DNA of 64,000 nt. Source: Acetobacterium sp. KB-1. GTDB taxonomy: Bacteria > Bacillota > Clostridia > Eubacteriales > Eubacteriaceae. The position numbers and the translations under genes are program-made. The stretch is taken from assembly GCF_003260995.1 (NCBI RefSeq), contig NZ_CP030040.1, positions 1,719,620-1,783,619 on the forward strand, in the 5' to 3' direction. Numbering within the stretch: the first letter of the stretch is position 1; each line of letters starts with the position of its first letter. Below are positions 1 to 64,000 of the stretch, one piece after another. The notes beneath the pieces are model-generated. The model saw nothing but the letters and a program-made list of their open reading frames with translations. It was not told the origin of the DNA and made no database searches.

Positions 1-234
1 CGAGTCCCGTAGAACCCGAATCGTCTCTCTGTTTTATTTCTCCGTTTCTCAACCACCAACTCAATAAGTTAAGTTGAATAAGTTAAGTGACAGGCACCGT
101 ATGACCCAGCCACTTCAAAAAAGAAAAGACGACCCGAGTCCCGAAGAACCCGAATCGCCTCTCTGTTTTATTTCTCTGTTTCTCAACCGCCAACTCAATA
201 AGTTAAGTTGAATAAGTTAAGTGACAGGCACCGT
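1..234. repeat. 100-bp direct repeat, two copies (1-100 and 135-234)
   Basis: Positions 1-100 and 135-234 are nearly identical with only a few substitutions. Both begin CGAGTCCCG and end GTGACAGGCACCGT. A 34-bp spacer lies between them, giving a 134-bp period. Each copy contains an internal short duplication, AATAAGTTAAGT. No coding potential is evident. The left copy starts at the window edge, so further units may lie outside. Confidence 0.85.
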
Positions 235-322
235 TACTATCTTTGGGTATAACCCTTTTGCCCACCACCCGCATAGCAGGTGGTTTATTGTTTTGCCCGC
301 TTTGCGTGCTCAACAGACTAAA

Positions 323-367
323 GTCAAAAAAAGAAGAAGCCCCATACCATTATGGTATAGGGCTTCT
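323..367 (-). terminator. Rho-independent terminator of the ChW surface protein gene
   Basis: A stem formed by AGAAGCCCCATACC and GGTATAGGGCTTCT has one mismatch. On the minus strand it is followed by a run of T (positions 326-332 read as A on the plus strand). It lies about 70 nt beyond the stop of the gene ending at 435. Confidence 0.8.
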
Positions 368-434
368 CTTTTCACTCTTTTCACTCATTTCATTCTAATG
401 GTAAGAATTTATAGAGTAACGTTTCGCGCTTTTG

Positions 435-3335
435 TTATTGGACTGTTAATGTGAAAACGTCTCCGTTTGCTAATGTCATTGTTAATACATCATCAGCTGA
501 TGCACCAGTGAATGTTACAGGGGTTGTTCCATCTGTTTGATAAACTACACCATCTGTAATAACAACTTCTTTATTACCTTCTGAATCTATTGGAGCAAGA
601 ATAGTTCCTGCACCATCAGTTACAAAATTAGCAATACCAGTGAAATCATAGTCTGCAGTATTACCATAAGCATCAAGAAGAATTAAATCATTTGTGCTTA
701 ATGCTAATTGAGAAGCAGCACCTGCATTTACAATTACGGCAGTAGCAGTATCATTCAATCCGCTATATGTTACATCCTGTACAATAGCAGCACCTGCTAT
801 ACCAGCTGGTACAGTAGTTGTAGCTACACCATTTACAAAAGTTACATTTCTTAAGTAAGTATCAGTACCATCAGAAATTGTTGCAACACCAGAGCCGTTA
901 TAAGTTGTATATGCAACTGAAGCTCCTTTATAGGCGTTAATTGTTAAGCCAATGGTATCTCCAGATGTATATTCAGAAGCATTTGTAGTTACTGCTATTG
1001 ATGTTAATGGATCAACAATAGTAAAGTTGAATGCTTGACTATCAACAGCGGCTGCAGGTGTAGCAGCATCCATTAATGTATAGGTTACTGTATCAGTACC
1101 TAAAGTAGCTGCAGAAGTAATTGTTGAAGTAAATGTAGCAGCAGAAAGTGCTGTAGTTGATGCAATATAATTTGTTCCACCTGAAGTAACTGCAATATCT
1201 ACTGTATAACCTGCAGTTGTAAATACTTCTGCTCCAGTCATATCATCACCATATTGGTCAACCACTTTAAAGGTTACTGTTGTAGTAGCACCACTTGATG
1301 GGATTGAAGCACTTGGTGCAGTAACAACCTGTAACTCACTTGGTAAACGTTCTTCTAATACTTCAACAGTTGCTGTTGAAACTGCGCCTGTAAGTTTATT
1401 TACTAATGTAAGAGTATATGTTCCTTCAGTTGCTGCTGTGAAAGTAATATTTTCACCAGTCGCATCTACATTACCAACTGTTAATGTTCCGGCTCCTGAA
1501 ACAGAAACATTAAATAAACTTCCAGGTGTTGTCAGATCTAAATTCGCAACAGAACTAGCTGCCATTTCAGTACCATACTGATCAGCAAATACTACTGGTA
1601 ATTCAAAAGTAGTATTATCACCAGCAATAATTTCAGAATCTCCGAAAGTTGCTGTATTAGCAGCAGGTGTTGCATAAACTGTTATAGGAAGTGTTGAAAC
1701 TGTTCCAGCATCCCCATTTATTGCAGTAATTACAACAGTACCATCATTTACAACATTAACTGACAGAACACCATCAACAACCTGAACATTGTTAATAATA
1801 GTAGCATCTGAAGTTATAAACTGAATAGCACCAATAGTTTGAGGCATAGCCGCAGAACCTAATGCTGGAAGTGTAACTTCATTACCAAAGTTGTCTGCAG
1901 CAGCATATGTTAATTCTACCATACCTGCTCCTTCAGTTAATCGATCAGATCCCTCAGGAACAACTACTTCACCTAATCCAAATGATGCAACAAAAATATT
2001 TGAAACTGTAATATCTTTTGTAGCCACAATTGTTGTATCTGCATCTAATACGCCTGTTACTCTTAATACATCACCAAGCTGTGCATTAGCAATAGTATTA
2101 AGTGTTAAATAGGTAAATGCACCATCAGTAGCAGCAACTGTTCTTGTTGAAGCAGTTGTGTTAACAACAGACCATGTGAATGCATTTGAATTTCTTGTCA
2201 TTTCATCGCCATACTGGTCATATACCATGTAGTTTACCTGTGCAGCAGCATCAGCAGCTACGTTTGCTGTAATAATATTAACTGTTGTTACTGTCTGCGC
2301 TTCAACAACAGTTGTTGCAGAATCAGTACCTAAATCAATACCTGCAGCAGTTACTGTATAAGTACCAGCAAGTAAATTAGAAACTCTTGACAATTCAACA
2401 CTCATACCATCAGCTGCCCATACAGGTGCTAACATAGTTGTAGTGGTAGATCCTCTTTGTACATCGAAAGTGATTAATGCTTGATCAGCTGCGCTGATAG
2501 CGGTATTGAATGAAACTGTTAATGTTGTTGCACTTGTAGCTTCAACACCAGTCATGCTAGTAACCATTGTCAATGCTTCAATCGCTGCGTTAATAGCCGC
2601 TGTCGCTGCATCAACTTCTGCCTGAGTATTAGCATCAGTTACAACATTATCTGTTAATGCTGTTTGAAGAGCTGCCCAGCTTTCAGCTGTGTAATCAGTT
2701 TCTGTCAAAGCTGCAGCTGCTGCTACTGCTGCTTCATAAGCAGTCATATCAGCTTTAGTCTGTACGATTTTAATCTCAAGAGCTTCTAATCGTAAGCCAG
2801 AACCAGTGGTTCCTAACTGAGCGCCATCAGCATACCATTCGGTATCGCCAATGTTTTGAACATGGCCGCGGTACTCTACTGAGTAACCAGTAGCTATATT
2901 GCCTTCGTCATCCACTAATGAAATCTGAATCGCTTCGATTCTCAGGCCTTCGCCTTTAGTTCCTGCCATTGTACCGTCTTCAACAAAGCCCATCCAGCCT
3001 TTGTTTTGAACGTGTACCTGGTATTTAATGTGAAGTCCGGCTGGAGCAGTATCTGCTAATTTAATCCAGGATGCTTCCAATCTCAGGCCTTCGCCTACTG
3101 TTCCTAATCGTTCTGGTCCTTGAATCCAAGTACCATCCAATGGAAAGTCACCTTTGTTCTGTACGTGTCCACGGTATTCAACGCCTACATCTGATACGTC
3201 TGATGTTTGAGCGCCGAATATTCCTGCAAAGAAATCCGCAACTGGGTTTGTTTTTTCAGCCGCGAATACACTTGTAGAGAATACCATGGAAAGCATCATC
3301 AATACTGATAAAATGCTAACTGTAATCTTCTTCAT
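435..3335 (-). CDS. Secreted ChW-repeat/FIVAR/Ig-like surface protein, possible S-layer-type wall protein
   Basis: The 966-residue protein begins with a signal peptide (MKKITVSILSVLMMLSMVFS, cut near AFA-AE). Three ChW repeats follow at about residues 50-200, recognisable by G[LW]R[LI]EA and VQNKGW/VQNIGD blocks. A FIVAR-like helical segment lies at about 205-255. The rest is Thr/Ala/Val-rich Ig-like modules, several carrying a D-QYG-[DE]-[ED]-M signature near residues 370, 586 and 695, with degenerate forms near 483 and 890. Known family knowledge: ChW repeats are clostridial cell-surface modules thought to bind wall or ligands. No catalytic domain is visible. Size, composition, strong promoter and single-gene unit suggest an abundant surface or S-layer protein, which is inference. 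The ATG follows GGAGG. A ChW amidase at 33234 shares the repeat type. Confidence 0.85.
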   Translation of the reverse strand: MKKITVSILSVLMMLSMVFSTSVFAAEKTNPVADFFAGIFGAQTSDVSDVGVEYRGHVQNKGDFPLDGTWIQGPERLGTVGEGLRLEASWIKLADTAPAGLHIKYQVHVQNKGWMGFVEDGTMAGTKGEGLRIEAIQISLVDDEGNIATGYSVEYRGHVQNIGDTEWYADGAQLGTTGSGLRLEALEIKIVQTKADMTAYEAAVAAAAALTETDYTAESWAALQTALTDNVVTDANTQAEVDAATAAINAAIEALTMVTSMTGVEATSATTLTVSFNTAISAADQALITFDVQRGSTTTTMLAPVWAADGMSVELSRVSNLLAGTYTVTAAGIDLGTDSATTVVEAQTVTTVNIITANVAADAAAQVNYMVYDQYGDEMTRNSNAFTWSVVNTTASTRTVAATDGAFTYLTLNTIANAQLGDVLRVTGVLDADTTIVATKDITVSNIFVASFGLGEVVVPEGSDRLTEGAGMVELTYAAADNFGNEVTLPALGSAAMPQTIGAIQFITSDATIINNVQVVDGVLSVNVVNDGTVVITAINGDAGTVSTLPITVYATPAANTATFGDSEIIAGDNTTFELPVVFADQYGTEMAASSVANLDLTTPGSLFNVSVSGAGTLTVGNVDATGENITFTAATEGTYTLTLVNKLTGAVSTATVEVLEERLPSELQVVTAPSASIPSSGATTTVTFKVVDQYGDDMTGAEVFTTAGYTVDIAVTSGGTNYIASTTALSAATFTSTITSAATLGTDTVTYTLMDAATPAAAVDSQAFNFTIVDPLTSIAVTTNASEYTSGDTIGLTINAYKGASVAYTTYNGSGVATISDGTDTYLRNVTFVNGVATTTVPAGIAGAAIVQDVTYSGLNDTATAVIVNAGAASQLALSTNDLILLDAYGNTADYDFTGIANFVTDGAGTILAPIDSEGNKEVVITDGVVYQTDGTTPVTFTGASADDVLTMTLANGDVFTLTVQ

Positions 3336-3570
3336 ACTTTGTTTCCTCCGTTGTTAAATTTTGGGTTTTTTATCCGGAAGTCCCAGCAATAACTTTTACA
3401 TTAATCGCCTGGAAATTCCAGAGCTTAATTTTGCTCCATATTTGGGTTCTGGATTTACCTCTTAACTGTCCCTCTTTCCTCCTTCCTAATTTTAGCTAGC
3501 GAACCATCATTGCTACAAAAATAGCTGGTTGGCCAATACAGTGAAACGGTAAACCGAGAAAGAGCGTTCT
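3336..3570 (-). promoter_or_regulatory. Long structured 5' leader of the surface protein gene
   Basis: From the predicted promoter (3577-3605) to the ATG there are about 235 nt. The leader RNA can form several hairpins, for example GAGC-N8-GCTC and a GCGATTAA/TTATTGC pairing, before the GGAGG site. I do not recognise a known riboswitch class. It could be a stabilising leader, as often seen for abundant surface proteins. Confidence 0.45.
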
Positions 3571-3576
3571 TGTATG

Positions 3577-3605
3577 ATTTTACACCTTCTTATGATGTTT
3601 TGCAA
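3577..3605 (-). promoter_or_regulatory. Sigma-A type promoter for the surface protein gene
   Basis: On the minus strand TTGCAA is followed after exactly 17 nt by TAAAAT. This is close to the TTGACA-17-TATAAT consensus and correctly oriented toward the gene starting at 3335. Confidence 0.6.
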
Positions 3606-4001
3606 TAAATATCGTTGTCATTTCAAATAAAAATCGGGATTTTAACATTTTCAAAATCCAAAAAACTGGTTTTGTCTCACATCGCTTACAAATTCTAGTC
3701 TTTTAGTTTGACAATGTGTCCAATACTTTCAATTTTGACCAAACCAACTGCCGGTTTTTGGATAAATATGGTGAATCGTAATGGCGATGATGACAGCGAT
3801 CAGCTCCCTTCTATAATCGTACTTACTATTAGTACTTACCACTGATACACGTTTTCAAACATAATTTTTATAATTCTTTGTTACAACTGGTTAACGTTTG
3901 AGGTGGGGGTTTTATTGCATGGGATTTTATTTTTTTATTTTTTTTATTTTTTTTATTTTTTTTATTTTTTTATTTTTTGCACATGGGGGCAGTTTGCTTT
4001 T

Positions 4002-4030
4002 GCGGGCGATTGATAATCGCCCCTACGAAC
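4002..4030. repeat. Dispersed GGGCGAT/ATCGCCC palindromic repeat
   Basis: The palindrome GCGGGCGATTGATAATCGCC is followed by CCTACGAAC. It is the same family as the copies at 4133, 9610, 9643, 10759-10925, 38226, 59877 and 59946. When read through, it encodes the recurring peptide RAIDNRPY, a mark of a repeat, not a gene. Confidence 0.85.
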
Positions 4031-4075
4031 TTGGCTCGACCATGACCATGACCATGACACAGATGTTATCTCTTA

Positions 4076-4216
4076 TTAACCTATACCGAGTGGCTCGGCT
4101 ATGACACGGGGAGATTTCGCCTTTCATCCCTAGCGGGCGATCACTGATCGCCCCTACGTTAAATCTTTAATTGAACATATCTCTGTGGCTCGGCCATGAA
4201 ATGGAGACATTTCATA
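4076..4216. repeat. GACACGGGGACATTT-type dispersed repeat, two copies
   Basis: TACCGAGTGGCTCGGCTATG continuing as ACACGGGGAGATTTCGCC lies at about 4084-4121. GTGGCTCGGCCATGAAATGG followed by AGACATTTC lies at about 4182-4212. Related copies occur at 8083-8141, 8743-8800 and 11991-12100. Confidence 0.65.
4133..4158. repeat. Dispersed GGGCGAT/ATCGCCC palindromic repeat
   Basis: GCGGGCGATCACTGATCGCC followed by CCTACG. The loop bases differ from the 4002 copy while the stem is conserved. Confidence 0.8.
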
Positions 4217-4225
4217 GCCAAGCTT

Positions 4226-5341
4226 CTAGCTTAATGGTTCTTCTGGGACTGCTTCGGTTTCTTCTGTGACTTCTTCCGGGGTGGTGGGTTTGGTTTCGCT
4301 TAACGGGGTTTTCTCCTCGTCCACGGCTTCGGTTTCTTTTTCGGTTACTTTTTCAGTTTCTTTTTCGGCTTCGACCGGTTCGACCGGGAGGGTCGGTGAA
4401 ACGGTGGTGGCAGCCGGGGTTTTATTAACGGCTGGATCAACGATCTCCTCGGTTTGATTATTGGGTTGTGTTATTTCCGGCTCTGCTTCTGGTGTCACTG
4501 CCGGGGTTTCTTCGTCCGGGGTGGTGGGTTTGTCTTTGGTCTCTTTTTTTGACCCGTCGCTCTTTATTACCTTGGTCAGATCGACTGATTTTTCTTTGGA
4601 AACTTCCAGTAAATCCGTCAGCGACATCGCCGCCAGCGCATCCATGGTCAGGGAGCTGTCAGCCATAACCAGTTCCTTCATGACATTGAGTTTACCGGTG
4701 GAAACGCTGTATTGTTCGGCCTCAGTAAGGGTTTGACTATCAGTAACGACGGTTTGCCTAACCACGGTGGCGTTAATGTCTTCGGCGGTGGCACTGTCTT
4801 TTATCACCTGATTAAGCGATACAGCCAGATCATCCGCTTTAGCGGTACTCTGATTTTCGACACTCACCATGACCACGCTTTTGCTTTCATCCAGGTAGCC
4901 GTTTTTTATCATCGTGGTGATAATCACCCCGACGGAGTCTTCCAGGTTGGTCTGATTGAGGTGTTTTTCATCCAGCAGCGCCTGAACATTCTGGTCAAAG
5001 GCTTTCACCGCTAAGATCTGTTTGTGCTTGTTGGTCACAATTTCGACACTCTGGTTGGCGTCCAGGGCAATGATGCTTTCTGGCGATTTAAACTCTCCAA
5101 ACCAGGTGGTTATACAAATCAAGATCACCAGAGCTCCGGCGAAGGCCATGGATAAGGGCTTTGCGGCCAGCCGTATCCGTCCATTTCGCTGGGTTGCGGG
5201 TGCCACTTGCCGGGTGATGGTGTCGTGCTCAGTCATTTTGAGTACCGGCATGGCGGCCAGCTTTTCAAAATCCAGAGCCGGGGCCTGGCTGATTGCGCGT
5301 TTTAGAGACGCTTCTATATTTAGTTTTTGATGATGGCTCAT
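4226..5341 (-). CDS. RsgI-like membrane anti-sigma factor
   Basis: The 371-residue protein has a cytoplasmic N-terminal part (1-60), one membrane segment at about 62-82 (LSMAFAGALVILICITTWF) and an extracellular part beginning with the block ALDANQSVEIVTNKHKQIL. That block resembles the DVNPSIEL... segment of RsgI-type anti-sigma factors. The C-terminal 100 residues are a Pro/Glu/Thr-rich low-complexity linker, probably crossing or lying in the wall. It overlaps the sigma gene stop by one base (TAATG), so the two are translationally coupled. Inference: it holds the sigma factor at the membrane and releases it on an outside signal. No carbohydrate-binding or protease domain is seen at the C-terminus, unlike clostridial RsgI sensors. 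Confidence 0.75.
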   Translation of the reverse strand: MSHHQKLNIEASLKRAISQAPALDFEKLAAMPVLKMTEHDTITRQVAPATQRNGRIRLAAKPLSMAFAGALVILICITTWFGEFKSPESIIALDANQSVEIVTNKHKQILAVKAFDQNVQALLDEKHLNQTNLEDSVGVIITTMIKNGYLDESKSVVMVSVENQSTAKADDLAVSLNQVIKDSATAEDINATVVRQTVVTDSQTLTEAEQYSVSTGKLNVMKELVMADSSLTMDALAAMSLTDLLEVSKEKSVDLTKVIKSDGSKKETKDKPTTPDEETPAVTPEAEPEITQPNNQTEEIVDPAVNKTPAATTVSPTLPVEPVEAEKETEKVTEKETEAVDEEKTPLSETKPTTPEEVTEETEAVPEEPLS

Positions 5342-5934
5342 TAGATCACCTCCTGTTCGATGAGATATTTTTTCAATTTTTTTAAGCCGCGATGATATTT
5401 TGATAAAACGGTTGATAGCTTCATCTCCAGGCTTTTGGCAATTTCGCGGTGGGTAAACCCGGAAATGGCGTGTAAAAGAATAATTTCGGTTTCTTCACTA
5501 CTGAGAATTTTTAGTGCAGTTTGAAGCACCAGTCGGTCTTCGGCATCGCTGACATAGGAAAAATTCAGATCGTTTTCCATATCGGTCAATGTGATGCTAT
5601 CATTTTTCTGTTTACTGCGGATTTTGCTGACGGACAGATTCCGGGCGATGGTAAAGACCCAGGCCATTGGTTTACCCATGGGCTTATAAAGATGGGCGGC
5701 CGCCCTAATCTTTAGATAGGTGTCCTGGACGACATCCAGGGCATCGTCATGGTTTTTTAAGGTTGACAACACAAAGGCATAGACGGTTCGTTCCGTCTGG
5801 CGGTAAAATTCTTCGAAGGCGGCCATATCTCCTGCGGCAATCCGGGTGAAAATGGCTTCATCGATATTTATTTTTTTTTCGTATTGTGTGTTTTCTGTGT
5901 TATCCGGTACCACCATTGCAAGGAATAGTTTCAT
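5341..5934 (-). CDS. ECF-type sigma-70 family RNA polymerase sigma factor
   Basis: The 197-residue protein has sigma region 2 at about 40-105 (FEEFYRQTERTVYAF, DVVQDTYLKI, WVFTIARN) and region 4 at about 140-190 (LLHAISGFTHREIAKSLEM, LKKLKKYL). Region 3 is absent, as is normal for the ECF group. It sits directly upstream of its likely anti-sigma partner with a TAATG overlap. A GGGGG site lies nine bases before the chosen ATG, and another Met at residue 7 is possible. Target genes cannot be read from the sequence, though surface or cell-wall genes nearby are candidates. Confidence 0.85.
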   Translation of the reverse strand: MKLFLAMVVPDNTENTQYEKKINIDEAIFTRIAAGDMAAFEEFYRQTERTVYAFVLSTLKNHDDALDVVQDTYLKIRAAAHLYKPMGKPMAWVFTIARNLSVSKIRSKQKNDSITLTDMENDLNFSYVSDAEDRLVLQTALKILSSEETEIILLHAISGFTHREIAKSLEMKLSTVLSKYHRGLKKLKKYLIEQEVI

Positions 5935-6493
5935 CAGGTATAACCCCCAACATTATATTAACGTTTTTTTATCACGTTTTATTGCATTGCTTTTTAAAAT
6001 TAATTTTAACGTACTGCCTATTATCAGCTAAAAAGTGAAAAAAGGCAAGATGTGGCGTGGTGTGTGCCAAACTTTTTTTTGTTGCGTCACTTCTTCGGGC
6101 TGGTTTCTTTCTCATCTATAAGTTATATTAAAGAATTTTGCAAATCAAACTGGCAATTTCCCGGTTGCGGGCGATGGTCTGACCCCTTGGTCATCACGAA
6201 TCTTTAAATCTTTAATTTATAGTATAACACAGGTCGATTAAGAATTTGTAGTCTTATGGTTATTTAAGGAAGGTTTTTAAAACCGCCGATGCCTGTTATC
6301 GCTGCTGTTTATACTGCGGTACCCGGGTGAATTTTTATCTCAGGGGTGCCAAGGTTTATAGGTGACTTTTTTTAGTTCACGTGATAGAATGTATCTATTA
6401 TGGGAATATAGAAATTAACCGTTTCAAATGCACACGATAACAGGCTTTGTTTGGTGATGTCTTGGGGATGATTTTTTATGAAGGAGTATTATA
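5935..6493. other. Gene-free intergenic region between divergent units
   Basis: No gene is convincing here. A TATAAT at 5952-5957 (minus strand) could serve the sigma gene, but without a clear -35. On the plus strand a short inverted repeat, GTGAC...GTTCAC, lies near 6361-6380 upstream of the receptor gene. No riboswitch or RNA gene was recognised. Confidence 0.5.
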
Positions 6494-7549
6494 ATGGAAA
6501 AAAAGTTAAGCTACACCGTCGATGAACTCATTGATTTAAATGTCTTGCAGCAGTTTCAGGACAGTTTTGCCAAGGCCCTGGGGATGGCCAGCGTTTCGGT
6601 GGATAATGTCAAAGGGACGATTACCGAACCCAGCAATTTTACTGATTTTTGTATGAAATACACCCGTGGCTCCACTGAGGGGAACAAGCGCTGTGTTGCC
6701 TGTGATATTGAAGGCGGTAAAAAATCCGGGAATACCGGCAAGCCGGCGGTTTATTCCTGCCATGCCGGACTGGTCGATTTTGCGGCGCCCATTATGGTGG
6801 ATGGTCAGCAGATTGGCGCAATCCTCGGCGGTCAGGTGCTGGATGCGCCCCCCGACGAAGATAAGTTTCGCCGGATCGCCCGGGAAATTGGCGTCGATGA
6901 AGATGAATACATTGCGGCCCTGCGAAAAATCACCATTGTTCCGCGGGAAAAAATTAATGCCGCCGCCGATATGCTTTATGTCTTTGCCAATTCTATTTCT
7001 AAAATGGGCCATCACAACCGCTTACTGGTTGATGAAACCGAAAAATTCCAGGTTATTTCTGAAGATATGTTTGAAAACATTCGCTCGGTAACCGATGTGG
7101 TTAATAATTTTTCAACCCAGATTGAGTCGCTGATTAAAGCATCGGACGAACTACTGGAATCTTCGACAATTTCCAAGAATAAGGTAAAAGAAACCGATTC
7201 AATTCTTAAATTTATTCGCGATGTTGCCACCCAAACCAATCTGCTGGGACTAAACGCCGCCATTGAAGCCACCCGGGCCGGTGAATTTGGCCGGGGCTTT
7301 AACGTCGTCGCCGATGAGGTCCGGAAACTGGCCGTCATGAGTGTGGATTCTGCTAAGAAGATTGAAACCATTCTTGACAGCATTGTTTTAAGTATGAACT
7401 CGGTGGAATCTCAGGCATCTAAGTCCTTCAAGATCATCAGCGAACATCAGGCAGCGATGGGCGAAATTAATGAAAAACTGAGTATGCTTAATCAGATCTC
7501 CGATAAGCTCAAGGTTGAGATTAAGAATTTGCAAGATAATTTATACTAG
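6494..7549 (+). CDS. Soluble PocR-domain methyl-accepting chemotaxis-type receptor
   Basis: The 351-residue protein has no membrane segment. Residues 10-175 form a PocR sensory domain, with the cysteine pattern RCVACD and [14 protein letters not shown] typical of that family. Residues 200-345 form a short MCP signalling domain with the hairpin-tip sequence [18 protein letters not shown] followed by [10 protein letters not shown]. PocR domains are known to bind small organic ligands, and the conserved Cys residues may hold a metal or cluster. Inference: a cytoplasmic chemoreceptor feeding CheA/CheW, none of which lies in the window. An AAGGAG site precedes the ATG and a terminator follows. Confidence 0.88.
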
Positions 7550-7557
7550 AATTAATT

Positions 7558-7580
7558 GGCGGGGGAACCCGCCTTTTTTG
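7558..7580 (+). terminator. Rho-independent terminator after the PocR receptor
   Basis: GGCGGG-GGAA-CCCGCC is followed directly by TTTTTT, nine bases after the stop codon. Confidence 0.9.
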
Positions 7581-7617
7581 CTTTTTTGGCATCTTTTTTT
7601 GTTGGCTTCCATTATAT

Positions 7618-7652
7618 TGGTGTGACCCTGTTGTCACACCATTTTTATTTTA
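7618..7652 (+). promoter_or_regulatory. Hairpin before the holin gene, possible attenuator
   Basis: GGTGTGAC-CCTGTT-GTCACACC is a perfect 8-bp stem followed by ATTTTTATTTT, then the AAAGGAGGT site of the holin gene. It may terminate transcription or act as an attenuator within the leader. Confidence 0.5.
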
Positions 7653-7671
7653 GAAAGGAGGTAAAAACGAG

Positions 7672-8067
7672 ATGAAGACGATTTTAACGGTGTTGCCACG
7701 GTGTTTTGCTGTTTTGGGATCGGTTATCGGGTTTCTTTTGGGCGGGTTTGACGGGTATTTGTATACACTGCTGGGCCTGATTTTAATTGATTATCTGACT
7801 GGGCTGGTGCTGGCAGCGGCAAAGCGGCAGGTGTCGAGCCAAATTGGTTTTGTCGGGATTATGAAAAAGATGCTTATTCTGGTGATGGTGGCCCTGGGTC
7901 ACCTACTGGATGTTAACCTGCTGGGTGGCGGTGCCGCCCTGCGAACGGCGGTTATTTTCTTTTATGCGGCTAATGAAGGGATCAGCATTACCGAAAATCT
8001 GGCGGCACTGGGGTTCCCGATGCCACAGCAGTTAAAACAGGTGCTTAAGCAATTGAGCGAGGATTGA
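7672..8067 (+). CDS. Phage/toxin-secretion type holin (holin_4 family)
   Basis: The 131-residue membrane protein has about three hydrophobic segments: VLPRCFAVLGSVIGFLLGG, TLLGLILIDYLTGLVLAAA and MLILVMVALGHLLDVNLLGG. The LIDYLTGL and VIFFYAANEGISITENLA blocks fit the TcdE/UtxA-like holin family. Known members make membrane lesions for endolysin or toxin release. There are no phage structural genes nearby. It sits instead with two small DUF proteins and a sigma factor, so it may belong to a host-encoded release module. A strong AAAGGAGGT site precedes the start. Confidence 0.85.
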   Translation: MKTILTVLPRCFAVLGSVIGFLLGGFDGYLYTLLGLILIDYLTGLVLAAAKRQVSSQIGFVGIMKKMLILVMVALGHLLDVNLLGGGAALRTAVIFFYAANEGISITENLAALGFPMPQQLKQVLKQLSED

Positions 8068-8082
8068 TTTACCGAGGGGGCC

Positions 8083-8141
8083 GGGGCGTATACGAAGGCG
8101 AGGGGCCCGGGCATGACACGGGGACATTTCATGCCCTACCT
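8083..8141. repeat. GACACGGGGACATTT-type dispersed repeat
   Basis: GGGCATGACACGGGGACATT followed by TCATGCCCTACC, in the gap between holin and DUF1659 genes. Similar sequence occurs at 4084, 8743 and 11991-12100. Confidence 0.7.
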
Positions 8142-8219
8142 GAACTGTAAAAATTCTTGTGGCACCTTTTTGCTGGTTGTTCCATTTATCAGTATACCAG
8201 ATGAAAGGAGGTACACATA

Positions 8220-8438
8220 ATGCCAGTAACAACAGATTTTATCAGTAACAAGCTGCAGGTTCGCTCGAACCATGGGATGGTGGATGGTAAGGAAGTGATT
8301 AAGTCACGGACTTATTCCAACCTGAAAGAAACGGCCGTCGATGATGATCTTTATGCTGTCGCCGAAGCACTTGCAGATCTGCAGGTTCCGGCCATGGAAG
8401 AAGTACTCAAAATTGAGACGAGTCTCTTGATTCCTTAA
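8220..8438 (+). CDS. DUF1659-family small protein
   Basis: The 72-residue soluble protein fits the DUF1659 family, whose function is unknown. Visible features are an N-terminal NKLQVRSNHG block, SRTYSNLKETAVDDDLYAVA, and a short C-terminal beta-like end (VLKIETSLLIP). The family commonly occurs as a neighbour of DUF2922, as here. A very strong AAAGGAGGT site precedes the ATG, suggesting high expression. Inference: it works together with the holin and the next small protein. Confidence 0.75.
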   Translation: MPVTTDFISNKLQVRSNHGMVDGKEVIKSRTYSNLKETAVDDDLYAVAEALADLQVPAMEEVLKIETSLLIP

Positions 8439-8475
8439 GACACCTAAAAAATTTTAGTAAAGGAGGTAAAAAATT

Positions 8476-8700
8476 ATGGCAGAAATTAAAGCTACAATGG
8501 TCTTTGCACGGGCTGACGGTAAAAACGCCACCATTTCAGTGCCGGATGCTGATCCGGCGGTGACCGAGACCCAAATGAACGCGACAATGGATGAAATCCT
8601 GACCCGCAATGTGTTTGCACCAGATCATAGTGAACTGGTCAAAAAAGTCAGCGGAAAGCTGATTAGCACCACAACGAATGATTTTGAGATGACGGTATAA
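8476..8700 (+). CDS. DUF2922-family small protein
   Basis: The 74-residue soluble protein fits DUF2922, with the blocks ATMVFARADGKNATISVPDA and a central helix with ETQMNATMDEILTRN. Function is unknown. It follows the DUF1659 gene by 37 bases, again with a strong AAAGGAGGT site, and a terminator closes the unit. Small size, lack of a membrane segment and strong translation signals suggest an abundant cytoplasmic or exported partner protein. Confidence 0.75.
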   Translation: MAEIKATMVFARADGKNATISVPDADPAVTETQMNATMDEILTRNVFAPDHSELVKKVSGKLISTTTNDFEMTV

Positions 8701-8708
8701 AGGATAAA

Positions 8709-8733
8709 GCGGGGGTGACCCCCGCTTTTTTTT
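8709..8733 (+). terminator. Rho-independent terminator after DUF2922
   Basis: GCGGGGG-TGA-CCCCCGC followed by eight T, nine bases after the stop codon. Confidence 0.92.
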
Positions 8734-8742
8734 ATCATTTTT

Positions 8743-8829
8743 TACCAAGTGGCCCGGCCATGACATGGGGACATTTCGCCTTTGTTCCCTATCGGGCGGA
8801 CAGGCGTAACGTCCCCATTTCATACCCTT
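8743..8829. repeat. GACACGGGGACATTT-type dispersed repeat
   Basis: CGGCCATGACATGGGGACAT continues as TTCGCCTTTGTTCCCTATC, and an inverted partial match (CGTCCCCATTTCATACCC) ends at about 8829. Same family as 4084, 8083 and 11991-12100. Confidence 0.7.
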
Positions 8830-8958
8830 CCGCTCCCTCAGTCATCGCCTACCTTGTGCCTATCCAAACATTTGTTCTGTTTTGGGTTGATAATTGATCA
8901 GGAATGCGTTATACTACTTATGGAACATATGTTCGATTTTATTGAAAGAGGTGACAAT

Positions 8959-9537
8959 GTGGATAATAATGAAATGATTCTTTTGGTTCGGGGCGCCAAA
9001 AAAAGGGATACGGAATGCCAATTGGCTTTAATTGACGGCTTCAGGCCTTTGATGCTGTCGATGATTCGACGTTATATTTATGAAGTGGATGCGGTTGATG
9101 ATTATTTAAGTGAAGGGGCTATTGTGCTGCTAAACGCGGTGGAAACCTTTAATGAAGATCTGGGGGTTCCTTTTTCCGGCTATTTGAAAAAAGAATTGTT
9201 TTATTATTTTGTCAATGTCGCCAAGGTTCATCAGAATTTCTACACCCTTGATGGTGGGATCTCCGAGGGCGAAAGCTTTTCGCTGCTCGATACCCTTGCT
9301 GATCCCACTGATATTGAGGGTGATTATATCCGGGCCGAGGACTTCGCTGCCTTGAAGCGGTATCTGCCTCAGCTTAGGGAGCGACAACGCTGGATTATTG
9401 AGGAGCACTATTTTAAAAAACGCAGCTTTCGGGAGATTGCAGCGCATATTGGGGTCAGCTCCAACTCGCTGGTCAAACTCCATCGCCGGGCGATTGCCGA
9501 TTTGCGGACATATTTTGGAATGAATCTGGTGAATTGA
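8959..9537 (+). CDS. Sigma-70 family sigma factor linked to the holin module
   Basis: With a GTG start behind AGAGGTGA, the protein has 192 residues. The frame stays open upstream to ATGs at 8929 and 8920, which lack good ribosome sites. Region 2-like sequence lies at about 20-95 (MLSMIRRYIYEVDAVDDYLS, FSGYLKKELFYYFVN). Region 4 lies at about 130-185 (LPQLRERQRWIIEEHYFKKR, FREIAAHIGVSSNSLVKLHR). It resembles the divergent clostridial sigma factors of the UviA/TcdR/BotR kind in size and in its pairing with a TcdE-like holin. That assignment is inference. It has its own terminator, so it may drive the holin/DUF unit in trans. Confidence 0.8.
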   Translation: MDNNEMILLVRGAKKRDTECQLALIDGFRPLMLSMIRRYIYEVDAVDDYLSEGAIVLLNAVETFNEDLGVPFSGYLKKELFYYFVNVAKVHQNFYTLDGGISEGESFSLLDTLADPTDIEGDYIRAEDFAALKRYLPQLRERQRWIIEEHYFKKRSFREIAAHIGVSSNSLVKLHRRAIADLRTYFGMNLVN

Positions 9538-9540
9538 AAA

Positions 9541-9587
9541 AAGGGCCAGACAGACGAATTGAGATTCGGCTGTCTGGCCCTTTTTGC
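9541..9587 (+). terminator. Rho-independent terminator after the sigma gene
   Basis: AAGGGCCAGACAG and CTGTCTGGCCCTTTTT form a 12-bp GC-rich stem just after the stop codon, with A and T tracts on both sides, so it may work in both directions. Confidence 0.9.
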
Positions 9588-9609
9588 GCGGGTTGGTTTC
9601 TTTGGACTG

Positions 9610-9669
9610 TAGGGGCGGGTATTACCCGCCCGGTGACGTTGGTACGGGCGATTAATAATCGCCCCTACA
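9610..9669. repeat. Two GGGCG-type palindromic repeats
   Basis: The first reads GGGGCGGGTATTACCCGCCC (9612-9631). The second reads ACGGGCGATTAATAATCGCC followed by CCTACAG (9644-9670). Their loops differ but the overall layout is the same. Confidence 0.8.
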
Positions 9670-9707
9670 GGATGATGCGTTACGCTATTGGCGATAGGCC
9701 TCATGCC

Positions 9708-10730
9708 CTACCTTTTTAGGTCTTCGGCGATTTGGTTGAGTTTTTTGAGCCGATGATAAACGCCGGATTTTCCGACCGGGGGGTCGAGGCGCTCACCCAG
9801 TTCTTTGATGCTGGCGTCGGGGTAGTTCAGGCGCAGTTCGGCGATCTGATAGAGATTACGGGGCAGATTTTTAAGGCCGAACTGATCTTTTATCAACATG
9901 ATATCGGCGACCTGGTCATAGGAAGCGGCGATCGTTTTATTAAGATTAGCGGTTTCACAATTGACCTGACGGTTGACATCATTGCGCATTTCTTTGACGA
10001 TCCGAATATTTTCCATTTCCAGAAGCCCGCGATGGGCACCGATAACACTGAGAAAATCGACGACGCTACTGCCTTCCTTTAAATAAAGCACCCAATGACC
10101 TTTTCTGTGAATGAGGTTTGACTTGATTTCATACTGATCCAGGATTGCTTTAATGCTTTGGAGGTAGGCGCATTGTTCATTCGCGGCGGGACTGCGTTCG
10201 CTTTTTTTCTCGCTTTTTTTCTCAATTTTTTTATTCGCCAGTGGTGTTTTCTTCCCCACCAGTTCCAGATGATAGGTTTTCTCAGGATTGGAGACGGACC
10301 CTGATCCCAGAAAAGCCCCCCGGATATAGGCTTTTGTCTGACTGGTCTGTTTTCTAAACTTATCCGGCACCTGGTTGGCAAAAAAAGCCTGGCCTTCGGT
10401 GTTATAGGTAAGAATCAGGCAGTCCTCCAGAATTTTTTTAGCGACGACCGGTTCGTCAAGCACCACCCGATAAGCCCGATGTTCTTTGAACTTTCGGGTT
10501 TTTTCTATTTTAATTTTGGGTTTGATCTGGTAAAGCTCTTTCACCAGCCGATAGCACCTGGCCGCCACCGAAGGATTTTCGGTCTTGATGCTGATGGTCA
10601 TCGCTCCGGCTCCATCAATGGCAATGGTTGCGACAGCACCAATAAGCCCCGACAGTTCAGCCAGCTGGCTGGCTCTGGAGCCAAAGGGTATCTTGGAAAG
10701 ATCTTTTTTTAAGATGGCTGAAAACGTCAT
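9708..10730 (-). CDS. whiA: WhiA family DNA-binding protein
   Basis: The 340-residue protein has an N-terminal LAGLIDADG-type fold (ELSGLIGAVATI, AYIRGAFLGSGSVSNPEKTYHLE) and a C-terminal helix-turn-helix (PDASIKELGERLDPPVGKSG, HRLKKLNQIAEDL). WhiA links cell division, cell wall and growth control in Gram-positive bacteria. It is the last gene of the murB-PHP-rapZ-yvcK-whiA order common in Firmicutes. At about residues 160-185 there is a lysine-rich insertion (NKKIEKKSEKKSERS) that seems longer than usual in the family. GGAGGAG precedes the ATG by six bases. The gap to yvcK is filled with tandem repeats. Confidence 0.95.
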   Translation of the reverse strand: MTFSAILKKDLSKIPFGSRASQLAELSGLIGAVATIAIDGAGAMTISIKTENPSVAARCYRLVKELYQIKPKIKIEKTRKFKEHRAYRVVLDEPVVAKKILEDCLILTYNTEGQAFFANQVPDKFRKQTSQTKAYIRGAFLGSGSVSNPEKTYHLELVGKKTPLANKKIEKKSEKKSERSPAANEQCAYLQSIKAILDQYEIKSNLIHRKGHWVLYLKEGSSVVDFLSVIGAHRGLLEMENIRIVKEMRNDVNRQVNCETANLNKTIAASYDQVADIMLIKDQFGLKNLPRNLYQIAELRLNYPDASIKELGERLDPPVGKSGVYHRLKKLNQIAEDLKR

Positions 10731-10758
10731 GGCTGCTCCTCCTTCATTGTTGGTGGGG

Positions 10759-10950
10759 GGCGGGCGATTGATAATCGCCCCTACGGGGGTCTTTCCCTCG
10801 CCCCTACCGGCTACAGGCTGCCCGGATATCCGGGCGATTGATAATCGCCCCTACGGGGGTCTTCCCTCGCCCCTACCGGCTACAGACTGCCCAAATATCC
10901 GGGCGATTGATAATCGCCCCTACGGGGGTCTATTCCCTCGCCCCTACGGG
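10759..10950. repeat. Three tandem units of about 70 bp containing the GGGCGAT palindrome
   Basis: Units begin at 10761, 10831 and 10900, each with CGGGCGATTGATAATCGCCC then CTACGGGGGTCT. A tail CCCTCGCCCCTACCGGCTAC joins the first two units to the next; the third unit is cut short. Period 69-70 bp. This places a local expansion of the dispersed repeat between yvcK and whiA. Confidence 0.9.
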
Positions 10951-10958
10951 ATGATGTT

Positions 10959-11969
10959 TTATTTTACGTAGGTTTCGAAGATGCGGCGGGCCAGGAGGTC
11001 GGCATCGTGACGGACAAACCCATTCTCCATGACGACGTAGTCATCCAGAATATACGCGTATTGTTTGAGGGGATTTTTGATTTCCACCACTGCGGCTTCG
11101 CATTTTTTATATTTTTCTTCGATACTTTTAGGCAGATTGCCGGTGTTGGCCACCACATAGTCAAAGAGTCGGCCTTCGGCTTGGTCCAGGTGGGCTTCGA
11201 TGGCCCGGATATGATCTTCCTGGGTGTAACCGTCAGTTTCACCCGGCTGAGTCATGATATTACAGATGTAAAAACGTCTGGCCCGACTGTCAAAGATCGC
11301 TCGGGCAACATCCTTCACCAACAAATTGGGAATCACACTGGTATAAAGACTGCCCGGCCCCAGGACAATCATGTCGGCGTTTTTAATGGCTTCGATGGTT
11401 TCTGGCAGCGGGCTGATCTTTGGCTGTTTTAAAAACATTCGGGCAACGGGGCTCTGTTGCGCGAGAGCCGCTTTGGGAATCGACGACTCCCCTTCGATGA
11501 CGGCTCCGTTTTCCAGGGTCGCCATCAGCACCATTTGAGACAAGGTCACGGGCAACACCTCGCCTTTTATTTGAAGGACATCGGAGGTCCGCCGGACAGC
11601 GTCATAAAAATCACTGCTGATCCCATTCATCGCGGCCAGAAAAAGATTGCCAAAGCTCTGGCCTTCCATACAGCCCCCGGGAAAGCGATAATTAAAAAGC
11701 TCCTGCATGACGTTTTCGTCGTCAGCCAAAGCCAGAATGCAGCTTCTGATGTCACCTGGAGGGAGGATGCCCAGGTCTTCTCGTAGTTTTCCTGATCCGC
11801 CACCGTCATCACCAACGGTGACGATGGCGGTAAGATTATTGGTGTATTTTTTAAGTCCCCGGAGAATGACGGATAAACCGGTGCCGCCGCCAATGGCGAC
11901 GACCTTGGGGTTTCTCACTTTAACAATGTCTTTCAAGGTGAACTCCCTAATGTATTCTTTCATATCCAT
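10959..11969 (-). CDS. yvcK: YvcK/GlmR gluconeogenesis and cell-envelope factor (CofD-like)
   Basis: The protein has about 336 residues from the chosen ATG (MDMKEYIREF). A GGAAGTGAT site lies just before it. The frame is open further upstream, but that sequence is dispersed repeat. The nucleotide-sugar binding core is clear: VVAIGGGTGLSVILRGLKKY, VTVGDDGGGSGKLREDLGIL, PGDIRSCILALAD and VLGPGSLYTSVIPNLLV. YvcK proteins bind UDP-GlcNAc and steer carbon toward the cell wall under gluconeogenic growth, which suits an acetogen. It is part of the rapZ-yvcK-whiA cluster. Confidence 0.95.
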   Translation of the reverse strand: MDMKEYIREFTLKDIVKVRNPKVVAIGGGTGLSVILRGLKKYTNNLTAIVTVGDDGGGSGKLREDLGILPPGDIRSCILALADDENVMQELFNYRFPGGCMEGQSFGNLFLAAMNGISSDFYDAVRRTSDVLQIKGEVLPVTLSQMVLMATLENGAVIEGESSIPKAALAQQSPVARMFLKQPKISPLPETIEAIKNADMIVLGPGSLYTSVIPNLLVKDVARAIFDSRARRFYICNIMTQPGETDGYTQEDHIRAIEAHLDQAEGRLFDYVVANTGNLPKSIEEKYKKCEAAVVEIKNPLKQYAYILDDYVVMENGFVRHDADLLARRIFETYVK

Positions 11970-11990
11970 GAGATCACTTCCTTTTTTTAT

Positions 11991-12100
11991 TACTAATTGG
12001 CTTAGCCATGACACGGGAACGCGACGGATGATGTCATCCCTAAAATTATACCGTGTTGCCCGGGTGTGATAAGGGGATATTTCGCTTTTCACACCCTACC
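11991..12100. repeat. GACACGGGGACATTT-type repeat, two copies between rapZ and yvcK
   Basis: TTGGCTTAGCCATGACACGG (from 11998) and CGGGTGTGATAAGGGGATAT (from 12061) are diverged copies of the repeat at 4084 and 8743. The second ends in TTTCACACCCTACC, as the 8083 copy ends in TTTCATGCCCTACC. They explain the spurious N-terminal extension of the yvcK frame. Confidence 0.65.
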
Positions 12101-12973
12101 TTAGTGGTCGAGACGGTTTCTTTTGATGTCCCGGTGTTTGAGGGAGGTTTCGTAGCCTTTTTCTTTTAGGGCTTTGTTTAAAAGCCAGGCAAAGGTCACC
12201 GAGCGGTGCTGACCGCCGGTGCAGCCGATGGCGATTTCAACGGTATTTTTGGATACCTTGGCAAATTGAGGAATGACAAATGTCATTAACGCTTCCAGTT
12301 TGTCGTAAAAGACCTGAGCTTCCCGGAAGGACATCACATAATCTCTGACTAACTGATCTTCACCGGTTAAATTTCTAAGTTCTTTTTTATAGAAGGGATT
12401 AGGCAGAAACCGGACATCAAAGACATAATCTGCACCCATGGGGCTGGCATATTTAAAACCAAAGGAGTATATTTTTACCTTTGGTTTCGAGTTATCCCGA
12501 TCTGCTTCTGCTACTTTTATGAGCTGTTGCTTTAATTCTCTAACCTTAATATCGGAGGTGTCAATGACTTCGTCGGCTATTTCTCTAAAGTGTTCCAGCC
12601 TTATTCGTTCCTGCCGGATCGCTTCAATCAAATTGCCGGTGGAATCCGTCAGGGGATGATCCCGCCGGGTTTCCTGGTAGCGGGCGACCAGTATCTCGTC
12701 TCTGGCATCTAAAAAGATCATCCGGATATCATCCTTCGACTGCTTGTATTCAGCCAGGAGGGTATCTTTCCCCTCTAAGAATACATCCCCGCGGACATCG
12801 GTGACCAGGGCGATTTTTTCAATTTCGGTGGCTGATTGCTGGCAGAGGTTGATAAAGGTCACCATGAGTTGCGGGGGAATATTGTCCACACAAAAATAGC
12901 CCAGATCTTCAAGAATCTGGATGGCCTGGGATTTTCCTGCCCCGGACATGCCGGTGATGATGATGGTTTTCAT
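12101..12973 (-). CDS. rapZ: RapZ/YvcJ family nucleotide-binding protein
   Basis: The 290-residue protein has a Walker A motif, TGMSGAGKSQAIQILEDLGY, at residues 7-26 and the block CVDNIPPQLM. The C-terminal signature TVEIAIGCTGGQHRSVTFA is typical of RapZ. In enterobacteria RapZ is an adaptor for RNase E acting on GlmS-regulating small RNAs. The Firmicutes homologue YvcJ is a P-loop GTP/ATP-binding protein with a less clear role. The start follows AAGGAGG. It lies between the PHP gene and yvcK. Confidence 0.95.
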   Translation of the reverse strand: MKTIIITGMSGAGKSQAIQILEDLGYFCVDNIPPQLMVTFINLCQQSATEIEKIALVTDVRGDVFLEGKDTLLAEYKQSKDDIRMIFLDARDEILVARYQETRRDHPLTDSTGNLIEAIRQERIRLEHFREIADEVIDTSDIKVRELKQQLIKVAEADRDNSKPKVKIYSFGFKYASPMGADYVFDVRFLPNPFYKKELRNLTGEDQLVRDYVMSFREAQVFYDKLEALMTFVIPQFAKVSKNTVEIAIGCTGGQHRSVTFAWLLNKALKEKGYETSLKHRDIKRNRLDH

Positions 12974-12982
12974 GGTGCCTCC

Positions 12983-13714
12983 TTATTCGGCGATGTTGAT
13001 GATGCGGCTAATTGGGATGCCCGCGGCTTTGATGGTTTGGGGCGTACTTTTCATATCGCCTAAGGCCGCCGTGCTGTGGGCGTCACTATTAATGGCAAAG
13101 TCGACCGGATATTTCATGGCGACTTTTATTTCGTCGACGTTTAAATGATCATGTCTGGGATTGATCTCCAGAATCACGCCGTGTTTGGCGGCAGCTTTTG
13201 CTACCGGTTCAATATTAATCGGCATTTTATCACCAGGATGGGTAATTAGCTTGATCTTGTAGCGCTCCATCATTTTGATATAAGTCCGGGTGTTCATCCC
13301 GACCACCCGTTTCCGTAAAAATGGCAGCACCCGGGCTGCATAATTGGGGATCGCAAATACAAAAATGTCTTTGATACTGGCTGGAATATAACCATAATGG
13401 TATCCGGCTGAGATCCAGTCGCAATGTTTCTTTTCTTCGTCACCAATATCAATACTACCATCTGCTCCAGTGATGTTGGATTCGACCGACAGGTAGATGT
13501 CAATGTCGTCATATTTTTGATTGAGGGCATCAATTTCAGCCCGCATTTTGGCAAAGTTCTCTTTTTTTACGCCAAACAGGGGATGACTGCGGCCATGGTC
13601 GGAAATCGTGATCGCTTTCAGACCGATTTTTCGTCCCTGCTCCACCATCTCAGCAATGGTATTTTTACCATGGCTATAGGTTGTATGGGTGTGCATATCA
13701 TGTACTATTTTCAT
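12983..13714 (-). CDS. PHP-domain phosphoesterase
   Basis: The 243-residue protein has metal-binding motifs of the PHP superfamily: HDMHTHTTYSHG at the N-terminus, ISDHGRSHPLFG, an internal ITHPGDK, and NSDAHSTAALGD near the C-terminus. It resembles the YcdX-type and histidinol-phosphatase-type branch. The substrate is unknown. PHP genes of this kind are a standard member of the murB-rapZ-yvcK-whiA cluster, though their role there is not settled. It starts five bases after the murB stop. Confidence 0.9.
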   Translation of the reverse strand: MKIVHDMHTHTTYSHGKNTIAEMVEQGRKIGLKAITISDHGRSHPLFGVKKENFAKMRAEIDALNQKYDDIDIYLSVESNITGADGSIDIGDEEKKHCDWISAGYHYGYIPASIKDIFVFAIPNYAARVLPFLRKRVVGMNTRTYIKMMERYKIKLITHPGDKMPINIEPVAKAAAKHGVILEINPRHDHLNVDEIKVAMKYPVDFAINSDAHSTAALGDMKSTPQTIKAAGIPISRIINIAE

Positions 13715-13718
13715 GAAT

Positions 13719-14627
13719 TTACTCGTCGTTACCGATGACGATGACTTCCGTTTTTAGTTCAACGCCAAATTTTTCTTTGACTCCGGCTTGAATGGCACCG
13801 ATGAGGTTTAAAATATCAGCAGCGCTGGCACCGCCTTTGTTGATGACAAAACCGCTGTGTTTTTCGGACACCTGGGCGCCGCCGAGGGTATAACCTCTAA
13901 ACCCGGCATCTTGAACCAGTTTGCCGGCATAGTAACCTTCCGGTCGGCGGAAGGTGCTGCCGGCACTGGGGTATTCCAGCGGCTGTTTGGTCTCTCTTTG
14001 GGTATTTAAATCGAGCATTCTTTCTTCAATGGCTTGATAATCGCCGTTTTTAAGCGCAAGTTCCACACTGACCAGAACCCAGTGGTGCTGCTGGAGAATG
14101 CTTGTGCGGTAGGCAAAATTACATTGATCGCCGGGAATTGATTTTAGACTGCCATCTTCGGTAATAACGGTGATGCTCTTAATGATCCCTTTCATTTCGC
14201 CGTCGTAGGCGCCGGCATTCATGGTGACGGCACCTCCCAGACTACCGGGAATACCAGAGGCAAATTCCAGGCCGGTGAGTTTTTCTTTTAGGGCCACCTT
14301 GGCCAGATCTTTTAAGCTGATCCCTGGTTCGGCAATCAAGGTTTCGCCGACTTTTTTAACCTGATTAAGTGCTTTGGTATTGATAATAATACCACTAAAA
14401 CCCTTATCCCGGACGATCAGGTTACTGCCATTGCCCATAATGTAGACCGGCTTTTCGGACTTTTTGCAGATTTCCAGAACTGCCTTTAATTCTTCTCGGG
14501 ATTGGGGCATTAAAAAAAGATCTGCCGGACCGCCCACTTGAAAAGAGGTGTGGTTTTTCATGGGTTCATTTTTTTTTATATTTTCGGTTGCCATAATGGC
14601 TTTTAGTTTGTTAATTGTATGATTCAT
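13719..14627 (-). CDS. murB: UDP-N-acetylenolpyruvoylglucosamine reductase
   Basis: The 302-residue enzyme makes UDP-N-acetylmuramate with NADPH and FAD, an early peptidoglycan step in the cytoplasm. The FAD-binding part shows MGNGSNLIVRDKGFSGI and GIPGSLGGAVTMNAGAYDG. The second half shows AGSTFRRPEGYYAGKLVQDA with the catalytic Ser region and GFVINKGGASAADIL. A C-terminal Glu lies in LKTEVIVIG. The layout fits the short (type II) MurB. AGGAAG precedes the ATG. It is the first gene of the cluster. Confidence 0.96.
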   Translation of the reverse strand: MNHTINKLKAIMATENIKKNEPMKNHTSFQVGGPADLFLMPQSREELKAVLEICKKSEKPVYIMGNGSNLIVRDKGFSGIIINTKALNQVKKVGETLIAEPGISLKDLAKVALKEKLTGLEFASGIPGSLGGAVTMNAGAYDGEMKGIIKSITVITEDGSLKSIPGDQCNFAYRTSILQQHHWVLVSVELALKNGDYQAIEERMLDLNTQRETKQPLEYPSAGSTFRRPEGYYAGKLVQDAGFRGYTLGGAQVSEKHSGFVINKGGASAADILNLIGAIQAGVKEKFGVELKTEVIVIGNDE

Positions 14628-14696
14628 TTGATTACTTCCTAACTTTTTGTGCTTAGATTGTGTTCATCATACCATTATTTATTAAGATTCGCCATA

Positions 14697-14722
14697 AAAA
14701 AAGACCCCATGCGGGTCTTTTT
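14697..14722 (-). terminator. Rho-independent terminator after comF
   Basis: AAGACCC-CATGC-GGGTCTT with flanking A and T tracts, just beyond the comF stop. Confidence 0.85.
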
Positions 14723-14736
14723 AAGAATCTTTTATT

Positions 14737-15486
14737 CTATTCTGCGACGGCGCAGAGGATAGCGATTAAGACTTTGGCGGCGCCGGCTTCGAGCAGGGTA
14801 GCGGCGGTTTCGGTCAGGGTGGCGCCGGTGGTGAGAACGTCATCAACCAGCAGGATGGTTTTGTTTTGGATGGCCTTACCGTGTTCCACCGTAAAAGCGC
14901 CGGTGAGATTGGACAGCCGTTGTTCCCGACCCTGTCCGATCTGATGGGGAGTATCGCGGTTACGGATCAGGATTTGTGTTGCCAGTACCGGGGCTTTAGT
15001 CCTTGTCTGATTTAACCCTTCTAAAATACCCTGGGCAATCTTTTCGCTCTGGTTATAGCCCCGTTCTTCCCGGCGGTTCGGATGCAGCGGGACCGGGATG
15101 AGCAAATCCACCTCGCTGATCCATTGACATTGCGCCATGGCCGCCCCCATTTGCCTGCCGACCCAGATGCCCAGGTGGGGACGGTCGCCAAATTTAATGG
15201 CAGCAACCAATTTTTCCCCGCCATCTTGATAGTTAAGATAGGCATAGCCGCCTGAAAATGGAAGGTTGCGTTTGGCACAGGGAATGCAGACATCCCGATC
15301 TGCGGCGAAGATCGGTCGGCCGCATTTACAACAGGTGGGGTTATTAATGCGCGGCAGATCGTCTTCGCATTGATGGCACAAAAAGCGGTCGGTGACAAAA
15401 AGCACCTTACCACAGATCGGGCAGGTGCCGTTTTTGAGGAAGAGATTGTTTTCGAGGAAGGTCAGGATGGTTTGTTTTAGGTTCAT
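14737..15486 (-). CDS. comF: ComF family protein (phosphoribosyltransferase-like)
   Basis: The protein has about 249 residues from the chosen ATG (MNLKQTILTF), which has GAGGT five bases before it and lies two bases after the recD2 stop. An N-terminal double zinc-finger shows CPICGKVLF, CHQCEDD, CCKCGRPIF and CIPCAKRN. The C-terminal type I PRTase motif is ILLVDDVLTTGATLTE. ComFC-type proteins take part in DNA uptake and transformation in naturally competent bacteria. No other competence gene lies in the window, but coupling to RecD2 fits a DNA-processing role. Confidence 0.92.
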   Translation of the reverse strand: MNLKQTILTFLENNLFLKNGTCPICGKVLFVTDRFLCHQCEDDLPRINNPTCCKCGRPIFAADRDVCIPCAKRNLPFSGGYAYLNYQDGGEKLVAAIKFGDRPHLGIWVGRQMGAAMAQCQWISEVDLLIPVPLHPNRREERGYNQSEKIAQGILEGLNQTRTKAPVLATQILIRNRDTPHQIGQGREQRLSNLTGAFTVEHGKAIQNKTILLVDDVLTTGATLTETAATLLEAGAAKVLIAILCAVAE

Positions 15487-15488
15487 GG

Positions 15489-17702
15489 TTACCTCATTGG
15501 GTGGTTGATATAGGCGATGATGCGGTCGCACAGGGCGGTTTGGCGGTTTTGGGATTCGGCCGATTTAATCATTTGGCGAAAGACGTACTGGTTGCCTATT
15601 AAGATAAGAAGCTTTTTGGCCCGGGTGACGGCGGTGTAGAGGAGCTTACGGTTTAAAAACAGCGGTGGTCCGCCGACAATCGGCATAACCACTACGGGGA
15701 ACTCGCTGCCCTGACTTTTGTGGACCGTCATCGCGTAGGCATGGGTGATTTCGTCCATCTGGTCGAAGTCGTAGGTGACCTGCTTACCATCGTTAAAAAG
15801 AATCACAAAGGATTTGTCACGACTGCTGATGCTTTCAAGAATGCCGATATCGCCGTTGTAGATCCCTTCCCCCTGTTCCATCGTCAGGGTGTCTTCCCAC
15901 TTGATCCGATAATTGTTTTTAATCTGCATGACTTTATCCCCGGCCCGGTAAATGACCATCCCAAATTCCCGCTGGGCCCGATCTTCCCGGGGGGGATTAA
16001 GGACCGCCTGGATTTCGCGGTTGAGGTTAATCACCCCCACCTTGCCGTTTTTCATCGGTGAGATGACCTGGATATCATGGATACTGTCAAAGCCCTTGGC
16101 CGTTGGTAGCCGGTTTGTAACCAGCTCCAGAATATCACGGAGCAGCTTATCGCCATCGTTTTTATTAAGGAATAAAAAATCGGACTCATTGTTGATGTCT
16201 GGCATTTGACCGTGGTTGATTTCATAGGCGTTAACCGAAATCATACTTTCTTCGGATTGACGATAAATGCGTTCCAGGCTTAGCACCTTAATCGCACCGC
16301 TTTCGATGATGTCTTTTAAAACATTACCCGGGCCCACCGACGGCAGCTGATCGGCATCTCCCACGAGGATTAGTCGGGTGCCGGGCTGGACGGCCATCAG
16401 CAGTGAGTCCATCAGGAGGATATCAATCATCGAGGATTCATCGACGATGATGGCGTCGACATCCAGTTGATTGGTTTCGTCGCGGGAAAAGCTGGGGAAG
16501 TCATCATCCTGGCTGTATTCATATTCCAGCAGCCGATGGATGGTCTTGGCTTCGTTACCGGTGGTTTCGGTAATCCGCTTAGCCGCCCGACCGGTGGGCG
16601 CTGCCAGCACTGTTTTTAAACCCAGATCTTTAAAAATCCGAACGATCCCGTTAATGATCGTGGTTTTCCCGGTTCCCGGACCGCCGGTGATAATGATAAC
16701 CCCATTTTCCATGGCGGCGGCAATGGCTTCCCGTTGTTTATTATCCAGGGTAATTACCATGTCCCGTTCGTAATCTTTAATCTTTTCGTCGATATTGACA
16801 TTAGCAATCTTATAGGTCATCTGGCTGATTCTGGCCATCGACAGGGCGGTGTTGTCTTCCGCTTCGTAGAGGTTTCGGGGATAGTAAACCTGCTGATTAG
16901 CGACTTCTTCCTGAATAATCTGCCCCATTAAGACCAATTCCCCTAATTGGGCGTTGATCTCGTCTTGTTCCACGCCGAGAATTTTGGAGCTGGTCGTAAT
17001 CAGCTCTTCTTCGGTCATAAAGGTATTGCCGCGGTTATAGCATTCTCCCAGTGAATAGTTGATTCCAGCCAGAATCCGGCCGGGACTATTGGCTTCAAAG
17101 CCGAGATGATTGGCGATCTGGTCGGCAATTTTAAAGCCGATCCCACGGATATCCTCAATCATCTGATAGGGATTATTAAGCAAAACCGAAATGGTGTCGA
17201 ACTTGTAGGTTTTATAGAGCTTCATGGCCCAGTTGGCCGATATCCCATAGTCCTGGATCTGAATCATAATCTGCCGGACTTCCCGCTGCTCATGGTAGAC
17301 TTCTTTAATGGCGGCCAGGGTTTTCTTGCCAACCCCCTTAATTTCGGACAGCCGTTCCGGGTGATTGTCCAGGATATCCAGGGTCTCTTCACCAAACCGG
17401 GCGACGATCGCTTTAGCGGTTTTTTCGCCAATCCCAGGAAGAATTCCCGAGGACAGATACCTTGTAATGCCTTCGGTGGAGGTGGGAATTTCCATAGCGT
17501 AGGTTTCCATACAGAACTGATCGCCATAGTTTTTGTGCTCCGTCCAGTAGCCACTCAGTTTTAAGTATTCGCCATGATTCAGTTCGTCAAAATTTCCCAC
17601 CACGGTGACCAGATCGCCATCAATATCGAAATGGGCGACGGTGTAGCCGTTACTTGTATTTCTAAAGACGATGTGTTCCACCGTACCCTTAATGCTTTCC
17701 AT
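15489..17702 (-). CDS. recD2: RecD2-type 5'-3' DNA helicase
   Basis: The 737-residue protein has an N-terminal OB-like and helix-hairpin-helix part (GILPGIGEKTAKAIVARFGE, IKGVGKKTLAAIKEVY). The helicase core carries Walker A GGPGTGKT at about 339-346 and VDESSMIDILL, with LVGDADQLPSVGPGNVL following. The C-terminal block HAYAMTVHKSQGSEFPVVV is the UvrD-like end typical of RecD/TraA helicases. RecD2 works without RecBC in many Firmicutes, in repair and replication-fork handling. It is followed two bases later by comF. A -10-like TATAAT lies at 17736-17741. Confidence 0.95.
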   Translation of the reverse strand: MESIKGTVEHIVFRNTSNGYTVAHFDIDGDLVTVVGNFDELNHGEYLKLSGYWTEHKNYGDQFCMETYAMEIPTSTEGITRYLSSGILPGIGEKTAKAIVARFGEETLDILDNHPERLSEIKGVGKKTLAAIKEVYHEQREVRQIMIQIQDYGISANWAMKLYKTYKFDTISVLLNNPYQMIEDIRGIGFKIADQIANHLGFEANSPGRILAGINYSLGECYNRGNTFMTEEELITTSSKILGVEQDEINAQLGELVLMGQIIQEEVANQQVYYPRNLYEAEDNTALSMARISQMTYKIANVNIDEKIKDYERDMVITLDNKQREAIAAAMENGVIIITGGPGTGKTTIINGIVRIFKDLGLKTVLAAPTGRAAKRITETTGNEAKTIHRLLEYEYSQDDDFPSFSRDETNQLDVDAIIVDESSMIDILLMDSLLMAVQPGTRLILVGDADQLPSVGPGNVLKDIIESGAIKVLSLERIYRQSEESMISVNAYEINHGQMPDINNESDFLFLNKNDGDKLLRDILELVTNRLPTAKGFDSIHDIQVISPMKNGKVGVINLNREIQAVLNPPREDRAQREFGMVIYRAGDKVMQIKNNYRIKWEDTLTMEQGEGIYNGDIGILESISSRDKSFVILFNDGKQVTYDFDQMDEITHAYAMTVHKSQGSEFPVVVMPIVGGPPLFLNRKLLYTAVTRAKKLLILIGNQYVFRQMIKSAESQNRQTALCDRIIAYINHPMR

Positions 17703-17745
17703 TGTTTTGCTCCTGTTAGTGTAGAATTATGATTTATTATAGCAT

Positions 17746-17775
17746 AAAAAAAGACCCATTATTGGGCCTTTTTTT
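17746..17775 (-). terminator. Rho-independent terminator after hydA
   Basis: The inverted repeat AGACCCA-TTAT-TGGGCCT is flanked by A and T tracts, between hydA and recD2. It lies just beyond the hydA stop. Confidence 0.85.
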
Positions 17776-17800
17776 GTTTGACTATTTTTCGTTTACTTAA

Positions 17801-19552
17801 TTAAACCAATTTTGGCTTTACCGAGTAAGTTGTATGCAATAAGTGATGTGCTTTGTGGCTGTTTGGCTCTTCTAAAAATTCTTCATAAAGACGAATAACA
17901 GAAGGATTCTGATGTGATTTACGGTAGGTTAAAACATTGGCATCTTCGTTATAAAGTGCTTTTGCTCTTTCGGCCCGGATATCTAAATCCATCTTGTCTT
18001 TAGCCGAAACAATTGGTTGACCGCCACCGTTGACGCAACCGCCTGGGCAGGCCATTAATTCGATGAAGTGGGTATCTGCCAGGGCACCGGATTTTAACTG
18101 TTCCATGACTTCTCTGACATTGCTACCGCCATGAGCAACCACAAGATTAACTGCTAAATCTGGCGTTACCTGAACCGTTGCTTTTTTAATTCCATCGACA
18201 CCACGCACGACCTCGTAGTCAATTTCCTGAATGTCTGTTTTGTTTAATACGTCAGCCACAGTTCTAACGGCAGCTTCCATAACTCCGCCGGTGGCGCCAA
18301 AGATTACGGCAGCACCAGTGGATTCACCATAGTAATCGTCAAAGTCTTCATCTGGTAATTTATTAAACAGAATGCGCGCTTCTTTGATCATTCGGGCAAG
18401 TTCACGGGTCGTAATGGAAATATCGACATCGGCATTACCATCGGTACATAATTCTTCTCGTTGTACCTCATATTTTTTAGCGGTACAAGGCATGATTGAA
18501 ACAACCACCATGTCTTTAGGGTCGATGCCGTTCGCCTGAGCATAGTGACTCTTAAGTAAAGCACCGGTAATATTTTGTGGTGATTTACAGCTCGACAGAT
18601 GAGGAATCGCTTCTGGATAGTAGGTTTCGATAAATTTGATCCAACCTGGTGAACAGGAGGTGATCATTGGCAAAACGCCGCCATTGGTAATGCGACCAAT
18701 TAATTCTGTGCCTTCTTCCATGATGGTTACATCAGCACCAAAATCGGTATCGAAAACTTTATCAAAGCCCAGTCTTCGAAGCGCAGCCGTCATTTTACCA
18801 GTTACAGATGTTCCCATCGGGTAACCAAATTCTTCGCCTAAACCAGCTCGAACAGCTGGAGCGGTTTGAACAATCACGGTTTTAGAAGGATCAGCAATCG
18901 CATCCCAAACCCGTTGAATGTCTGATTTTTCTTTTAATGCACCAACTGGACAGTTGATAATACATTGTCCACAGTTGATACAGCCCACATCAGCGAGTGA
19001 TTTGTTAAAGACCGGTTGTACCTGAGAGGTAAAGCCACGGCCAACACTACCCAGTACGGCAACGCTTTGAACGTCTCGACAGACTGATACACAGCGCTTG
19101 CAAAGAATACATTTGGATTCATCTCTGACGACTGATGTTGATAAGTCATCAACGAGTTTACCAGACACTTCGCCTTCAAAAGGAACATCGGAAACGCCTA
19201 AATCCGTTGCCAGTGTCTGTAGTTCACAGTTTTCGCTACGCACACAGGTTGTGCATTCGCGGTTGTGGTTTGAAAGAATCAGTTCCAGATTAACCCGACG
19301 TGCTTCTCGCACTTTTGGCGTGTTTGTTAATACCTCAATACCATTAGCAACAGGGTAAACACAAGCTGCCTGCAGCGCTCTTGCTCCGGCAATCTCAACG
19401 ACACACATTCGACATGCACCGATTTCGTTAACATCTTTCAGATAACAAAGGGTGGGAATGTCAATGTTACATTGTCTTGCCGCTTCCAGAATGGTTGTTC
19501 CTTCTGGAACAGTCATTTCCTGTCCGTTTATTTTAAAAGTAATTTCTTTCAT
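17801..19552 (-). CDS. hydA: [FeFe]-hydrogenase catalytic subunit of the electron-bifurcating hydrogenase
   Basis: The start is ATG at 19552 (MKEITFKINGQ) behind GAGGAGG, giving 583 residues. The frame continues upstream inside hydB but without a start signal. Domains in order: [2Fe-2S] (CRMC near residue 47), His-Cys [4Fe-4S] (HNRECTTCVRSENCELQ), two [4Fe-4S] motifs (CILCKRCVSVC, CINCGQCIINCPVG), then the H-cluster domain. Its three signatures are TSCSPGW near 299, MPCTAKKYE near 352 and MACPGGCVNGGGQP near 500. The first differs from the textbook TSCCPGW. With HydB, HydC and HydD it should oxidise or make H2 using NAD and ferredoxin at once. It is the last gene of hydCEDBA. Confidence 0.95.
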   Translation of the reverse strand: MKEITFKINGQEMTVPEGTTILEAARQCNIDIPTLCYLKDVNEIGACRMCVVEIAGARALQAACVYPVANGIEVLTNTPKVREARRVNLELILSNHNRECTTCVRSENCELQTLATDLGVSDVPFEGEVSGKLVDDLSTSVVRDESKCILCKRCVSVCRDVQSVAVLGSVGRGFTSQVQPVFNKSLADVGCINCGQCIINCPVGALKEKSDIQRVWDAIADPSKTVIVQTAPAVRAGLGEEFGYPMGTSVTGKMTAALRRLGFDKVFDTDFGADVTIMEEGTELIGRITNGGVLPMITSCSPGWIKFIETYYPEAIPHLSSCKSPQNITGALLKSHYAQANGIDPKDMVVVSIMPCTAKKYEVQREELCTDGNADVDISITTRELARMIKEARILFNKLPDEDFDDYYGESTGAAVIFGATGGVMEAAVRTVADVLNKTDIQEIDYEVVRGVDGIKKATVQVTPDLAVNLVVAHGGSNVREVMEQLKSGALADTHFIELMACPGGCVNGGGQPIVSAKDKMDLDIRAERAKALYNEDANVLTYRKSHQNPSVIRLYEEFLEEPNSHKAHHLLHTTYSVKPKLV

Positions 19553-19571
19553 TATTCTGATAACCTCCTCA

Positions 19572-21371
19572 TCAAGCCTTGGAAATGGAGCCAAATGGAC
19601 AGGCTTCAATACAGGCATTACATTTAATACACTTCGATGTATCAATGGTGTATGGTTTTTTCTTTTCGCCAGTGATTGCTTCTGCGGGACATTTTTTAGC
19701 ACAGATTCCGCAGCCTTTACAGGTTAGTGGATCAATGGTGTAGTCTAATAAATGTTTACAGACGCCAGCGGGACATTTTTTATCATTAATATGTGCTTCG
19801 TATTCATCTCTGAAATAGTGAATGGTTGACAGAACGGGGTTAGGAGCAGTTTGTCCCAATCCACAAAGGGCTGAAGCTTTGATGCCTACGGCCAGTTCTT
19901 CAAGTCGTTCGATATCTCCTTTAACGCCTTTACCGTCGCAGATACGCTCCAGAATTTCAAGCATTCTTTTGGTCCCAATACGGCAAGGTGGGCACTTACC
20001 ACAGGATTCGTCCTGGGTAAAGTCAAGGAAGAAACGGGCCACATCAACCATACAGTTGTCTTCATCCATTACGATCAGTCCACCGGAGCCCATCATTGAA
20101 CCGATGGCAATCAGGTTATCATAGTCAATTTTTGTATCTAATAAAGAAGCCGGGATACATCCGCCTGAGGGTCCCCCGGTTTGAGCGGCTTTAAACGCTT
20201 TACCATTAGGAATACCACCACCGATTTCAAACACGATTTCTCGCAGGGTTGTGCCCATTGGGATTTCAAGTAAACCGGTGTTGTTAATTTTTCCACCGAG
20301 TGCGAATACTTTTGTTCCTTTAGATTTTTCGGTTCCTACCGCTGCAAACCATTCGGCACCTTTTAAGATAATAGCAGGAATGTTGGCATAGGTTTCAACG
20401 TTATTTAAAACAGTTGGTTTTCCAAATAAACCTTTGTTGGCTGGGAATGGCGGACGTGGACGCGGTTCACCACGTTTACCTTCGATGGAGTTCATTAATG
20501 CGGTTTCTTCACCACATACGAAAGCGCCGGCGCCTAAACGAATTTCCAGGTCAAAGGAGAAATCGGTATCAAAGATGTTTTCACCTAATAAACCATATTC
20601 TTTAGCCTGGTCAATCGCGATTTGAAGACGGTTTACGGCGATTGGGTACTCAGCTCGGACATAAACATAACCTTTAGCTGCGCCAACTGCAAAACCAGCA
20701 ATTGCCATCGCTTCGATTAAAGCATGAGGATCTCCTTCTAATACGGATCGATCCATGAACGCACCGGGGTCACCCTCATCAGCGTTACAGGCAACGTATT
20801 TGATACCATCTTCTGATACAGCGTCATGGGCAAACTGCCATTTAAGACCAGTTGGGAATCCACCGCCCCCACGACCACGAAGACCGGAAGCTTTTACTTC
20901 ATTAATAACATCAATCGGTGTCATGGTTAACAGGACTTTTTCCAACGCCATGTAACCATCAAAACCAATGTACTCGTCAATATTTTCCGGGTTAATAACA
21001 CCACAGTTTGCTAAAGCGATACGTTTTTGTTTTTTGAAGAATCCCAATTCATTAATTGACAGTGGGTGATGTCCGTCGCCTTTTTCGGTGTAGATCAGGC
21101 GATCGAGTGGTCGACCTTTTACCAGGTGTTCTTCGACTAGTTCTGAAATATCGGTTGCTTCTACTCGACTGTAGAATGTCCCTTCGGGATATACAATAAC
21201 AACGGGTCCCAGTTCACATAAACCAAAACATCCCGTTGCAACAACTTCGACTTCGTCAAGGATATCATGTTTTACTAATTCTTTTTTTATTTCTTTTACT
21301 AATGTCATGGATCCTGAGGATGTACATCCTGTACCACCACAAATCAGTACCTGCGAACGTTTATATGCCAT
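19572..21371 (-). CDS. hydB: Electron-bifurcating hydrogenase subunit B (NuoF-like, NADH/FMN)
   Basis: The 599-residue protein has an N-terminal thioredoxin-like [2Fe-2S] domain (ICGGTGCTSSGS...GCFGLCELGP). It is followed by a NuoF-like core with NADH-binding GLRGRGGGGFPTGLKW, FMN-binding CGEETALMNSIEGKRGEP, and a [4Fe-4S] site ESCGKCPPCRIGTKR. The C-terminus adds a 2[4Fe-4S] ferredoxin domain (CKGCGICAKKCPAEA, CIKCNACIEACPFGS). This architecture is typical of bifurcating hydrogenases, where this subunit holds the FMN at the NAD site. GGAGGAG precedes the ATG. hydA follows after 20 bases. Confidence 0.96.
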   Translation of the reverse strand: MAYKRSQVLICGGTGCTSSGSMTLVKEIKKELVKHDILDEVEVVATGCFGLCELGPVVIVYPEGTFYSRVEATDISELVEEHLVKGRPLDRLIYTEKGDGHHPLSINELGFFKKQKRIALANCGVINPENIDEYIGFDGYMALEKVLLTMTPIDVINEVKASGLRGRGGGGFPTGLKWQFAHDAVSEDGIKYVACNADEGDPGAFMDRSVLEGDPHALIEAMAIAGFAVGAAKGYVYVRAEYPIAVNRLQIAIDQAKEYGLLGENIFDTDFSFDLEIRLGAGAFVCGEETALMNSIEGKRGEPRPRPPFPANKGLFGKPTVLNNVETYANIPAIILKGAEWFAAVGTEKSKGTKVFALGGKINNTGLLEIPMGTTLREIVFEIGGGIPNGKAFKAAQTGGPSGGCIPASLLDTKIDYDNLIAIGSMMGSGGLIVMDEDNCMVDVARFFLDFTQDESCGKCPPCRIGTKRMLEILERICDGKGVKGDIERLEELAVGIKASALCGLGQTAPNPVLSTIHYFRDEYEAHINDKKCPAGVCKHLLDYTIDPLTCKGCGICAKKCPAEAITGEKKKPYTIDTSKCIKCNACIEACPFGSISKA

Positions 21372-21390
21372 CTGCTCTTCTCCTCCTCAA

Positions 21391-21789
21391 TTAACCCTTA
21401 ACCGATGGATCGATGATCATACCATCAACCACCGTCATGGTGTATTCGCTGACTACTTTTCCTTGAGCCAGGTGTTCATCAACAACGCGTGCAACCTTTT
21501 CGGCGGTCATATGGACATAGGTAACTTTTTCATTGTTGGCATCATATACTTCTACAATTGGTTCTAATCGACAGGACCCGATACATCCGGTTTGGGCCAC
21601 GGTAACGTCAACCAAACCTTTAGCGTCAACTTCTTCCATCAATTTAACCATAACAGGTCGCGCGCCTGCTGCGATACCACAGGTTGCCATGCCAACTACA
21701 ACGCGATAGCCGTTCTTGCCGTGTCGCAAATTGATTTCGTTTAATTTTTTTTCACGAATCGCTTTTAGTTCTGCTAAGGACTTTGCCAT
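21391..21789 (-). CDS. hydD: Hydrogenase subunit D ([2Fe-2S] thioredoxin-like)
   Basis: The start is ATG at 21789 (MAKSLAELKAI), overlapping the hydE stop as TAATG and preceded by GGAGG, giving 132 residues. The frame extends upstream only as overlap with hydE. The Cys pattern VGMATCGIAAGARPVM and QTGCIGSCRLEPIVEV is that of a thioredoxin-like [2Fe-2S] ferredoxin, as in NuoE C-termini. HydD is the extra subunit known from the four-subunit Acetobacterium hydrogenase, and its exact role is unclear. Confidence 0.92.
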   Translation of the reverse strand: MAKSLAELKAIREKKLNEINLRHGKNGYRVVVGMATCGIAAGARPVMVKLMEEVDAKGLVDVTVAQTGCIGSCRLEPIVEVYDANNEKVTYVHMTAEKVARVVDEHLAQGKVVSEYTMTVVDGMIIDPSVKG

Positions 21790-22346
21790 TATGTTTCCTC
21801 CATAATTTCTTGAATTTCTTTGAGACCCTCCATAACGTGTTCCCTGATCCAATTAAGAATTTCCGGTTCGTTTAAAGATTCTACTTCCAGGGTCTCTTTA
21901 ATTTCTCGTGTATTTAGAATAAATTGTTGATTGTTGTAGTCGTGTTCATAGTAAAGATCTGTTTCTCCAAAAGACATTATCATGGTAAGAATGGTATCCG
22001 CCATATTTCCCAGGGGAGCCCGGTCGATATGATCGCGCCTAAAACTTCCAACCACCTTCGTTCCGACGCCCTCGGTTGAGCTTATCAAAAAAGATCCGCC
22101 GCAGGCTTCCGCCGCAGCTTTAAACAGCGATAAACCCAAGCCTACTTTACGGGTCGTCCGGGACGTTACAAATGGATCGGTGACGCCAGCAAGCTGATTT
22201 TCTGGTATGCCACAGCCGTCATCTTCGATGATAATGGTGAGCTCATTTTCTACCAGGGATTCAATAATCTGCAATTTGACACGTTTTGCCTTTGCTCTAA
22301 TGGAATTTTGAGTAATATCTAAAATATGAAGAGACAGTTCTTTCAT
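21789..22346 (-). CDS. hydE: HydE, GHKL-type ATPase encoded in the hydrogenase operon
   Basis: The 185-residue soluble protein has a histidine-kinase-like ATPase fold: N-box LDITQNSIRAKAKRV, G1 box IIEDDGCGIPENQL, and G2 box VGLGLSLFKAAAEACGG with SSTEGVGTKV. No dimerisation/His-phosphate domain or receiver is present. In Acetobacterium the hyd operon contains such a gene, although the protein is not part of the purified complex as far as I recall. Its function is unknown. It has a poor ribosome site and is probably translationally linked to hydC, 10 bases upstream. Confidence 0.88.
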   Translation of the reverse strand: MKELSLHILDITQNSIRAKAKRVKLQIIESLVENELTIIIEDDGCGIPENQLAGVTDPFVTSRTTRKVGLGLSLFKAAAEACGGSFLISSTEGVGTKVVGSFRRDHIDRAPLGNMADTILTMIMSFGETDLYYEHDYNNQQFILNTREIKETLEVESLNEPEILNWIREHVMEGLKEIQEIMEET

Positions 22347-22355
22347 AACGGCTAA

Positions 22356-22826
22356 CTAATATTTTTCCAGGATACTTGGAATTTCATCGACGGTCAAACG
22401 TCCATAAACATCTTCATTAATCATTAGTACGGGTGCTAAACCACAGGCCCCAACGCAACGTGTTGCATCAACTGACCATTTTCCATCTTCGGTTGTGTCG
22501 CCAACCTGTGTTCCCAGAATGCTGTTAACCTTATCAATAATTGGTTGAGCCCCCCTGACATAACACGCGGTTCCCAAGCAGATCCCGATTTTGAATTTTC
22601 CTTTTGGTGTCAGGGTAAATTGTGAATAAAATGTTGCCACACCGTAGACTTCCGTTAAGGGTATCCCTAACTCATCTGCAATGGTTCCCTGTAGTTCAAG
22701 CGGTAAATAGCCATATTTTTCCTGAGTTTCCTGCAGAATCTGCATTAAACAACCGGGCACTTCGCGGTGCTCGGCGACTATTGCCTTTACTACGTCCAAA
22801 TTTTCAACTGGTATTAATTCAGCCAA
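22356..22826 (-). CDS. hydC: Electron-bifurcating hydrogenase subunit C (NuoE-like)
   Basis: The 156-residue protein starts with TTG, placed eight bases after GGAGG. The NuoE-type [2Fe-2S] motif is GICLGTACYVRGA and CVGACGLAPVLMINEDVYG. The N-terminal helix bundle contains YGYLPLELQGTIADELGIPL. It passes electrons between HydB and the rest of the complex. It is the first gene of hydCEDBA, behind a promoter with a perfect 16-bp palindrome. Confidence 0.95.
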   Translation of the reverse strand: MAELIPVENLDVVKAIVAEHREVPGCLMQILQETQEKYGYLPLELQGTIADELGIPLTEVYGVATFYSQFTLTPKGKFKIGICLGTACYVRGAQPIIDKVNSILGTQVGDTTEDGKWSVDATRCVGACGLAPVLMINEDVYGRLTVDEIPSILEKY

Positions 22827-22893
22827 TTTTCAAACCTCCTAATTAAATCGTGCAAACCTTTACGCATATGATTGCATATTTTCTAACAATGTC

Positions 22894-22921
22894 ATTATAA
22901 CATAGAACGAAATATTTCGTT
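22894..22921 (-). promoter_or_regulatory. hyd operon promoter with a 16-bp palindrome
   Basis: On the minus strand a TATAAT lies at 22894-22899. The perfect palindrome AACGAAATATTTCGTT (22906-22921) covers the spacer and -35 position, while the -35 hexamer itself is poor (TAACGA). This layout suggests a repressor or activator site about 70-85 nt before hydC. It does not match the Rex consensus TTGTGAAWWWWTTCACAA. Confidence 0.55.
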
Positions 22922-23052
22922 ATATTTATAACAGATAAATTTTTTACCCTTTTTGTCTCAAATTTTTATGAAAACCTTTAACTTTGTAGACTTTTTATGC
23001 AAATATTCTACTCATTTATTTTTTTTACAAATAAAGTGTAATAATTTTACAC

Positions 23053-23082
23053 ATAAAAAACAGGTGTTTAAGAAACACCTGT
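23053..23082 (-). terminator. Rho-independent terminator after the group D hydrogenase operon
   Basis: ACAGGTGTTT-AAG-AAACACCTGT forms a 10-bp stem. On the minus strand it is followed by six T. It separates the module ending at 23221 from hydCEDBA. Confidence 0.88.
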
Positions 23083-23098
23083 AAAGTTTACGGTTAGC

Positions 23099-23200
23099 TA
23101 CCGTAGCGACACTTGTTAATCTGCTGTTTGCTGCAGGATCGGACAGGTTTTTCAACCTGTTCGCCCTGATGCAAACGACATGATGTAACACGTGTCGGTA
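23099..23200. repeat. Structured ~100-bp element, copy 1
   Basis: The outer arms are TACCGTAGCGACACTTGTTA and TAACACGTGTCGGTA. Inner arms are CTGTTTGCTGC/GATGCAAACGAC and GACAGG/CCTGTT. It has the same orientation as the copy at 52703 and opposite orientation to 38297. No reading frame is present. It is a palindromic dispersed element, MITE-like or encoding a structured RNA. Confidence 0.8.
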
Positions 23201-23220
23201 CTATTTATTACTTGTTCAAT

Positions 23221-23949
23221 TTAACCTAAATAATCAATCAGGGTCTGGCGCCGCATATCCGGAAGGTTAAGAAAATACTCCCGCTCGGCAATGTCTTCAA
23301 GCTGATGGGCGTCAGAGCCATGAATAAACTGATAGGTTTTAAAAAAACGAAAATCCTTTAAGACTTGTTCAAAGCTCTCTTTTTTTGATACTTCACAGGT
23401 TTTAATATCCAGTTCCGGAGGGATAAAACCAAGTGATGCGATAATACTGTAAGATTTTCGGTCGATATGAGCGGGAACCAGAACCCCACCCAGTTCGGTG
23501 ACAATTTGCCACAACTGATCAACCCCAATGTCGGTGGCTGAAATCAGCAGCTTGTCCACTTCACCAATGACCTGGTCATTTTCGTCCATAATGATCTGCG
23601 GACCAAATAATTCTTTTTCGTTGTTTATATCCGGGAGGTGTCGATAAATGATCGCATCGAGTGCCATCGCCGCTTCCAAAGTTGGTAGATAGGCCAAAAT
23701 ATGGGCTTCTTCTTTGGTCGTTACTTCAATCCCCGGTAGGATACACAGGCCACTTTCGGTTTCTTTGGCCAGTTCTTTTGCCACGGCGATAATTGCGGGT
23801 AAATTTTTGGCTGAATTGTGATCGGTAATTGCAATAAAATCCAGTTCTTTAATGAGGGCCATATTCACGATATTATTGGGGGTCATCTCCTCCTCACCAC
23901 AGGGAGATAAGATTGAATGGATGTGCAGGTCTATGGCTACCTTTTCCAT
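23221..23949 (-). CDS. PHP-domain protein of the group D hydrogenase module
   Basis: The 242-residue protein has PHP metal motifs DLHIHSILSPCGEEEM, ITDHNSAKNLPAI, PGIEVTTKEEAHILAYL, VPAHIDRKSYSI and HGSDAHQLEDIAEREYF. The branch resembles the PHP proteins with a TrpH-like N-terminus. The substrate is unknown. It starts directly after the DRTGG gene stop, and its operon includes Fe-S and ATPase signalling proteins. Inference: a phosphoesterase that acts on a nucleotide or sugar phosphate as the output of that module. Confidence 0.85.
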   Translation of the reverse strand: MEKVAIDLHIHSILSPCGEEEMTPNNIVNMALIKELDFIAITDHNSAKNLPAIIAVAKELAKETESGLCILPGIEVTTKEEAHILAYLPTLEAAMALDAIIYRHLPDINNEKELFGPQIIMDENDQVIGEVDKLLISATDIGVDQLWQIVTELGGVLVPAHIDRKSYSIIASLGFIPPELDIKTCEVSKKESFEQVLKDFRFFKTYQFIHGSDAHQLEDIAEREYFLNLPDMRRQTLIDYLG

Positions 23950-24282
23950 TTAGACGCCGGCGTTTCCTAAAATCTTACAGACTTCATAGGCCGTAAGACC
24001 AGTGATCAGCACGGGGATATCTTCAATAATCGCCCGCTCCAGGGTACTTTCTTCCACTTCTGCACCTTCTGGAATAATCACACAGGTCATTTCCAGCAGG
24101 GTTGCCACGGCAATGATATTAACATGGGTTTGAATGGTTACCCAGGCACAGCCATTGCCAGCATTGGCCATCACCCAACTGAGTAAATCGCCGACATAAC
24201 CGCTTTTAATAACCCCTTCAATGCCCACCTGGGGATTGAGACACTTGAATTCCTTGTTTTTTAACAACTCACTTACCTTCAT
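23950..24282 (-). CDS. DRTGG-domain protein
   Basis: The 110-residue soluble protein fits the DRTGG family: SGYVGDLLSWVMANAGNGCA, TIQTHVNIIAVATLLEMTCV and IPVLITGLTAYEVCKIL. DRTGG domains occur beside CBS domains and in phosphotransacetylase-like proteins and are thought to bind a nucleotide or similar ligand. A second DRTGG protein lies at the other end of the operon (26167). An AAGGAG site precedes the ATG. Confidence 0.82.
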   Translation of the reverse strand: MKVSELLKNKEFKCLNPQVGIEGVIKSGYVGDLLSWVMANAGNGCAWVTIQTHVNIIAVATLLEMTCVIIPEGAEVEESTLERAIIEDIPVLITGLTAYEVCKILGNAGV

Positions 24283-24391
24283 TCATTTTCTCCTTTGTTT
24301 TTTTATCATTAATCGTTTTTGTCTGCTAATACAGGCGCTCACGGATGACCAAGGGTCTGACCCTCGCCCGGACGAATTGTTAAGTGGTTTT

Positions 24392-25735
24392 TTACTCTTT
24401 TTTAATTAGCGGTTTATCGGTGGGATGTTCCACCTGCCGTAATTCATTTGTCAGAACCGAAAGATCCCTGACCCGGTCTTTTAAGACAAAAACGCAGTCA
24501 ATTTCATTGGCCTTTCCGGTAACGATATCTTCGGCCAGAGCCCGACAGCCCGGGGAACCGCAGGAACCGCAATCCAGCCCGGGCAGCTTGGCTTCGAGAA
24601 TTTCGATCTGCTTCATTTTTTCGATGGCTTTATTGATATCCTGGTCCAGGGGTTCGGGACTTCTGGGTAGTATCCGTTCTTTAATGTGCATCATCCCGGA
24701 GTTATAAACATTTTTTACGTAGTCATCGGACATGTGTATTATTGAGGTCTGCTTCATCTTATTGGCCCGGTCCTGAATGTACATTTTGGCGACATAATTA
24801 TTTTCCACGGTCAGGCAACCACCAACACAACCGCCGATGCAGGCCAACCCTTCAAAAAACTCGATCGTGTCGAGTTTACCGCACTCTATTTCTTCAAGGA
24901 CACTAATCACATTTTGAATGCCATCAACATGAAGCACGTTTTTGTTTTTAAGGTAATCGCTTTCACCACCGGATAATGCCCAGGAGCATGATTCCGGGGT
25001 GGTATTATGAATACCTTCCTGAATCGGACAGTTACCAATGTGGCTTAAAATATCGCTGTAAATATCTTTAATGGCAATCGCACCATCAATCAGATCGTAT
25101 TTATCATATTCACTGGAGGCCGGATTATTGACCATCGTGGCCTTTGCCGCACAGGGGGTGATAAAAAATACGCCGACATCACTATTTTTATATTTCCCTT
25201 CTTCTCTGATCCGTTTTCTGACCAGTCGGGCGGTCATTGCCATCGGCGATTTCAATCGGCAGATATTGTCTGTAAGCTCCGGAAAACGCACCTGAATCAG
25301 CTTGACGACCGCCGGACAGGCTGAAGAAATAAGCGGTCTTGGGTAGCGTTTGGCGTGGTACTCATACTTGAGGGCCTGGCCAACCACTTCTGCACCATAG
25401 GCAACCTCCACCACCTCATCAAAACCCAGGGCTTTAATCGCCGAGAGAATTTGGGTGATCGAATATTTGGGTTTAAACTGACCGATGATGGCCGGCGCCA
25501 CCAAAGCGACTGTATAACTATAATTATCTTTTTTTGACAACGGATCTGTTTTTGCCAGTTTGGCATGATGGGGACAGATCCGAATACACTCACCACAATC
25601 AATGCATTTTGACTCATTGATAATCGCCTTGCCGCCCCGAACTCGGATGGCACCAGTCGGACAGCTTCTGAGGCAGGTCGTGCAGCCCAGACATTTTTCA
25701 TCATCAAGGTATACAGAATGAAGTAATTTTTCCAT
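24392..25735 (-). CDS. Group D [FeFe]-hydrogenase homologue, putative sensory
   Basis: The 447-residue protein starts with two [4Fe-4S] motifs (CLGCTTCLRSCPTGAI, CIDCGECIRICPHHAK) and an H-cluster domain of about 75-375. Its signatures are altered: SSACPAVVKL instead of TSCCPxW, ITPCAAKAT instead of MPCxxKxxE, and GLACIGGCVGGC instead of MACxxGCxxGGGxP. All four H-cluster ligand Cys appear present, but the proton-relay Cys is Ala. The C-terminal tail has an Fe-S-type Cys cluster, LDCGSCGSPGCRALAEDI, near 387. These are traits of the group D, putatively sensing, hydrogenases. An AGGAAGAAGG site precedes the start. Confidence 0.85.
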   Translation of the reverse strand: MEKLLHSVYLDDEKCLGCTTCLRSCPTGAIRVRGGKAIINESKCIDCGECIRICPHHAKLAKTDPLSKKDNYSYTVALVAPAIIGQFKPKYSITQILSAIKALGFDEVVEVAYGAEVVGQALKYEYHAKRYPRPLISSACPAVVKLIQVRFPELTDNICRLKSPMAMTARLVRKRIREEGKYKNSDVGVFFITPCAAKATMVNNPASSEYDKYDLIDGAIAIKDIYSDILSHIGNCPIQEGIHNTTPESCSWALSGGESDYLKNKNVLHVDGIQNVISVLEEIECGKLDTIEFFEGLACIGGCVGGCLTVENNYVAKMYIQDRANKMKQTSIIHMSDDYVKNVYNSGMMHIKERILPRSPEPLDQDINKAIEKMKQIEILEAKLPGLDCGSCGSPGCRALAEDIVTGKANEIDCVFVLKDRVRDLSVLTNELRQVEHPTDKPLIKKE

Positions 25736-25753
25736 ATGTGACCTTCTTCCTGT

Positions 25754-26170
25754 TTAGACTAAAAATTTCATGACAATTTTTGTACCTTCTCCAATTTTTG
25801 AAGAAATGGCAAAATTGTCGGCGTTGTTTTTCATATTGGGTAAACCCATTCCGGCACCAAAGCCCATTTGCCGGACTTCTTCCCCGGCCGTTGACCAACC
25901 TGCAGTCATCGCCAGATCAATGTTGGCAATACCCGGCCCGGTATCTTCAATGGTCAGCACCAGTTCTGCTTCCCCCACTTCCAAAATAATTTTTCCTCCG
26001 GATGAATGAATGGCCAAATTCATTTCACCTTCATAACCGGCAATCGATACCTTCCTGATGACCTTATTGGGAACACCCAATTGCTGCAGGGTCCGTTTGA
26101 TCTTTCGTGACGCTTCCCCGGCAGTATCAAAATCCCCCCGACTGACGTCAAAGACGAGTTCATAACTCAT
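25754..26170 (-). CDS. RsbW-like ATP-binding regulatory protein (HATPase)
   Basis: The 138-residue protein has an anti-sigma/serine-kinase type GHKL fold: VSIAGYEGEMNLAIHSSGG as N-box, LTIEDTGPGIANIDLAM as G1, and GFGAGMGLPNMKNNADNF as G2 with SSKIGEGTKIVMKF. Known relatives phosphorylate antagonists or bind sigma factors. The gene overlaps the DRTGG gene upstream (ATGA) and precedes the group D hydrogenase. Inference: it reads out the state of the hydrogenase-like sensor. Confidence 0.87.
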   Translation of the reverse strand: MSYELVFDVSRGDFDTAGEASRKIKRTLQQLGVPNKVIRKVSIAGYEGEMNLAIHSSGGKIILEVGEAELVLTIEDTGPGIANIDLAMTAGWSTAGEEVRQMGFGAGMGLPNMKNNADNFAISSKIGEGTKIVMKFLV

Positions 26171-26517
26171 CGGAGGTGCGCTCCCTTTAGGCCGTTTTTA
26201 TAGAGAATCCCACAACTTTCAAAGAGGATATACTTGGTCGACATTACTAAAAGATTCCGTTCTTTTGCGATCTCAATCATTTCCTGGCTGGGCATTTTGT
26301 TTCTGACAAAAATGATACTGTTCATATTGGCCATGTCAGCCGTGTTTAGCACCTGTTTGTTGACAAGACCGGTGAGTAAAATAGCATCTTCTTTGGCAAA
26401 GCACAGCACATCACTCATGAGATCACAGCCAAATCCGGACTGGACTTCTTCATCCAGATGGCTCTCACCAGCTAAAACAACCGCTTCAAGAAGGTCTTTT
26501 ACTAGGCTTAATTTCAT
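26167..26517 (-). CDS. DRTGG-domain protein, first gene of the sensory hydrogenase module
   Basis: The 116-residue protein shows the DRTGG-type pattern SGFGCDLMSDVLCFAKEDAI, LTGLVNKQVLNTADMANMNS and KERNLLVMSTKYILFESCG. The ATG at 26517 lies eight bases after AAGGAG; a TTG one codon earlier is possible. It overlaps the ATPase gene by four bases (ATGA). Its ligand is unknown. It is a paralogue in architecture of the protein at 23950, so the operon encodes two such domains. Confidence 0.8.
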   Translation of the reverse strand: MKLSLVKDLLEAVVLAGESHLDEEVQSGFGCDLMSDVLCFAKEDAILLTGLVNKQVLNTADMANMNSIIFVRNKMPSQEMIEIAKERNLLVMSTKYILFESCGILYKNGLKGAHLR

Positions 26518-26548
26518 CAAAGGTTCTCCTTATTTCGTTATCATTCTT

Positions 26549-26579
26549 ATTGTAAAGGATTTCTCTTGCATTTTGCAAG
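26549..26579 (-). promoter_or_regulatory. Promoter of the group D hydrogenase operon with overlapping palindrome
   Basis: On the minus strand TTGCAA is followed after 18 nt by TACAAT. The -35 lies inside the palindrome CTTGCA-TTT-TGCAAG (26565-26579), a possible operator. Confidence 0.5.
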
Positions 26580-26634
26580 GTCTTTAGGGTTTTTTATTTC
26601 TATTTTTTTGTTGGGTCATACCCACTTAGTGATC

Positions 26635-28947
26635 TTATAGATTGATTTTATGATAGGCCGCTCCCAATGATTTTAATAGCTTTTCTTCATCGTCGTCACA
26701 GGTAAAAAGAATGATCTGACGTTTACTGCTCAGTTCACACAGCAGTTTAAGGGCTTCGGTTTTTCGCTGTTTGTCATACCGGACAAAGGGTTCATCAAGA
26801 ATAAAAGGCATCTCGTGACTGATTCGTTCCCCAATTCCATAGCGGAAGGCAAAATGAACCTGATCCATGGTTCCGGCGCTTAACTGCTCGGCATCCTTAA
26901 AATCGCCACCTTTGGGATCGACCACCTTGAGTTTCATGGCTTCATCTATTTTTACCCCTTTATAATGCTGGGTGATGGTTTCTAAAACCGCACCGATATT
27001 TTTATTAAGCTCCGGCGCAGACTCTAAATGACAGTCTTGCTGGATCGTTTCAAGTACTTCCAGGGCGGCGTTACAGGCCTGAATTTCAGTATCAAAGGTT
27101 TGAATTTGGGCGTCCAGCGATTTAATGGTCTCCTGGATTTCCACCGGCAGACCGATGCCATCGGTAAGCGCATTGTTCTCACCTTCCAACCGGGCAATTT
27201 CTTTCCCCAGACTTAAGAGCTCTTCGGATTTCGGAGAAGCTTTGTGCCAAACCGCTTGTCCATCCTCTGTTTTTCCACCATTGACGGTCTCAAGAAGATT
27301 CTCCAGCAGCCGCAAATTGCCGTTAAAACGGATTTTGAGTTCTTCTAACTGCTGCGCTTTTTCGCAGCGTTCGGAATATTCGGCAATGTCTTTTACCTCA
27401 TACTGGGCCAGCTTTTTGTCGAGCTCCCGCATAATTCCGCGGCGTTGCTCAAAGAGCACTTCATAACCGGCCTGGTGCCGCGAGTGCTGAACAATGATTA
27501 ATTCCCCTTCGTTTTGTAGTTGTTCTAACTCTTTCTGGTTACGAACAACTTTTTTATAAAAACTGTCAAAACTGGGGCCGTCTTTTAATTGATACTTTGC
27601 CAGGATTTCATCCTGAATGGGAATTAATTGTTTTTCTCTTAGAATCTGCCGTTTTTTAAGGGTTGCCGAAACCCCAAAGCTCAGTCCCACTACACCGACA
27701 ATTGCCAGGGTCACGCCCAGGGTTAAAGACAGGTTTTCGATTCCCTGGTTACTTCCCATCAACCCCATATTAGCAAGCCCCACCAGTCCCATTCCCACCA
27801 GGGTTACCAGGGTAGCAATGATGTTGATGATAATGTTTGATTTTTTATCGACGGCTTCTACTTCACCTTGCTCTTTTTTATAAAGCTCATAATCTTCGGT
27901 AATTCCTTCTAAGGTATGACCCGCCAGAGCACTGCGCTTTGCGGCTTCTTTCTGCCTAATCGCTTTGAGATGTTCAGAGGCGTCGGCCATTTCTTTTTCG
28001 ATGTAGTCCATCTGATCGCCAAGCCGTTCGCCCTGATTTTTAATGGCTTTTAAGCCCTCCAGAATCTTGTAACTGTAGTCTTCAAAAACCTGGTCTTCTT
28101 TGATGATTTTTGACAGGCGATTATTTTCTTTTTCAAGTTTGTTGATCTTTTCATAGCTTTGCAGCAGCTCTTTTTTTCGTTTAACCACCGATTCCTGGCT
28201 CAAATACTCATTTTCCGCTTCAATGCGTTTCATGATCTTTTGATTCCGGGTAATCTTTTCCTGATTTTCGGCCACCTTGGCATAGGCGGCTTCGGCTTCT
28301 TTTAATAATTCCTTTAGTTCATCCCGTTCCCTAATCGCCGTACCAATTCTTGACTTACTCTGACCGGAACGACCAATCTGATTCTTTTTTTCTTCCAGTC
28401 GTCGGACGATCCCTTTAAAATTAATTTCGATGCCGCTGGAATTCTGCATTTCGATATAGGAATCCCGGATTTCATCCTGATGGTTCCCGGATTCGTAGTC
28501 ATGGAGGTTCTGACGCATATTGACAGTATTATTGTAAACAACGGTGGTCATCCCGGTGTTTCCCAGAGGCAGATGCTGGCGGATGACGCCATCGTATTTA
28601 AATTGATCATTAATTATTTTTCCGGTACGATTATCGTAAATGAATAAGGAGTCTTTGGCTCTTAGAAAATTCCGCTCCAGGCGGATTTCGCGGTCATCCA
28701 TCTCATAAACCAGCGCACCGCTGTAATCAAATTGATTCCAGGGCATATATTTTTCATATTCTTCGCTGTAGGTTTTCTTTTTACGGTAGGGTTTATAAAA
28801 CCCAAAAAACATCCCCTGAATAAAGGTCTGAACGGTTGTTTTCCCGGCTTCGTTTTTCCCATAAATCAGATTGAGTCCCGGTTTGAGCGTAAGTGTCTGG
28901 TCTTTAAATTTTCCAAAGGCCTTAATTGACAAGGTTTTTATTTGCAT
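26635..28947 (-). CDS. YhaN-like SbcC/RecN-type AAA ATPase
   Basis: The 770-residue protein is ABC-ATPase-like with Walker A in LIYGKNEAGKTTVQTFIQGM at about 28-47. A long coiled coil (about 180-600) is interrupted near 370-440 by two hydrophobic segments (IIINIIATLVTLVGMGLVGL, LTLGVTLAIVGVVGLSFGV). The C-terminal signature is LSAGTMDQVHFAFRYGIGER with Walker B MPFILDEPFVRYD. The hydrophobic hairpin in the coiled coil is typical of YhaN, unlike SbcC. It pairs with the nuclease gene upstream with a one-base TAATG overlap. Likely role: DNA double-strand end processing, perhaps membrane-associated. Confidence 0.87.
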   Translation of the reverse strand: MQIKTLSIKAFGKFKDQTLTLKPGLNLIYGKNEAGKTTVQTFIQGMFFGFYKPYRKKKTYSEEYEKYMPWNQFDYSGALVYEMDDREIRLERNFLRAKDSLFIYDNRTGKIINDQFKYDGVIRQHLPLGNTGMTTVVYNNTVNMRQNLHDYESGNHQDEIRDSYIEMQNSSGIEINFKGIVRRLEEKKNQIGRSGQSKSRIGTAIRERDELKELLKEAEAAYAKVAENQEKITRNQKIMKRIEAENEYLSQESVVKRKKELLQSYEKINKLEKENNRLSKIIKEDQVFEDYSYKILEGLKAIKNQGERLGDQMDYIEKEMADASEHLKAIRQKEAAKRSALAGHTLEGITEDYELYKKEQGEVEAVDKKSNIIINIIATLVTLVGMGLVGLANMGLMGSNQGIENLSLTLGVTLAIVGVVGLSFGVSATLKKRQILREKQLIPIQDEILAKYQLKDGPSFDSFYKKVVRNQKELEQLQNEGELIIVQHSRHQAGYEVLFEQRRGIMRELDKKLAQYEVKDIAEYSERCEKAQQLEELKIRFNGNLRLLENLLETVNGGKTEDGQAVWHKASPKSEELLSLGKEIARLEGENNALTDGIGLPVEIQETIKSLDAQIQTFDTEIQACNAALEVLETIQQDCHLESAPELNKNIGAVLETITQHYKGVKIDEAMKLKVVDPKGGDFKDAEQLSAGTMDQVHFAFRYGIGERISHEMPFILDEPFVRYDKQRKTEALKLLCELSSKRQIILFTCDDDEEKLLKSLGAAYHKINL

Positions 28948-30062
28948 TATAAAACCCCCTCACTAATCATCGCTTCAATGCTATAAATGATTGCCTTCTT
29001 CCGGATTTCCGGTTCTTCTATTTTTTCCAGTTCGCTAAGAATCTGACCAATCGGGTTATGCTTATTTTCCCGGATCAGCAGTTCCAGATCAATATCCGGC
29101 TCTAAATCGGCCGTGTCGGTTTCAATGTAATAAAAGGATTCTTCTAAATCATCATTGATCCAATCCATTTGGATTTCCGGGTTAATGTAGCCGCTAAAGC
29201 GGATCCGGTAGTAATTTTTTAGACGATTTGTTTCGCTATCGCAGTCAATCGCTTTTTTTATAATATCCTGATAGGAATCTTCCGGGGAAATCTGAATTTC
29301 GATGGTTTCATACTTCCGTGAATCGAGGGGATTAAACCCGCTGCTGGTAATAAAGGTCTGGTTGACATAATCGTTATCCACCTGGGAGATTAAAAATCCC
29401 CGTTCTCCGGTTTCACCAAAATTAAGGGGCACTGGTGATCCGCAGTAAGCGACGCCCCCCGGTGTCAGCCCCGGTTTGTGAATGTGTCCCAATGCGATAA
29501 AGTCAAACCCCTTCTTCTCAACCATTCTTAAATCAATGGGCAGATAATGACTTTGACTGGCAACTTCGCCATGGGCCATTAAGATATTATAGCGGGTGTC
29601 GTTAAGCTTAATACTATTAAAGGAGCGCTCGGGAAAGGCCCGGTACTCGTTTTTTACCCAGGACATGCCATAGATTTCAGTATTGAGTTCTTTGATGTAA
29701 ACGGACCGAAAGACATCTTCTTTAAAGATGTAGACATTGCTGGACCATTCCACTTTCTTGTAGGGTGAGCTGTCACCGTGATAATCGTGGTTTCCGCTGA
29801 TCATAACCACCCAGGTTTTATCAAGACTCGCCAATCCTTCGGCGGCTCGTTTTATATCCATGGTCAGAACATTGACACTGTCAAATAAATCTCCGGCAAT
29901 AAGCAGAAGCGGTACGCCCTCTTCTTTAACATATGCAATCATCTCGTCAAAGGCTTTCCATAATTCTTTTCTTTTATTTTTACCGTAATAGTTTCCTTGC
30001 TGCAAAAAGGTAAAGGGGCGACCTAAATGAAAATCTCCGGTATGTACAAAGCGTGTCAGCAT
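28947..30062 (-). CDS. YhaO-like SbcD/Mre11-type DNA exonuclease
   Basis: The 371-residue metallophosphoesterase has motifs HTGDFHLGRPF, LLIAGDLFDSVNV, MISGNHDYHGDSSPY, LMAHGEVASQSHY and LGHIHKPGLTPGG. A C-terminal capping region of about 130 residues follows. It is the nuclease partner of the ATPase directly downstream, like SbcD-SbcC or YhaO-YhaN. GGAGG precedes the ATG. It is inferred to act on hairpins or broken DNA ends. Confidence 0.9.
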   Translation of the reverse strand: MLTRFVHTGDFHLGRPFTFLQQGNYYGKNKRKELWKAFDEMIAYVKEEGVPLLLIAGDLFDSVNVLTMDIKRAAEGLASLDKTWVVMISGNHDYHGDSSPYKKVEWSSNVYIFKEDVFRSVYIKELNTEIYGMSWVKNEYRAFPERSFNSIKLNDTRYNILMAHGEVASQSHYLPIDLRMVEKKGFDFIALGHIHKPGLTPGGVAYCGSPVPLNFGETGERGFLISQVDNDYVNQTFITSSGFNPLDSRKYETIEIQISPEDSYQDIIKKAIDCDSETNRLKNYYRIRFSGYINPEIQMDWINDDLEESFYYIETDTADLEPDIDLELLIRENKHNPIGQILSELEKIEEPEIRKKAIIYSIEAMISEGVL

Positions 30063-30202
30063 CCTCTTTGCCTCCTCATCTATAAATTTTTTCTTATTTT
30101 AGGGTTTCTGACAATTGTCGGTAACACCTTACTTTAGTTTGTTTTACGATTACTATCTTCTAACTGATTTTTTATTATATCATCTTTTGACAAATGTTAC
30201 AT

Positions 30203-31372
30203 TTAATTTTTCTTAGAATTAATGATTTCATCGCTTTCGAGAAGTGAATAGAGGGTCGGAGTCAAGGAAAATGTCTGGAGCACATTATTTACTTCGGCGA
30301 GGGCCTGTGCTTTTCGTTTTTCTGTGACGGTGGTTTTTTTGGCCCGGATCAGGATATTTTTAGGGGTATGAGCCAGATCCACAAATTCCAGCAGCGAAAC
30401 TTTGTAGCCGCACGCTTCTAAAAGGCTGCCCCGGATGGCATCGGTGATCAGGGCGGCGGTCCGTTCTTTGATGATGCCATATTTTGTCAACAGACTCAGT
30501 TGTTCGGTTTTTATTTGGGCATTTAGTTCGTGCTGACAGCAGGGTACCGAAAAAATCAGTTTGGCATTCCACTTAATGGCATTGTACAGGGCATAATCAG
30601 TGGCGGTGTCGCAGGCATGAAGGGTGATAATCATATCGACCGGAAAGGTGGTTTGATAGGTATCGATATTCCCCAATTCAAAAGAAAGGTGGTCGTAACC
30701 GTATTTCCTGGCACTATCGTTGCAGCGGTCAATGACATCACGCTTTAAATCCAGGCCGACGATGCGTACATTGAGATTTTTTATTTCGGTGAGATAATGG
30801 TATAAAATAAAGGTCAGATAGGATTTTCCGCAGCCAAAGTCGATGACATTGAGCTCGGTTCCCGGGTCAAAATTTTTAATTTCGTCGTCGATGATTTCCA
30901 CAAAACGATTAATTTGACGGAATTTATCGTACATCGTCTTAACGACCTTGCCTTCTTTGGTGAAGATCCCCATATCGACCAGTGGCTTTATGACGGTACC
31001 TTCCGAAAGAATATAGTTTTTTTCGCGGTTATGGGTTAAGGCTTTTTCCGGAGCTTCCTTGACGGCTTTTTTAGTCACCGATGGTCGCCCCTTTTTGCTG
31101 ATTTGAATGATATATTCATACTGATCATCCCAGCCATTATACTGCAAAAATTCATTTTCCAGGGCTTGACCAAGGAAATCTTTAAACTGTTCAAGGGAAA
31201 GATTATCATTAAACACCTGGGTAGCCGTGAACTTTTCCAGATGGTAGACTTCCTTTATTTGACTAATAACGATTTTTTTATAGTCACTCGTTTTTGACTT
31301 TGGTTTGCTGAGGGTGATCTTATAAATTTGGGGATTAAAACAAGCCTCAACTGCTGATATCAAATTGTTCAT
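30203..31372 (-). CDS. SAM-dependent methyltransferase (class I)
   Basis: The start is ATG at 31372 (MNNLISAVEA) with AGGT five bases before it. An ATG at 31384 is a weaker alternative. The protein has 389 residues. Motif I is VIDFGCGKSYLTFILYHYL near residue 170, followed by VGLDLKRDVIDRCNDSARKY and the block ITLHACDTATDYALYNAI with FSVPCCQHELN. The latter is typical of the Methyltransf_32 family of uncertain substrate (RNA or small molecule). The N-terminal 150 residues are not recognised. There is no obvious operon partner. Confidence 0.85.
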   Translation of the reverse strand: MNNLISAVEACFNPQIYKITLSKPKSKTSDYKKIVISQIKEVYHLEKFTATQVFNDNLSLEQFKDFLGQALENEFLQYNGWDDQYEYIIQISKKGRPSVTKKAVKEAPEKALTHNREKNYILSEGTVIKPLVDMGIFTKEGKVVKTMYDKFRQINRFVEIIDDEIKNFDPGTELNVIDFGCGKSYLTFILYHYLTEIKNLNVRIVGLDLKRDVIDRCNDSARKYGYDHLSFELGNIDTYQTTFPVDMIITLHACDTATDYALYNAIKWNAKLIFSVPCCQHELNAQIKTEQLSLLTKYGIIKERTAALITDAIRGSLLEACGYKVSLLEFVDLAHTPKNILIRAKKTTVTEKRKAQALAEVNNVLQTFSLTPTLYSLLESDEIINSKKN

Positions 31373-31458
31373 TGTATACCTCATATTTTTCTTATTGTCA
31401 ATATCCTATCACGGGTTGGGTAAAATTTATAGCTGGATTTGATTGTTTCGGAATAAAA

Positions 31459-31480
31459 AAAACACCTTTCGGTGTTTTCT
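31459..31480 (-). terminator. Rho-independent terminator after the 53-residue Cys protein
   Basis: AAAACACC-TTTC-GGTGTTTT followed on the minus strand by eight T, four bases after the stop. Confidence 0.9.
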
Positions 31481-31483
31481 TTA

Positions 31484-31645
31484 TTACTCGCTTTTGCTAT
31501 CGTTTGTCTGAATATTCTTATTTTTATAAAAAATACAGCCGGTTTCTTTGTAGGGATTTTTTAATACGTCCATATCCGGACATCGTCCGCTGACATTAAA
31601 ACCACAGTTTAAATAAGAACATGCATTTTTTTCTTTTGATTCCAT
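31484..31645 (-). CDS. Small cysteine-containing protein (53 aa)
   Basis: The protein begins MESKEKNACSYLNCGFNVSG and ends in NDSKSE. It has four cysteines (residues 9, 14, 22, 37) in the spacing C-x4-C-x7-C-x14-C, suited to metal or Fe-S binding. Support is complete despite its length: promoter (31728-31756), a palindromic leader, GAGGAGCAG before the ATG, and a terminator directly after the stop. I do not recognise a family. It may be a small ferredoxin-like, zinc-ribbon or regulatory protein. Confidence 0.8.
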   Translation of the reverse strand: MESKEKNACSYLNCGFNVSGRCPDMDVLKNPYKETGCIFYKNKNIQTNDSKSE

Positions 31646-31670
31646 TTGCTCTGCTCCTCATTCGTTTTGA

Positions 31671-31705
31671 CGCGATCGTGTCGCGTCGTTTTAGTTAATA
31701 TTAAC
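31671..31705. promoter_or_regulatory. Palindromes in the leader of the small Cys protein gene
   Basis: GTTAATATTAAC (31694-31705) is a perfect 12-bp palindrome with a near-repeat, GGTTAATATTAGC, beside it. CGCGATCGTGTCGCG (31671-31685) can form a hairpin before the ribosome site. These are possible operator and leader structures. Confidence 0.45.
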
Positions 31706-31727
31706 TGGTTAATATTAGCTGCGTGTA

Positions 31728-31756
31728 ATTATATCAGTTACTCAACGCCTACTCAA
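31728..31756 (-). promoter_or_regulatory. Sigma-A type promoter for the small Cys protein gene
   Basis: TTGAGT and TATAAT on the minus strand are separated by exactly 17 nt. The implied transcript starts about 75 nt before the ATG. Confidence 0.6.
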
Positions 31757-31919
31757 GCGTTTATTACGCTTTAATTATTGCCGATGGTTAACAAAACAAT
31801 CGTTTAAGTAAACAAACACCTTCCTATATCGTGATTTATACCCGGGTATCGGTAGCACTGAGGCTATTTTGTTACTTTCTTAGTTTTACGTTCAGCACAG
31901 TAAATACTAAAAACAACAA

Positions 31920-32008
31920 ACGCCCCACATTTCTGTGAGGCGTTAATGATTGCTGCCGGTAAACGGCTGCGTCTTTTATACTGCCGGTAAACGGCTATGT
32001 TTGTATAA
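31920..32008. repeat. Hairpin plus two 28-bp tandem repeats beside the toxin-like gene
   Basis: ACGCC-CCACATTTCTGTGA-GGCGT (31919-31943) forms a stem with a T-rich minus-strand tail and could terminate the gene ending at 32019. Next to it CTGCCGGTAAACGGCT occurs twice (31953 and 31981), a 28-bp period, each copy with the dyad GCCG-GTAAA-CGGC. Confidence 0.7.
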
Positions 32009-32018
32009 TTATTATACC

Positions 32019-32828
32019 TCATTTAATTGTTTTGTCAATGTTTGTAAATAATTTCTTAACGCAGTCGTCTATTAAATTAAGTTTATCATTTGACAATTTA
32101 ACTCGACTCAACACATCGTCATTTGTTTTGGGATCATAAACCCTTATTTTACTAATTGTTGTTATCTGGTTAATAAGAGCAATGCTGCCCAATTTCATTC
32201 GCCCTATTTCTCTTTCAATTTTTGAAATCAAGATATCATGCTTCTTAACTTCATCTAATTTATTCTGCATTTTGACAATCTCATCTTTGAAAATTCCATC
32301 AATTTTCTCAAAAGATATTTGGCTGGATACTTTTTCAAGAGATGTTTCAAATAACGCCAAATTTTCTAAAAGAGTTTTTGTTTTGTATTCGCTTAGTCTT
32401 TTTTCCTCGGATAATTTCAAGTTCAAGCTATTGAACAATTCATTGCCTAAAAAAACTTCACTATCTCTAAATTGGTAAGGTTCTTTTGTTTTCTTATGTG
32501 ATGTTAAAGGGATCACGGTTAATGTAGGTGAAGATAAGTTATTATCTTTATCCAAAACTATCGCATAATGCAACCCTCCTTCTTCACTACCTACCCTAAA
32601 ACCTAAATCAATTTTTATTATCTCCCCACGCTTATATCTTCGCAGTTTTTTAGGGTCAAAACGCTGTTCATAATTAATAAAATTAGCATATGTTTTAATC
32701 CAATAACATAACTTATCCGCCTTACTCGGATTATTAGAATTAATGATACTTTCCAATACAAAATCCAACTTTTTGATCGCCGCGTCTTTATGTTCTCTGA
32801 GTTCTTCTTTCGATTTATTAATACCCAT
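32019..32828 (-). CDS. PemK/MazF-like toxin-domain protein with coiled-coil extension
   Basis: The 269-residue protein is AT-rich compared with its neighbours. Residues 65-125 resemble a PemK/MazF endoribonuclease core: RYKRGEIIKIDLGFRVGSEE, GGLHYAIVLDKDN and LTVIPLTSHKK. It differs from free toxins by a 60-residue helical N-terminus and a helical/coiled-coil C-terminus of about 110 residues (VKMQNKLDEVKKHDILISKI). No antitoxin gene is adjacent, so it may be self-inhibited or an orphan. GC content and flanking repeats suggest horizontal transfer. A GCGGAGTG site precedes the ATG. Confidence 0.75.
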   Translation of the reverse strand: MGINKSKEELREHKDAAIKKLDFVLESIINSNNPSKADKLCYWIKTYANFINYEQRFDPKKLRRYKRGEIIKIDLGFRVGSEEGGLHYAIVLDKDNNLSSPTLTVIPLTSHKKTKEPYQFRDSEVFLGNELFNSLNLKLSEEKRLSEYKTKTLLENLALFETSLEKVSSQISFEKIDGIFKDEIVKMQNKLDEVKKHDILISKIEREIGRMKLGSIALINQITTISKIRVYDPKTNDDVLSRVKLSNDKLNLIDDCVKKLFTNIDKTIK

Positions 32829-33233
32829 GTTAAAACACTCCGCTTTCTATTTCATTAACCTGATAAGTTTATTATATAGCATATAATTATAATTTAAAAC
32901 AGGAATTATTAGAATCCCTCTCTCAGTTCAACTACTTTTCCTATTTCAGCGGCTTTTTGTTTCCGGATCACAACCACATCTTTTTCTACATTCTTGGCGA
33001 CATACTATCTTCAGATATTTCTAAACAAGAGAATTCTCCTGTTTTTACAAGCTATTTTCAAATGCCCACGCCGCCAAAATATTGGCAAGTCGGTAATAAT
33101 CGACCTGCCAACGCGGGAGGTTCTCAATCACCTCAAAAAATGAAACAGGCATGGTAATGGGCCCAATCTTAAAACAAGTGACATCTTTTTCCGACTAACT
33201 CCATTTATCAATTAGAAAGGAAGGTGAGTAAGT
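32829..33233. other. Intergenic region between divergent MazF-like and amidase genes
   Basis: A TA-rich stretch at about 32868-32892 may carry the promoter of the MazF-like gene. I see no supported gene; a 66-codon frame at 32957-33157 lacks a ribosome site. A GAAAGGAAGGTGAG site at the right end belongs to the amidase gene. Confidence 0.45.
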
Positions 33234-34232
33234 ATGGCAGATACACTACTGTATCAAGTGCACATCGAAAATAAAGGTTGGAGCGCTTGGGTCCAGGAAG
33301 GGCGCATAGCGGGAACAGTCGGCCAGGGACTACGAATCGAAGCAATTCGAATCCAGGGCGTAAAGCGATATCGTGTCCACGTTGAGAACATCGGCTGGAT
33401 GGATTGGGTTCAGGAAGATGAGATTGCCGGTACCGTTGGTAGGGGCTTAAGAATCGAAGCAATTGAGATTGAATGCAAAAATCTTAATTACCAGGTTCAT
33501 GTGCAGAATGTCGGATGGTTGGATTTCGCCAGAAATGGAGAAACAGCGGGAACAACTGGCGGTGGTTTGAGAATTGAAGCAATACGCCTACTTAAATCAG
33601 ATGAACCGATAAGCGTGGACGATCATCGATCCACCTTTACGATTGCACCGGCTCCGATCCCTGTACCTACGCCAGAACCAGTACCCGCTCAACCGGCTCA
33701 GGGAAGAAAGTCAGGGAAGGTGTACCTTGCTGTCGGTCACGGCACCCAATCAAACGGCGTCTGGGACTCTGGCTGCGTGGACGGGAATTACACGGAAGCT
33801 GGTCTGATGCTAGCGATCGGGAAGGAGGCAGCAGCCAGACTAAGAGCGCTGGGCTTTACAGTATTAACGGATGCTGATACTGATAACGACAAAAACATTG
33901 CTGCCTGTGTCGCTCAGGCGAATTCATGGGGGGCTGATGTTTACGTATCACTGCACTGTGATTATAATAAAGCCCCGTCCGGGACGCTGCCAATTGTCTA
34001 CCCAGGGAGTGGCGACGGAATCCAGATTGCAAACTGCCTGATTGCTTCAGCTCAAGTTCGTATCGGACTCAGTACCCGTGGTGTGATCCAGCGAGACGAT
34101 TGGGAAGTTGCCGACACCGGCATGACCGCTTGCATCTTTGAGACTGGGGGTATTCGTCCTGACATCGGGTTATTGACCAATGCTTCAGCATTTGGTGAGG
34201 TCGTTGCACAAGGCATTTATGATTGGTTTTAA
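33234..34232 (+). CDS. N-acetylmuramoyl-L-alanine amidase with three ChW repeats
   Basis: The 332-residue protein has three ChW repeats at about 5-120 (HIENKGWSAWVQEGRIAG, VENIGWMDWVQEDEIAG, VQNVGWLDFARNGETAG). A Pro-rich linker at about 135-160 follows, then an Amidase_3 domain at 165-330. Zinc-binding parts include VGHGTQSNGVWDSGC, NYTEAGLMLAIGKEAA with the Glu, and VYVSLHCDYN with the His. The catalytic Glu is likely in ACIFETGGI. There is no signal peptide, so it may leave by a holin, be released by lysis, or be exported otherwise. The holin at 7672 is a conceivable partner. AAGGAAGGTGAG precedes the ATG. Confidence 0.93.
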   Translation: MADTLLYQVHIENKGWSAWVQEGRIAGTVGQGLRIEAIRIQGVKRYRVHVENIGWMDWVQEDEIAGTVGRGLRIEAIEIECKNLNYQVHVQNVGWLDFARNGETAGTTGGGLRIEAIRLLKSDEPISVDDHRSTFTIAPAPIPVPTPEPVPAQPAQGRKSGKVYLAVGHGTQSNGVWDSGCVDGNYTEAGLMLAIGKEAAARLRALGFTVLTDADTDNDKNIAACVAQANSWGADVYVSLHCDYNKAPSGTLPIVYPGSGDGIQIANCLIASAQVRIGLSTRGVIQRDDWEVADTGMTACIFETGGIRPDIGLLTNASAFGEVVAQGIYDWF

Positions 34233-34238
34233 AATTAT

Positions 34239-34266
34239 GGCCACTCTTCGGGGTGGTCTTTTTTTA
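34239..34266 (+). terminator. Terminator after the ChW amidase
   Basis: GGCCACT-CTTCGG-GGTGGTC is a stem with mismatch followed by seven T, a few bases after the stop. Confidence 0.75.
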
Positions 34267-34363
34267 GTTTCCCCTACTCTGCCCCGCCCTATCAAGGTAC
34301 CACAAAAAAACCACAAAAGTACCTCTATTAGCTTCGGAAATTTTAGGATAATTTTTTGACAAA

Positions 34364-34394
34364 TAAAAAAACAGAGCCTTCAAACGGCTCTGTT
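34364..34394 (-). terminator. Terminator of the tRNA unit
   Basis: ACAGAGCC-TTCAAAC-GGCTCTGT; on the minus strand it is followed by seven T, just downstream of tRNA-Lys. Confidence 0.88.
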
Positions 34395-34406
34395 ATGCGC
34401 TATTAT

Positions 34407-34483
34407 TGGTGCTCCCTCAGAGACTCGAACTCTGGACACCCTGATTAAGAGTCAGGTGCTCTAGCCAACTGAGCTAAGGGAGC
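34407..34483 (-). tRNA. tRNA-Lys (anticodon CTT)
   Basis: Read on the minus strand, the acceptor GCTCCCT pairs with AGGGAGC. The D arm is GCTCAGTTGGCTAGAGC, the anticodon stem CCTGA/TCAGG with loop CTCTTAA (anticodon CTT), and the T arm CAGAG-TTCGAGT-CTCTG. Discriminator A and CCA are encoded. It is followed by a terminator and preceded by tRNA-Leu. Confidence 0.96.
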
Positions 34484-34488
34484 GATAG

Positions 34489-34575
34489 TGGTGCCGAAGG
34501 CGGGACTCGAACCCGCACGTGATCACTCACAACGGATTTTGAGTCCGTCACGTCTGCCAATTCCATCACTTCGGC
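34489..34575 (-). tRNA. tRNA-Leu (anticodon CAA)
   Basis: Acceptor GCCGAAG pairs with CTTCGGC. The anticodon stem ACGGA/TCCGT holds the loop CTCAAAA (anticodon CAA). There is a long variable arm (GTGAGTGATCAC), as expected for Leu, and the T arm GCGGG-TTCGAGT-CCCGC. The discriminator A and CCA are encoded. Its 5' end and upstream DNA are duplicated at 34674-34763. Confidence 0.96.
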
Positions 34576-34763
34576 GTAAAATAAAGATTATCTTGTTTTT
34601 TAACTTGCTTCTGAATACTAAACTCTTCAACTAAGCGATTCACGCCAAATCACAGATTTGGGCTCTCTGCTTATGCCAATTCCATCACTTCGGCGTAAAA
34701 ATAAAGATTATCCTGTTTTTTAACTTGCTTCTGAATACTAAACTCTTCAACTAAGCGATTCAC
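34555..34763. repeat. ~90-bp direct duplication covering the 5' end and upstream region of tRNA-Leu
   Basis: Positions 34555-34643 and 34674-34763 are almost identical, with one extra A and one T/C change. Both begin with the first 21 tRNA bases (plus-strand TGCCAATTCCATCACTTCGG) and run through the upstream sequence to CTAAGCGATTCAC. The spacer of 30 bp holds GCCAAATCACAGATTTGGGC. This is consistent with a lost second tRNA-Leu copy. Confidence 0.88.
34674..34694 (-). pseudogene. 5' fragment of a tRNA-Leu gene
   Basis: Twenty-one bases equal the 5' end of the intact tRNA-Leu beside it (acceptor and start of D arm); the rest is missing. It is the tRNA part of the direct duplication. Confidence 0.8.
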
Positions 34764-34972
34764 AGGACACTGTCATACATAATAGCACAGCTTAAAAAAA
34801 AAATCAAACATTATTTTTAATTTTAAATTATTTTGTAAAAATGAAAACACGACAAAATATTATCTTGTTTTTTTCAATTTATGGGGTACTATAGGTAAAT
34901 AGCGGATTGGTTATTAACAAAGAACTTAATGCCCTTTCCCGTAATCCTATTTCCAGAAAGCAAGGTGAAGTG

Positions 34973-35221
34973 ATGAGTATGTTTGAAAACCATAAAACAA
35001 TCGCTTATAAGGAATTCAGAGAGTTTGTAAATGAGTCGGTTCTTGAATTAATCAAGAAAACAAGCGATAAAAAATGCAACGGCTGTATTGATTTTATATT
35101 TGATGAAGAAACCTCCACGGGGCATTGCGAGGCACTGGAAACCACCTGGCCGGTTAAAAACCCCGCCGCCGTTCAACGATTGACTGATTGCTATATTTGT
35201 GATCTGAAAGCCATGAAATAA
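34973..35221 (+). CDS. Small Cys-containing protein of unknown function (82 aa)
   Basis: The start is ATG at 34973 (MSMFENHKTIAYKEF) behind AAGGTGA. The frame opens earlier at a TTG (34907) without a good site. The protein has a pair KKCNGCIDFIFDE and later Cys in GHCEALE and DCYICDLKAMK, five cysteines in all, which could hold a metal or cluster. A charged helix (FREFVNESVLELIKK) precedes them. No membrane segment and no family I can name. A strong terminator follows, which supports it as a real transcription unit. Confidence 0.65.
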   Translation: MSMFENHKTIAYKEFREFVNESVLELIKKTSDKKCNGCIDFIFDEETSTGHCEALETTWPVKNPAAVQRLTDCYICDLKAMK

Positions 35222-35230
35222 TAAATTGTA

Positions 35231-35260
35231 ACACCGATTATCCGATCGGTGTATTTTTTT
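35231..35260 (+). terminator. Terminator after the small Cys protein gene
   Basis: ACACCGAT-TATCCG-ATCGGTGT followed by A and seven T. Confidence 0.9.
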
Positions 35261-35282
35261 CCTACTTTTTCGTCGTTCTTAT

Positions 35283-35807
35283 TTAATCGTTCTTTAAGTA
35301 GTAGGCTTTTTCTATTCTCTGACAACATTCTTCGGTCGACCAGGTTTCTGTTGAAATTTTAAAATCACAGACATCGTAATAAGCCTGCCGCTCGGCCAAC
35401 AATTGTCTAATTCGTAGCAGCGGATCTTCACATCTTAGTAACGGTCTGGTATTATCGTCTTTAACTCGACCATAGATCGTTTCCGGCTGGGCTGACAGAC
35501 TTACCACAAAAGCCTGTTCAGACAATAATTTGCGGTTTCTTTTGAATAAAATAATTCCACCACCAGTAGAGATCACCCGATGCTCCATGGATAAAGCCTT
35601 CTTTAACGCTTCATGCTCGGCATCACGAAAGGTGTCTTCCCCGAATTGGCTAAAAATTTCAGCTATTTCGATACCCATATTTGCGACCACCATGGCATCG
35701 GTATCGATAAAATCATATTCCAGTTCCCGGGCCAGCATCGGGCCGAGGGTGGATTTTCCGGTTGCCATAAACCCAATCAGGGCAATGGATTTTTTTTTGC
35801 TGTTCAT
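35283..35807 (-). CDS. aroK: Shikimate kinase
   Basis: The 174-residue P-loop kinase phosphorylates shikimate in the chorismate pathway. Motifs: IGFMATGKSTLGPMLAREL (Walker A), FIDTDAMVVANMG (substrate Asp), FGEDTFRDAEHEAL, STGGGIILFKRNRKL, and the lid region VKDDNTRPLLRCEDP. Length is normal. It lies directly downstream of aroE with a 13-base gap, and AAGGAATAAG precedes the ATG. Confidence 0.95.
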   Translation of the reverse strand: MNSKKKSIALIGFMATGKSTLGPMLARELEYDFIDTDAMVVANMGIEIAEIFSQFGEDTFRDAEHEALKKALSMEHRVISTGGGIILFKRNRKLLSEQAFVVSLSAQPETIYGRVKDDNTRPLLRCEDPLLRIRQLLAERQAYYDVCDFKISTETWSTEECCQRIEKAYYLKND

Positions 35808-35820
35808 CTTATTCCTTCCT

Positions 35821-36681
35821 CTAATCGTTTTTTTTCAATAATAGTTTTTTTCCAAAGACTGGATCTGGAAAAATCCCCGTCCATAATTCAAAAGCCAGCA
35901 ACCCCTGGTACAAAAGCATGTCCAAACCATTTTGAGTTTCGGCGCCGATTTCTTTCGCCTCTTTTAGCAGTTGCGTTACCGGTGGACTGTAGATCATATC
36001 ATAAACTAATAACTCTTTTCTAAGCAGTTCTTTAGGCAGCGGCGATTGTTGTGCCGACTCTGCCATCCCCACACTGGTTCCATTGACCACCACCATCGCT
36101 TCATCGACAGCTTTTTTTAGCGCCTCAGGTGCCATGGAAATGGCCTGTGCTTTCCCCGGCCAGCTCTCATTAATCAAATTTGCCAATTCTTTTGCTTTTT
36201 CTTCCGTGCGATTGGCGATGATGACTTTTTTGATTCCCCAATCGGCCAAGGCCATGGCCACTGATTTAACGGCTCCCCCACACCCTAAAATCAGAATGGT
36301 TAGTGTCTCTTTGGGGATTTTACTAACTCTTTTTTCAATCGATTTGATAAAACCAAACCCATCGGTATTATAACCCACCATTTTTTTATCACAATAAACC
36401 ACCGTATTGACCGCACCAATTTTTTCTGCCAGGGGGTCCAAATAGTCCAGCGCTTCTATGATGTCGATCTTATGCGGTTTAGTCACATTTAATCCCCCAA
36501 AGTTCATCAGTCTAAGTCCGTCCACCAGTTTTTTTAAATCCTCAGACTTGACCGCAATTGGGAGGTATAGCGCATCCACACCGGTTTCTTTAAATAATCC
36601 GTTGTGTAATTGGGGGGATAAACTTTGGGCGATCGGGTCGCCGATGACGGCATATATTTTCGTATCAACTGAAATCTTCAT
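35821..36681 (-). CDS. aroE: Shikimate dehydrogenase
   Basis: The start is ATG at 36681 (MKISVDTKIYAVIG) behind AAGGAG, giving 286 residues; a 12-codon upstream extension lacks a site. It reduces 3-dehydroshikimate with NADPH. Substrate part: IGDPIAQSLSPQLHNGLF and GLNVTKPHK with the catalytic Lys. Rossmann part: LILGCGGAVKSVAMALADWG and NRTEEKAKEL. It forms an operon with aroK. Confidence 0.95.
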   Translation of the reverse strand: MKISVDTKIYAVIGDPIAQSLSPQLHNGLFKETGVDALYLPIAVKSEDLKKLVDGLRLMNFGGLNVTKPHKIDIIEALDYLDPLAEKIGAVNTVVYCDKKMVGYNTDGFGFIKSIEKRVSKIPKETLTILILGCGGAVKSVAMALADWGIKKVIIANRTEEKAKELANLINESWPGKAQAISMAPEALKKAVDEAMVVVNGTSVGMAESAQQSPLPKELLRKELLVYDMIYSPPVTQLLKEAKEIGAETQNGLDMLLYQGLLAFELWTGIFPDPVFGKKLLLKKND

Positions 36682-36803
36682 TCGCGCACTCCTTAATTCT
36701 TTTCGATTTATTTGCATTGTAACACAGCTTGGATATCTGGTAAATAATCACAGACATCCTTCTTCTTATTTTTTTATTATTATGCCTTTATTGGATAAAG
36801 TCT

Positions 36804-36831
36804 TTGCGCCTCATCATTCCTGTGTTATAAT
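36804..36831 (+). promoter_or_regulatory. Promoter of the uracil permease gene
   Basis: TTGCGC-16-TATAAT lies about 33 nt before the TTG start. The leader is short and shows no obvious PyrR-type attenuator. Confidence 0.45.
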
Positions 36832-36863
36832 CTCTAAGGAAAAAAAAGATCGGAGGAAATATT

Positions 36864-38204
36864 TTGGAGAGTCGAAGAATTATACAAGTGGAGGAAAAGG
36901 TGCCCTTTAAAATGCTGGTGCCGTTAAGCTTGCAGCATATGTTTGCCATGTTTGGTGCATCCGTTTTAGTGCCCTTCCTCTTTGGCATCAACCCGGCCAT
37001 TGTCCTTTTTATGAATGGTGTAGGTACGCTATTATTTATGTTTATCACCAAGGGGAAGGCCCCGGCTTATCTGGGTTCCAGTTTTGCCTTTTTAGCACCA
37101 GCCGGCATTGTTATTGCCACCTGGGGTTATTCTTATGCACTCGGCGGTTTCGTGGTCGTTGGTTTATGCGGCTGTATCCTGGCTGGAATTATTTATAAGT
37201 TCGGGATTGAGTGGATCAACGTGGTGCTCCCCCCTGCGGCCATGGGTCCGGTGGTGGCACTGATTGGTCTGGAATTAGCCGGCACGGCTGCCAGCACCGC
37301 TGGTATTGTCAGCAGCACCAGTTATGTCCTTGATGAAGCTTCCGGCCTTTATGAACAAGTGGTTACTGCCATCGTTCCTGAAAATGTCATTGTTTTTCTG
37401 GTTACCCTGGCCTTTGCGGTTTTTGGATCGGTTATGTTTAAGAAATTTCTGGCAGTTATTCCCATCCTGATCGCCATTGTTGCCGGTTACCTAGCTGCTC
37501 TGATTACTGGTGTGGTTGGCCCTGCTACCTTTGCTGCGGTGGCTGAGGCACCCTGGTTTTCATTACCAAACTTCCAGCTCCCACAATTTAATTTAGAAGC
37601 GATTATTATCATTTTGCCCGTTCTTTTGGTTATTGCTTCTGAGCACATTGGTCACCAGATTGTCACGAGCAAGGTCGTCGGACGAGATCTCTTGAAAGAT
37701 CCGGGTTTACACCGTTCTTTATTTGCGGATAATTTTTCGACGATGTTATCTGGTTTTATTGGTTCCGTACCAACCACTACTTATGGCGAAAATATCGGCG
37801 TGATGGCCGTCACCAAGGTCTACTCGGTTCAGGTTATTGCCGGTGCTGCGATTATTTCAATCATTTGCTCGTTTGTCGGTAAATTATCGATGCTGATCTC
37901 CACCATTCCCGGCCCGGTCATCGGCGGAATTTCCTTCCTTTTATATGGGATGATCGGTGCTGCCGGGATCCGTATTCTAGTTGATGCTCAGGTTGATTAT
38001 GGCAAATCCCGTAATCTGGCCCTGACTTCAGTGGTCTTCGTGGTGGGATTATCCGGCATCGCTGTTAACTTTGGCACAATCCAACTCAAAGGCATGGTTC
38101 TGGCCGCCGTTATCGGGATGATTCTAAGCCTTATCTTCTTTATCCTGGACAAACTAAAGCTGACCAATGACCGCGAAGAAGAACACCTATATGACCAACC
38201 CTAG
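36864..38204 (+). CDS. Uracil/xanthine permease (NCS2 family)
   Basis: The 446-residue membrane protein starts with TTG, seven bases after GGAGG. It has about 14 hydrophobic segments and typical NCS2 blocks: LSLQHMFAMFGASVLVPFLF, PAYLGSSFAFLAPAGI, PPAAMGPVVALIGLELAG, PVLLVIASEHIGHQIVTSK and GSVPTTTYGENIGVMAVTKV. These match UraA/PyrP uracil transporters, which take up uracil with protons. The gene stands alone. Confidence 0.9.
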   Translation: MESRRIIQVEEKVPFKMLVPLSLQHMFAMFGASVLVPFLFGINPAIVLFMNGVGTLLFMFITKGKAPAYLGSSFAFLAPAGIVIATWGYSYALGGFVVVGLCGCILAGIIYKFGIEWINVVLPPAAMGPVVALIGLELAGTAASTAGIVSSTSYVLDEASGLYEQVVTAIVPENVIVFLVTLAFAVFGSVMFKKFLAVIPILIAIVAGYLAALITGVVGPATFAAVAEAPWFSLPNFQLPQFNLEAIIIILPVLLVIASEHIGHQIVTSKVVGRDLLKDPGLHRSLFADNFSTMLSGFIGSVPTTTYGENIGVMAVTKVYSVQVIAGAAIISIICSFVGKLSMLISTIPGPVIGGISFLLYGMIGAAGIRILVDAQVDYGKSRNLALTSVVFVVGLSGIAVNFGTIQLKGMVLAAVIGMILSLIFFILDKLKLTNDREEEHLYDQP

Positions 38205-38225
38205 GTCACTGATAAATTACGGTTT

Positions 38226-38251
38226 GCGGGCGGGTACTACCCGCCCCTACG
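38226..38251. repeat. GGGCG-type palindromic repeat
   Basis: GCGGGCGGGTACTACCCGCC followed by CCTACGAA, same family as 4002. Confidence 0.8.
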
Positions 38252-38296
38252 AACTGATCATGATGATCAGTTCAAACTGTCTCAAAAGATAACCCA

Positions 38297-38393
38297 GTAC
38301 CGACAATTGTTACATCATGTTGTACGCATCGGAGCGGACATGGCATCGCCTGTCCGATTCCGCGGCGAACAACAGATTAACAATTGTCGGTAC
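38297..38393. repeat. Structured ~100-bp element, copy 2 (inverted)
   Basis: Begins GTACCGACAATTGTTACATC and ends GATTAACAATTGTCGGTAC. It is the reverse complement version of the copies at 23099 and 52703. The internal arms GACAGGCGATGCCATGTCC (reverse strand) keep the same hairpin layout. A terminator-like dyad lies on each side (38250-38273 and 38414-38437). Confidence 0.85.
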
Positions 38394-38413
38394 GGTAGTT
38401 TATTGACAACTTC

Positions 38414-38440
38414 AACTGATCAGGATGATCAGTTTTTTTA
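38414..38440 (+). terminator. Terminator downstream of the repeat element
   Basis: AACTGATCA-GGA-TGATCAGTT followed by TTTTT. An almost identical dyad without T tail, GAACTGATCATGATGATCAG, lies at 38250 on the other side of the element, closer to the permease gene. Confidence 0.8.
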
Positions 38441-38537
38441 TGGCCGCTGCTGGTTGTAAAAAAGCGCGATTTCTATTATACTGGTAGTAATAAGTAACTC
38501 AAAAAACGAATCGATGATAGAAATAGAAGGGTGACCC

Positions 38538-39308
38538 ATGAAAAATGATATGAAAATTGCGGTCTTAATTGACGCAGATAATGTATCGGATAAATATATC
38601 AAGTATATTTTTGATGAAATCTCCAACCTTGGCATGCCCACCTTTAAGCGCATCTACGGTGACTGGACCAAACCTCAACTGGGGTCCTGGAAAACAGTAT
38701 TACTAAACTACTCTATTACCCCCATTCAACAATATAGTTACACCACCGGAAAAAACGCTACCGATGCAGCTTTAATCATTGACGCCATGGATATTCTTTA
38801 TTCCAATAACGTGGATGGATTCTGCATTGTCTCCAGCGACAGTGACTTTACCCGGCTGGCGACCCGACTCCGGGAAGCGGGTATGTACGTAGTGGGAATG
38901 GGCGAAAAGAAAACGCCCACCCCCTTTATCTCAGCCTGTGAAAAATTTAAATATCTGGAAGTTCTAGCCAGTGATCCCGACACCACCGCTGCCGAGGCGG
39001 AACAATCTGAAAGCATTCCCAACGGTAAACTAAGTACTCATAAAGAAGGCATGGCCAATAAAAAGGAACTCATTCAGTCACTTAAAACCATCATCACCGA
39101 AAGTTCCGATGAAGATGGTTGGGCAAATCTGGGGGAGGTTGGGTCCCGACTTAATAACCGCTATCCAGATTTTGACACCCGGAATTATGGCCACTCAAAA
39201 CTGCGCCCGCTAATTTTATCCTTGCATCAATTCGAAATCGAAGCCCGCCGAACCAGCAAAAACCAGAATTCCCATTACGTCGTTCGAAACAAAGCGAAGC
39301 AAAGGTAG
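38538..39308 (+). CDS. NYN-domain protein with C-terminal OST-HTH/LOTUS domain
   Basis: The 256-residue protein has a PIN-like NYN nuclease domain (1-135): KIAVLIDADNVSDKYIKYIF with the first Asp cluster, TGKNATDAALIIDAMDILY, and CIVSSDSDFTRLATRLREAG with the acidic SDSDF. Residues about 172-245 form an OST-HTH type RNA-binding domain (LIQSLKTIITESSDEDGWAN, RNYGHSKLRPLILSL). Such proteins are thought to cleave or bind RNA. AGAAGGGTGA precedes the ATG. The corA-like gene follows four bases later. Confidence 0.9.
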   Translation: MKNDMKIAVLIDADNVSDKYIKYIFDEISNLGMPTFKRIYGDWTKPQLGSWKTVLLNYSITPIQQYSYTTGKNATDAALIIDAMDILYSNNVDGFCIVSSDSDFTRLATRLREAGMYVVGMGEKKTPTPFISACEKFKYLEVLASDPDTTAAEAEQSESIPNGKLSTHKEGMANKKELIQSLKTIITESSDEDGWANLGEVGSRLNNRYPDFDTRNYGHSKLRPLILSLHQFEIEARRTSKNQNSHYVVRNKAKQR

Positions 39309-39312
39309 TCTG

Positions 39313-40236
39313 ATGCTGGTCTATCTTCTTGAAAACGCTACCTTTACATCGGCATCCCTTGAGCAGATCGACAAAAAGAATCACCTGATCCATCTCTGTC
39401 TGCTTGACTTCCAGTCACTTCCGGCAGTCAGCGGCCGCCTGGGAATCAGCGACCGACTTGTTGATGAATGCCTGAATAATCGATCATCAAAGCTTGATAG
39501 CTACGACGGCTACGATTTTATTACGCTGAACCTTCCTATGACCATCGCTCAAGATTATAAGCCAAAACGTATTGGTATTTACTTCCGATTGGATTTACTG
39601 GTTTTTGTATCCGATCGAATTGATTTTATTAATGACATTGTCGTCACCAGCCAAACCGAGGGGATTAAGATTCAGAGCCTGGGTAAATTTTTTCATTTGT
39701 TTTTTGATAAAATCACGATTGATGATCGCGAGGTACTGGTATCCATTGAAGAGGAGATTACCAGTCTAGAGGAGGAATTTATTGTCTCTATTAAAGATGA
39801 TCTGGTTGATTATCTTGTTACCTTCCGGAAGCGACTTCTCAACCTTAAGCAGTATTATGAACAGCTCGTTGAAATATCCGAAGCCATCGAAGAAAATGAA
39901 AATAACCTGATTGATAAAAAGGAACTGCGCTATTTTAAAATTCTCACTAATCGGGTCAATCGGCTCTTTACTAATGTGTTGAACCTCCGGGATTATGGTA
40001 CCCAAGTCCGGGAAGCCTACCAGGCCCAGTTGGACATTAACTTAAATAAAGTCATGAAAATTTTCACTGTGGTTACTTCCATTTTTCTGCCCTTGACGCT
40101 AATTGTCGGCTGGTACGGCATGAACATCATGATGCCGGAGTTTCATTGGGAATACGGTTATCCTTTCGTGATTGTTTTATGTGTTGTCGTGGTGATGGGT
40201 ACACTGTTGTATTTCAAAAAAAACAAGTGGTTTTAG
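39313..40236 (+). CDS. corA: CorA-family divalent cation transporter
   Basis: The 307-residue protein has a large cytoplasmic N-terminal domain of about 240 residues with a long helix (EEEITSLEEEFIVSIKDDLV). Two C-terminal membrane segments follow (VVTSIFLPLTLIVGWYGM and YPFVIVLCVVVVMGTLLYF). The loop signature YGMNIMMPEFHWEYGYP contains the GMN motif of CorA Mg/Co channels. The basic C-terminal KKNKWF is typical. It is the second gene after the NYN gene and is followed by a terminator. Confidence 0.92.
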   Translation: MLVYLLENATFTSASLEQIDKKNHLIHLCLLDFQSLPAVSGRLGISDRLVDECLNNRSSKLDSYDGYDFITLNLPMTIAQDYKPKRIGIYFRLDLLVFVSDRIDFINDIVVTSQTEGIKIQSLGKFFHLFFDKITIDDREVLVSIEEEITSLEEEFIVSIKDDLVDYLVTFRKRLLNLKQYYEQLVEISEAIEENENNLIDKKELRYFKILTNRVNRLFTNVLNLRDYGTQVREAYQAQLDINLNKVMKIFTVVTSIFLPLTLIVGWYGMNIMMPEFHWEYGYPFVIVLCVVVVMGTLLYFKKNKWF

Positions 40237-40253
40237 AACCACTTGTTTTTTTT
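40221..40253 (+). terminator. Terminator after corA
   Basis: AAACAAGTGGTT-TTAG-AACCACTTGTTT followed by more T; the stem overlaps the last codons. Confidence 0.9.
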
Positions 40254-40725
40254 AGCCAATTTACTCTTCCCCCAAATAATTCAGGATCTTGAAAGACGGC
40301 TGTTAAGAAAATCGGGATCTGCTAAACTGATATCCAGGATTCTAGCCCGGTAGCTTTGTCAAAAAAAACGCTTGCATTATTATTCGGCATGTTGTATCAT
40401 ACCCCCATGGTGGCATCATTAAGAGCTGCACATGAATAACGCATAAAAACTAAATTAAAAATTAAAAAACCTGCTCTAATCCCTGGTGATAGAGACTGAA
40501 TAAAGCGATACTTTTTTGCATTTTATAATGTAATGATAGGTCTTTTTGCAGTTGTTTATTTTCAGCGCAGAGGACCTTTTTTCTTTGCGCAAATTTAAAC
40601 TGCTGCCTTCCGGTTTTGTCAACCCGAGTACCGACAACCCGAATTTTCAACAGCCACAGGTTTGCGTGTCATGTGTTTCTCTGCTCTTTGCGGTCATAGC
40701 CAAATACTACTAACAGGTGAAACGC
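40254..40725. other. Leader region before the pantothenate operon
   Basis: A promoter-like TTGCAT-17-TATCAT lies at about 40373-40401 on the plus strand. It leaves about 320 nt to the first gene. I recognise no riboswitch or T-box in the leader, and the small frames here lack ribosome sites. A second TATAAT lies near 40525. The region may hold an unrecognised leader. Confidence 0.4.
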
Positions 40726-41583
40726 ATGAAAATCGGATTTATTGGTGCCGGTAAAGTCGGCACCGCCATGGGTATTTTTTTTACACAAAATAGTCTGACC
40801 CTATCGGGTTACCTAAGCCGCAGTGAGACCTCCTCTCAATGCGCGGCCAAAGCGACTGACTCCGCTATTTTTTTCAACCTTCCCAGCCTTATAACCGCAA
40901 GTGAAGTGATTTTTATCACCACTGGCGATGATCAGATTCCTGCGGTTATCAATCAACTCGTCCAAGCTGCCTGCTTAACCGAGCGTCATACTCTTGTCCA
41001 TACCAGCGGCGCTCTGTCCACCGATCTTTTTGATCCGCTTTCAGCTTCAGGGTGCGGTTTGTGTTCACTTCATCCGATCATGAGTTTTTCTGATCCTCTC
41101 ACGGCGTCTCAAAATTTAAAGCAAACGGTTTTTACCCTCGAAGGCAATGACAAGGGTCTGGCCGCTGTACAAAAAATCCTTAAGCTCACCGTCAATCCCT
41201 ATTCCGTGATTGACAAGGGCGATAAGGTGCTCTACCATGCCGCTGCCTGTATCCTCTCCAACTATCTGGTGACCCTGATTGATTCGGGTTTTTTACTGCT
41301 AAAAAGCACCGGAATTGCCGACGACGAAATCACCCGAGCCTTTATGCCGCTGATCACCGCTACGCTGGAAAACATCGAAAAATCTGGAACGGTCAATGCC
41401 CTCACCGGCCCTCTGGTTCGGGGCGATGAAAACACCATCGCCAAACACACCGAAGCGATTAAGACGCAAACCCCGGAATTTCTGACGCTCTACCAGACCA
41501 TGGGTTTAGCGACCATTGAGATGATCAAGGACAAACGGATTGATGGTAACACCTATGATCATTTGAAAAATCGACTAAAATAA
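40726..41583 (+). CDS. Rossmann-fold/DUF2520 oxidoreductase, likely ketopantoate reductase
   Basis: The start is ATG at 40726 (MKIGFIGAGKVG) behind AGGTGA, giving 285 residues. The N-terminal half is an NAD(P)-binding Rossmann domain (GFIGAGKVGTAMGIFFTQ, VIFITTGDDQIPAVI, VHTSGALSTDLFDPL, SLHPIMSFSDP). The C-terminal half fits DUF2520 (LYHAAACILSNYLVTLIDS, ALTGPLVRGDENTIAKH). It heads a unit with panB, panC and panD, where the one missing step is ketopantoate reduction. Known from memory: a PanG-type enzyme of this build has been shown to reduce ketopantoate. Assignment is therefore likely but indirect. Confidence 0.8.
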   Translation: MKIGFIGAGKVGTAMGIFFTQNSLTLSGYLSRSETSSQCAAKATDSAIFFNLPSLITASEVIFITTGDDQIPAVINQLVQAACLTERHTLVHTSGALSTDLFDPLSASGCGLCSLHPIMSFSDPLTASQNLKQTVFTLEGNDKGLAAVQKILKLTVNPYSVIDKGDKVLYHAAACILSNYLVTLIDSGFLLLKSTGIADDEITRAFMPLITATLENIEKSGTVNALTGPLVRGDENTIAKHTEAIKTQTPEFLTLYQTMGLATIEMIKDKRIDGNTYDHLKNRLK

Positions 41584-41603
41584 AAAAATAAAGGAAGTAA
41601 CTA

Positions 41604-42440
41604 ATGAAAAGTAAATTTACTGTCAGCTCTTTTTTACAAGCCAAAGCAAATCAGGAAAAAATCACGATGCTAACGGCCTATGATTATTCAATGGCCAAAA
41701 TCGTCAACGATGCCGGCATTGATGCGATTCTGGTGGGCGATTCTCTGGGCATGGTGGTTCAGGGCTATGAATCGACCCTGGAAGTGACCATGAACGACAT
41801 GGTGTACCATTGCAAAGCCGTTGCCCGGGGTGCCGAAAACGCCCTGATTGTCGGCGATATGCCCTTTTTATCCTATCACATTTCGGTTGAAGACGCCGTT
41901 CGCAATGCCGGCCGGTTGATTCAGGAAGGTAAGGCTCACGCCGTCAAACTTGAAGGCGGTATCGATCAGGTTGACAATGTCAAGGCCATTGTTAAGGCTC
42001 AGATTCCGGTCATGGGACACATCGGTCTGACGCCCCAGTCAGTTAACATGTTCGGCGGATTTAAGGTTCAGGGCAAGGATATTACAAAGGCTCAAAAAGT
42101 CATTGATGATGCTCTGGCACTGGAAGCAGCGGGCGTTTTTGCGATTGTCCTGGAAGGGATTCCGGAAAAATTGGCGTCCCTGATTACTAAAAAAATATCC
42201 GTTCCCACGATCGGCATCGGTGCCGGTCGCTACTGCGACGGTCAAGTGCTGGTAATTCATGATCTACTGGGGATGTACTCTGGTCAATCGCCGAAGTTTT
42301 CCAAGCGCTATGCGGCACTGAATGCGACCATTCAAGAGGCTGTCAAGAGCTATGTCACCGAGGTAAAGACGACTCAGTTCCCGGAAGCAAAGCATACCTT
42401 CACTATTGATGATGACATCATCAATGAATTGCAGCAATAA
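41604..42440 (+). CDS. panB: 3-methyl-2-oxobutanoate hydroxymethyltransferase
   Basis: The 278-residue enzyme forms ketopantoate from 2-oxoisovalerate and methylene-tetrahydrofolate. Motifs: [38 protein letters not shown] (metal Asp), [47 protein letters not shown], and [20 protein letters not shown] with LGM. AAGGAAG precedes the ATG. Confidence 0.97.
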
Positions 42441-42443
42441 ACC

Positions 42444-43286
42444 ATGAAGATTGCCAAAACAATAACGGAACTAAAGACTTATCTTGAAGCTATTGGTGGC
42501 GATAAAACGATCGGTTTTGTCCCGACCATGGGCTATCTTCACGACGGCCATCTTTCGCTAATCAAAGCCGCGCATGCACATAATGACGTAACTGTCTTGA
42601 GTATCTTTGTCAACCCCACCCAGTTTGCCCCGGGCGAAGATCTGGATGCCTACCCCCGCGATTTTTTAAGAGATTCCCGTCTTGCCGAAGCCGCCGGAAC
42701 CGATCTATTGTTTTTTCCTGATCCGGCCGAGATCTACCCGGCGGGCGCTTCCACCTTTGTGGAAGTCGAGGGTGAGATCACCAAAAAACTCTGCGGTCAG
42801 TCCCGACCGACTCATTTTAAAGGCGTGACGACCGTGGTGACGATCCTTTTTAACCTCATCAACCCCAACATCGCTTACTTTGGCCAGAAGGATGCCCAAC
42901 AGGTGGCAGTGATAAAAAAAATGGTTCGGGATTTACATCTGCCTGTCCAGATTGCGGTCTGTCCGATTGTCCGTGAAGCGGATGGTTTGGCGATGAGTTC
43001 CCGAAATGTGCTGCTACATCCGGAGGAACGAAAACAGGCTCTGGTTCTCAGTCAATCGCTGGCTGCGGCTAAGGCCCTTTATCAAGCTGGCGAACGCTCA
43101 GTCAAAGTTTTAACCGCAGTTATTGTCAACCACATCAATTCGATGCCCCTTACTCATATTGATTATGTTGAAATCCTGGACTTTGAAACCCTGGCAAACA
43201 TTGAGACCATCACATCACCAACCCTGGCAGCCGTGGCGGTTCGCTTTGAGAAAACCCGGCTGCTTGATAATATCATTTTAGATTAA
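42444..43286 (+). CDS. panC: Pantoate-beta-alanine ligase (pantothenate synthetase)
   Basis: The 280-residue enzyme joins pantoate and beta-alanine with ATP. Motifs: GFVPTMGYLHDGHLSLIKAA (HxGH-type nucleotide site), FVNPTQFAPGEDLDAYPRD, LCGQSRPTHFKGVTTVVTIL, YFGQKDAQQVAVIKKM and GLAMSSRNVLL (KMSKS-like). It starts four bases after the panB stop with no strong site, so coupled translation is likely. Confidence 0.97.
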   Translation: MKIAKTITELKTYLEAIGGDKTIGFVPTMGYLHDGHLSLIKAAHAHNDVTVLSIFVNPTQFAPGEDLDAYPRDFLRDSRLAEAAGTDLLFFPDPAEIYPAGASTFVEVEGEITKKLCGQSRPTHFKGVTTVVTILFNLINPNIAYFGQKDAQQVAVIKKMVRDLHLPVQIAVCPIVREADGLAMSSRNVLLHPEERKQALVLSQSLAAAKALYQAGERSVKVLTAVIVNHINSMPLTHIDYVEILDFETLANIETITSPTLAAVAVRFEKTRLLDNIILD

Positions 43287-43296
43287 GAGGTAATTT

Positions 43297-43680
43297 ATGT
43301 ATATCACCCTATTTAAGTCAAAACTCCATCGGGCAACAGTCACTGAGGCTGACCTCAATTATGTCGGTAGCATCACCATCGATGCAAAGCTGCTGGAACA
43401 GGCCGATATTCTTCCCGGTGAAAAGGTTCAGGTGGTCAATGTCAATAACGGTGAACGCTTTGAAACCTATACAATTGTGGGTAAACGGAGCAGCGGTATT
43501 ATTTGTGTCAATGGCGCTGCGGCGCGACTGGTTCATAAGGGCGATAAGGTGATCATCATCGCCTATGCGATGATGGACCGGAAAGAAGCGCTCAACTTTA
43601 AACCTCGGGTTCTAATTCTGGATGATGACAATCATGTGACCGCACTTAAGGATCATGAGGTTCATGGCCAGAGTCATTAG
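43297..43680 (+). CDS. panD: Aspartate 1-decarboxylase precursor
   Basis: The 127-residue pyruvoyl enzyme makes beta-alanine. The self-cleavage site is in NYVGSITID, where Gly24-Ser25 is cut and Ser becomes the pyruvoyl group. Other typical blocks are [45 protein letters not shown] precedes the ATG. Last gene of the pantothenate operon. Confidence 0.97.
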
Positions 43681-43710
43681 TTCTCAAACATTCATTCTTA
43701 ATAAAGTTTC

Positions 43711-43754
43711 GACAACAAAGCCAGGTATGATTAATCATACCTGGCTTTGTTGTC
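43711..43754. terminator. Perfect 44-bp palindrome after the pan operon
   Basis: Two 22-base arms meet without a spacer, starting GACAACAAAGCCAGGTATGA, with the centre at 43732/43733. It lies 30 bases after the panD stop. No T tract follows directly, but CTTTTTTT occurs about 16 bases later (43769-43777). It may end both converging transcripts. Its right end leads into GTCGGTACTGGGTTATCTTT, which is shared with the 38.3-kb element flank. Confidence 0.6.
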
Positions 43755-43838
43755 GGTACTGGGTTATCTTTTTTTGACAGTCTGAGCGAGCTATTATTTT
43801 TCATACCTCGCTTTAAGTTTATTCCGTAACGCCGGAGT

Positions 43839-46800
43839 TTATAATCCCATTAACACGTCAACCTCATGATTTATTTTATCATTGACCAGGTTGATAACAT
43901 TTCTGGTAGAGACGATTCCATCTACTGAGATGATTTTAACGCCTTTATTGACCGCATCTGGATTTTTTACGTTTATGTGATAGTTTGTTTCCTGGTAGCG
44001 ATAGCAAATTTGATATTCTTTCAATGTTCTGGGAATACAAGGGTCCATAACAATGGTCTCACCATTTTTCTGGAAACCCAGAATGTATTCAAGACCCGCC
44101 CGATACATCCAACCGGCCGCACCGGTATACCAGGTCCAACCGCCTCGACCGGTATGTGGATAAGTGGAATAGACATCGGCTGCCACCACGTAGGGCTCTA
44201 CCTTATAACGGGTATAGTCCCGCATGTTGGTGGTGTGATTAATCGGGTTAATCAGTTCAAACAGCTCCCAGGCTTTATCGCCATCGCCCAGTTTGGCAAA
44301 GGCAATGATGGCCCAGGCCGCTGCATGAGTGTATTGTCCGCCATTTTCACGAACTCCCGGAATATAGCCCTTGATGTATCCGGGTTCCAGTTCAGACTGA
44401 TCAAAAGGCGGTGTCAGCAGCTTAATCAGGCCGTCTTCACGGCTAACCAGGTAATCATCCAGTGACTTCATCGCAGTAAGGGACCGTCCGGCTTCTCCGG
44501 CTCCGGAAATAACCGACCAGCTTTGAGCAATGGAGTCGATTTTACACTCACTGTTCCCAGCCGACCCCAATACATCGCCATTGTCGAAATAAGCCCGGCG
44601 ATACCAGCTCCCATCCCAGGCTGTTTTTTCAATGGCCGCCATCATTTTCTCTTTAACACTTTCATATTTTTGGGCCAGTTCCAGGTCGCCCTTTTCTTTA
44701 CAAATAGGCATAAACAGGTCCAGATTGGCAATCAGGAACCAGCCTAACCAGACACTTTCACCTTGGCCCTTATTACCAACGGTGTTCATTCCGTCATTCC
44801 AGTCCCCGGAGCCCATCAGCGGCAGTCCATGTTCTCCAAATTTCAGGGAAATTTCAAGGGCCCGCAGACAATGTTCATACAAAGAAGCTGTGGTTTTAAT
44901 TTTCCAGGGAACACCGCATTTTTCATCTTCAAATTCACCTAGTTCCGGCTCTTCGATAAAATTCACATCTTCTTCTAAAATTTGGTGATCGCCGGTGATG
45001 CGGATGTACTCGGCGGTGACATAAGGCAGCCATAATCGATCATCCGAAAAATGGGTCCGGGTTCCCAAACCCAGGGGCTCATGCCACCAATGCTGAACAT
45101 CGCCCTGAACGTACTGATGACTGGCATGGAGCAGGATTTGAGCCCGGGTAATTTCCGGCCATAAATTAGCAATGGATAAGGCATCCTGGAGTTGATCTCT
45201 AAACCCGAATGCGCCACCAGCCTGATAAAACCCTGATCTTCCCCACAATCGGCAGGAAATAACCTGATACTGAAGCCATCCATCCAACATCAGATTGATC
45301 GAAGCTATTGGTGTTTCCACCTTTATTATTCCTAACTTGCTTTTCCAGAAACCGATGACTTCGTTTAGCGCCTCCTGAACATTTCGCAACTCACGATACT
45401 TCTGGCTCAGTACCTCTACCTCACTTTGATTGTTTCCGATTCCCATCAGGAAGGCAACATCCTTCCGCTCATTAGGTCCCAGGGTAATTTTCACCTGAAT
45501 GGCCCCGCAGGGATCAAAGCCGGCACCTAAAACCCCGTCAAGACTTATATTGGCCAGACCTTCTGGTCGGGACATATTCCCATTACCCAAAAAGGCTTTA
45601 CGATCACTGGTCACCGATCGTTTAGCGATTGATGCATCAAGCAACAGTACTTCGCCCGGAAAGCTTTCATTATAGGGATTTCTTATTAATAGGGCGCCGG
45701 AATTATCCTGCTCGGTATTGATGTGCAGGGCTGTCGCCTGATCACTGACTCCCAGTACGGGCCTGATATAGTAAGTCAGGGTTATATGTCGTTCCTGATT
45801 CGATTCATTTTTTAAATTAATCAGACTTATTTTTACCGCATCTGTTGTTGGAACAAACTGAATCATCCGTTGTTTGATACCATGACTGGCGTGTTCAACA
45901 TTAGTATAGCCAAAGCCATGCTTAATGGTATAATCTTCCGCTTCCCGAATCGGTAGTGGGGTGATGGTCCAGATTTCTCCAGTGTCGCCATCGCCCAGAT
46001 AAACCACTTCTCCCGGGGGATCGGAGACAACATCATTTGACCAGGGGGTGAGTTTGTTTTCCCGGCTGTTTTGATACCAGGCATAACCGGAGCCAGATTC
46101 AGAAACCATAAAGCCAAAGCTTTGGTTAGCGATCACATTCACCCACGGTGCCGGGGTATTTTCACCATTTTTCAGATGGATGATATACTCACTGCCGTCC
46201 TTTTTAAAGCCGCCAATGCCATTATTATATAAACGTTCCGGTTCATCAGTTTGTGACACCGAGTAATTAATCGGCTTGCTGCTTGCCACGATTTTTTCAG
46301 GAATCAGTTTAGCCGCGACGGATTGATAAACGCATTCAATTTGTTCCCGGAGCGTTCCCATACCGCCTTTTAAAATAACCCGGGCAACAGCATAGAGCAG
46401 AGGTATGTCGGTCGCTGCTATTTTATTTTTTTCCAGAATAAAGAGATCCTCACTAGTTTTTAGCATTTCGTGGGTTTGTTTGGATAAGACCATGTCAGAA
46501 ATCAGGGCATATAAGGGCAGTGAGTAAGAGTATTCCTCTTCACTTAAGATCACCAGATCCACATTTAAGCCCATCAGACGCCAGTATTCATGCGCCTTTA
46601 AAACTTCAACCAATAACTTGACCTGGTCGATGTTAGATAAATCGATCACTACAATGGGATTGTCTCCGGAAATGCCATATTTCCACAAGGCCGACTGACC
46701 CTGGGTATTTTTAAGGATTATTTCCTGATTCATCATCTTTGTCGGGCTTAAAAAAACAAGATGAGAGATCATATCCTGATAAAGTTCGGACTCGTCAGTA

Positions 46801-49800
46801 TCTAAATTGAGATATCGGGTTTCCACCTGACTCCTTGTTAAGGCCAATTTGAAAGCACCTTCGATCGCACTGGGAGTATGATATTTATCAATCAGGTTAA
46901 GAATCGATTCTTTGCTTTCACAAAAGGCCGTGACAAACGAAAATGAGGCGGTTTTTCCGGCCTCGATGGTCACCTTGATCCGGGTACTCATGACCGGATC
47001 GAGCACCGGTCCACTGGTGCTCGACAGAGGTCTGTCCTGATTGATGACCACCGGATTTTGGGAGTTGTTGCCCCGGCCGATAAACTGCATCCGATCAGTC
47101 TCGTACTGGATCTCGCCCTCTAGATTACTGTTGGTCACAATGGCATTGGCCAGCCACACGCTTTTATCACTGTCTGATCGGGGCCGTCGGGTGGCAATGA
47201 GGCATTTTCTATGATGCTCTATTTCTGTTTTAATAAAGAGATTACCAAAAGCCGGGTGGGCAATATCTCCGGCCTGGGTTGCCATAACCAGTTCAAAATA
47301 GCTGGTCAATTCCAGGGTACAGGCTTTTTTGCCGTTATTTTTCAGGGTGATTCGTCTGATTTCGACGTTATCACCAGAGGCTACAACCACCTCAGTTTTC
47401 GTCTCAATATCACCATCAGTACGCTTGAAGGTGGCTTTATCGGCAGTAAAAACGACCTCATATTGATCAGGCTTTTGATTAAGCGGGCCATAGGCCGCCG
47501 ACCAGACGGCTTTACTCTCGACATTTTTTAAATAGAAAAACGTGCCATATTGATCCAGGGTGCTGTCTTCGCGCCATCTTGTTACCGCTGCCATTTTGCT
47601 TTTACTATAACCAGTTCCCCGCTCGGTAATCATCACCGAATAATTGCCGTTAGAAAGAATATGGGCTTTGGGTAGAATGGTATTTGGTTTTGTAAAGCGT
47701 CGCACGGCACTTATCTCTTTGGCGATCTTGCCCTTGTAGGGCACCAGTTTTTCCTTTGTTCCCTTGGTAAAGATCAGATCAGAAGAGACTTTTTCCTGAA
47801 GCAGCAATCTGGCGGCATGGATTTCCGGGTCATTATGAAAACGGGTTTGCATGATATTGTGATTGACGCAATTGTTGAGTGCCATTAAACTCATTCCCTG
47901 ATGGTGAGCCATAAAACTTTTTACTAATGCCCGCTTTGTTTCAAAACCCAGTCGTTCCGGGGTATAATCAGCAGCTTCATAAAAACCATAGGGTCCTTCC
48001 AGACCATCGGCCTTTAGCCTTCTAATATTTTTAATTGCTGCTTCCGGGTTAACCATCAATGCCAGGAAAGTGGCATAGGGCGCAGTCACAGCATCATCAA
48101 TTAAGCCCCGTTTAAGCCCCAACCAGGGAACTCCGATGGCCTTGTATTTATAATCGTGGTGTTTATCCATCGCATGGTAGCCGGATTCGGATGTGCCCCA
48201 AGGCATTTCCCGCTGATCGCCGTATTTCATCTGACTTTTTATTACAAAAGAATAGGTTTCGTCCAGCAAGGTGTTCTGATAGCTTTTCATAATCAAAAGG
48301 GGCATTAAATATTCAAACATGGTGCCTGTCCAGGAAATCAAGCCTTTGTAATGGTCCACATTCGTTAGTGCCCGTCCCAGTTTAAACCAGTGTGAGGCCG
48401 GAATCTTGCCTTTGGCAATACAGATATAGCTGGTTTGACGGGCCTCTGAGGCCAACAGGTCATAAAATGAATTGGTCAGCTTATTGTCTTCCAGATTAAA
48501 CCCGATACTGAACAATTCCTTTTTCTTGTCATACAGTGGTAGAAATTCCATCGCATCGACGAGAGCATCGATCCGTCTGAGTAAGTTGGTATACTGATCC
48601 ACAAAGTCCTGACTTGCTGTCGCAGCAGCACTGAGGGCGATCTTTGTTTCTTCCAGCCAGGCTAGTTCCTCACGGTAATCGTCCTGGTCCCATTTTTTAA
48701 CAGCTTCTAGCAAGCGGTTGACCATGGCAACGGTTTGCTGATGATGCTTTGGCAAATCAATCAGGTCGGCATTATCGGTTAAGCGGATTTTGAAATTTTT
48801 AAGATCCTCAAACACCGCATCACTTGCTGCTTCTTTTTTGGCCGCAGCCATATCCATCAAACGCTCCGGCATTTTATTAAGCAACCCGATGCCCGGCAGG
48901 AAGGTTGTCATTTCGGTGTTGAACAGGGTGATCATCGCAACGATTTTTGTTTTCCAGACACCTTCATCCAGTTCTGCCATGGCGTCGGCCTTGATCAGGG
49001 TCTCTAGCGTATGATGCCATTTTTTTAAATCCACCGCTGTCTCTACGTTGTCTCTCATAGGGATTTTCCCATCGACAGCATAATCGGTTTTTCCAACGCA
49101 ATGAAGGGTATCCCGGATTCCACTTAAAAACCGTGAATCAATCAGAGGACTTTTAAGGTAGTCCAAAAGCCCCTGTTTCAGGGTAACCAGGTAACAAAGA
49201 AAATTTCCGCTATCGACCGTTGAAATATAGGCCGGACGCAGGGGTTTTAGGGTTAGGGTATCATACCAGTTAAGTAAATGACCCTGCCATTTTTCCAGCC
49301 CTTCAATGGTATCAACGGTTTTATCAATCAGCGCCATCATTTGCCCGGTTCCGATATAGCCAAAGTCTCTGGCTGTCAGTGGTGCCAGCAGACCCAGACC
49401 AATGTTGGTCGGTGATGTTCGCTGGGCAATACCTCTAGGTGGGTCAGCCTGATAATTGTCAGGAATCAGATAATGACTTTTAGCATTCGAGAAATCCTCA
49501 AAATAGCGCCAGGTTTTGCGGGTGATCCGGCCCAGTTCAGAAGACTCAGGCTCCGACAGTGTAAGCACCTTTTGCTGGTGATCCCTACTGATAAACCAGG
49601 CTATAACAGGACTGACAACCCAAATGGCAAAGAAAAACAGACTAAGCAGCAGTGCTTCCGGTTTAAAAAAGAGGGCCAGAATGACAGGTATCGGTGCCTG
49701 TAGCAGCGCCGCCTTCATGGTAAAAACATAACTGATCAGTGAATTTTTCTGAAATTTTTCGGTATCATCAGCCGTTACCCATTCCAGCAGGTTTTTTCGG

Positions 49801-52631
49801 GTAATAAAAACCCGTGTCAGGGTTACCATAATGGCATGGCTCATCAGCCAGGCCTGATAGGGCAAAAAGATTAATACCAGTAAGAACTGCATCAATACCG
49901 CTTTGAGACCGAACATCACCGGCATATACCGCTTGATCCGGTCGTTGCCAAATCGGGCCGATACAAGATAACCAATGATCCCCATCACCAGCGAAAAGAT
50001 CTGCGGTAGCAGGAAAAAGCCAAACCAGAAAAAAATACTTCCCGGGAGAATTGAAAAGCTCAAAAAGACGAGTAGCATCAATGCTGGTGGTACCAGACTT
50101 CTTCTTAAATTATCAAACATTTTCCACTTCGACAGTCGCGATAGGGGGTTGAATATTTTATCGTGACGGCGGTCAAAAATTTTACGAAATAGAATTGGTA
50201 CCAATTGCCAGTCCCCGCGAACCCAACGGTGCAGCCGGGCCGAAAAAGAATTGTATTTTGACGGGTAGGAATCGACCAGCTTGAGATCGGTAACCAGGCC
50301 CGTTCGCACATATGAACCCTCCAGTAAATCATGACTAAGAATGGTATTGTCGGGAATGGCATCCTTCATGATGGTCTGGAACACCGCTAAATCATAAATG
50401 CCCTTGCCAACAAAAATCCCTTCCCCAAAAAGATCCTGATAAACATCGGAAATAGCGGTGGCATAGGGATCAATTCCTTCCTGACCAGTGAAAATGCGGG
50501 AGAAAAGGGATTTATTTGAGCTTTCGTTCTCCACTTCGATTCGTGGCTGCATCAAACCATAGCCCTCGACCACGACCCCGCGCTGCTTGTCGATAACCGG
50601 TTGATTTAGGGGGTGTGCCATCGTAGCAATCATTTTTTTAGCCATTCCCATTGGCAAAATGGTGTCGCTGTCCAGGGTGATTACGTATTTGACATAGTCA
50701 AAGGGCGGTTTTTTTGCCGAAGCATAGACAAAACTGGTATCGGTGGCACCCATAATCAGGTCGTTAAATTCCATCAAAGCCCCTCTTTTTCGTTCCCATC
50801 CAAACCACTTATCATTTTTTTCATTATATTGACTGTCGCGGTGGAAAAAATAAAACTTATCACTGCCCACCGGGGCATATTTTAAATTAAGCGCATTGAT
50901 ACCCGCCAGAGCGGTTTTTATAATCTCGGGATCATCTTTCATCGCCGATTTGTCGGCATCGCTAAATGCTCCGACCAGGGCAAAGTAGAGATTATCTTCC
51001 CGGTTGGAAAGATAATGGCTTTCCAGACCCGCCAATAATTCCTTGACCCGTTTCTGATCGGAAAGCAGAGTTGGCACTGCAACAATCGTGCTCATGCTTT
51101 TGGGAATCCCTTCTCTTAATTGAAGTCTTGGGAAAAAGGCCGGTTTTAAGGCATGGGAAACAATCCAATTGACCGCATCCACGGCAATTTCCGATGCCGG
51201 AATCAGCACCGCAATAATGACCAGCACCGAAAACAGGACCAGATGTGAGGATGCCGTAATCGTCGCGTAACGGACGGCCGCCAATAAAAAAAGCAGCGTA
51301 ATCAGACCCATGGAACCCAAATAGAGGATGCCCGGATTTTTTATGCCCATGCTTTCTGCTTTTGGTCTAAAGCTGTTAATCTTTTTTTCTTTGTTTTCCA
51401 GGCTTTTAAGGCCCTTGCCAATCAGATAATACCCGACATGCCAGGTTTTCTGGATGGCGGGATTTTCCAATTGAGATTGGTCCCGGTCCGCAAAGGCTTC
51501 TTCGGCAAACAAGATCGCCTCTTTGGCCAGATAAATTTCTGAGACCCCAAATCCCAGGGCCAATTCTTCCACTTTGGTCCGGTAATGACTCCGGGTGGCA
51601 ATATCCATCAGAGGATAGGTTCCATCGGGGTCCTTTTTTAAAATTTGTTCGACCATACTAACCGTTTCAAAGAGCTCGGACCAATCCAGGGAAGAGAAAA
51701 AATGAAGACTGGTGATGGTATTGCCCATCGATATCGTATTAACGGATTGGGCCCCATGTTCTTTCTGGGTGATTTCTTCGGTGGTGGCACCGAGTTTATT
51801 TAAGTTTTCATCCATGATCCGTAGAACTTCGGCATAACTACGACCGGAACGCCTCAGCCGATAGAATAAATGCTCTACAAAAGCGGGGTTGGCTTCATCC
51901 TGGCTTTTTAGGCTGTCTTCGAAGAGTTTGATCGTTTTCTTTGGTTCATCGCCATCATTTTCCAGCCATTTAGTAAAAATCTTATCAGCCTTATGCCACT
52001 GACTCTGGGTTTTTTTTATTTCTTCACAAAGTTCCCGAATGTTTTCAATCAGGGCCAGGGTAAGCATCATTGGCAGCGCAACAATTTCCCGGTCAAAAAG
52101 AACGGCGTGGGACTGGTAGGCCTTTAAATAATCGGTCAGTATTTTTTCATCGATCTGACCGTCGGTATGAGCAACAAGCTCTACCGCCACCGCGAAAATC
52201 CGAATTTGTCCCTTGAGTGGACCCGACTTAAGAATCGGCAAGCGGTTATAATCGGATTTTTTCAAGTCCCGACGCATTCCTTTAACCTGCTTTTCAATGA
52301 TATAAAAGTTATCAAGCAGCCACTCTGAAGCCGGTGGTACGGCCATCTTTTTCTGGAGATCGGCACTCAGATCCTGATACACATTCAAAATGAATTTATA
52401 GTTATCGTTCATCCTGACACTTGGCGATTTAATCGCTCTTTTCTTTACCGATACCGCATGTTCGATGGCAATTTTTTTGGCGTGTCCTTCTAATTCTTCA
52501 CTTGAGAGCGATGCATCGCGCATGTTGAGTCGGGGTGATTTCCCCGATTTCATCAAAAAAATCCATAATAAAAACAGGATACAGCCAATCAATACCGTGC
52601 CCTCAATTAATAATCTTAAATAAACGTCCAT
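43839..52631 (-). CDS. Cyclic beta-1,2-glucan synthase-like giant enzyme (GT84-GH94, NdvB/ChvB type)
   Basis: The 2930-residue membrane enzyme has these parts: an N-terminal membrane segment (5-25), two or three more at about 434-487, a GT2-like glycosyltransferase domain at about 530-860 with VITLDSDTILP near 650 and LHRWVRGDWQ near 802, and a membrane bundle at about 860-1020. A glucoamylase-like domain (1060-1560) follows with GTMFEYLMPLLIM and GTSESGYHAMDKHHDYKYKA. Two beta-sandwich modules start near 1655 and 2135, then a GH94 catalytic barrel (about 2430-2860) with GGAFGFRDQLQDALS and GSGDWNDGMN. This order matches NdvB/ChvB, which polymerise, cyclise and trim beta-1,2-glucan. Presence in a Gram-positive acetogen makes the final product uncertain. 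It forms its own unit. Confidence 0.9.
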   Translation of the reverse strand: MDVYLRLLIEGTVLIGCILFLLWIFLMKSGKSPRLNMRDASLSSEELEGHAKKIAIEHAVSVKKRAIKSPSVRMNDNYKFILNVYQDLSADLQKKMAVPPASEWLLDNFYIIEKQVKGMRRDLKKSDYNRLPILKSGPLKGQIRIFAVAVELVAHTDGQIDEKILTDYLKAYQSHAVLFDREIVALPMMLTLALIENIRELCEEIKKTQSQWHKADKIFTKWLENDGDEPKKTIKLFEDSLKSQDEANPAFVEHLFYRLRRSGRSYAEVLRIMDENLNKLGATTEEITQKEHGAQSVNTISMGNTITSLHFFSSLDWSELFETVSMVEQILKKDPDGTYPLMDIATRSHYRTKVEELALGFGVSEIYLAKEAILFAEEAFADRDQSQLENPAIQKTWHVGYYLIGKGLKSLENKEKKINSFRPKAESMGIKNPGILYLGSMGLITLLFLLAAVRYATITASSHLVLFSVLVIIAVLIPASEIAVDAVNWIVSHALKPAFFPRLQLREGIPKSMSTIVAVPTLLSDQKRVKELLAGLESHYLSNREDNLYFALVGAFSDADKSAMKDDPEIIKTALAGINALNLKYAPVGSDKFYFFHRDSQYNEKNDKWFGWERKRGALMEFNDLIMGATDTSFVYASAKKPPFDYVKYVITLDSDTILPMGMAKKMIATMAHPLNQPVIDKQRGVVVEGYGLMQPRIEVENESSNKSLFSRIFTGQEGIDPYATAISDVYQDLFGEGIFVGKGIYDLAVFQTIMKDAIPDNTILSHDLLEGSYVRTGLVTDLKLVDSYPSKYNSFSARLHRWVRGDWQLVPILFRKIFDRRHDKIFNPLSRLSKWKMFDNLRRSLVPPALMLLVFLSFSILPGSIFFWFGFFLLPQIFSLVMGIIGYLVSARFGNDRIKRYMPVMFGLKAVLMQFLLVLIFLPYQAWLMSHAIMVTLTRVFITRKNLLEWVTADDTEKFQKNSLISYVFTMKAALLQAPIPVILALFFKPEALLLSLFFFAIWVVSPVIAWFISRDHQQKVLTLSEPESSELGRITRKTWRYFEDFSNAKSHYLIPDNYQADPPRGIAQRTSPTNIGLGLLAPLTARDFGYIGTGQMMALIDKTVDTIEGLEKWQGHLLNWYDTLTLKPLRPAYISTVDSGNFLCYLVTLKQGLLDYLKSPLIDSRFLSGIRDTLHCVGKTDYAVDGKIPMRDNVETAVDLKKWHHTLETLIKADAMAELDEGVWKTKIVAMITLFNTEMTTFLPGIGLLNKMPERLMDMAAAKKEAASDAVFEDLKNFKIRLTDNADLIDLPKHHQQTVAMVNRLLEAVKKWDQDDYREELAWLEETKIALSAAATASQDFVDQYTNLLRRIDALVDAMEFLPLYDKKKELFSIGFNLEDNKLTNSFYDLLASEARQTSYICIAKGKIPASHWFKLGRALTNVDHYKGLISWTGTMFEYLMPLLIMKSYQNTLLDETYSFVIKSQMKYGDQREMPWGTSESGYHAMDKHHDYKYKAIGVPWLGLKRGLIDDAVTAPYATFLALMVNPEAAIKNIRRLKADGLEGPYGFYEAADYTPERLGFETKRALVKSFMAHHQGMSLMALNNCVNHNIMQTRFHNDPEIHAARLLLQEKVSSDLIFTKGTKEKLVPYKGKIAKEISAVRRFTKPNTILPKAHILSNGNYSVMITERGTGYSKSKMAAVTRWREDSTLDQYGTFFYLKNVESKAVWSAAYGPLNQKPDQYEVVFTADKATFKRTDGDIETKTEVVVASGDNVEIRRITLKNNGKKACTLELTSYFELVMATQAGDIAHPAFGNLFIKTEIEHHRKCLIATRRPRSDSDKSVWLANAIVTNSNLEGEIQYETDRMQFIGRGNNSQNPVVINQDRPLSSTSGPVLDPVMSTRIKVTIEAGKTASFSFVTAFCESKESILNLIDKYHTPSAIEGAFKLALTRSQVETRYLNLDTDESELYQDMISHLVFLSPTKMMNQEIILKNTQGQSALWKYGISGDNPIVVIDLSNIDQVKLLVEVLKAHEYWRLMGLNVDLVILSEEEYSYSLPLYALISDMVLSKQTHEMLKTSEDLFILEKNKIAATDIPLLYAVARVILKGGMGTLREQIECVYQSVAAKLIPEKIVASSKPINYSVSQTDEPERLYNNGIGGFKKDGSEYIIHLKNGENTPAPWVNVIANQSFGFMVSESGSGYAWYQNSRENKLTPWSNDVVSDPPGEVVYLGDGDTGEIWTITPLPIREAEDYTIKHGFGYTNVEHASHGIKQRMIQFVPTTDAVKISLINLKNESNQERHITLTYYIRPVLGVSDQATALHINTEQDNSGALLIRNPYNESFPGEVLLLDASIAKRSVTSDRKAFLGNGNMSRPEGLANISLDGVLGAGFDPCGAIQVKITLGPNERKDVAFLMGIGNNQSEVEVLSQKYRELRNVQEALNEVIGFWKSKLGIIKVETPIASINLMLDGWLQYQVISCRLWGRSGFYQAGGAFGFRDQLQDALSIANLWPEITRAQILLHASHQYVQGDVQHWWHEPLGLGTRTHFSDDRLWLPYVTAEYIRITGDHQILEEDVNFIEEPELGEFEDEKCGVPWKIKTTASLYEHCLRALEISLKFGEHGLPLMGSGDWNDGMNTVGNKGQGESVWLGWFLIANLDLFMPICKEKGDLELAQKYESVKEKMMAAIEKTAWDGSWYRRAYFDNGDVLGSAGNSECKIDSIAQSWSVISGAGEAGRSLTAMKSLDDYLVSREDGLIKLLTPPFDQSELEPGYIKGYIPGVRENGGQYTHAAAWAIIAFAKLGDGDKAWELFELINPINHTTNMRDYTRYKVEPYVVAADVYSTYPHTGRGGWTWYTGAAGWMYRAGLEYILGFQKNGETIVMDPCIPRTLKEYQICYRYQETNYHINVKNPDAVNKGVKIISVDGIVSTRNVINLVNDKINHEVDVLMGL

Positions 52632-52702
52632 TGATTCACAAATCCTTTCGTGATTTAAAACCCATTACGAAGCATAAAGTCAAACACTGTCATAAACCTA
52701 CC

Positions 52703-52800
52703 GTACCGACCAATTGTTAATCTGTTGTTTGCTGCGGGATCGGACAGGCGATTGCCTGTTCGCTCCGATGCAAACAACATGATGTAACAATTGTCGGTAC
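52703..52800. repeat. Structured ~100-bp element, copy 3
   Basis: Begins GTACCGACCAATTGTTAATC and ends GATGTAACAATTGTCGGTAC. Inner arms TGTTGTTTGC/GCAAACAACA and GACAGGC/GCCTGTT are intact. Same orientation as 23099. Confidence 0.88.
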
Positions 52801-52978
52801 TACGTTATCTGTTTATCAAATAGTCTCTCATAGCTAATTTTTATAATAGGAAAAAATCTTTACACTTAAGTATATACCTCTTATATCGCTTATTAACCTT
52901 AAAATTACAAATAAACAATAAAAAGAAGTTAAATAAAAGTAAATTAATGTGAAACTTTTCCATATCTGACCTTTTTTT

Positions 52979-53034
52979 TTAAAAAAAAGAAGCTGATCGC
53001 GCTCGTTTCAGAGCGGGATCAGCCTCTTTCAGTA
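52979..53034 (-). terminator. Terminator of the aco operon
   Basis: AAGAAGCTGATC...GATCAGCCTCTT forms the outer stem with an inner CTC/GAG. On the minus strand a run of T follows. It is just downstream of the lpd stop. Confidence 0.85.
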
Positions 53035-53053
53035 CTTATCTGACTTTAATAAC

Positions 53054-54460
53054 TTATCTCATTAAATGGATCGCTTCGCCGTTTACGGCGTGGGCGGCTT
53101 CCATCAGCGATTCGCCAACGGTGGGGTGAGCATGGATGGTGGACTTAAGTTCTGCTACCGTTGCTTCCAGGCGAATCGCCAGAGCTCCTTCGACAATCAG
53201 ATCAGTGGCCCGGGGACCGGCCATGTGCAGTCCCAGGATTTCGCCGGTAGCAGCATCCGTAACGTATTTGACCAGCCCGGTCGTTTCGCCAATGATCATC
53301 GCTTTGCCATTGACGGCCATGGGGAAATTACCGACCTTTACGTCATAACCCGCTTCTCTGGCCTCGGCCTCAGTGAGCCCCACGCCAGCCAGTTCCGGTT
53401 TGGTATAAACACAATAGGGGATCGTTTTAAAATCAATCTGTGACCGGATTCCGACAATGGTTTCTACTGCAAATATCCCTTGGGCCGATGCCACATGAGC
53501 AAGCATGACCCCGCCATTGCAATCGCCCACCGCATAAATATGCGGCTTATTCGTCTGCATTTTCTGATTGACCTTGATTGCGCCTCGCTCCGTTTTTATG
53601 CCGGCCTTTTCCAGTTCCAGGGTACTAAGTTCTGGTTTTCGGCCCACCGAGAGCAGCACTTTTTGAGCTGTCACAATTTTTTCTCCCGCTTGGGAACTGG
53701 TCGTAACCGCCAAGCCGTCAGGACCTTCCTTAATTGATTCGACCTTTGTTCTGGTAAAAATTTCCACGCCATCTTTGATTAATTTATCTTTTAGCGGTTT
53801 AACAATATCCCGATCCATAGTGGCAACAATGTCCGGCAACATTTCGATGATCGTAACCTTACAACCAAAAGCATTGTAGATGGTAGCAAATTCACAACCA
53901 ATGACGCCGCCACCGATGATACACAAGCTCTCGGGAACCGCTTCAAGTGATAAGGCCGCATCACTGGTGATCACATCGGGGTGAACACTTCCCGGGATCG
54001 GCGGAATTACGGGTTTTGAACCCGTTGCGATAATGGCAAAGTCAAAATCGATGACTTCTTCATCTTTGCTTGTTTCGTCTTGATTGATATTATAAGAAAC
54101 TTTAATTTGATGATCATTTAAAAAAACGCCGGTTCCCATTATTTGGGTAATGGTGTTGTTCTTTAACAGGGCCTTCACGCCACCCACCAATTTTTTTATA
54201 ATTTTTGTCTTTCTTTTCTGGAGTGTTTTCCAGTCGGCTTCATAACCAGAAACTGTGATTCCCAGTTCTTTGGCATCGTTTTTCAGAACATCCAGGAGTT
54301 CGGTGGTATGCAAAAGCACTTTTGTGGGGATACAGCCAACATTGAGACAGGTTCCACCTAAGAACTTGTTTTCAATCAGAGTTACCTCCGCGCCTAAATG
54401 AGCTGCCCGGATGGCTGCCACATAACCGCCCGGGCCACCGCCAATAATGACAATCTTCAT
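53054..54460 (-). CDS. acoL: Dihydrolipoamide dehydrogenase of the acetoin dehydrogenase complex
   Basis: The start is ATG at 54460 (MKIVIIGGGPGG), seven bases after GGAGGT, giving 468 residues. It reoxidises the lipoyl arm of the E2 with NAD. FAD motif: IGGGPGGYVAAIRAAHLGAE. The redox disulfide is in GGTCLNVGCIPTK (Cys38 and Cys43). NAD motif: CIIGGGVIGCEFATIYNAFG. Other marks are YAVGDCNGGVMLAHVASAQG and the C-terminal His-Glu pair in HAHPTVGESLMEAAH. Last gene of the aco operon. Confidence 0.95.
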   Translation of the reverse strand: MKIVIIGGGPGGYVAAIRAAHLGAEVTLIENKFLGGTCLNVGCIPTKVLLHTTELLDVLKNDAKELGITVSGYEADWKTLQKRKTKIIKKLVGGVKALLKNNTITQIMGTGVFLNDHQIKVSYNINQDETSKDEEVIDFDFAIIATGSKPVIPPIPGSVHPDVITSDAALSLEAVPESLCIIGGGVIGCEFATIYNAFGCKVTIIEMLPDIVATMDRDIVKPLKDKLIKDGVEIFTRTKVESIKEGPDGLAVTTSSQAGEKIVTAQKVLLSVGRKPELSTLELEKAGIKTERGAIKVNQKMQTNKPHIYAVGDCNGGVMLAHVASAQGIFAVETIVGIRSQIDFKTIPYCVYTKPELAGVGLTEAEAREAGYDVKVGNFPMAVNGKAMIIGETTGLVKYVTDAATGEILGLHMAGPRATDLIVEGALAIRLEATVAELKSTIHAHPTVGESLMEAAHAVNGEAIHLMR

Positions 54461-54473
54461 GATTCTACCTCCA

Positions 54474-55793
54474 TCATAACAGCAGCAATCCGGGTTTTTC
54501 AATCAGCTCTTTAAGTCGGGCAACAAATTGGGCTGCCACAGAACCATCCACCACCCGGTGATCAGCCGTCAAACTCAGATTCATCATCGGTTTAATGACC
54601 ACCTGACCCTCAACGACCATCGGCGTATCAATAATGGTATTGATTCCCAGTATCGCCACCTCGGGCTGATTGATAATCGGTGTGAAGGATTCCATGCCAA
54701 ACATACCGATATTGGTAAGGGTAAAGGTTCCTCCGGTTATTTCATCGGTTTCCAGTTCATTGTTTCGGGCTTTTTCAGCCAGCGCCTTGATTTCGGTCGA
54801 AATGGCACCCAGATCTAATTTATTGGCAAACTTTACTACTGGAACAATCAAGCCATCCGGTAGCGCCACGGCCACGCCAATATTTACATAATTTCGGGTG
54901 ACAATATCAGTACCAACAATGGCACTGTTGAGAAGTGGGAACTCCAACAGCACTCGGGATAATATCTTCACCAAAATATCGGTATAGGTTATTTTTGCGG
55001 TGCTTTTTAATTCTTCTCGAAGCTGTTTCATCGCGGTGGTATCCACCCGCTGGTTATAGTTAACCGTCGCCGCTGTTTCCTGACTGGCTGACATCCGACT
55101 GGCAATAATTTTTCGCATCGCTGACATCGGCTTGGTAAATTCCTGAGGATCTGCATATTTAAGGAAATCGGCGTTTTGTTTAAAGGCCAGCACATCGGCC
55201 TTCATAATCCGACCATCTTTATTAATCTGTCCCGGATCGACGCCTAAACCGGCCGCAATCACGCCGGCCGTCGGGGAAATTTTTGGTTGAGCTGTTTTAA
55301 CTTTTTCGGCAAATTCATTGACATCTTTTTCAGTAATGGCGCCTTGAGGACCGGTACCGGTTACCTGGGCGATGTCAATCTTTAATTCAGCCGCTATTTT
55401 CTTGGTTCGGGCAGACGCTTTAACCCGGCCACCGGTAGCCGGTTTAACTGGGGCTTGCTCAGCCTTTGGCGGTTCGGGAGCATCTGGTTTTGTCGCGCTG
55501 GCTACCGGACTGGCTACCGCCTTTTCTGCTTCAGCCAACAAGGCCGATATATCTTCGTCGGCTTTTCCGATGATGGCAATGGGTTTTAACACTTCCACGG
55601 TTCCCTCGGATACCAGTATCTTTCTGATTATCCCTTCTCCCGGGGATTCAAACTCCTTGGTAATTTTATCTGTTTCCACATCAAAGATAATTTCGCCCAT
55701 CGTCACGCTGTCACCTTCAACTTTTCGCCAGTTGGCAATGTTCCCTTCGGTCATCGTCAATCCGAGCTTGGGCATCACTAAAAACTTAGCCAT
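54474..55793 (-). CDS. acoC: Dihydrolipoamide acetyltransferase (E2) of acetoin dehydrogenase
   Basis: The start is ATG at 55793 (MAKFLVMPKLG) behind AAAGGAGG, giving 439 residues. The lipoyl domain carries the modified Lys at about 43 (DVETDKITKEF). Two peripheral subunit-binding-like segments follow instead of one: VKASARTKKIAAELKIDIAQ at about 118-155 and KISPTAGVIAAGLGVDPGQI at about 165-205. The catalytic domain ends with LTADHRVVDGSVAAQFVARL. It transfers the acetyl group from acetoin cleavage to CoA. It is between acoX and lpd. Confidence 0.94.
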   Translation of the reverse strand: MAKFLVMPKLGLTMTEGNIANWRKVEGDSVTMGEIIFDVETDKITKEFESPGEGIIRKILVSEGTVEVLKPIAIIGKADEDISALLAEAEKAVASPVASATKPDAPEPPKAEQAPVKPATGGRVKASARTKKIAAELKIDIAQVTGTGPQGAITEKDVNEFAEKVKTAQPKISPTAGVIAAGLGVDPGQINKDGRIMKADVLAFKQNADFLKYADPQEFTKPMSAMRKIIASRMSASQETAATVNYNQRVDTTAMKQLREELKSTAKITYTDILVKILSRVLLEFPLLNSAIVGTDIVTRNYVNIGVAVALPDGLIVPVVKFANKLDLGAISTEIKALAEKARNNELETDEITGGTFTLTNIGMFGMESFTPIINQPEVAILGINTIIDTPMVVEGQVVIKPMMNLSLTADHRVVDGSVAAQFVARLKELIEKPGLLLL

Positions 55794-55809
55794 AATCCAA
55801 TCCTCCTTT

Positions 55810-56811
55810 TTATTCCAAAACCATAAAAAAACCGTTTTTTTGGCCCACTTCGATGGCTTTTTTAACATCCACATGCCATGGCCCGTTCCGACTGATTTTA
55901 AAGGTAAAGGCCTGATCCTTATGAAATTCGATTTCCCGTTCCCCATCCAGGGCAATGGTTCCCCGGCAATAGGTGGTAAAAGTATAGTCTTCGTTAAACT
56001 TTAAAATCACGGGTGTACTGGTGCCAATCGCTAAAACAATCCCTGCTGACATGGGAATCTTTATTTTAGGGGCATCTTTATCAATGCTGATATAGGCACC
56101 AAAATCATCTTCTTCGGTGATAATAATTTTCCCCCCGACCACCGACGAAAAACCGATCGATGCCGGATGACTTCGGGCGACAAATATTTTTTCAATATCT
56201 TCAACCTTCCAAATGGCCCGGGAACCGACAAAGACATCCCGGGAAATAACCGCATCGATGAGCGCAATGTCCTTAAGTTGCCCCGCTGCGTAAATTTCTA
56301 TAATCTTGTCTCTATTTGAATAGACTTCTTTTTCAAATTTATGGGAAGCCACCACTGCTGCGGCAATGCCGGCAATGGTTCCTTCAATCATGTCCGGATA
56401 GACATTGTTCGTACCAGTGGAGATCGAAATCATCGGAATATCCCCAATGTCTTTGGCCACCGCCCGATTGGTGCCATCGCCCCCCAGGGTAACAATGCAA
56501 CCCGCGTTTTTTTTGTTCATCAACCTGACCGCTTTGTACGTGTCTTCGACGGTATCCTCTTTAAAGAAATCGAACACTTCAATTTCACATTTCAGCTCGC
56601 CGGAGGTTTTAAGCTTATCCTCCACCCGATAACCCATATTGTAAGGATCTGGCATCATATATATCTTTTCCACCCCATTTTGCTGGGCCCCGAGAATGAT
56701 GCGCTCGACAATATTTATTTTTTCATTGTTATCAATAACCGTTGCATGAGCAACCAGTCGTCTGATGTCCTTCCCTGAGGCAGGATTAGCAATTATACCG
56801 ATTGAATTCAT
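55810..56811 (-). CDS. acoX: AcoX, NAD-kinase-like protein of the acetoin operon
   Basis: The 333-residue protein has an ATP-NAD-kinase-like N-terminal half: GIIANPASGKDIRRLVAHAT, GCIVTLGGDGTNRAVAKDIG and ISISTGTNNVYPDMIEG. The GGDGT motif is that of NAD/diacylglycerol kinases. AcoX is a regular member of aco operons but its reaction is not known and it is not essential for the complex in vitro. AAGGTGG precedes the ATG. About 17 bases separate it from acoC. Confidence 0.92.
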   Translation of the reverse strand: MNSIGIIANPASGKDIRRLVAHATVIDNNEKINIVERIILGAQQNGVEKIYMMPDPYNMGYRVEDKLKTSGELKCEIEVFDFFKEDTVEDTYKAVRLMNKKNAGCIVTLGGDGTNRAVAKDIGDIPMISISTGTNNVYPDMIEGTIAGIAAAVVASHKFEKEVYSNRDKIIEIYAAGQLKDIALIDAVISRDVFVGSRAIWKVEDIEKIFVARSHPASIGFSSVVGGKIIITEEDDFGAYISIDKDAPKIKIPMSAGIVLAIGTSTPVILKFNEDYTFTTYCRGTIALDGEREIEFHKDQAFTFKISRNGPWHVDVKKAIEVGQKNGFFMVLE

Positions 56812-56920
56812 AAGTCCACCACCTTTTTCTGTCTTTAAAAAATTCTGGAAATAATATCATCGCTGTTCACTCCATTATTCCCAGAACCATGGCGCTTATG
56901 CCATGTTAATATGTTACTGG

Positions 56921-57892
56921 TTAAAACAACGATTTAACTGCCTGAACGACGTCGTCGGCATTTGGCAACATGTAGGCTTCCAGAATTCCGCTAAAGGGTA
57001 CTGGGGTATTGAGGGCGCAGACCCGCTTAATCGGTGCATCACATTCATAGAAGCATTCGTCAGCGATAATGGCTGCCAATTCTCCCGCATAACTGCCGCG
57101 TTTTGCCTCTTCGGAAACAATCACAACCTTATGGGTTTTCTTGACCGATTCAAAGATTGCTTCCGTATCCAGCGGATAAAGGGAGCGTAAATCGATGACT
57201 TCCACATCAATGCCATCTTTTTCCAGCATTTCGGCGGCTTTTAAGGCATCGTACACCTGTTTACCATAGGTAATAATGGTGACGTCATTTCCTTCCCGTT
57301 TGATATTCGCTTTTCCCAAAGGAATCGGTTTAACTTCATCTTCTACCTGGCCGGTAACGGCATACAAGGTTTTATTTTCCAAATAGATTACCGGGTTATC
57401 ATCATCAATGGCAGTGAGCATTAAACCAATCGCGTCCTGGGCATTAGAGGGATAGACCACCTTAAGACCGGGCACATGAGTAAACCAGGCTTCCAGAGAT
57501 TGGGAATGCTGGGCTGCGGCTGCCACGCCGGCGCCGGAAGGCAAACGCACGACCATCGGAAGTTTTAATTTTCCACCAAACATGTAACGCATTTTAGCGG
57601 CCTGGTTTACTAACTGATCCATCCCAACGGTGGCAAAGTCAACAAACATTAACTCTGGAATTGGTCGCAACCCCACTGCGGCAGCACCGACAGCAGCACC
57701 AATAATAGCGCCTTCAGAGATGGGTGTGTCCCGGACTCTTTTTTCACCAAACTCTTCAAACAAACCTGCTGTTACCCCAAAACATCCCCCAAAAAGACCA
57801 ACATCTTCTCCGAAAATAAATACATCCGGATTCTCCAGCATTTTTATCCGCATACCTTCTTTGATTCCTTGACCGTAAGTAAGTTCTCTCAT
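56921..57892 (-). CDS. acoB: Acetoin dehydrogenase E1 beta subunit
   Basis: The 323-residue protein belongs to the transketolase-like beta family: FGEDVGLFGGCFGVTAGLFE, ISEGAIIGAAVGAAAVGLRP, VDFATVGMDQLVNQAAKMRY, RLPSGAGVAAAAQHSQSLEA, and VIDLRSLYPLDTEAIFESV. With AcoA and thiamine diphosphate it cleaves acetoin. It overlaps acoA by four bases (ATGA), behind GAGGAGGGA. Confidence 0.96.
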   Translation of the reverse strand: MRELTYGQGIKEGMRIKMLENPDVFIFGEDVGLFGGCFGVTAGLFEEFGEKRVRDTPISEGAIIGAAVGAAAVGLRPIPELMFVDFATVGMDQLVNQAAKMRYMFGGKLKLPMVVRLPSGAGVAAAAQHSQSLEAWFTHVPGLKVVYPSNAQDAIGLMLTAIDDDNPVIYLENKTLYAVTGQVEDEVKPIPLGKANIKREGNDVTIITYGKQVYDALKAAEMLEKDGIDVEVIDLRSLYPLDTEAIFESVKKTHKVVIVSEEAKRGSYAGELAAIIADECFYECDAPIKRVCALNTPVPFSGILEAYMLPNADDVVQAVKSLF

Positions 57893-58875
57893 CTTGATCG
57901 TCCCTCCTCTACTATATCGGTGTAAACATCTTCGACAGCAGATGATACATCTGGGAATTTACTGGCCAGAGCAAAATCAACAGCTTCTTCAACTAAAGCG
58001 TCAATTTTTTCATTGAGTTTATCCATTTCTTCCTGCGTCATGACCTTATTTTCAAGGATATATTTTTCCACTCTGGGAATTGGGTCTTTCTTCTTCCATT
58101 GTTCCAGTTCTCCTTCTGGTCGGTAAACCGTCGGATCACCTTCGAAATGACCACGCCAGCGGTAAGTTTTACATTCAATTAGGGTTGGCCCCTGCCCTTT
58201 GCGGGCTCTGGCGACCGCTTCAGCAACTGCTTCAAACACCGCAAAGACATCATTCCCATCTACCGTAATTCCGGGAATATTATAAGAAACAGCCCGCTGG
58301 GAGATATCGGTGATATTCTGATGTCTGGCCTGGCTTACAGAAATCCCATAGCCATTGTTTTCGCAAATAAAGATAACCGGCAGTTTCCAGGTACTGGCTA
58401 AATTTAAGCCTTCATGGAAGGTACTTTGGTTCGTCGAGGCATCACCAAAGAAACAAGCACAAACCTGATCGGTTCCCCGGTACTGAATACCGAGTCCAGC
58501 ACCCGTTGCAATGTTATGACCAGCACCAACGATCCCATTTGCTCCAAGAATGCCCTTAGTTGCATCAGCAATATGCATGGAACCACCTTTGCCTTTGCAA
58601 TAACCGGACTCTTTGCCAAAGAGTTCCGCCATCATATATTTCATGTCACCGCCCTTGGCTAAAATATGTCCGTGACCACGATGGGTGCTGGTAATATAAT
58701 CATCATCCCGCAAGCTTTCACATACACCTGTTGCGACTGCTTCTTCACCAATATAAAGGTGAACGAATCCACCAACCTGACCTTCAGCAAAAAGATTCAT
58801 GGCTCTATTTTCGAACTTCCTGATTTTCACCATTTTTTCATACATTTCAATGATCGTTTCGTTTGAAATTTTCAA
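57889..58875 (-). CDS. acoA: Acetoin dehydrogenase E1 alpha subunit (thiamine diphosphate)
   Basis: The 328-residue protein starts with TTG, seven bases after AAAGGAGG. The thiamine-diphosphate motif is FFGDASTNQSTFHEGLNLAS with VIFICENNGYGIS. Other E1-alpha blocks are YIGEEAVATGVCESLRDDDY and STHRGHGHILAKGGD. The E1 complex splits acetoin into acetaldehyde and an acetyl group. It lies behind two small genes of unknown function at the head of the operon. Confidence 0.96.
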   Translation of the reverse strand: MKISNETIIEMYEKMVKIRKFENRAMNLFAEGQVGGFVHLYIGEEAVATGVCESLRDDDYITSTHRGHGHILAKGGDMKYMMAELFGKESGYCKGKGGSMHIADATKGILGANGIVGAGHNIATGAGLGIQYRGTDQVCACFFGDASTNQSTFHEGLNLASTWKLPVIFICENNGYGISVSQARHQNITDISQRAVSYNIPGITVDGNDVFAVFEAVAEAVARARKGQGPTLIECKTYRWRGHFEGDPTVYRPEGELEQWKKKDPIPRVEKYILENKVMTQEEMDKLNEKIDALVEEAVDFALASKFPDVSSAVEDVYTDIVEEGRSR

Positions 58876-58932
58876 AATAATTCCTCCTTTTTATCTGCTT
58901 TACTTGGGAATCTTTACAATCACAAGGGTAAT

Positions 58933-59301
58933 CTACACACTCACTGTCACACACACAATCGCTGCTTCAATCGTGTTATTGGCATCGCCAAAACCGGGGA
59001 AAAAAAGTCCGGCAGTTGTTAGTCCTCCTTTCTCTGCTACAATGGTTACCGTTCCCACCGGGAAGAGTTTTTTGAGCGCTTCCTGATCCAAATCCTGGGG
59101 CCGCGATACGCCAATAATTGCCTCAATCATCATCTTTTCATTGAGATTCTCTTCCGTTAATCCATGGATCTCATGGAGCCCGATCAGGCAACTTCGGGAA
59201 ATGGCGTCTTTAATGGCTTTTGCTGCCGCCTTGTTGACATCCTGTCCATGAAAATCCATCCCCATTCCAAATTCAATGATGAACTTTTTAATCCGAATCA
59301 C
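58933..59301 (-). CDS. Lin0512-family protein in the aco operon
   Basis: The 122-residue protein starts with GTG (MIRIKKFIIEFGMGMD), behind AAAGGTGGGAG. It fits the Lin0512 family of unknown function: FGMGMDFHGQDVNKAAAKAI, ISRSCLIGLHEIHGL and GTVTIVAEKGGLTTAGLFFP. No membrane segment or known catalytic motif is seen. It lies between DUF6506 and acoA on the same strand, so it is likely co-expressed with the acetoin complex. Confidence 0.8.
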   Translation of the reverse strand: MIRIKKFIIEFGMGMDFHGQDVNKAAAKAIKDAISRSCLIGLHEIHGLTEENLNEKMMIEAIIGVSRPQDLDQEALKKLFPVGTVTIVAEKGGLTTAGLFFPGFGDANNTIEAAIVCVTVSV

Positions 59302-59349
59302 CTCCCACCTTTTCTCACCTTCGCATCTTAACAGATGCTTAATCTTTCA

Positions 59350-59652
59350 CTAAAAAATATCATCCCCGCTTTTATTCTCCAAACCAGGATGGCTATCAAA
59401 TCGAACCACACCAACCGCAGCTTTTCCTTTGACGGCTTCGCTAATCATTGCCGTTCCCCGATGTCCAAACCCGCCACATAGTTCAAAGGCGCCAACCCCT
59501 TCATCCACCAGCTTTTTTGCTGTCTCAACTGCACCTTCGTAAGATGAGACACCCACCGAAATCAGTGTTACTGCTTCTGTTTCAACCGTCGACCGATGAA
59601 TGGCCGGATCGGCATTGGGAGCAATAAAAATAAATGCTGCCTTTAACGCCAT
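59350..59652 (-). CDS. DUF6506-family protein, first gene of the aco operon
   Basis: The start is ATG at 59652 (MALKAAFIFIAPNADP), eight bases after GGAGG; a TTG two codons earlier is less likely. The 100-residue protein has the blocks VTLISVGVSSYEGAVETAKK and GAFELCGGFGHRGTAMISEA, with a conserved-looking His and Cys. It fits DUF6506, of unknown function. It follows the sigma-54 promoter directly and so would be the first protein made from the aco transcript. Confidence 0.75.
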   Translation of the reverse strand: MALKAAFIFIAPNADPAIHRSTVETEAVTLISVGVSSYEGAVETAKKLVDEGVGAFELCGGFGHRGTAMISEAVKGKAAVGVVRFDSHPGLENKSGDDIF

Positions 59653-59688
59653 ATACAAACCTCCTTGTTTTCAAGTTGCTTAGATATA

Positions 59689-59706
59689 GAGCAATTTTCG
59701 TGCCAA
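59689..59706 (-). promoter_or_regulatory. Sigma-54 promoter of the aco operon
   Basis: The minus strand reads TTGGCACGAAAATTGCTC, matching the -24/-12 consensus TGGCACG-N4-TTGC exactly. It lies about 40 nt before the DUF6506 ATG. Confidence 0.88.
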
Positions 59707-59807
59707 AAATGCTGACCCACTCTTTTATTTAAACGTTTACTTAAGATGGTGCTAATTTCGGTTTTTTGAAAGAACAGGTGATTTTTTTCGCAAATTGTTC
59801 GGTGTTT

Positions 59808-59848
59808 CTTTTCTCATTATGAGAATTTGAATCTCATAATGAGAAAAG
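59808..59848. promoter_or_regulatory. Upstream activator site of the aco operon (inverted repeat)
   Basis: Two 17-base arms, CTTTTCTCATTATGAGA and TCTCATAATGAGAAAAG, are separated by seven bases. Each arm itself contains the dyad CTCATNATGAG. It lies about 110-150 bp upstream of the sigma-54 promoter, the usual place for an enhancer-binding activator such as AcoR. A related site lies at 62882-62917. Confidence 0.75.
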
Positions 59849-59873
59849 CAGTCTCAAAATTGAGACTGCTTTT
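59844..59873 (-). terminator. Terminator of the thiamine-type ABC operon
   Basis: AAAAGCAGTCTCA-AAA-TTGAGACTGCTTTT is a 12-13-bp stem with T tracts, downstream of the ABC ATPase gene and touching the activator site. Confidence 0.8.
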
Positions 59874-59876
59874 CTT

Positions 59877-59970
59877 ACGGGCGGTTAATAACCGCCCCTA
59901 CAAAAGGATGCTGTTTGGATTGTTTAATCTGACAGCCCCGGTTCGTTGGGGCGAGCAATGCTCGCCCGCA
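59877..59970. repeat. Two GGGCG-type palindromic repeats
   Basis: ACGGGCGGTTAATAACCGCC followed by CCTACA (59877-59902), and GGGGCGAGCAATGCTCGCCC (59949-59968). Same families as at 4002 and 9610. Confidence 0.8.
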
Positions 59971-59975
59971 GATTT

Positions 59976-60728
59976 TTATAATCGTTTTAAAATGTCGCTG
60001 CGCAGTTTGCGCAATTCTGGGGAGGTCATCATCACCTCGGGACTGGCATGTTTAACCGGCACCGCTATTTCTTCAACGATATGGGCGGGTGATCCGTTAA
60101 TGATATAGATCCGATCGGACAGGAAGATGGCTTCGTCGATATCATGGGTAATAAATAAAACAGAACCCTTGATTTTTGCTAGTATTTCCAGCAGATACTC
60201 CTGCATTTTCAGCCGGGTAATGGCATCCAGCCCCCCGAAGGGTTCATCCAATAGCATGATTTCCTTTGAAAACATCGTGGTCCGCAGCAGTGACACCCGT
60301 TGTTTCATCCCGCCGGACAATTGGATCGGATATTTTTTTCCATCTTCCTCCAGTTGAAAAACCGCCAGCATCTCTTTCACCTTTTCGCGGGCTTCTTTTT
60401 TGGGTATTCCACGAATTTCCAGGGGTAAGATGCCATTGTCAATGACGTTACGCCAAGGCAGCAGCAGATCCTTCTGGTACATGTAGCTGACCACACCGGT
60501 TTCCCCCGTAACCTCTTTGCCGTTTATAATAATCCTCCCTGCTTCTGGTTTTAGTAGCCCGGCAATAACGTTAAAGAGCGTGCTTTTGCCACAGCCACTG
60601 GGACCCAACACCGAGACAAATTCACCCTGATTGAGATCGATATGAATATCTTCGATGATATTTTTATGGTTATACTCCTTGGTTACTCCCGCAACTTTAA
60701 GAACACAATTATTCTGGTAGGTATTCAT
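59976..60728 (-). CDS. ABC transporter ATP-binding protein (thiamine precursor/nitrate-sulfonate type)
   Basis: The start is taken as ATG at 60728 (MNTYQNNCVLKVAG), giving 250 residues; an ATG five codons earlier is also possible. Walker A is LGPSGCGKSTLFNVIAGLL, the signature PIQLSGGMKQRVSLLR, and Walker B IMLLDEPFGGLDAITR, with the switch ITHDIDEAIFLSDR. The family (SsuB/TauB/ThiZ-like) serves uptake of sulfonates, nitrate or thiamine precursors. The neighbours favour the last. It overlaps the end of the binding-protein gene. Confidence 0.88.
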   Translation of the reverse strand: MNTYQNNCVLKVAGVTKEYNHKNIIEDIHIDLNQGEFVSVLGPSGCGKSTLFNVIAGLLKPEAGRIIINGKEVTGETGVVSYMYQKDLLLPWRNVIDNGILPLEIRGIPKKEAREKVKEMLAVFQLEEDGKKYPIQLSGGMKQRVSLLRTTMFSKEIMLLDEPFGGLDAITRLKMQEYLLEILAKIKGSVLFITHDIDEAIFLSDRIYIINGSPAHIVEEIAVPVKHASPEVMMTSPELRKLRSDILKRL

Positions 60729-61692
60729 TCGTAAAGGCCTCATCGGCTTTTAACTGGTTCTCCAGCAAGCCCTGATCATTCATCCATTTCCCATAGTTTT
60801 CCCAAATGTCAAGACTCATGACACCCCATTTTTCGGCATCACTCTGATACTCACCAGCTAGATATTGCTGCGACGACACCGCCAACGCCCGATCAATTTC
60901 AGGGTTGTCGATCAATAATAGATCTGCTGCCGCTTCAGGATTTTCAATCGCATACTGGTAGCCTTTCGTCACTGCCCGCAAGAATTTTTTAGCTGTTTCC
61001 GGATTACTTTTTAGATAGTCTTCACTGGCAATAATCACCGGGGTATAATAATCCAGGTTTTTATCGACATCCTGAAGTTTAATAAAATTAATCGGCTCAT
61101 TCTTAAGCTCGGCAGAAACCCCGGCCCAGCCATAAAAAATCCAGGTAAAATCGACATGATCTTTAACAGCAGCGAAATAATCCATCGCGCCGATATCAAC
61201 GATTTCAAGCTTGCTAAAATCGGCGTTATCCCCTTCCATCAACCCCTTTAAGGTGGCGACTTCCATGGGGGAACCCCAGCCGCCGTATTTTTTTCCTTCG
61301 AAATCTTTAGGACTAAGAATGTTGCGATCCACCGGCGAAGCAAAACCGGAAGTGTTATGCTGGATAACAGCCGCAATGGCTTTAATCGGCAGCGGATTAG
61401 CAGCGGTTCTGGCATAGGTCACCTGTTCCTGATAGCTGACCCCAAACTCTCCTTGTCCGGCGGCAATCAAATCGGCGCTGCCACCTTCGCTTGGTTGAAT
61501 AATCTCAACTTCCAGACCTTCTTCTTCAAAATAGCCCAACTCCTTTGCCGCATATAAACCGGTATGATTGGTATTGGGGACCCAATCCAGAACCACGGTA
61601 ATCTTTTCTTCACTTTTGGGTGTACACCCTGTTAAAGCAATCAGAATAATTCCTATTGGCAGTAATAACAGCAGTAATAATTTTCTTTTCAT
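60709..61692 (-). CDS. ABC transporter substrate-binding lipoprotein (NMT1/THI5-like)
   Basis: The start is ATG at 61692 (MKRKLLLLLLL) behind AAAGGAGGAAGAGG, giving 327 residues. The signal peptide ends in a lipobox, IALTGCTP, for lipid anchoring. The NMT1/THI5-like fold is seen in VVLDWVPNTNHTGLYAAKEL, GYFEEEGLEVEIIQPSEGGS and the block GEFGVSYQEQ. This resembles ThiY-type proteins that bind the pyrimidine moiety of thiamine, e.g. formyl-aminopyrimidine. Binding specificity is inferred. Overlaps the permease stop as ATGA. Confidence 0.88.
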   Translation of the reverse strand: MKRKLLLLLLLPIGIILIALTGCTPKSEEKITVVLDWVPNTNHTGLYAAKELGYFEEEGLEVEIIQPSEGGSADLIAAGQGEFGVSYQEQVTYARTAANPLPIKAIAAVIQHNTSGFASPVDRNILSPKDFEGKKYGGWGSPMEVATLKGLMEGDNADFSKLEIVDIGAMDYFAAVKDHVDFTWIFYGWAGVSAELKNEPINFIKLQDVDKNLDYYTPVIIASEDYLKSNPETAKKFLRAVTKGYQYAIENPEAAADLLLIDNPEIDRALAVSSQQYLAGEYQSDAEKWGVMSLDIWENYGKWMNDQGLLENQLKADEAFTNEYLPE

Positions 61693-62462
61693 TCCTCTTC
61701 CTCCTTTAATTTTTCCCAGGGCATCAGGGCTCTTTGAATCCCCGCAATGCCGTAAAATAATATGATCGACAAGATTACAATTACCACGATTGACGCAAAA
61801 ACCAGGTCCAGTGCAAAGGCATGCCTTGCTCTTAACATATAAACCCCCAGCCCGGCTTTCCCGCCCAGCCATTCCCCGATGACCGCTCCCATAATACTAT
61901 AGGTAGCCGCAATTTTAAGACCTGAGAAAAAATAGGGCAGAGCACTGGGGAATTTTATTTTTGCAAAGATCTGCCCTTTTGTGGCACCCATGGATCGAAC
62001 CAGATTAATGAGTTCTCCATCGACACTTTGAAGACCTTCAATCAGGTTGACCGTAATAGGGAAAAAGCAAACCAGCACCACCACAAATATTTTTGGGGCA
62101 ATTCCAAAGCCAAACCACATCGCCAGCAGCGGTGCAATAACGATTATTGGCACCGTTTGCGAGATCACTAAAACCGGATAGATTGCTTTTTTTACCATCG
62201 GAAATTGATCCATCGCAACGGCCATAATCAGTGCTAAAAAAACAGCCGCCAGAAGACCGGTCATCCCTTCAAAAAAGGTTACCCCGGTGTGCATCATAAT
62301 ATCTGACCCATTGACGATCAGGGCATTGACGATATCCGAGGGTGATGGCAGGGTGTAGCGTTCCACGACACCCAGGTTAACTACCAACTCCCACAAGATC
62401 AGAATGGCCAGAATAAAAATAATGGGGATAAGCTTGTCACTGATATTTTGATACTTTCTCAT
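61689..62462 (-). CDS. ABC transporter permease (thiamine precursor type)
   Basis: The start is ATG at 62462 (MRKYQNISDKLIPI), inside the end of the preceding gene, giving 257 residues; a TTG at 62492 is an alternative. Six membrane segments are visible, for example LIPIIFILAILILWELVVNL and LLAAVFLALIMAVAMDQFPM. The binding-protein-dependent transport signature is VRSMGATKGQIFAKIKFPSA. It is coupled to the genes on both sides by overlaps. Confidence 0.9.
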   Translation of the reverse strand: MRKYQNISDKLIPIIFILAILILWELVVNLGVVERYTLPSPSDIVNALIVNGSDIMMHTGVTFFEGMTGLLAAVFLALIMAVAMDQFPMVKKAIYPVLVISQTVPIIVIAPLLAMWFGFGIAPKIFVVVLVCFFPITVNLIEGLQSVDGELINLVRSMGATKGQIFAKIKFPSALPYFFSGLKIAATYSIMGAVIGEWLGGKAGLGVYMLRARHAFALDLVFASIVVIVILSIILFYGIAGIQRALMPWEKLKEEEE

Positions 62463-62724
62463 CAATTGTGACGCCTTCTTCCTTGTAATCAATTTTCACG
62501 ATTGAAACCACCCGCTCGGCACCGTGCTTGATGCAGATCGACTGGGCCCGCTTAACAATATCCAGAAGATCATCGAGCTCACCTTCAATGGATGTCTCAA
62601 AGGGACCAACGACATAGTTAAGCCCGGTCTGACTGATCATTTCAATCACCTGGTCCACGACATAATAAATTTCACAATCCGGTACCACCGGTAAAACCTG
62701 TAAGCTTAGATTCACTTTTGCCAA
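62437..62724 (-). CDS. MTH1187-family thiamine-binding protein
   Basis: The start is TTG at 62724 (MAKVNLSLQVLPVV) eight bases after GGAGGTG, giving 95 residues. Upstream ATG starts in the same frame lack a site. Family blocks are VNLSLQVLPVVPD, YVVDQVIEMISQTGLNYVVG, PFETSIEGELDDLLDIVKRA and HGAERVVSIVKIDYKEEGV. MTH1187/YkoF-like proteins bind thiamine or its pyrimidine in solution. It heads the operon behind a sigma-54 promoter and fits a role in handling vitamin B1 for the Aco complex. Confidence 0.85.
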   Translation of the reverse strand: MAKVNLSLQVLPVVPDCEIYYVVDQVIEMISQTGLNYVVGPFETSIEGELDDLLDIVKRAQSICIKHGAERVVSIVKIDYKEEGVTIDEKVSKYQ

Positions 62725-62743
62725 AATTCTCACCTCCATGACA

Positions 62744-62791
62744 TATTTAAAATACAACGAATCAAAGATCTGATTCGTTGTATTTTAAATA
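62744..62791. promoter_or_regulatory. 21-bp inverted repeat in the leader of the thiamine-type operon
   Basis: Arms 62744-62764 and 62771-62791 are perfectly complementary with a six-base loop AAGATC. The left arm contains AATACAACGAATCA. It lies between the sigma-54 promoter and the ribosome site. The predicted start of transcription falls within its right arm, so it may act as DNA operator or as a 5' RNA hairpin. Confidence 0.65.
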
Positions 62792-62808
62792 AGCACTTTT
62801 CGTGCCAA
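62792..62808 (-). promoter_or_regulatory. Sigma-54 promoter of the thiamine-type ABC operon
   Basis: The minus strand reads TTGGCACGAAAAGTGCT. The -24 element is perfect and the -12 GC is present (GTGC for TTGC). It is nearly the same sequence as the aco promoter at 59689. Confidence 0.82.
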
Positions 62809-62881
62809 CAATTATTATTTTACCACATTTTTTTCTTTACTGGTTTTATTCTTGCTGTCACTTCTTATTTGTCTCACAAAA

Positions 62882-62917
62882 TTTCTCGAAATGAGACATA
62901 AATCTCATTTCGAGAAA
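62882..62917. promoter_or_regulatory. Upstream activator site of the thiamine-type operon
   Basis: Arms TTTCTCGAAATGAGA and TCTCATTTCGAGAAA are separated by CATAAA. The site lies about 75-110 bp upstream of the sigma-54 promoter. Half-sites share TCTCAT/GAGAAA with the aco site at 59808. Confidence 0.72.
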
Positions 62918-62946
62918 AAAATTGTGTTAAAACATGTAAACAGTCA

Positions 62947-64000
62947 TCAATATGGTTTTACAATGATTTTGACATTCTCATCTTTTCTGTTAACGAGCTC
63001 TTCAAATCCTTTTTCAATAATATCATCAATACCGATTCTTCCTGTCACCAGCGGCGAAATATCAATCCGCCCGTCAGATACTAAATCAATGGCTGTTTTG
63101 AAATCTCCGGCATAAGCTAATGAACCAATTACGGTCTTATCCGTGAATACAATCGTATTAATCTGAAGGCTGGTTTCTCTTTCATAGATCCCACTAAGAA
63201 TAATTTTCCCACCCGTTCTTGCCACTTCAATGGCTGTCGGAGTTACCTTATCGCTTCCGATACATTCAAAAACAACATCTGGGCCGATTCCGTCTGTCAA
63301 TTCCAAAATCCGGGCCTTGATATCGATTTCGGTCGGATCCAGAACTTCGTGAGCGCCCATTTTTGCAGCAAATTCTTTTCTCGCTTTGGCCACTTCCACG
63401 ACATAGATTTTTCCAGCACCGGCGGCTCTAGCAGCAAGAAGTGTACAGAGTCCGATTGTTCCGGCGCCAAAAATTACGACACTTTCCCCTTCAATTAGTG
63501 GACCGGAACGTACGGCATGAATGCCAACAGAAAGTGGTTCGATTAATGCACCTGCTTCAAAAGACATTTCATCCGGCATCTTATATAAGGTATAGTCCGG
63601 AACAACAACATACTCTGCAAAAGCGCCATCCGTCATCAATCCAGTAAACGCCAGTTTTTCACAGACATTGTACTTCCCTAATTTACAGGGGTTGCATTCA
63701 TGACAAACCTGACAGGCATCTGGAGCAACCTTGTCACCAACTTTGAATTTTTTCACATCAGAACCAACCTCAACAATCGTGCCTGAAAATTCATGCCCTA
63801 ACGTAATTGGGGCCGTTCCACCAGTTAGTGGATGAGGTGTCGTCGTTGGTATAAAGATTGGCCCTGCAAGATACTCATGTAAATCAGAACCACATATTCC
63901 ACACCATTCGACTTTAATTTTTACAAAATTTTCTCCCGGTAACTTAGGCTCAGGAACATCCATCACTCTGACATCTTTTTTTCCATACCATACTGCGGCT
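62947..64000 (-). CDS. bdh: (R,R)-butanediol dehydrogenase, Zn-dependent (5' end beyond the window)
   Basis: The frame stays open to the window edge; the last visible residues before MDVPEPK are AVWYGKKDVRV, so only the start is missing. At least 351 residues are visible. Catalytic zinc motif: CGICGSDLHEY and GHEFSGTIVEVG. Structural zinc Cys: CQVCHECNPCKLGKYNVC. NAD motif: VVIFGAGTIGLCTLLAARAA. The medium-chain Zn alcohol dehydrogenase pattern with HPLTGGTAPITLGHE fits 2,3-butanediol dehydrogenases that form acetoin. Its place beside aco genes supports this. It ends before the activator site at 62882. Confidence 0.9.
   Translation of the reverse strand, partial: AAVWYGKKDVRVMDVPEPKLPGENFVKIKVEWCGICGSDLHEYLAGPIFIPTTTPHPLTGGTAPITLGHEFSGTIVEVGSDVKKFKVGDKVAPDACQVCHECNPCKLGKYNVCEKLAFTGLMTDGAFAEYVVVPDYTLYKMPDEMSFEAGALIEPLSVGIHAVRSGPLIEGESVVIFGAGTIGLCTLLAARAAGAGKIYVVEVAKARKEFAAKMGAHEVLDPTEIDIKARILELTDGIGPDVVFECIGSDKVTPTAIEVARTGGKIILSGIYERETSLQINTIVFTDKTVIGSLAYAGDFKTAIDLVSDGRIDISPLVTGRIGIDDIIEKGFEELVNRKDENVKIIVKPY

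Follow-up and report, generated by a model that had tools for sequence, protein, structure and literature searches.

What does a hydrogenase-like protein do when it is encoded among the parts of a signaling apparatus, next to a bifurcating hydrogenase? A locus of Acetobacterium sp. KB-1 raises this question, and we analyzed it within a stretch of 64,000 nucleotides of the genome (hereafter the window). The first-pass annotation had named five parts beside hydCEDBA, and the open reading frames and families agreed with that naming. The genes are listed below in their order on the minus strand, D1, W, HydS, D2, PHP and then hydCEDBA:

26167..26520, minus strand: D1, small DRTGG-domain protein (Pfam DRTGG), likely start ATG 26517
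25754..26170, minus strand: W, SpoIIAB/RsbW-like ATPase (HATPase_c), N, G1 and G2 boxes intact
24392..25735, minus strand: HydS, group D-type [FeFe]-hydrogenase homologue (Fe_hyd_lg_C)
23950..24282, minus strand: D2, second DRTGG-fold protein, assigned by its family and by an AlphaFold model match
23221..23949, minus strand: PHP-domain phosphoesterase (PF02811 above cut-off), metal-site residues complete
23060..23082, minus strand: terminator-like hairpin in the PHP/hydC gap (10 bp and T-run), a consensus match only
22356..22826, minus strand: hydC, NuoE-like 2Fe-2S protein (family matches)
21789..22346, minus strand: E, second HATPase protein (domain match and locus comparison)
21391..21852, minus strand: hydD, 2Fe-2S thioredoxin-like protein, listed start TTG probably upstream of the true one
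19572..21371, minus strand: hydB, NuoF-like diaphorase (family matches)
17801..19702, minus strand: hydA, group A [FeFe]-hydrogenase (NF040763, 877.7 bits, cut-off 765), listed start GTG probably upstream of the true one

The five genes had been described as a compact operon, and this description holds in part. They form a conserved unit, but a gap of 109 nucleotides separates HydS from D2 and, since a hairpin with a T-run lies between PHP and hydC, the module and hydCEDBA may form two transcription units. Promoter and terminator counts in the window were at shuffle level (terminator-like sites at 17500-26800: 9 versus 8.7 in shuffles), an Rfam search of the window returned no match in or near the module, and no Rex-type palindrome with up to three mismatches was found within 22300-26700 (window total 11, 6.1 expected). 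The E gene, which we take to be the hydE of the acetogen operon, had been counted with the hyd genes. In the window and in many loci its place is after hydC and before hydD. It accompanies the module in many genomes, and directly follows PHP where hydC is not found at that place.

In the conservation survey that had been set beforehand as a refutation test, the gene set proved to be a true conserved unit. All five genes occurred in order in 66 of the 80 named loci, including those of Halanaerobacter and an Aminicenantes MAG, and W, alone or as a D1 fusion, flanked HydS in 107 of 111 loci. Of the 398 genomes surveyed, 152 had HydS together with this PHP family, 11 had HydS alone (one of them, G138, with the locus at a contig end), five had PHP alone (two, G237 and G346, at contig ends), and 230 had neither. 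Both genes were retained even on different contigs in eight genomes (G175, G202, G226, G295, G337, G412, G428, and G444), a set from which G298 was left out because its PHP may be one gene split by contig ends.

The accessory proteins were then assigned by family and fold. W has a GHKL fold with the E-x-x-x-N, G1 and G2 boxes, no row departs from its E47, E49, N51 or box glycines (73/73), and its sole NCBIfam match was SpoIIAB, under the cut-off. D1 scored under the gathering score of Pfam DRTGG (E 7.8e-5, 22.9 bits; gathering score 25.2), and a natural D1-W fusion protein, L030, reached 31.2 bits. In the model of this fusion, the D1 part matched the DRTGG structure 2ioj (Z 17.9, rmsd 1.7, 112 residues) and the W part matched SpoIIAB 1til (Z 18.4, rmsd 1.9, 132 residues). 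D2 had no Pfam or NCBIfam match at E 0.001; it clusters with D1 as one family, and its AlphaFold model (pLDDT 96.9) also matched 2ioj (Z 15.1, rmsd 2.1, 109 residues). Weaker structure matches included MurE and HPr kinase, from which no function was drawn. Both DRTGG proteins carry an invariant serine, in DLMSDVL of D1 (72/72) and in DLLS of D2 (78/78). The metal-binding His/Asp/Glu set of PHP was kept in 73-75 of 75 rows, the remainder being gaps, and the solved PHP enzymes closest by sequence were EndoQ, an exoribonuclease and other phosphoesterases, with no protein phosphatases among them.

HydS consists of two N-terminal [4Fe-4S] motifs, the H-domain and a C-terminal FeS domain (CX2CX4CX16C, cysteines present in 85/85 rows); it is classed as group D-type (M2e) by its motifs. 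The four cysteines at the H-cluster ligand positions (140, 195, 299, 303) were kept in 84-85 of 85 rows, one row being gapped, and all four were present in 108/108 rows of the census. The proton-relay cysteine (CpI C299) was never found, its position being occupied by Ala (58), Ser (21), Thr (3), Asn (1) or Asp (1), while that of CpI M353 held Thr (45) or Ser (40) in 85 rows, and Ala in two census rows. The retention of ligands and loss of the relay cysteine had been recognized in the first-pass annotation, and both were borne out. CpI K358 was kept in 74/74 rows from genomes with HydG. Since the ligands are in place and HydE, HydF and HydG were all found in the window's own genome, HydS could, as judged from these genes, hold an H-cluster there.

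The proposal that the module senses H2 or redox state for the nearby bifurcating hydrogenase can be judged from its neighbors across loci. HydA was the commonest enzyme in the stretch around the 111 loci (60), followed by FdhF-type, Sec-type formate dehydrogenase (FDH) (17), with both in one locus; the FDH set of four of these (L160-L163) is encoded on the opposite strand, some seven genes off. Rnf was the only neighboring enzyme in three loci, and NfnAB occurred without HydA in the stretch in three more, one of which (G166) has HydA further along the same contig. HydB/HydC-type genes were the commonest neighbors, and HydF or HydG genes lay within the same stretch in eight loci; an early HydD profile, which had also picked up HydS, was left out of these counts. 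FdhF-type loci were mostly found in genomes without HydG (15/17) and HydA-type loci in genomes with it (53/60), in a locus set that over-samples HydG-negative genomes; independence of this association from descent was not demonstrable, with two usable pairs on the tree. The HydS tree implies at least five FDH changes, three of them forced by well-supported branches. The neighbor enzyme changes between loci that hold the module.

Further exceptions concern HydS itself. Three genomes keep D-W-D-PHP-E without HydS. Conversely, HydE, HydF and HydG were all below cut-off in 37 of the 163 genomes with HydS, and many of these 37 are fragmented assemblies; the absence of HydG held when every candidate was scored in 41 negatives and five positive controls. 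Because 31 of these 37 carry other Fe-hydrogenase homologues, often with canonical motifs, the absence of the known maturases is perhaps no proof that the H-cluster is missing. The other six have HydS without any other Fe-hydrogenase, and in four of them the diiron-anchoring lysine (K358) is replaced by Gln with all four cubane cysteines retained. For one HydS-only family (f42), assignment to the heliobacteria, an idea taken from the hydA homologue without hydEFG of Heliophilum (described in the accessible part of PMC9147875), was unsupported, as PF00223 was found in 0/14 genomes, although this result is not decisive.

These patterns bear directly on the view that HydS is a dedicated H2 sensor which would bind H2 at a full H-cluster and, via W, D1, D2 and PHP, control hydCEDBA only. 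The invariant ligands and lysine, the maturases of the window genome, the HydF/HydG genes close to some loci, and the predominance of HydA among neighbors are all consistent with it, as is the in vitro reaction of TamHydS with H2 (available text of PMC8163306 and PMC13104023). Nonetheless, the change of neighbor enzyme across many lineages, the retention of HydS in genomes with neither maturases nor another Fe-hydrogenase, and the modules without HydS make this view rather unlikely. The link to the adjacent hydrogenase is the commonest arrangement, but a role restricted to H2 and that hydrogenase lacks support in the form proposed.

We instead favor, with moderate confidence, a portable redox-signaling switch that serves enzymes in which flavin-based electron bifurcation couples NAD(H) to ferredoxin. 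The sensing, the kinase action on the DRTGG serine, the phosphatase role of PHP and the output are what we infer. Specifically, HydS would be the sensor, supplied with electrons by ferredoxin or, in hosts whose HydE, HydF and HydG provide the diiron site, by H2; on sequence grounds, we read it as H2-competent in many hosts. Electrons would settle on its [4Fe-4S] chain and H-cluster, and the C-terminal cluster would report the state. W, as a SpoIIAB-like ATPase/kinase, would be the switch, with D1 and D2 its likely partners or substrates via the invariant serine at a helix start, and PHP the putative resetting phosphatase. D1 is fused to W in nine named loci, and all five long W proteins tested carry a fused CBS pair, which may provide an adenylate input. 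Most likely, the switch would act on the diaphorase-linked enzyme nearby (HydABC, HydBC-FdhF, Rnf or NfnAB), on either its activity or its expression, perhaps with the involvement of Rex, which is present in 22/111 loci; in the three loci examined for this, the D1-W fusion follows a Rex-like gene, with Rex domains confirmed for L030. A predicted Rex site has been described before a 'PHP domain protein' gene, Tsac_1856, possibly the PHP of the module (PMC5886521, in its accessible part). Against this reading, the domain scan found no DNA-binding domain in the module's own proteins, the solved enzymes most similar to PHP include no protein phosphatase, and HydS occurs without PHP in 11 genomes. 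A wider formulation, that D-W-(HydS)-D-PHP-E governs electron bifurcation generally, with H2, formate, NADPH and ion-gradient partners, and that HydS without the diiron site is in some lineages a pure [4Fe-4S] sensor of ferredoxin state, is more tentative, and we put it slightly short of an even chance.

Two further explanations give the same parts other tasks. A nucleotide-messenger circuit, in which DRTGG and CBS domains would bind an adenine nucleotide, PHP destroy it, W read energy charge and HydS add a redox input, would suit the CBS pairs on W, the occurrence of the DRTGG fold in the CBS-DRTGG region of a regulated pyrophosphatase, whose ligands are nucleotides, and the action of solved PHP relatives on nucleic acids. 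Nevertheless, it seems improbable to us, as no nucleotide-making enzyme was recognized in the conserved set and the invariant serines read more easily as phospho-sites. Even less probable, in our estimation, is that HydS, W, the D proteins and PHP merely assemble, activate or protect a HydBC-type complex. The frequency of HydB/HydC-type neighbors and the position of E between hydC and hydD would fit such a role, but at L243, L245, L248, and L237 the module has Rnf or Nfn as its neighbor and the stretch contains no HydB, and the module's proteins resemble known signaling proteins.

The redox-switch reading matters because signal transmission by group D hydrogenases was posed as a question in PMC8163306 (text available in part), and the module supplies candidate transducers. 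The D1-W and CBS-W fusions, the modules without HydS and HydS without maturases represent natural tests, and in anaerobes, acetogens included, the module may tie together the control of electron flow through H2, formate, Rnf and Nfn. The earlier statement that no such circuit had been described needs narrowing. On the one hand, the full part list, the partner swaps and the HydS-less forms were not found in our literature searches, and the accessible parts of PMC9431212 and PMC4355364 contained nothing on group D neighbors. On the other hand, HydS beside a bifurcating hydrogenase and a histidine kinase (HK)-like ATPase is already published (PMC8163306 and PMC3608648, available sections).

Among the closest known systems is TamHydS of Thermoanaerobacter mathranii which, according to the accessible text of PMC8163306 and PMC13104023, likewise keeps the H-cluster ligands, lacks CpI C299, has a hydroxyl residue at M353 and a C-terminal CX2CX4CX16C, and has its gene next to that of an HK-like ATPase, upstream of a bifurcating hydrogenase. 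In that account, however, TamHydS is flanked by the ATPase and an 'AraC' regulator, whereas here W and DRTGG proteins flank HydS, PHP and E accompany them, and non-hydrogenase neighbors occur; our guess is that the 'AraC' gene is a DRTGG gene. Likewise, the module recalls the SpoIIAA-SpoIIAB-SpoIIE and RsbV-RsbW-RsbU partner switches in the fold and catalytic residues of W, the small partner with an invariant serine, and a putative phosphatase gene in the set. Unlike in those switches, neither a STAS nor a sigma-factor nor a PP2C domain was found when ten window genes were scanned with Pfam, and DRTGG and PHP would be the stand-ins. The CBS-DRTGG region of inorganic pyrophosphatase (3l2b, 3l31) shares the DRTGG fold, and in some lineages the present system includes CBS domains as well, but here DRTGG stands alone and CBS is fused to the kinase-like ATPase. 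Finally, the group C PAS-containing HydS of Thermotoga maritima, as far as its available description goes, is also an Fe-hydrogenase that has an additional C-terminal cluster and a putative role in sensing; in contrast, no PAS domain was matched in the window's HydS by the domain scan, and its signaling parts are separate genes.

The window lies in an Acetobacterium-type genome, a single-contig assembly of 3.99 Mb, and its HydS is 93% identical to the HydS proteins of A. dehalogenans and A. wieringae. The module is arranged as follows:

26167-26520, minus strand: D1 (DRTGG protein), first gene of the module
25754-26170, minus strand: W (SpoIIAB/RsbW-like ATPase), overlapping D1 by 4 nt
24392-25735, minus strand: HydS (group D-type [FeFe]-hydrogenase homologue), 18 nt from W
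23950-24282, minus strand: D2 (DRTGG-fold protein), 109 nt from HydS
23221-23949, minus strand: PHP phosphoesterase, 0 nt from D2

A spacer of 394 nt containing a terminator-like hairpin separates PHP from hydC, beyond which hydC, E (a second HATPase protein), hydD, hydB and hydA of the bifurcating hydrogenase follow on the minus strand. Elsewhere in the window, we detected an Rfam pan motif (RF01749) above its gathering score (40407-40502, plus strand) and a very long ORF of 2930 aa (43839-52631, minus strand).

The module is a conserved unit, in agreement with the first-pass annotation, which had described it as a compact operon. Among named loci from the best 80 of 221 relatives, 66 showed the full gene order D1-W-HydS-D2-PHP, with D1 counted also when fused; the remaining 14 reached a contig edge, missed D2 or PHP beside HydS, had HydS in a split frame (L049, from an Armatimonadetes MAG) or contained HydS alone (L039). 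Across all loci, median gaps within the module ranged from -4 to 24 nt, and the median PHP-hydC distance was 101 nt. In a phylum sample of 398 genomes (completeness >=90%), an E-value limit of 1e-80 gave HydS in 163 genomes, and a limit of 1e-30 gave the PHP family in 157. Both were present in 152 genomes, HydS only in 11, PHP only in 5 and neither in 230 (Fisher p 6e-89, a statistic that ignores descent). In eight genomes both were present on separate contigs (G175, G202, G226, G295, G337, G412, G428, G444). No HydS over threshold was found within this search in G169, G197 and G353, in which D1, CBS-W, D2, PHP and E stood in order with a W-D2 spacing of <=40 nt, and HydG was over the cut-off.

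Profile searches seeded with D1 or D2 converged on the same 316 ORFs (110 loci plus the window), and D1 and D2 are thus one family. AlphaFold modeling of L030, in which D1 and W are naturally fused (pLDDT 89, pTM 0.71), gave a D1 part that resembled DRTGG 2ioj (Z 17.9) and a W part that resembled SpoIIAB 1til (Z 18.4), and D2 modeled alone (pLDDT 96.9) also resembled 2ioj (Z 15.1). W carried CBS pairs in all 5 of the cases tested, two of them from loci with HydS. The catalytic set of SpoIIAB-type kinases was intact in W (E47, E49, N51 and the box glycines, 73/73), and both DRTGG groups had an invariant Ser (72/72 and 78/78), predicted by both models to start a helix; STAS partners are phosphorylated at a similar helix-start position. 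PHP has kept its metal site. PHP enzymes include the CpsB/YwqE-type protein-tyrosine phosphatases, but its solved relatives closest in sequence are nucleic-acid-acting or uncharacterised phosphoesterases. Because the W catalytic set, the helix-start Ser and the PHP metal site are all kept, we propose that HydS may drive a kinase/phosphatase switch acting on the DRTGG proteins.

A census of neighbors covered 111 HydS loci, 36 from the 41 HydG-negative genomes and 75 from HydG-positive genomes, the latter mostly one per genus, so that the sample over-represents the HydG-negative ones. HydS had W next to it, as a separate or a fused protein, in 107 loci; D1 occurred in 87, in 8 of them as a fusion with W; D2 was found in 89, PHP in 91 and E in 85, and D1, W, D2 and PHP were all in place in 71, contig ends counted in. 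Within the fetched stretches (up to 20 kb), the neighboring enzyme was HydA in 60 loci, the formate dehydrogenase alpha chain in 17 and both in 1; others had HydB without visible HydA (8), Rnf only (3), NfnAB without HydA (3; G166 does have HydA on this contig, at a greater distance), Rex only (3) or no enzyme (16). Of the formate dehydrogenase genes, which are preceded by HydC/HydB-like diaphorase genes, 8 followed the module on the same strand, 5 were divergent and 4 (L160-L163, seen through the overlapping stretches L171-L174) lay about seven genes off on the opposite strand. TIGR01591 was the best match for each of three parts tested (two above the cut-off, one under it by 0.35 bits), and all six genes read had an in-frame TGA at the expected selenocysteine position. 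On the HydS tree (108 rows), the formate dehydrogenase label required at least five changes, three of them forced by well-supported branches. Overall, Rex occurred in 22 loci, Rnf in 15 and HydF or HydG in 8; a Pfam check returned Rex at L030 and L175 and RseC at L237. A gene of the Rex type, a family of NADH/NAD+ sensing repressors, was directly upstream of the module in L195, L196, L197, L200, L202, L206, L212, L214, L227 and L257. HydG, often with HydF, stood directly or one gene upstream in L194, L217, L219, L228 and L232, and in these lineages HydS is thereby tied to maturation of the H-cluster. Two genes preceding an Aminicenantes module (L077:2654-4382) looked HdrB/HdrA-like by eye, and hence a heterodisulfide-reductase-type partner may also exist.

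The H-cluster ligands that the first-pass annotation had recognized in HydS proved general, with the four cubane cysteines kept in 108/108 census rows. In CpI, K358 contacts a diiron cyanide; this position was Lys in 74/74 HydG-positive rows and, among HydG-negative rows with other Fe-hydrogenases in the genome, Lys in 27/28 and Arg in 1/28. HydG was absent over the cut-off in 41/163 genomes with HydS, one of which (G303) has HydG split across contig ends. HydF was found in 4 of these 41 and HydE in 3, leaving 37 genomes without HydE, HydF and HydG. On the one hand, HydS was the sole PF02906 protein in six of them: four members of one family (G086, G217, G265, G287) had Gln at the K358 position, and G158 and G200 kept Lys, the latter being sister to G272 on the HydS tree with a G272-like operon minus HydA. 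On the other hand, 31/37 encoded further Fe-hydrogenase homologues, which opposes a simple reading. HydA-labelled proteins carried the TSC[SC]P motif in 12/14 maturase-less loci examined, including those of G145 and G276, two genomes assembled in a single contig each. At L271-L273 and L276-L284 (G145, G276, G178, G297, G071, G180, G230, G311, G119, G078, G082), genomes with no HydE, HydF or HydG over curated cut-offs encode HydA-type proteins that show H-cluster loop motifs. Either such proteins are immature or dead, or they are matured by an unrecognised route, or maturase genes were missed. Regarding the earlier proposal of an H2 sensor for the adjacent hydrogenase, a sensor role is plausible, whereas specificity for H2 is doubtful except in hosts that have HydE/F/G and HydA.

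The broad range of enzymes neighboring the module is new to us. Our searches on hydrogenase with DRTGG or PHP, in a largely open-access literature, found no account of the set. Related arrangements have been described in part: PMC3608648 reports that, in every Thermoanaerobacter strain it covers, the operon has upstream of it a gene for a histidine kinase and another that is group D-like, and the accessory clusters of TamHydS are the subject of PMC13104023. The closest parallel comes from PMC8163306, which places TamHydS upstream of a bifurcating hydrogenase, between a gene for an HK-like ATPase and one for an 'AraC' regulator, and poses as a question how its signal is relayed.
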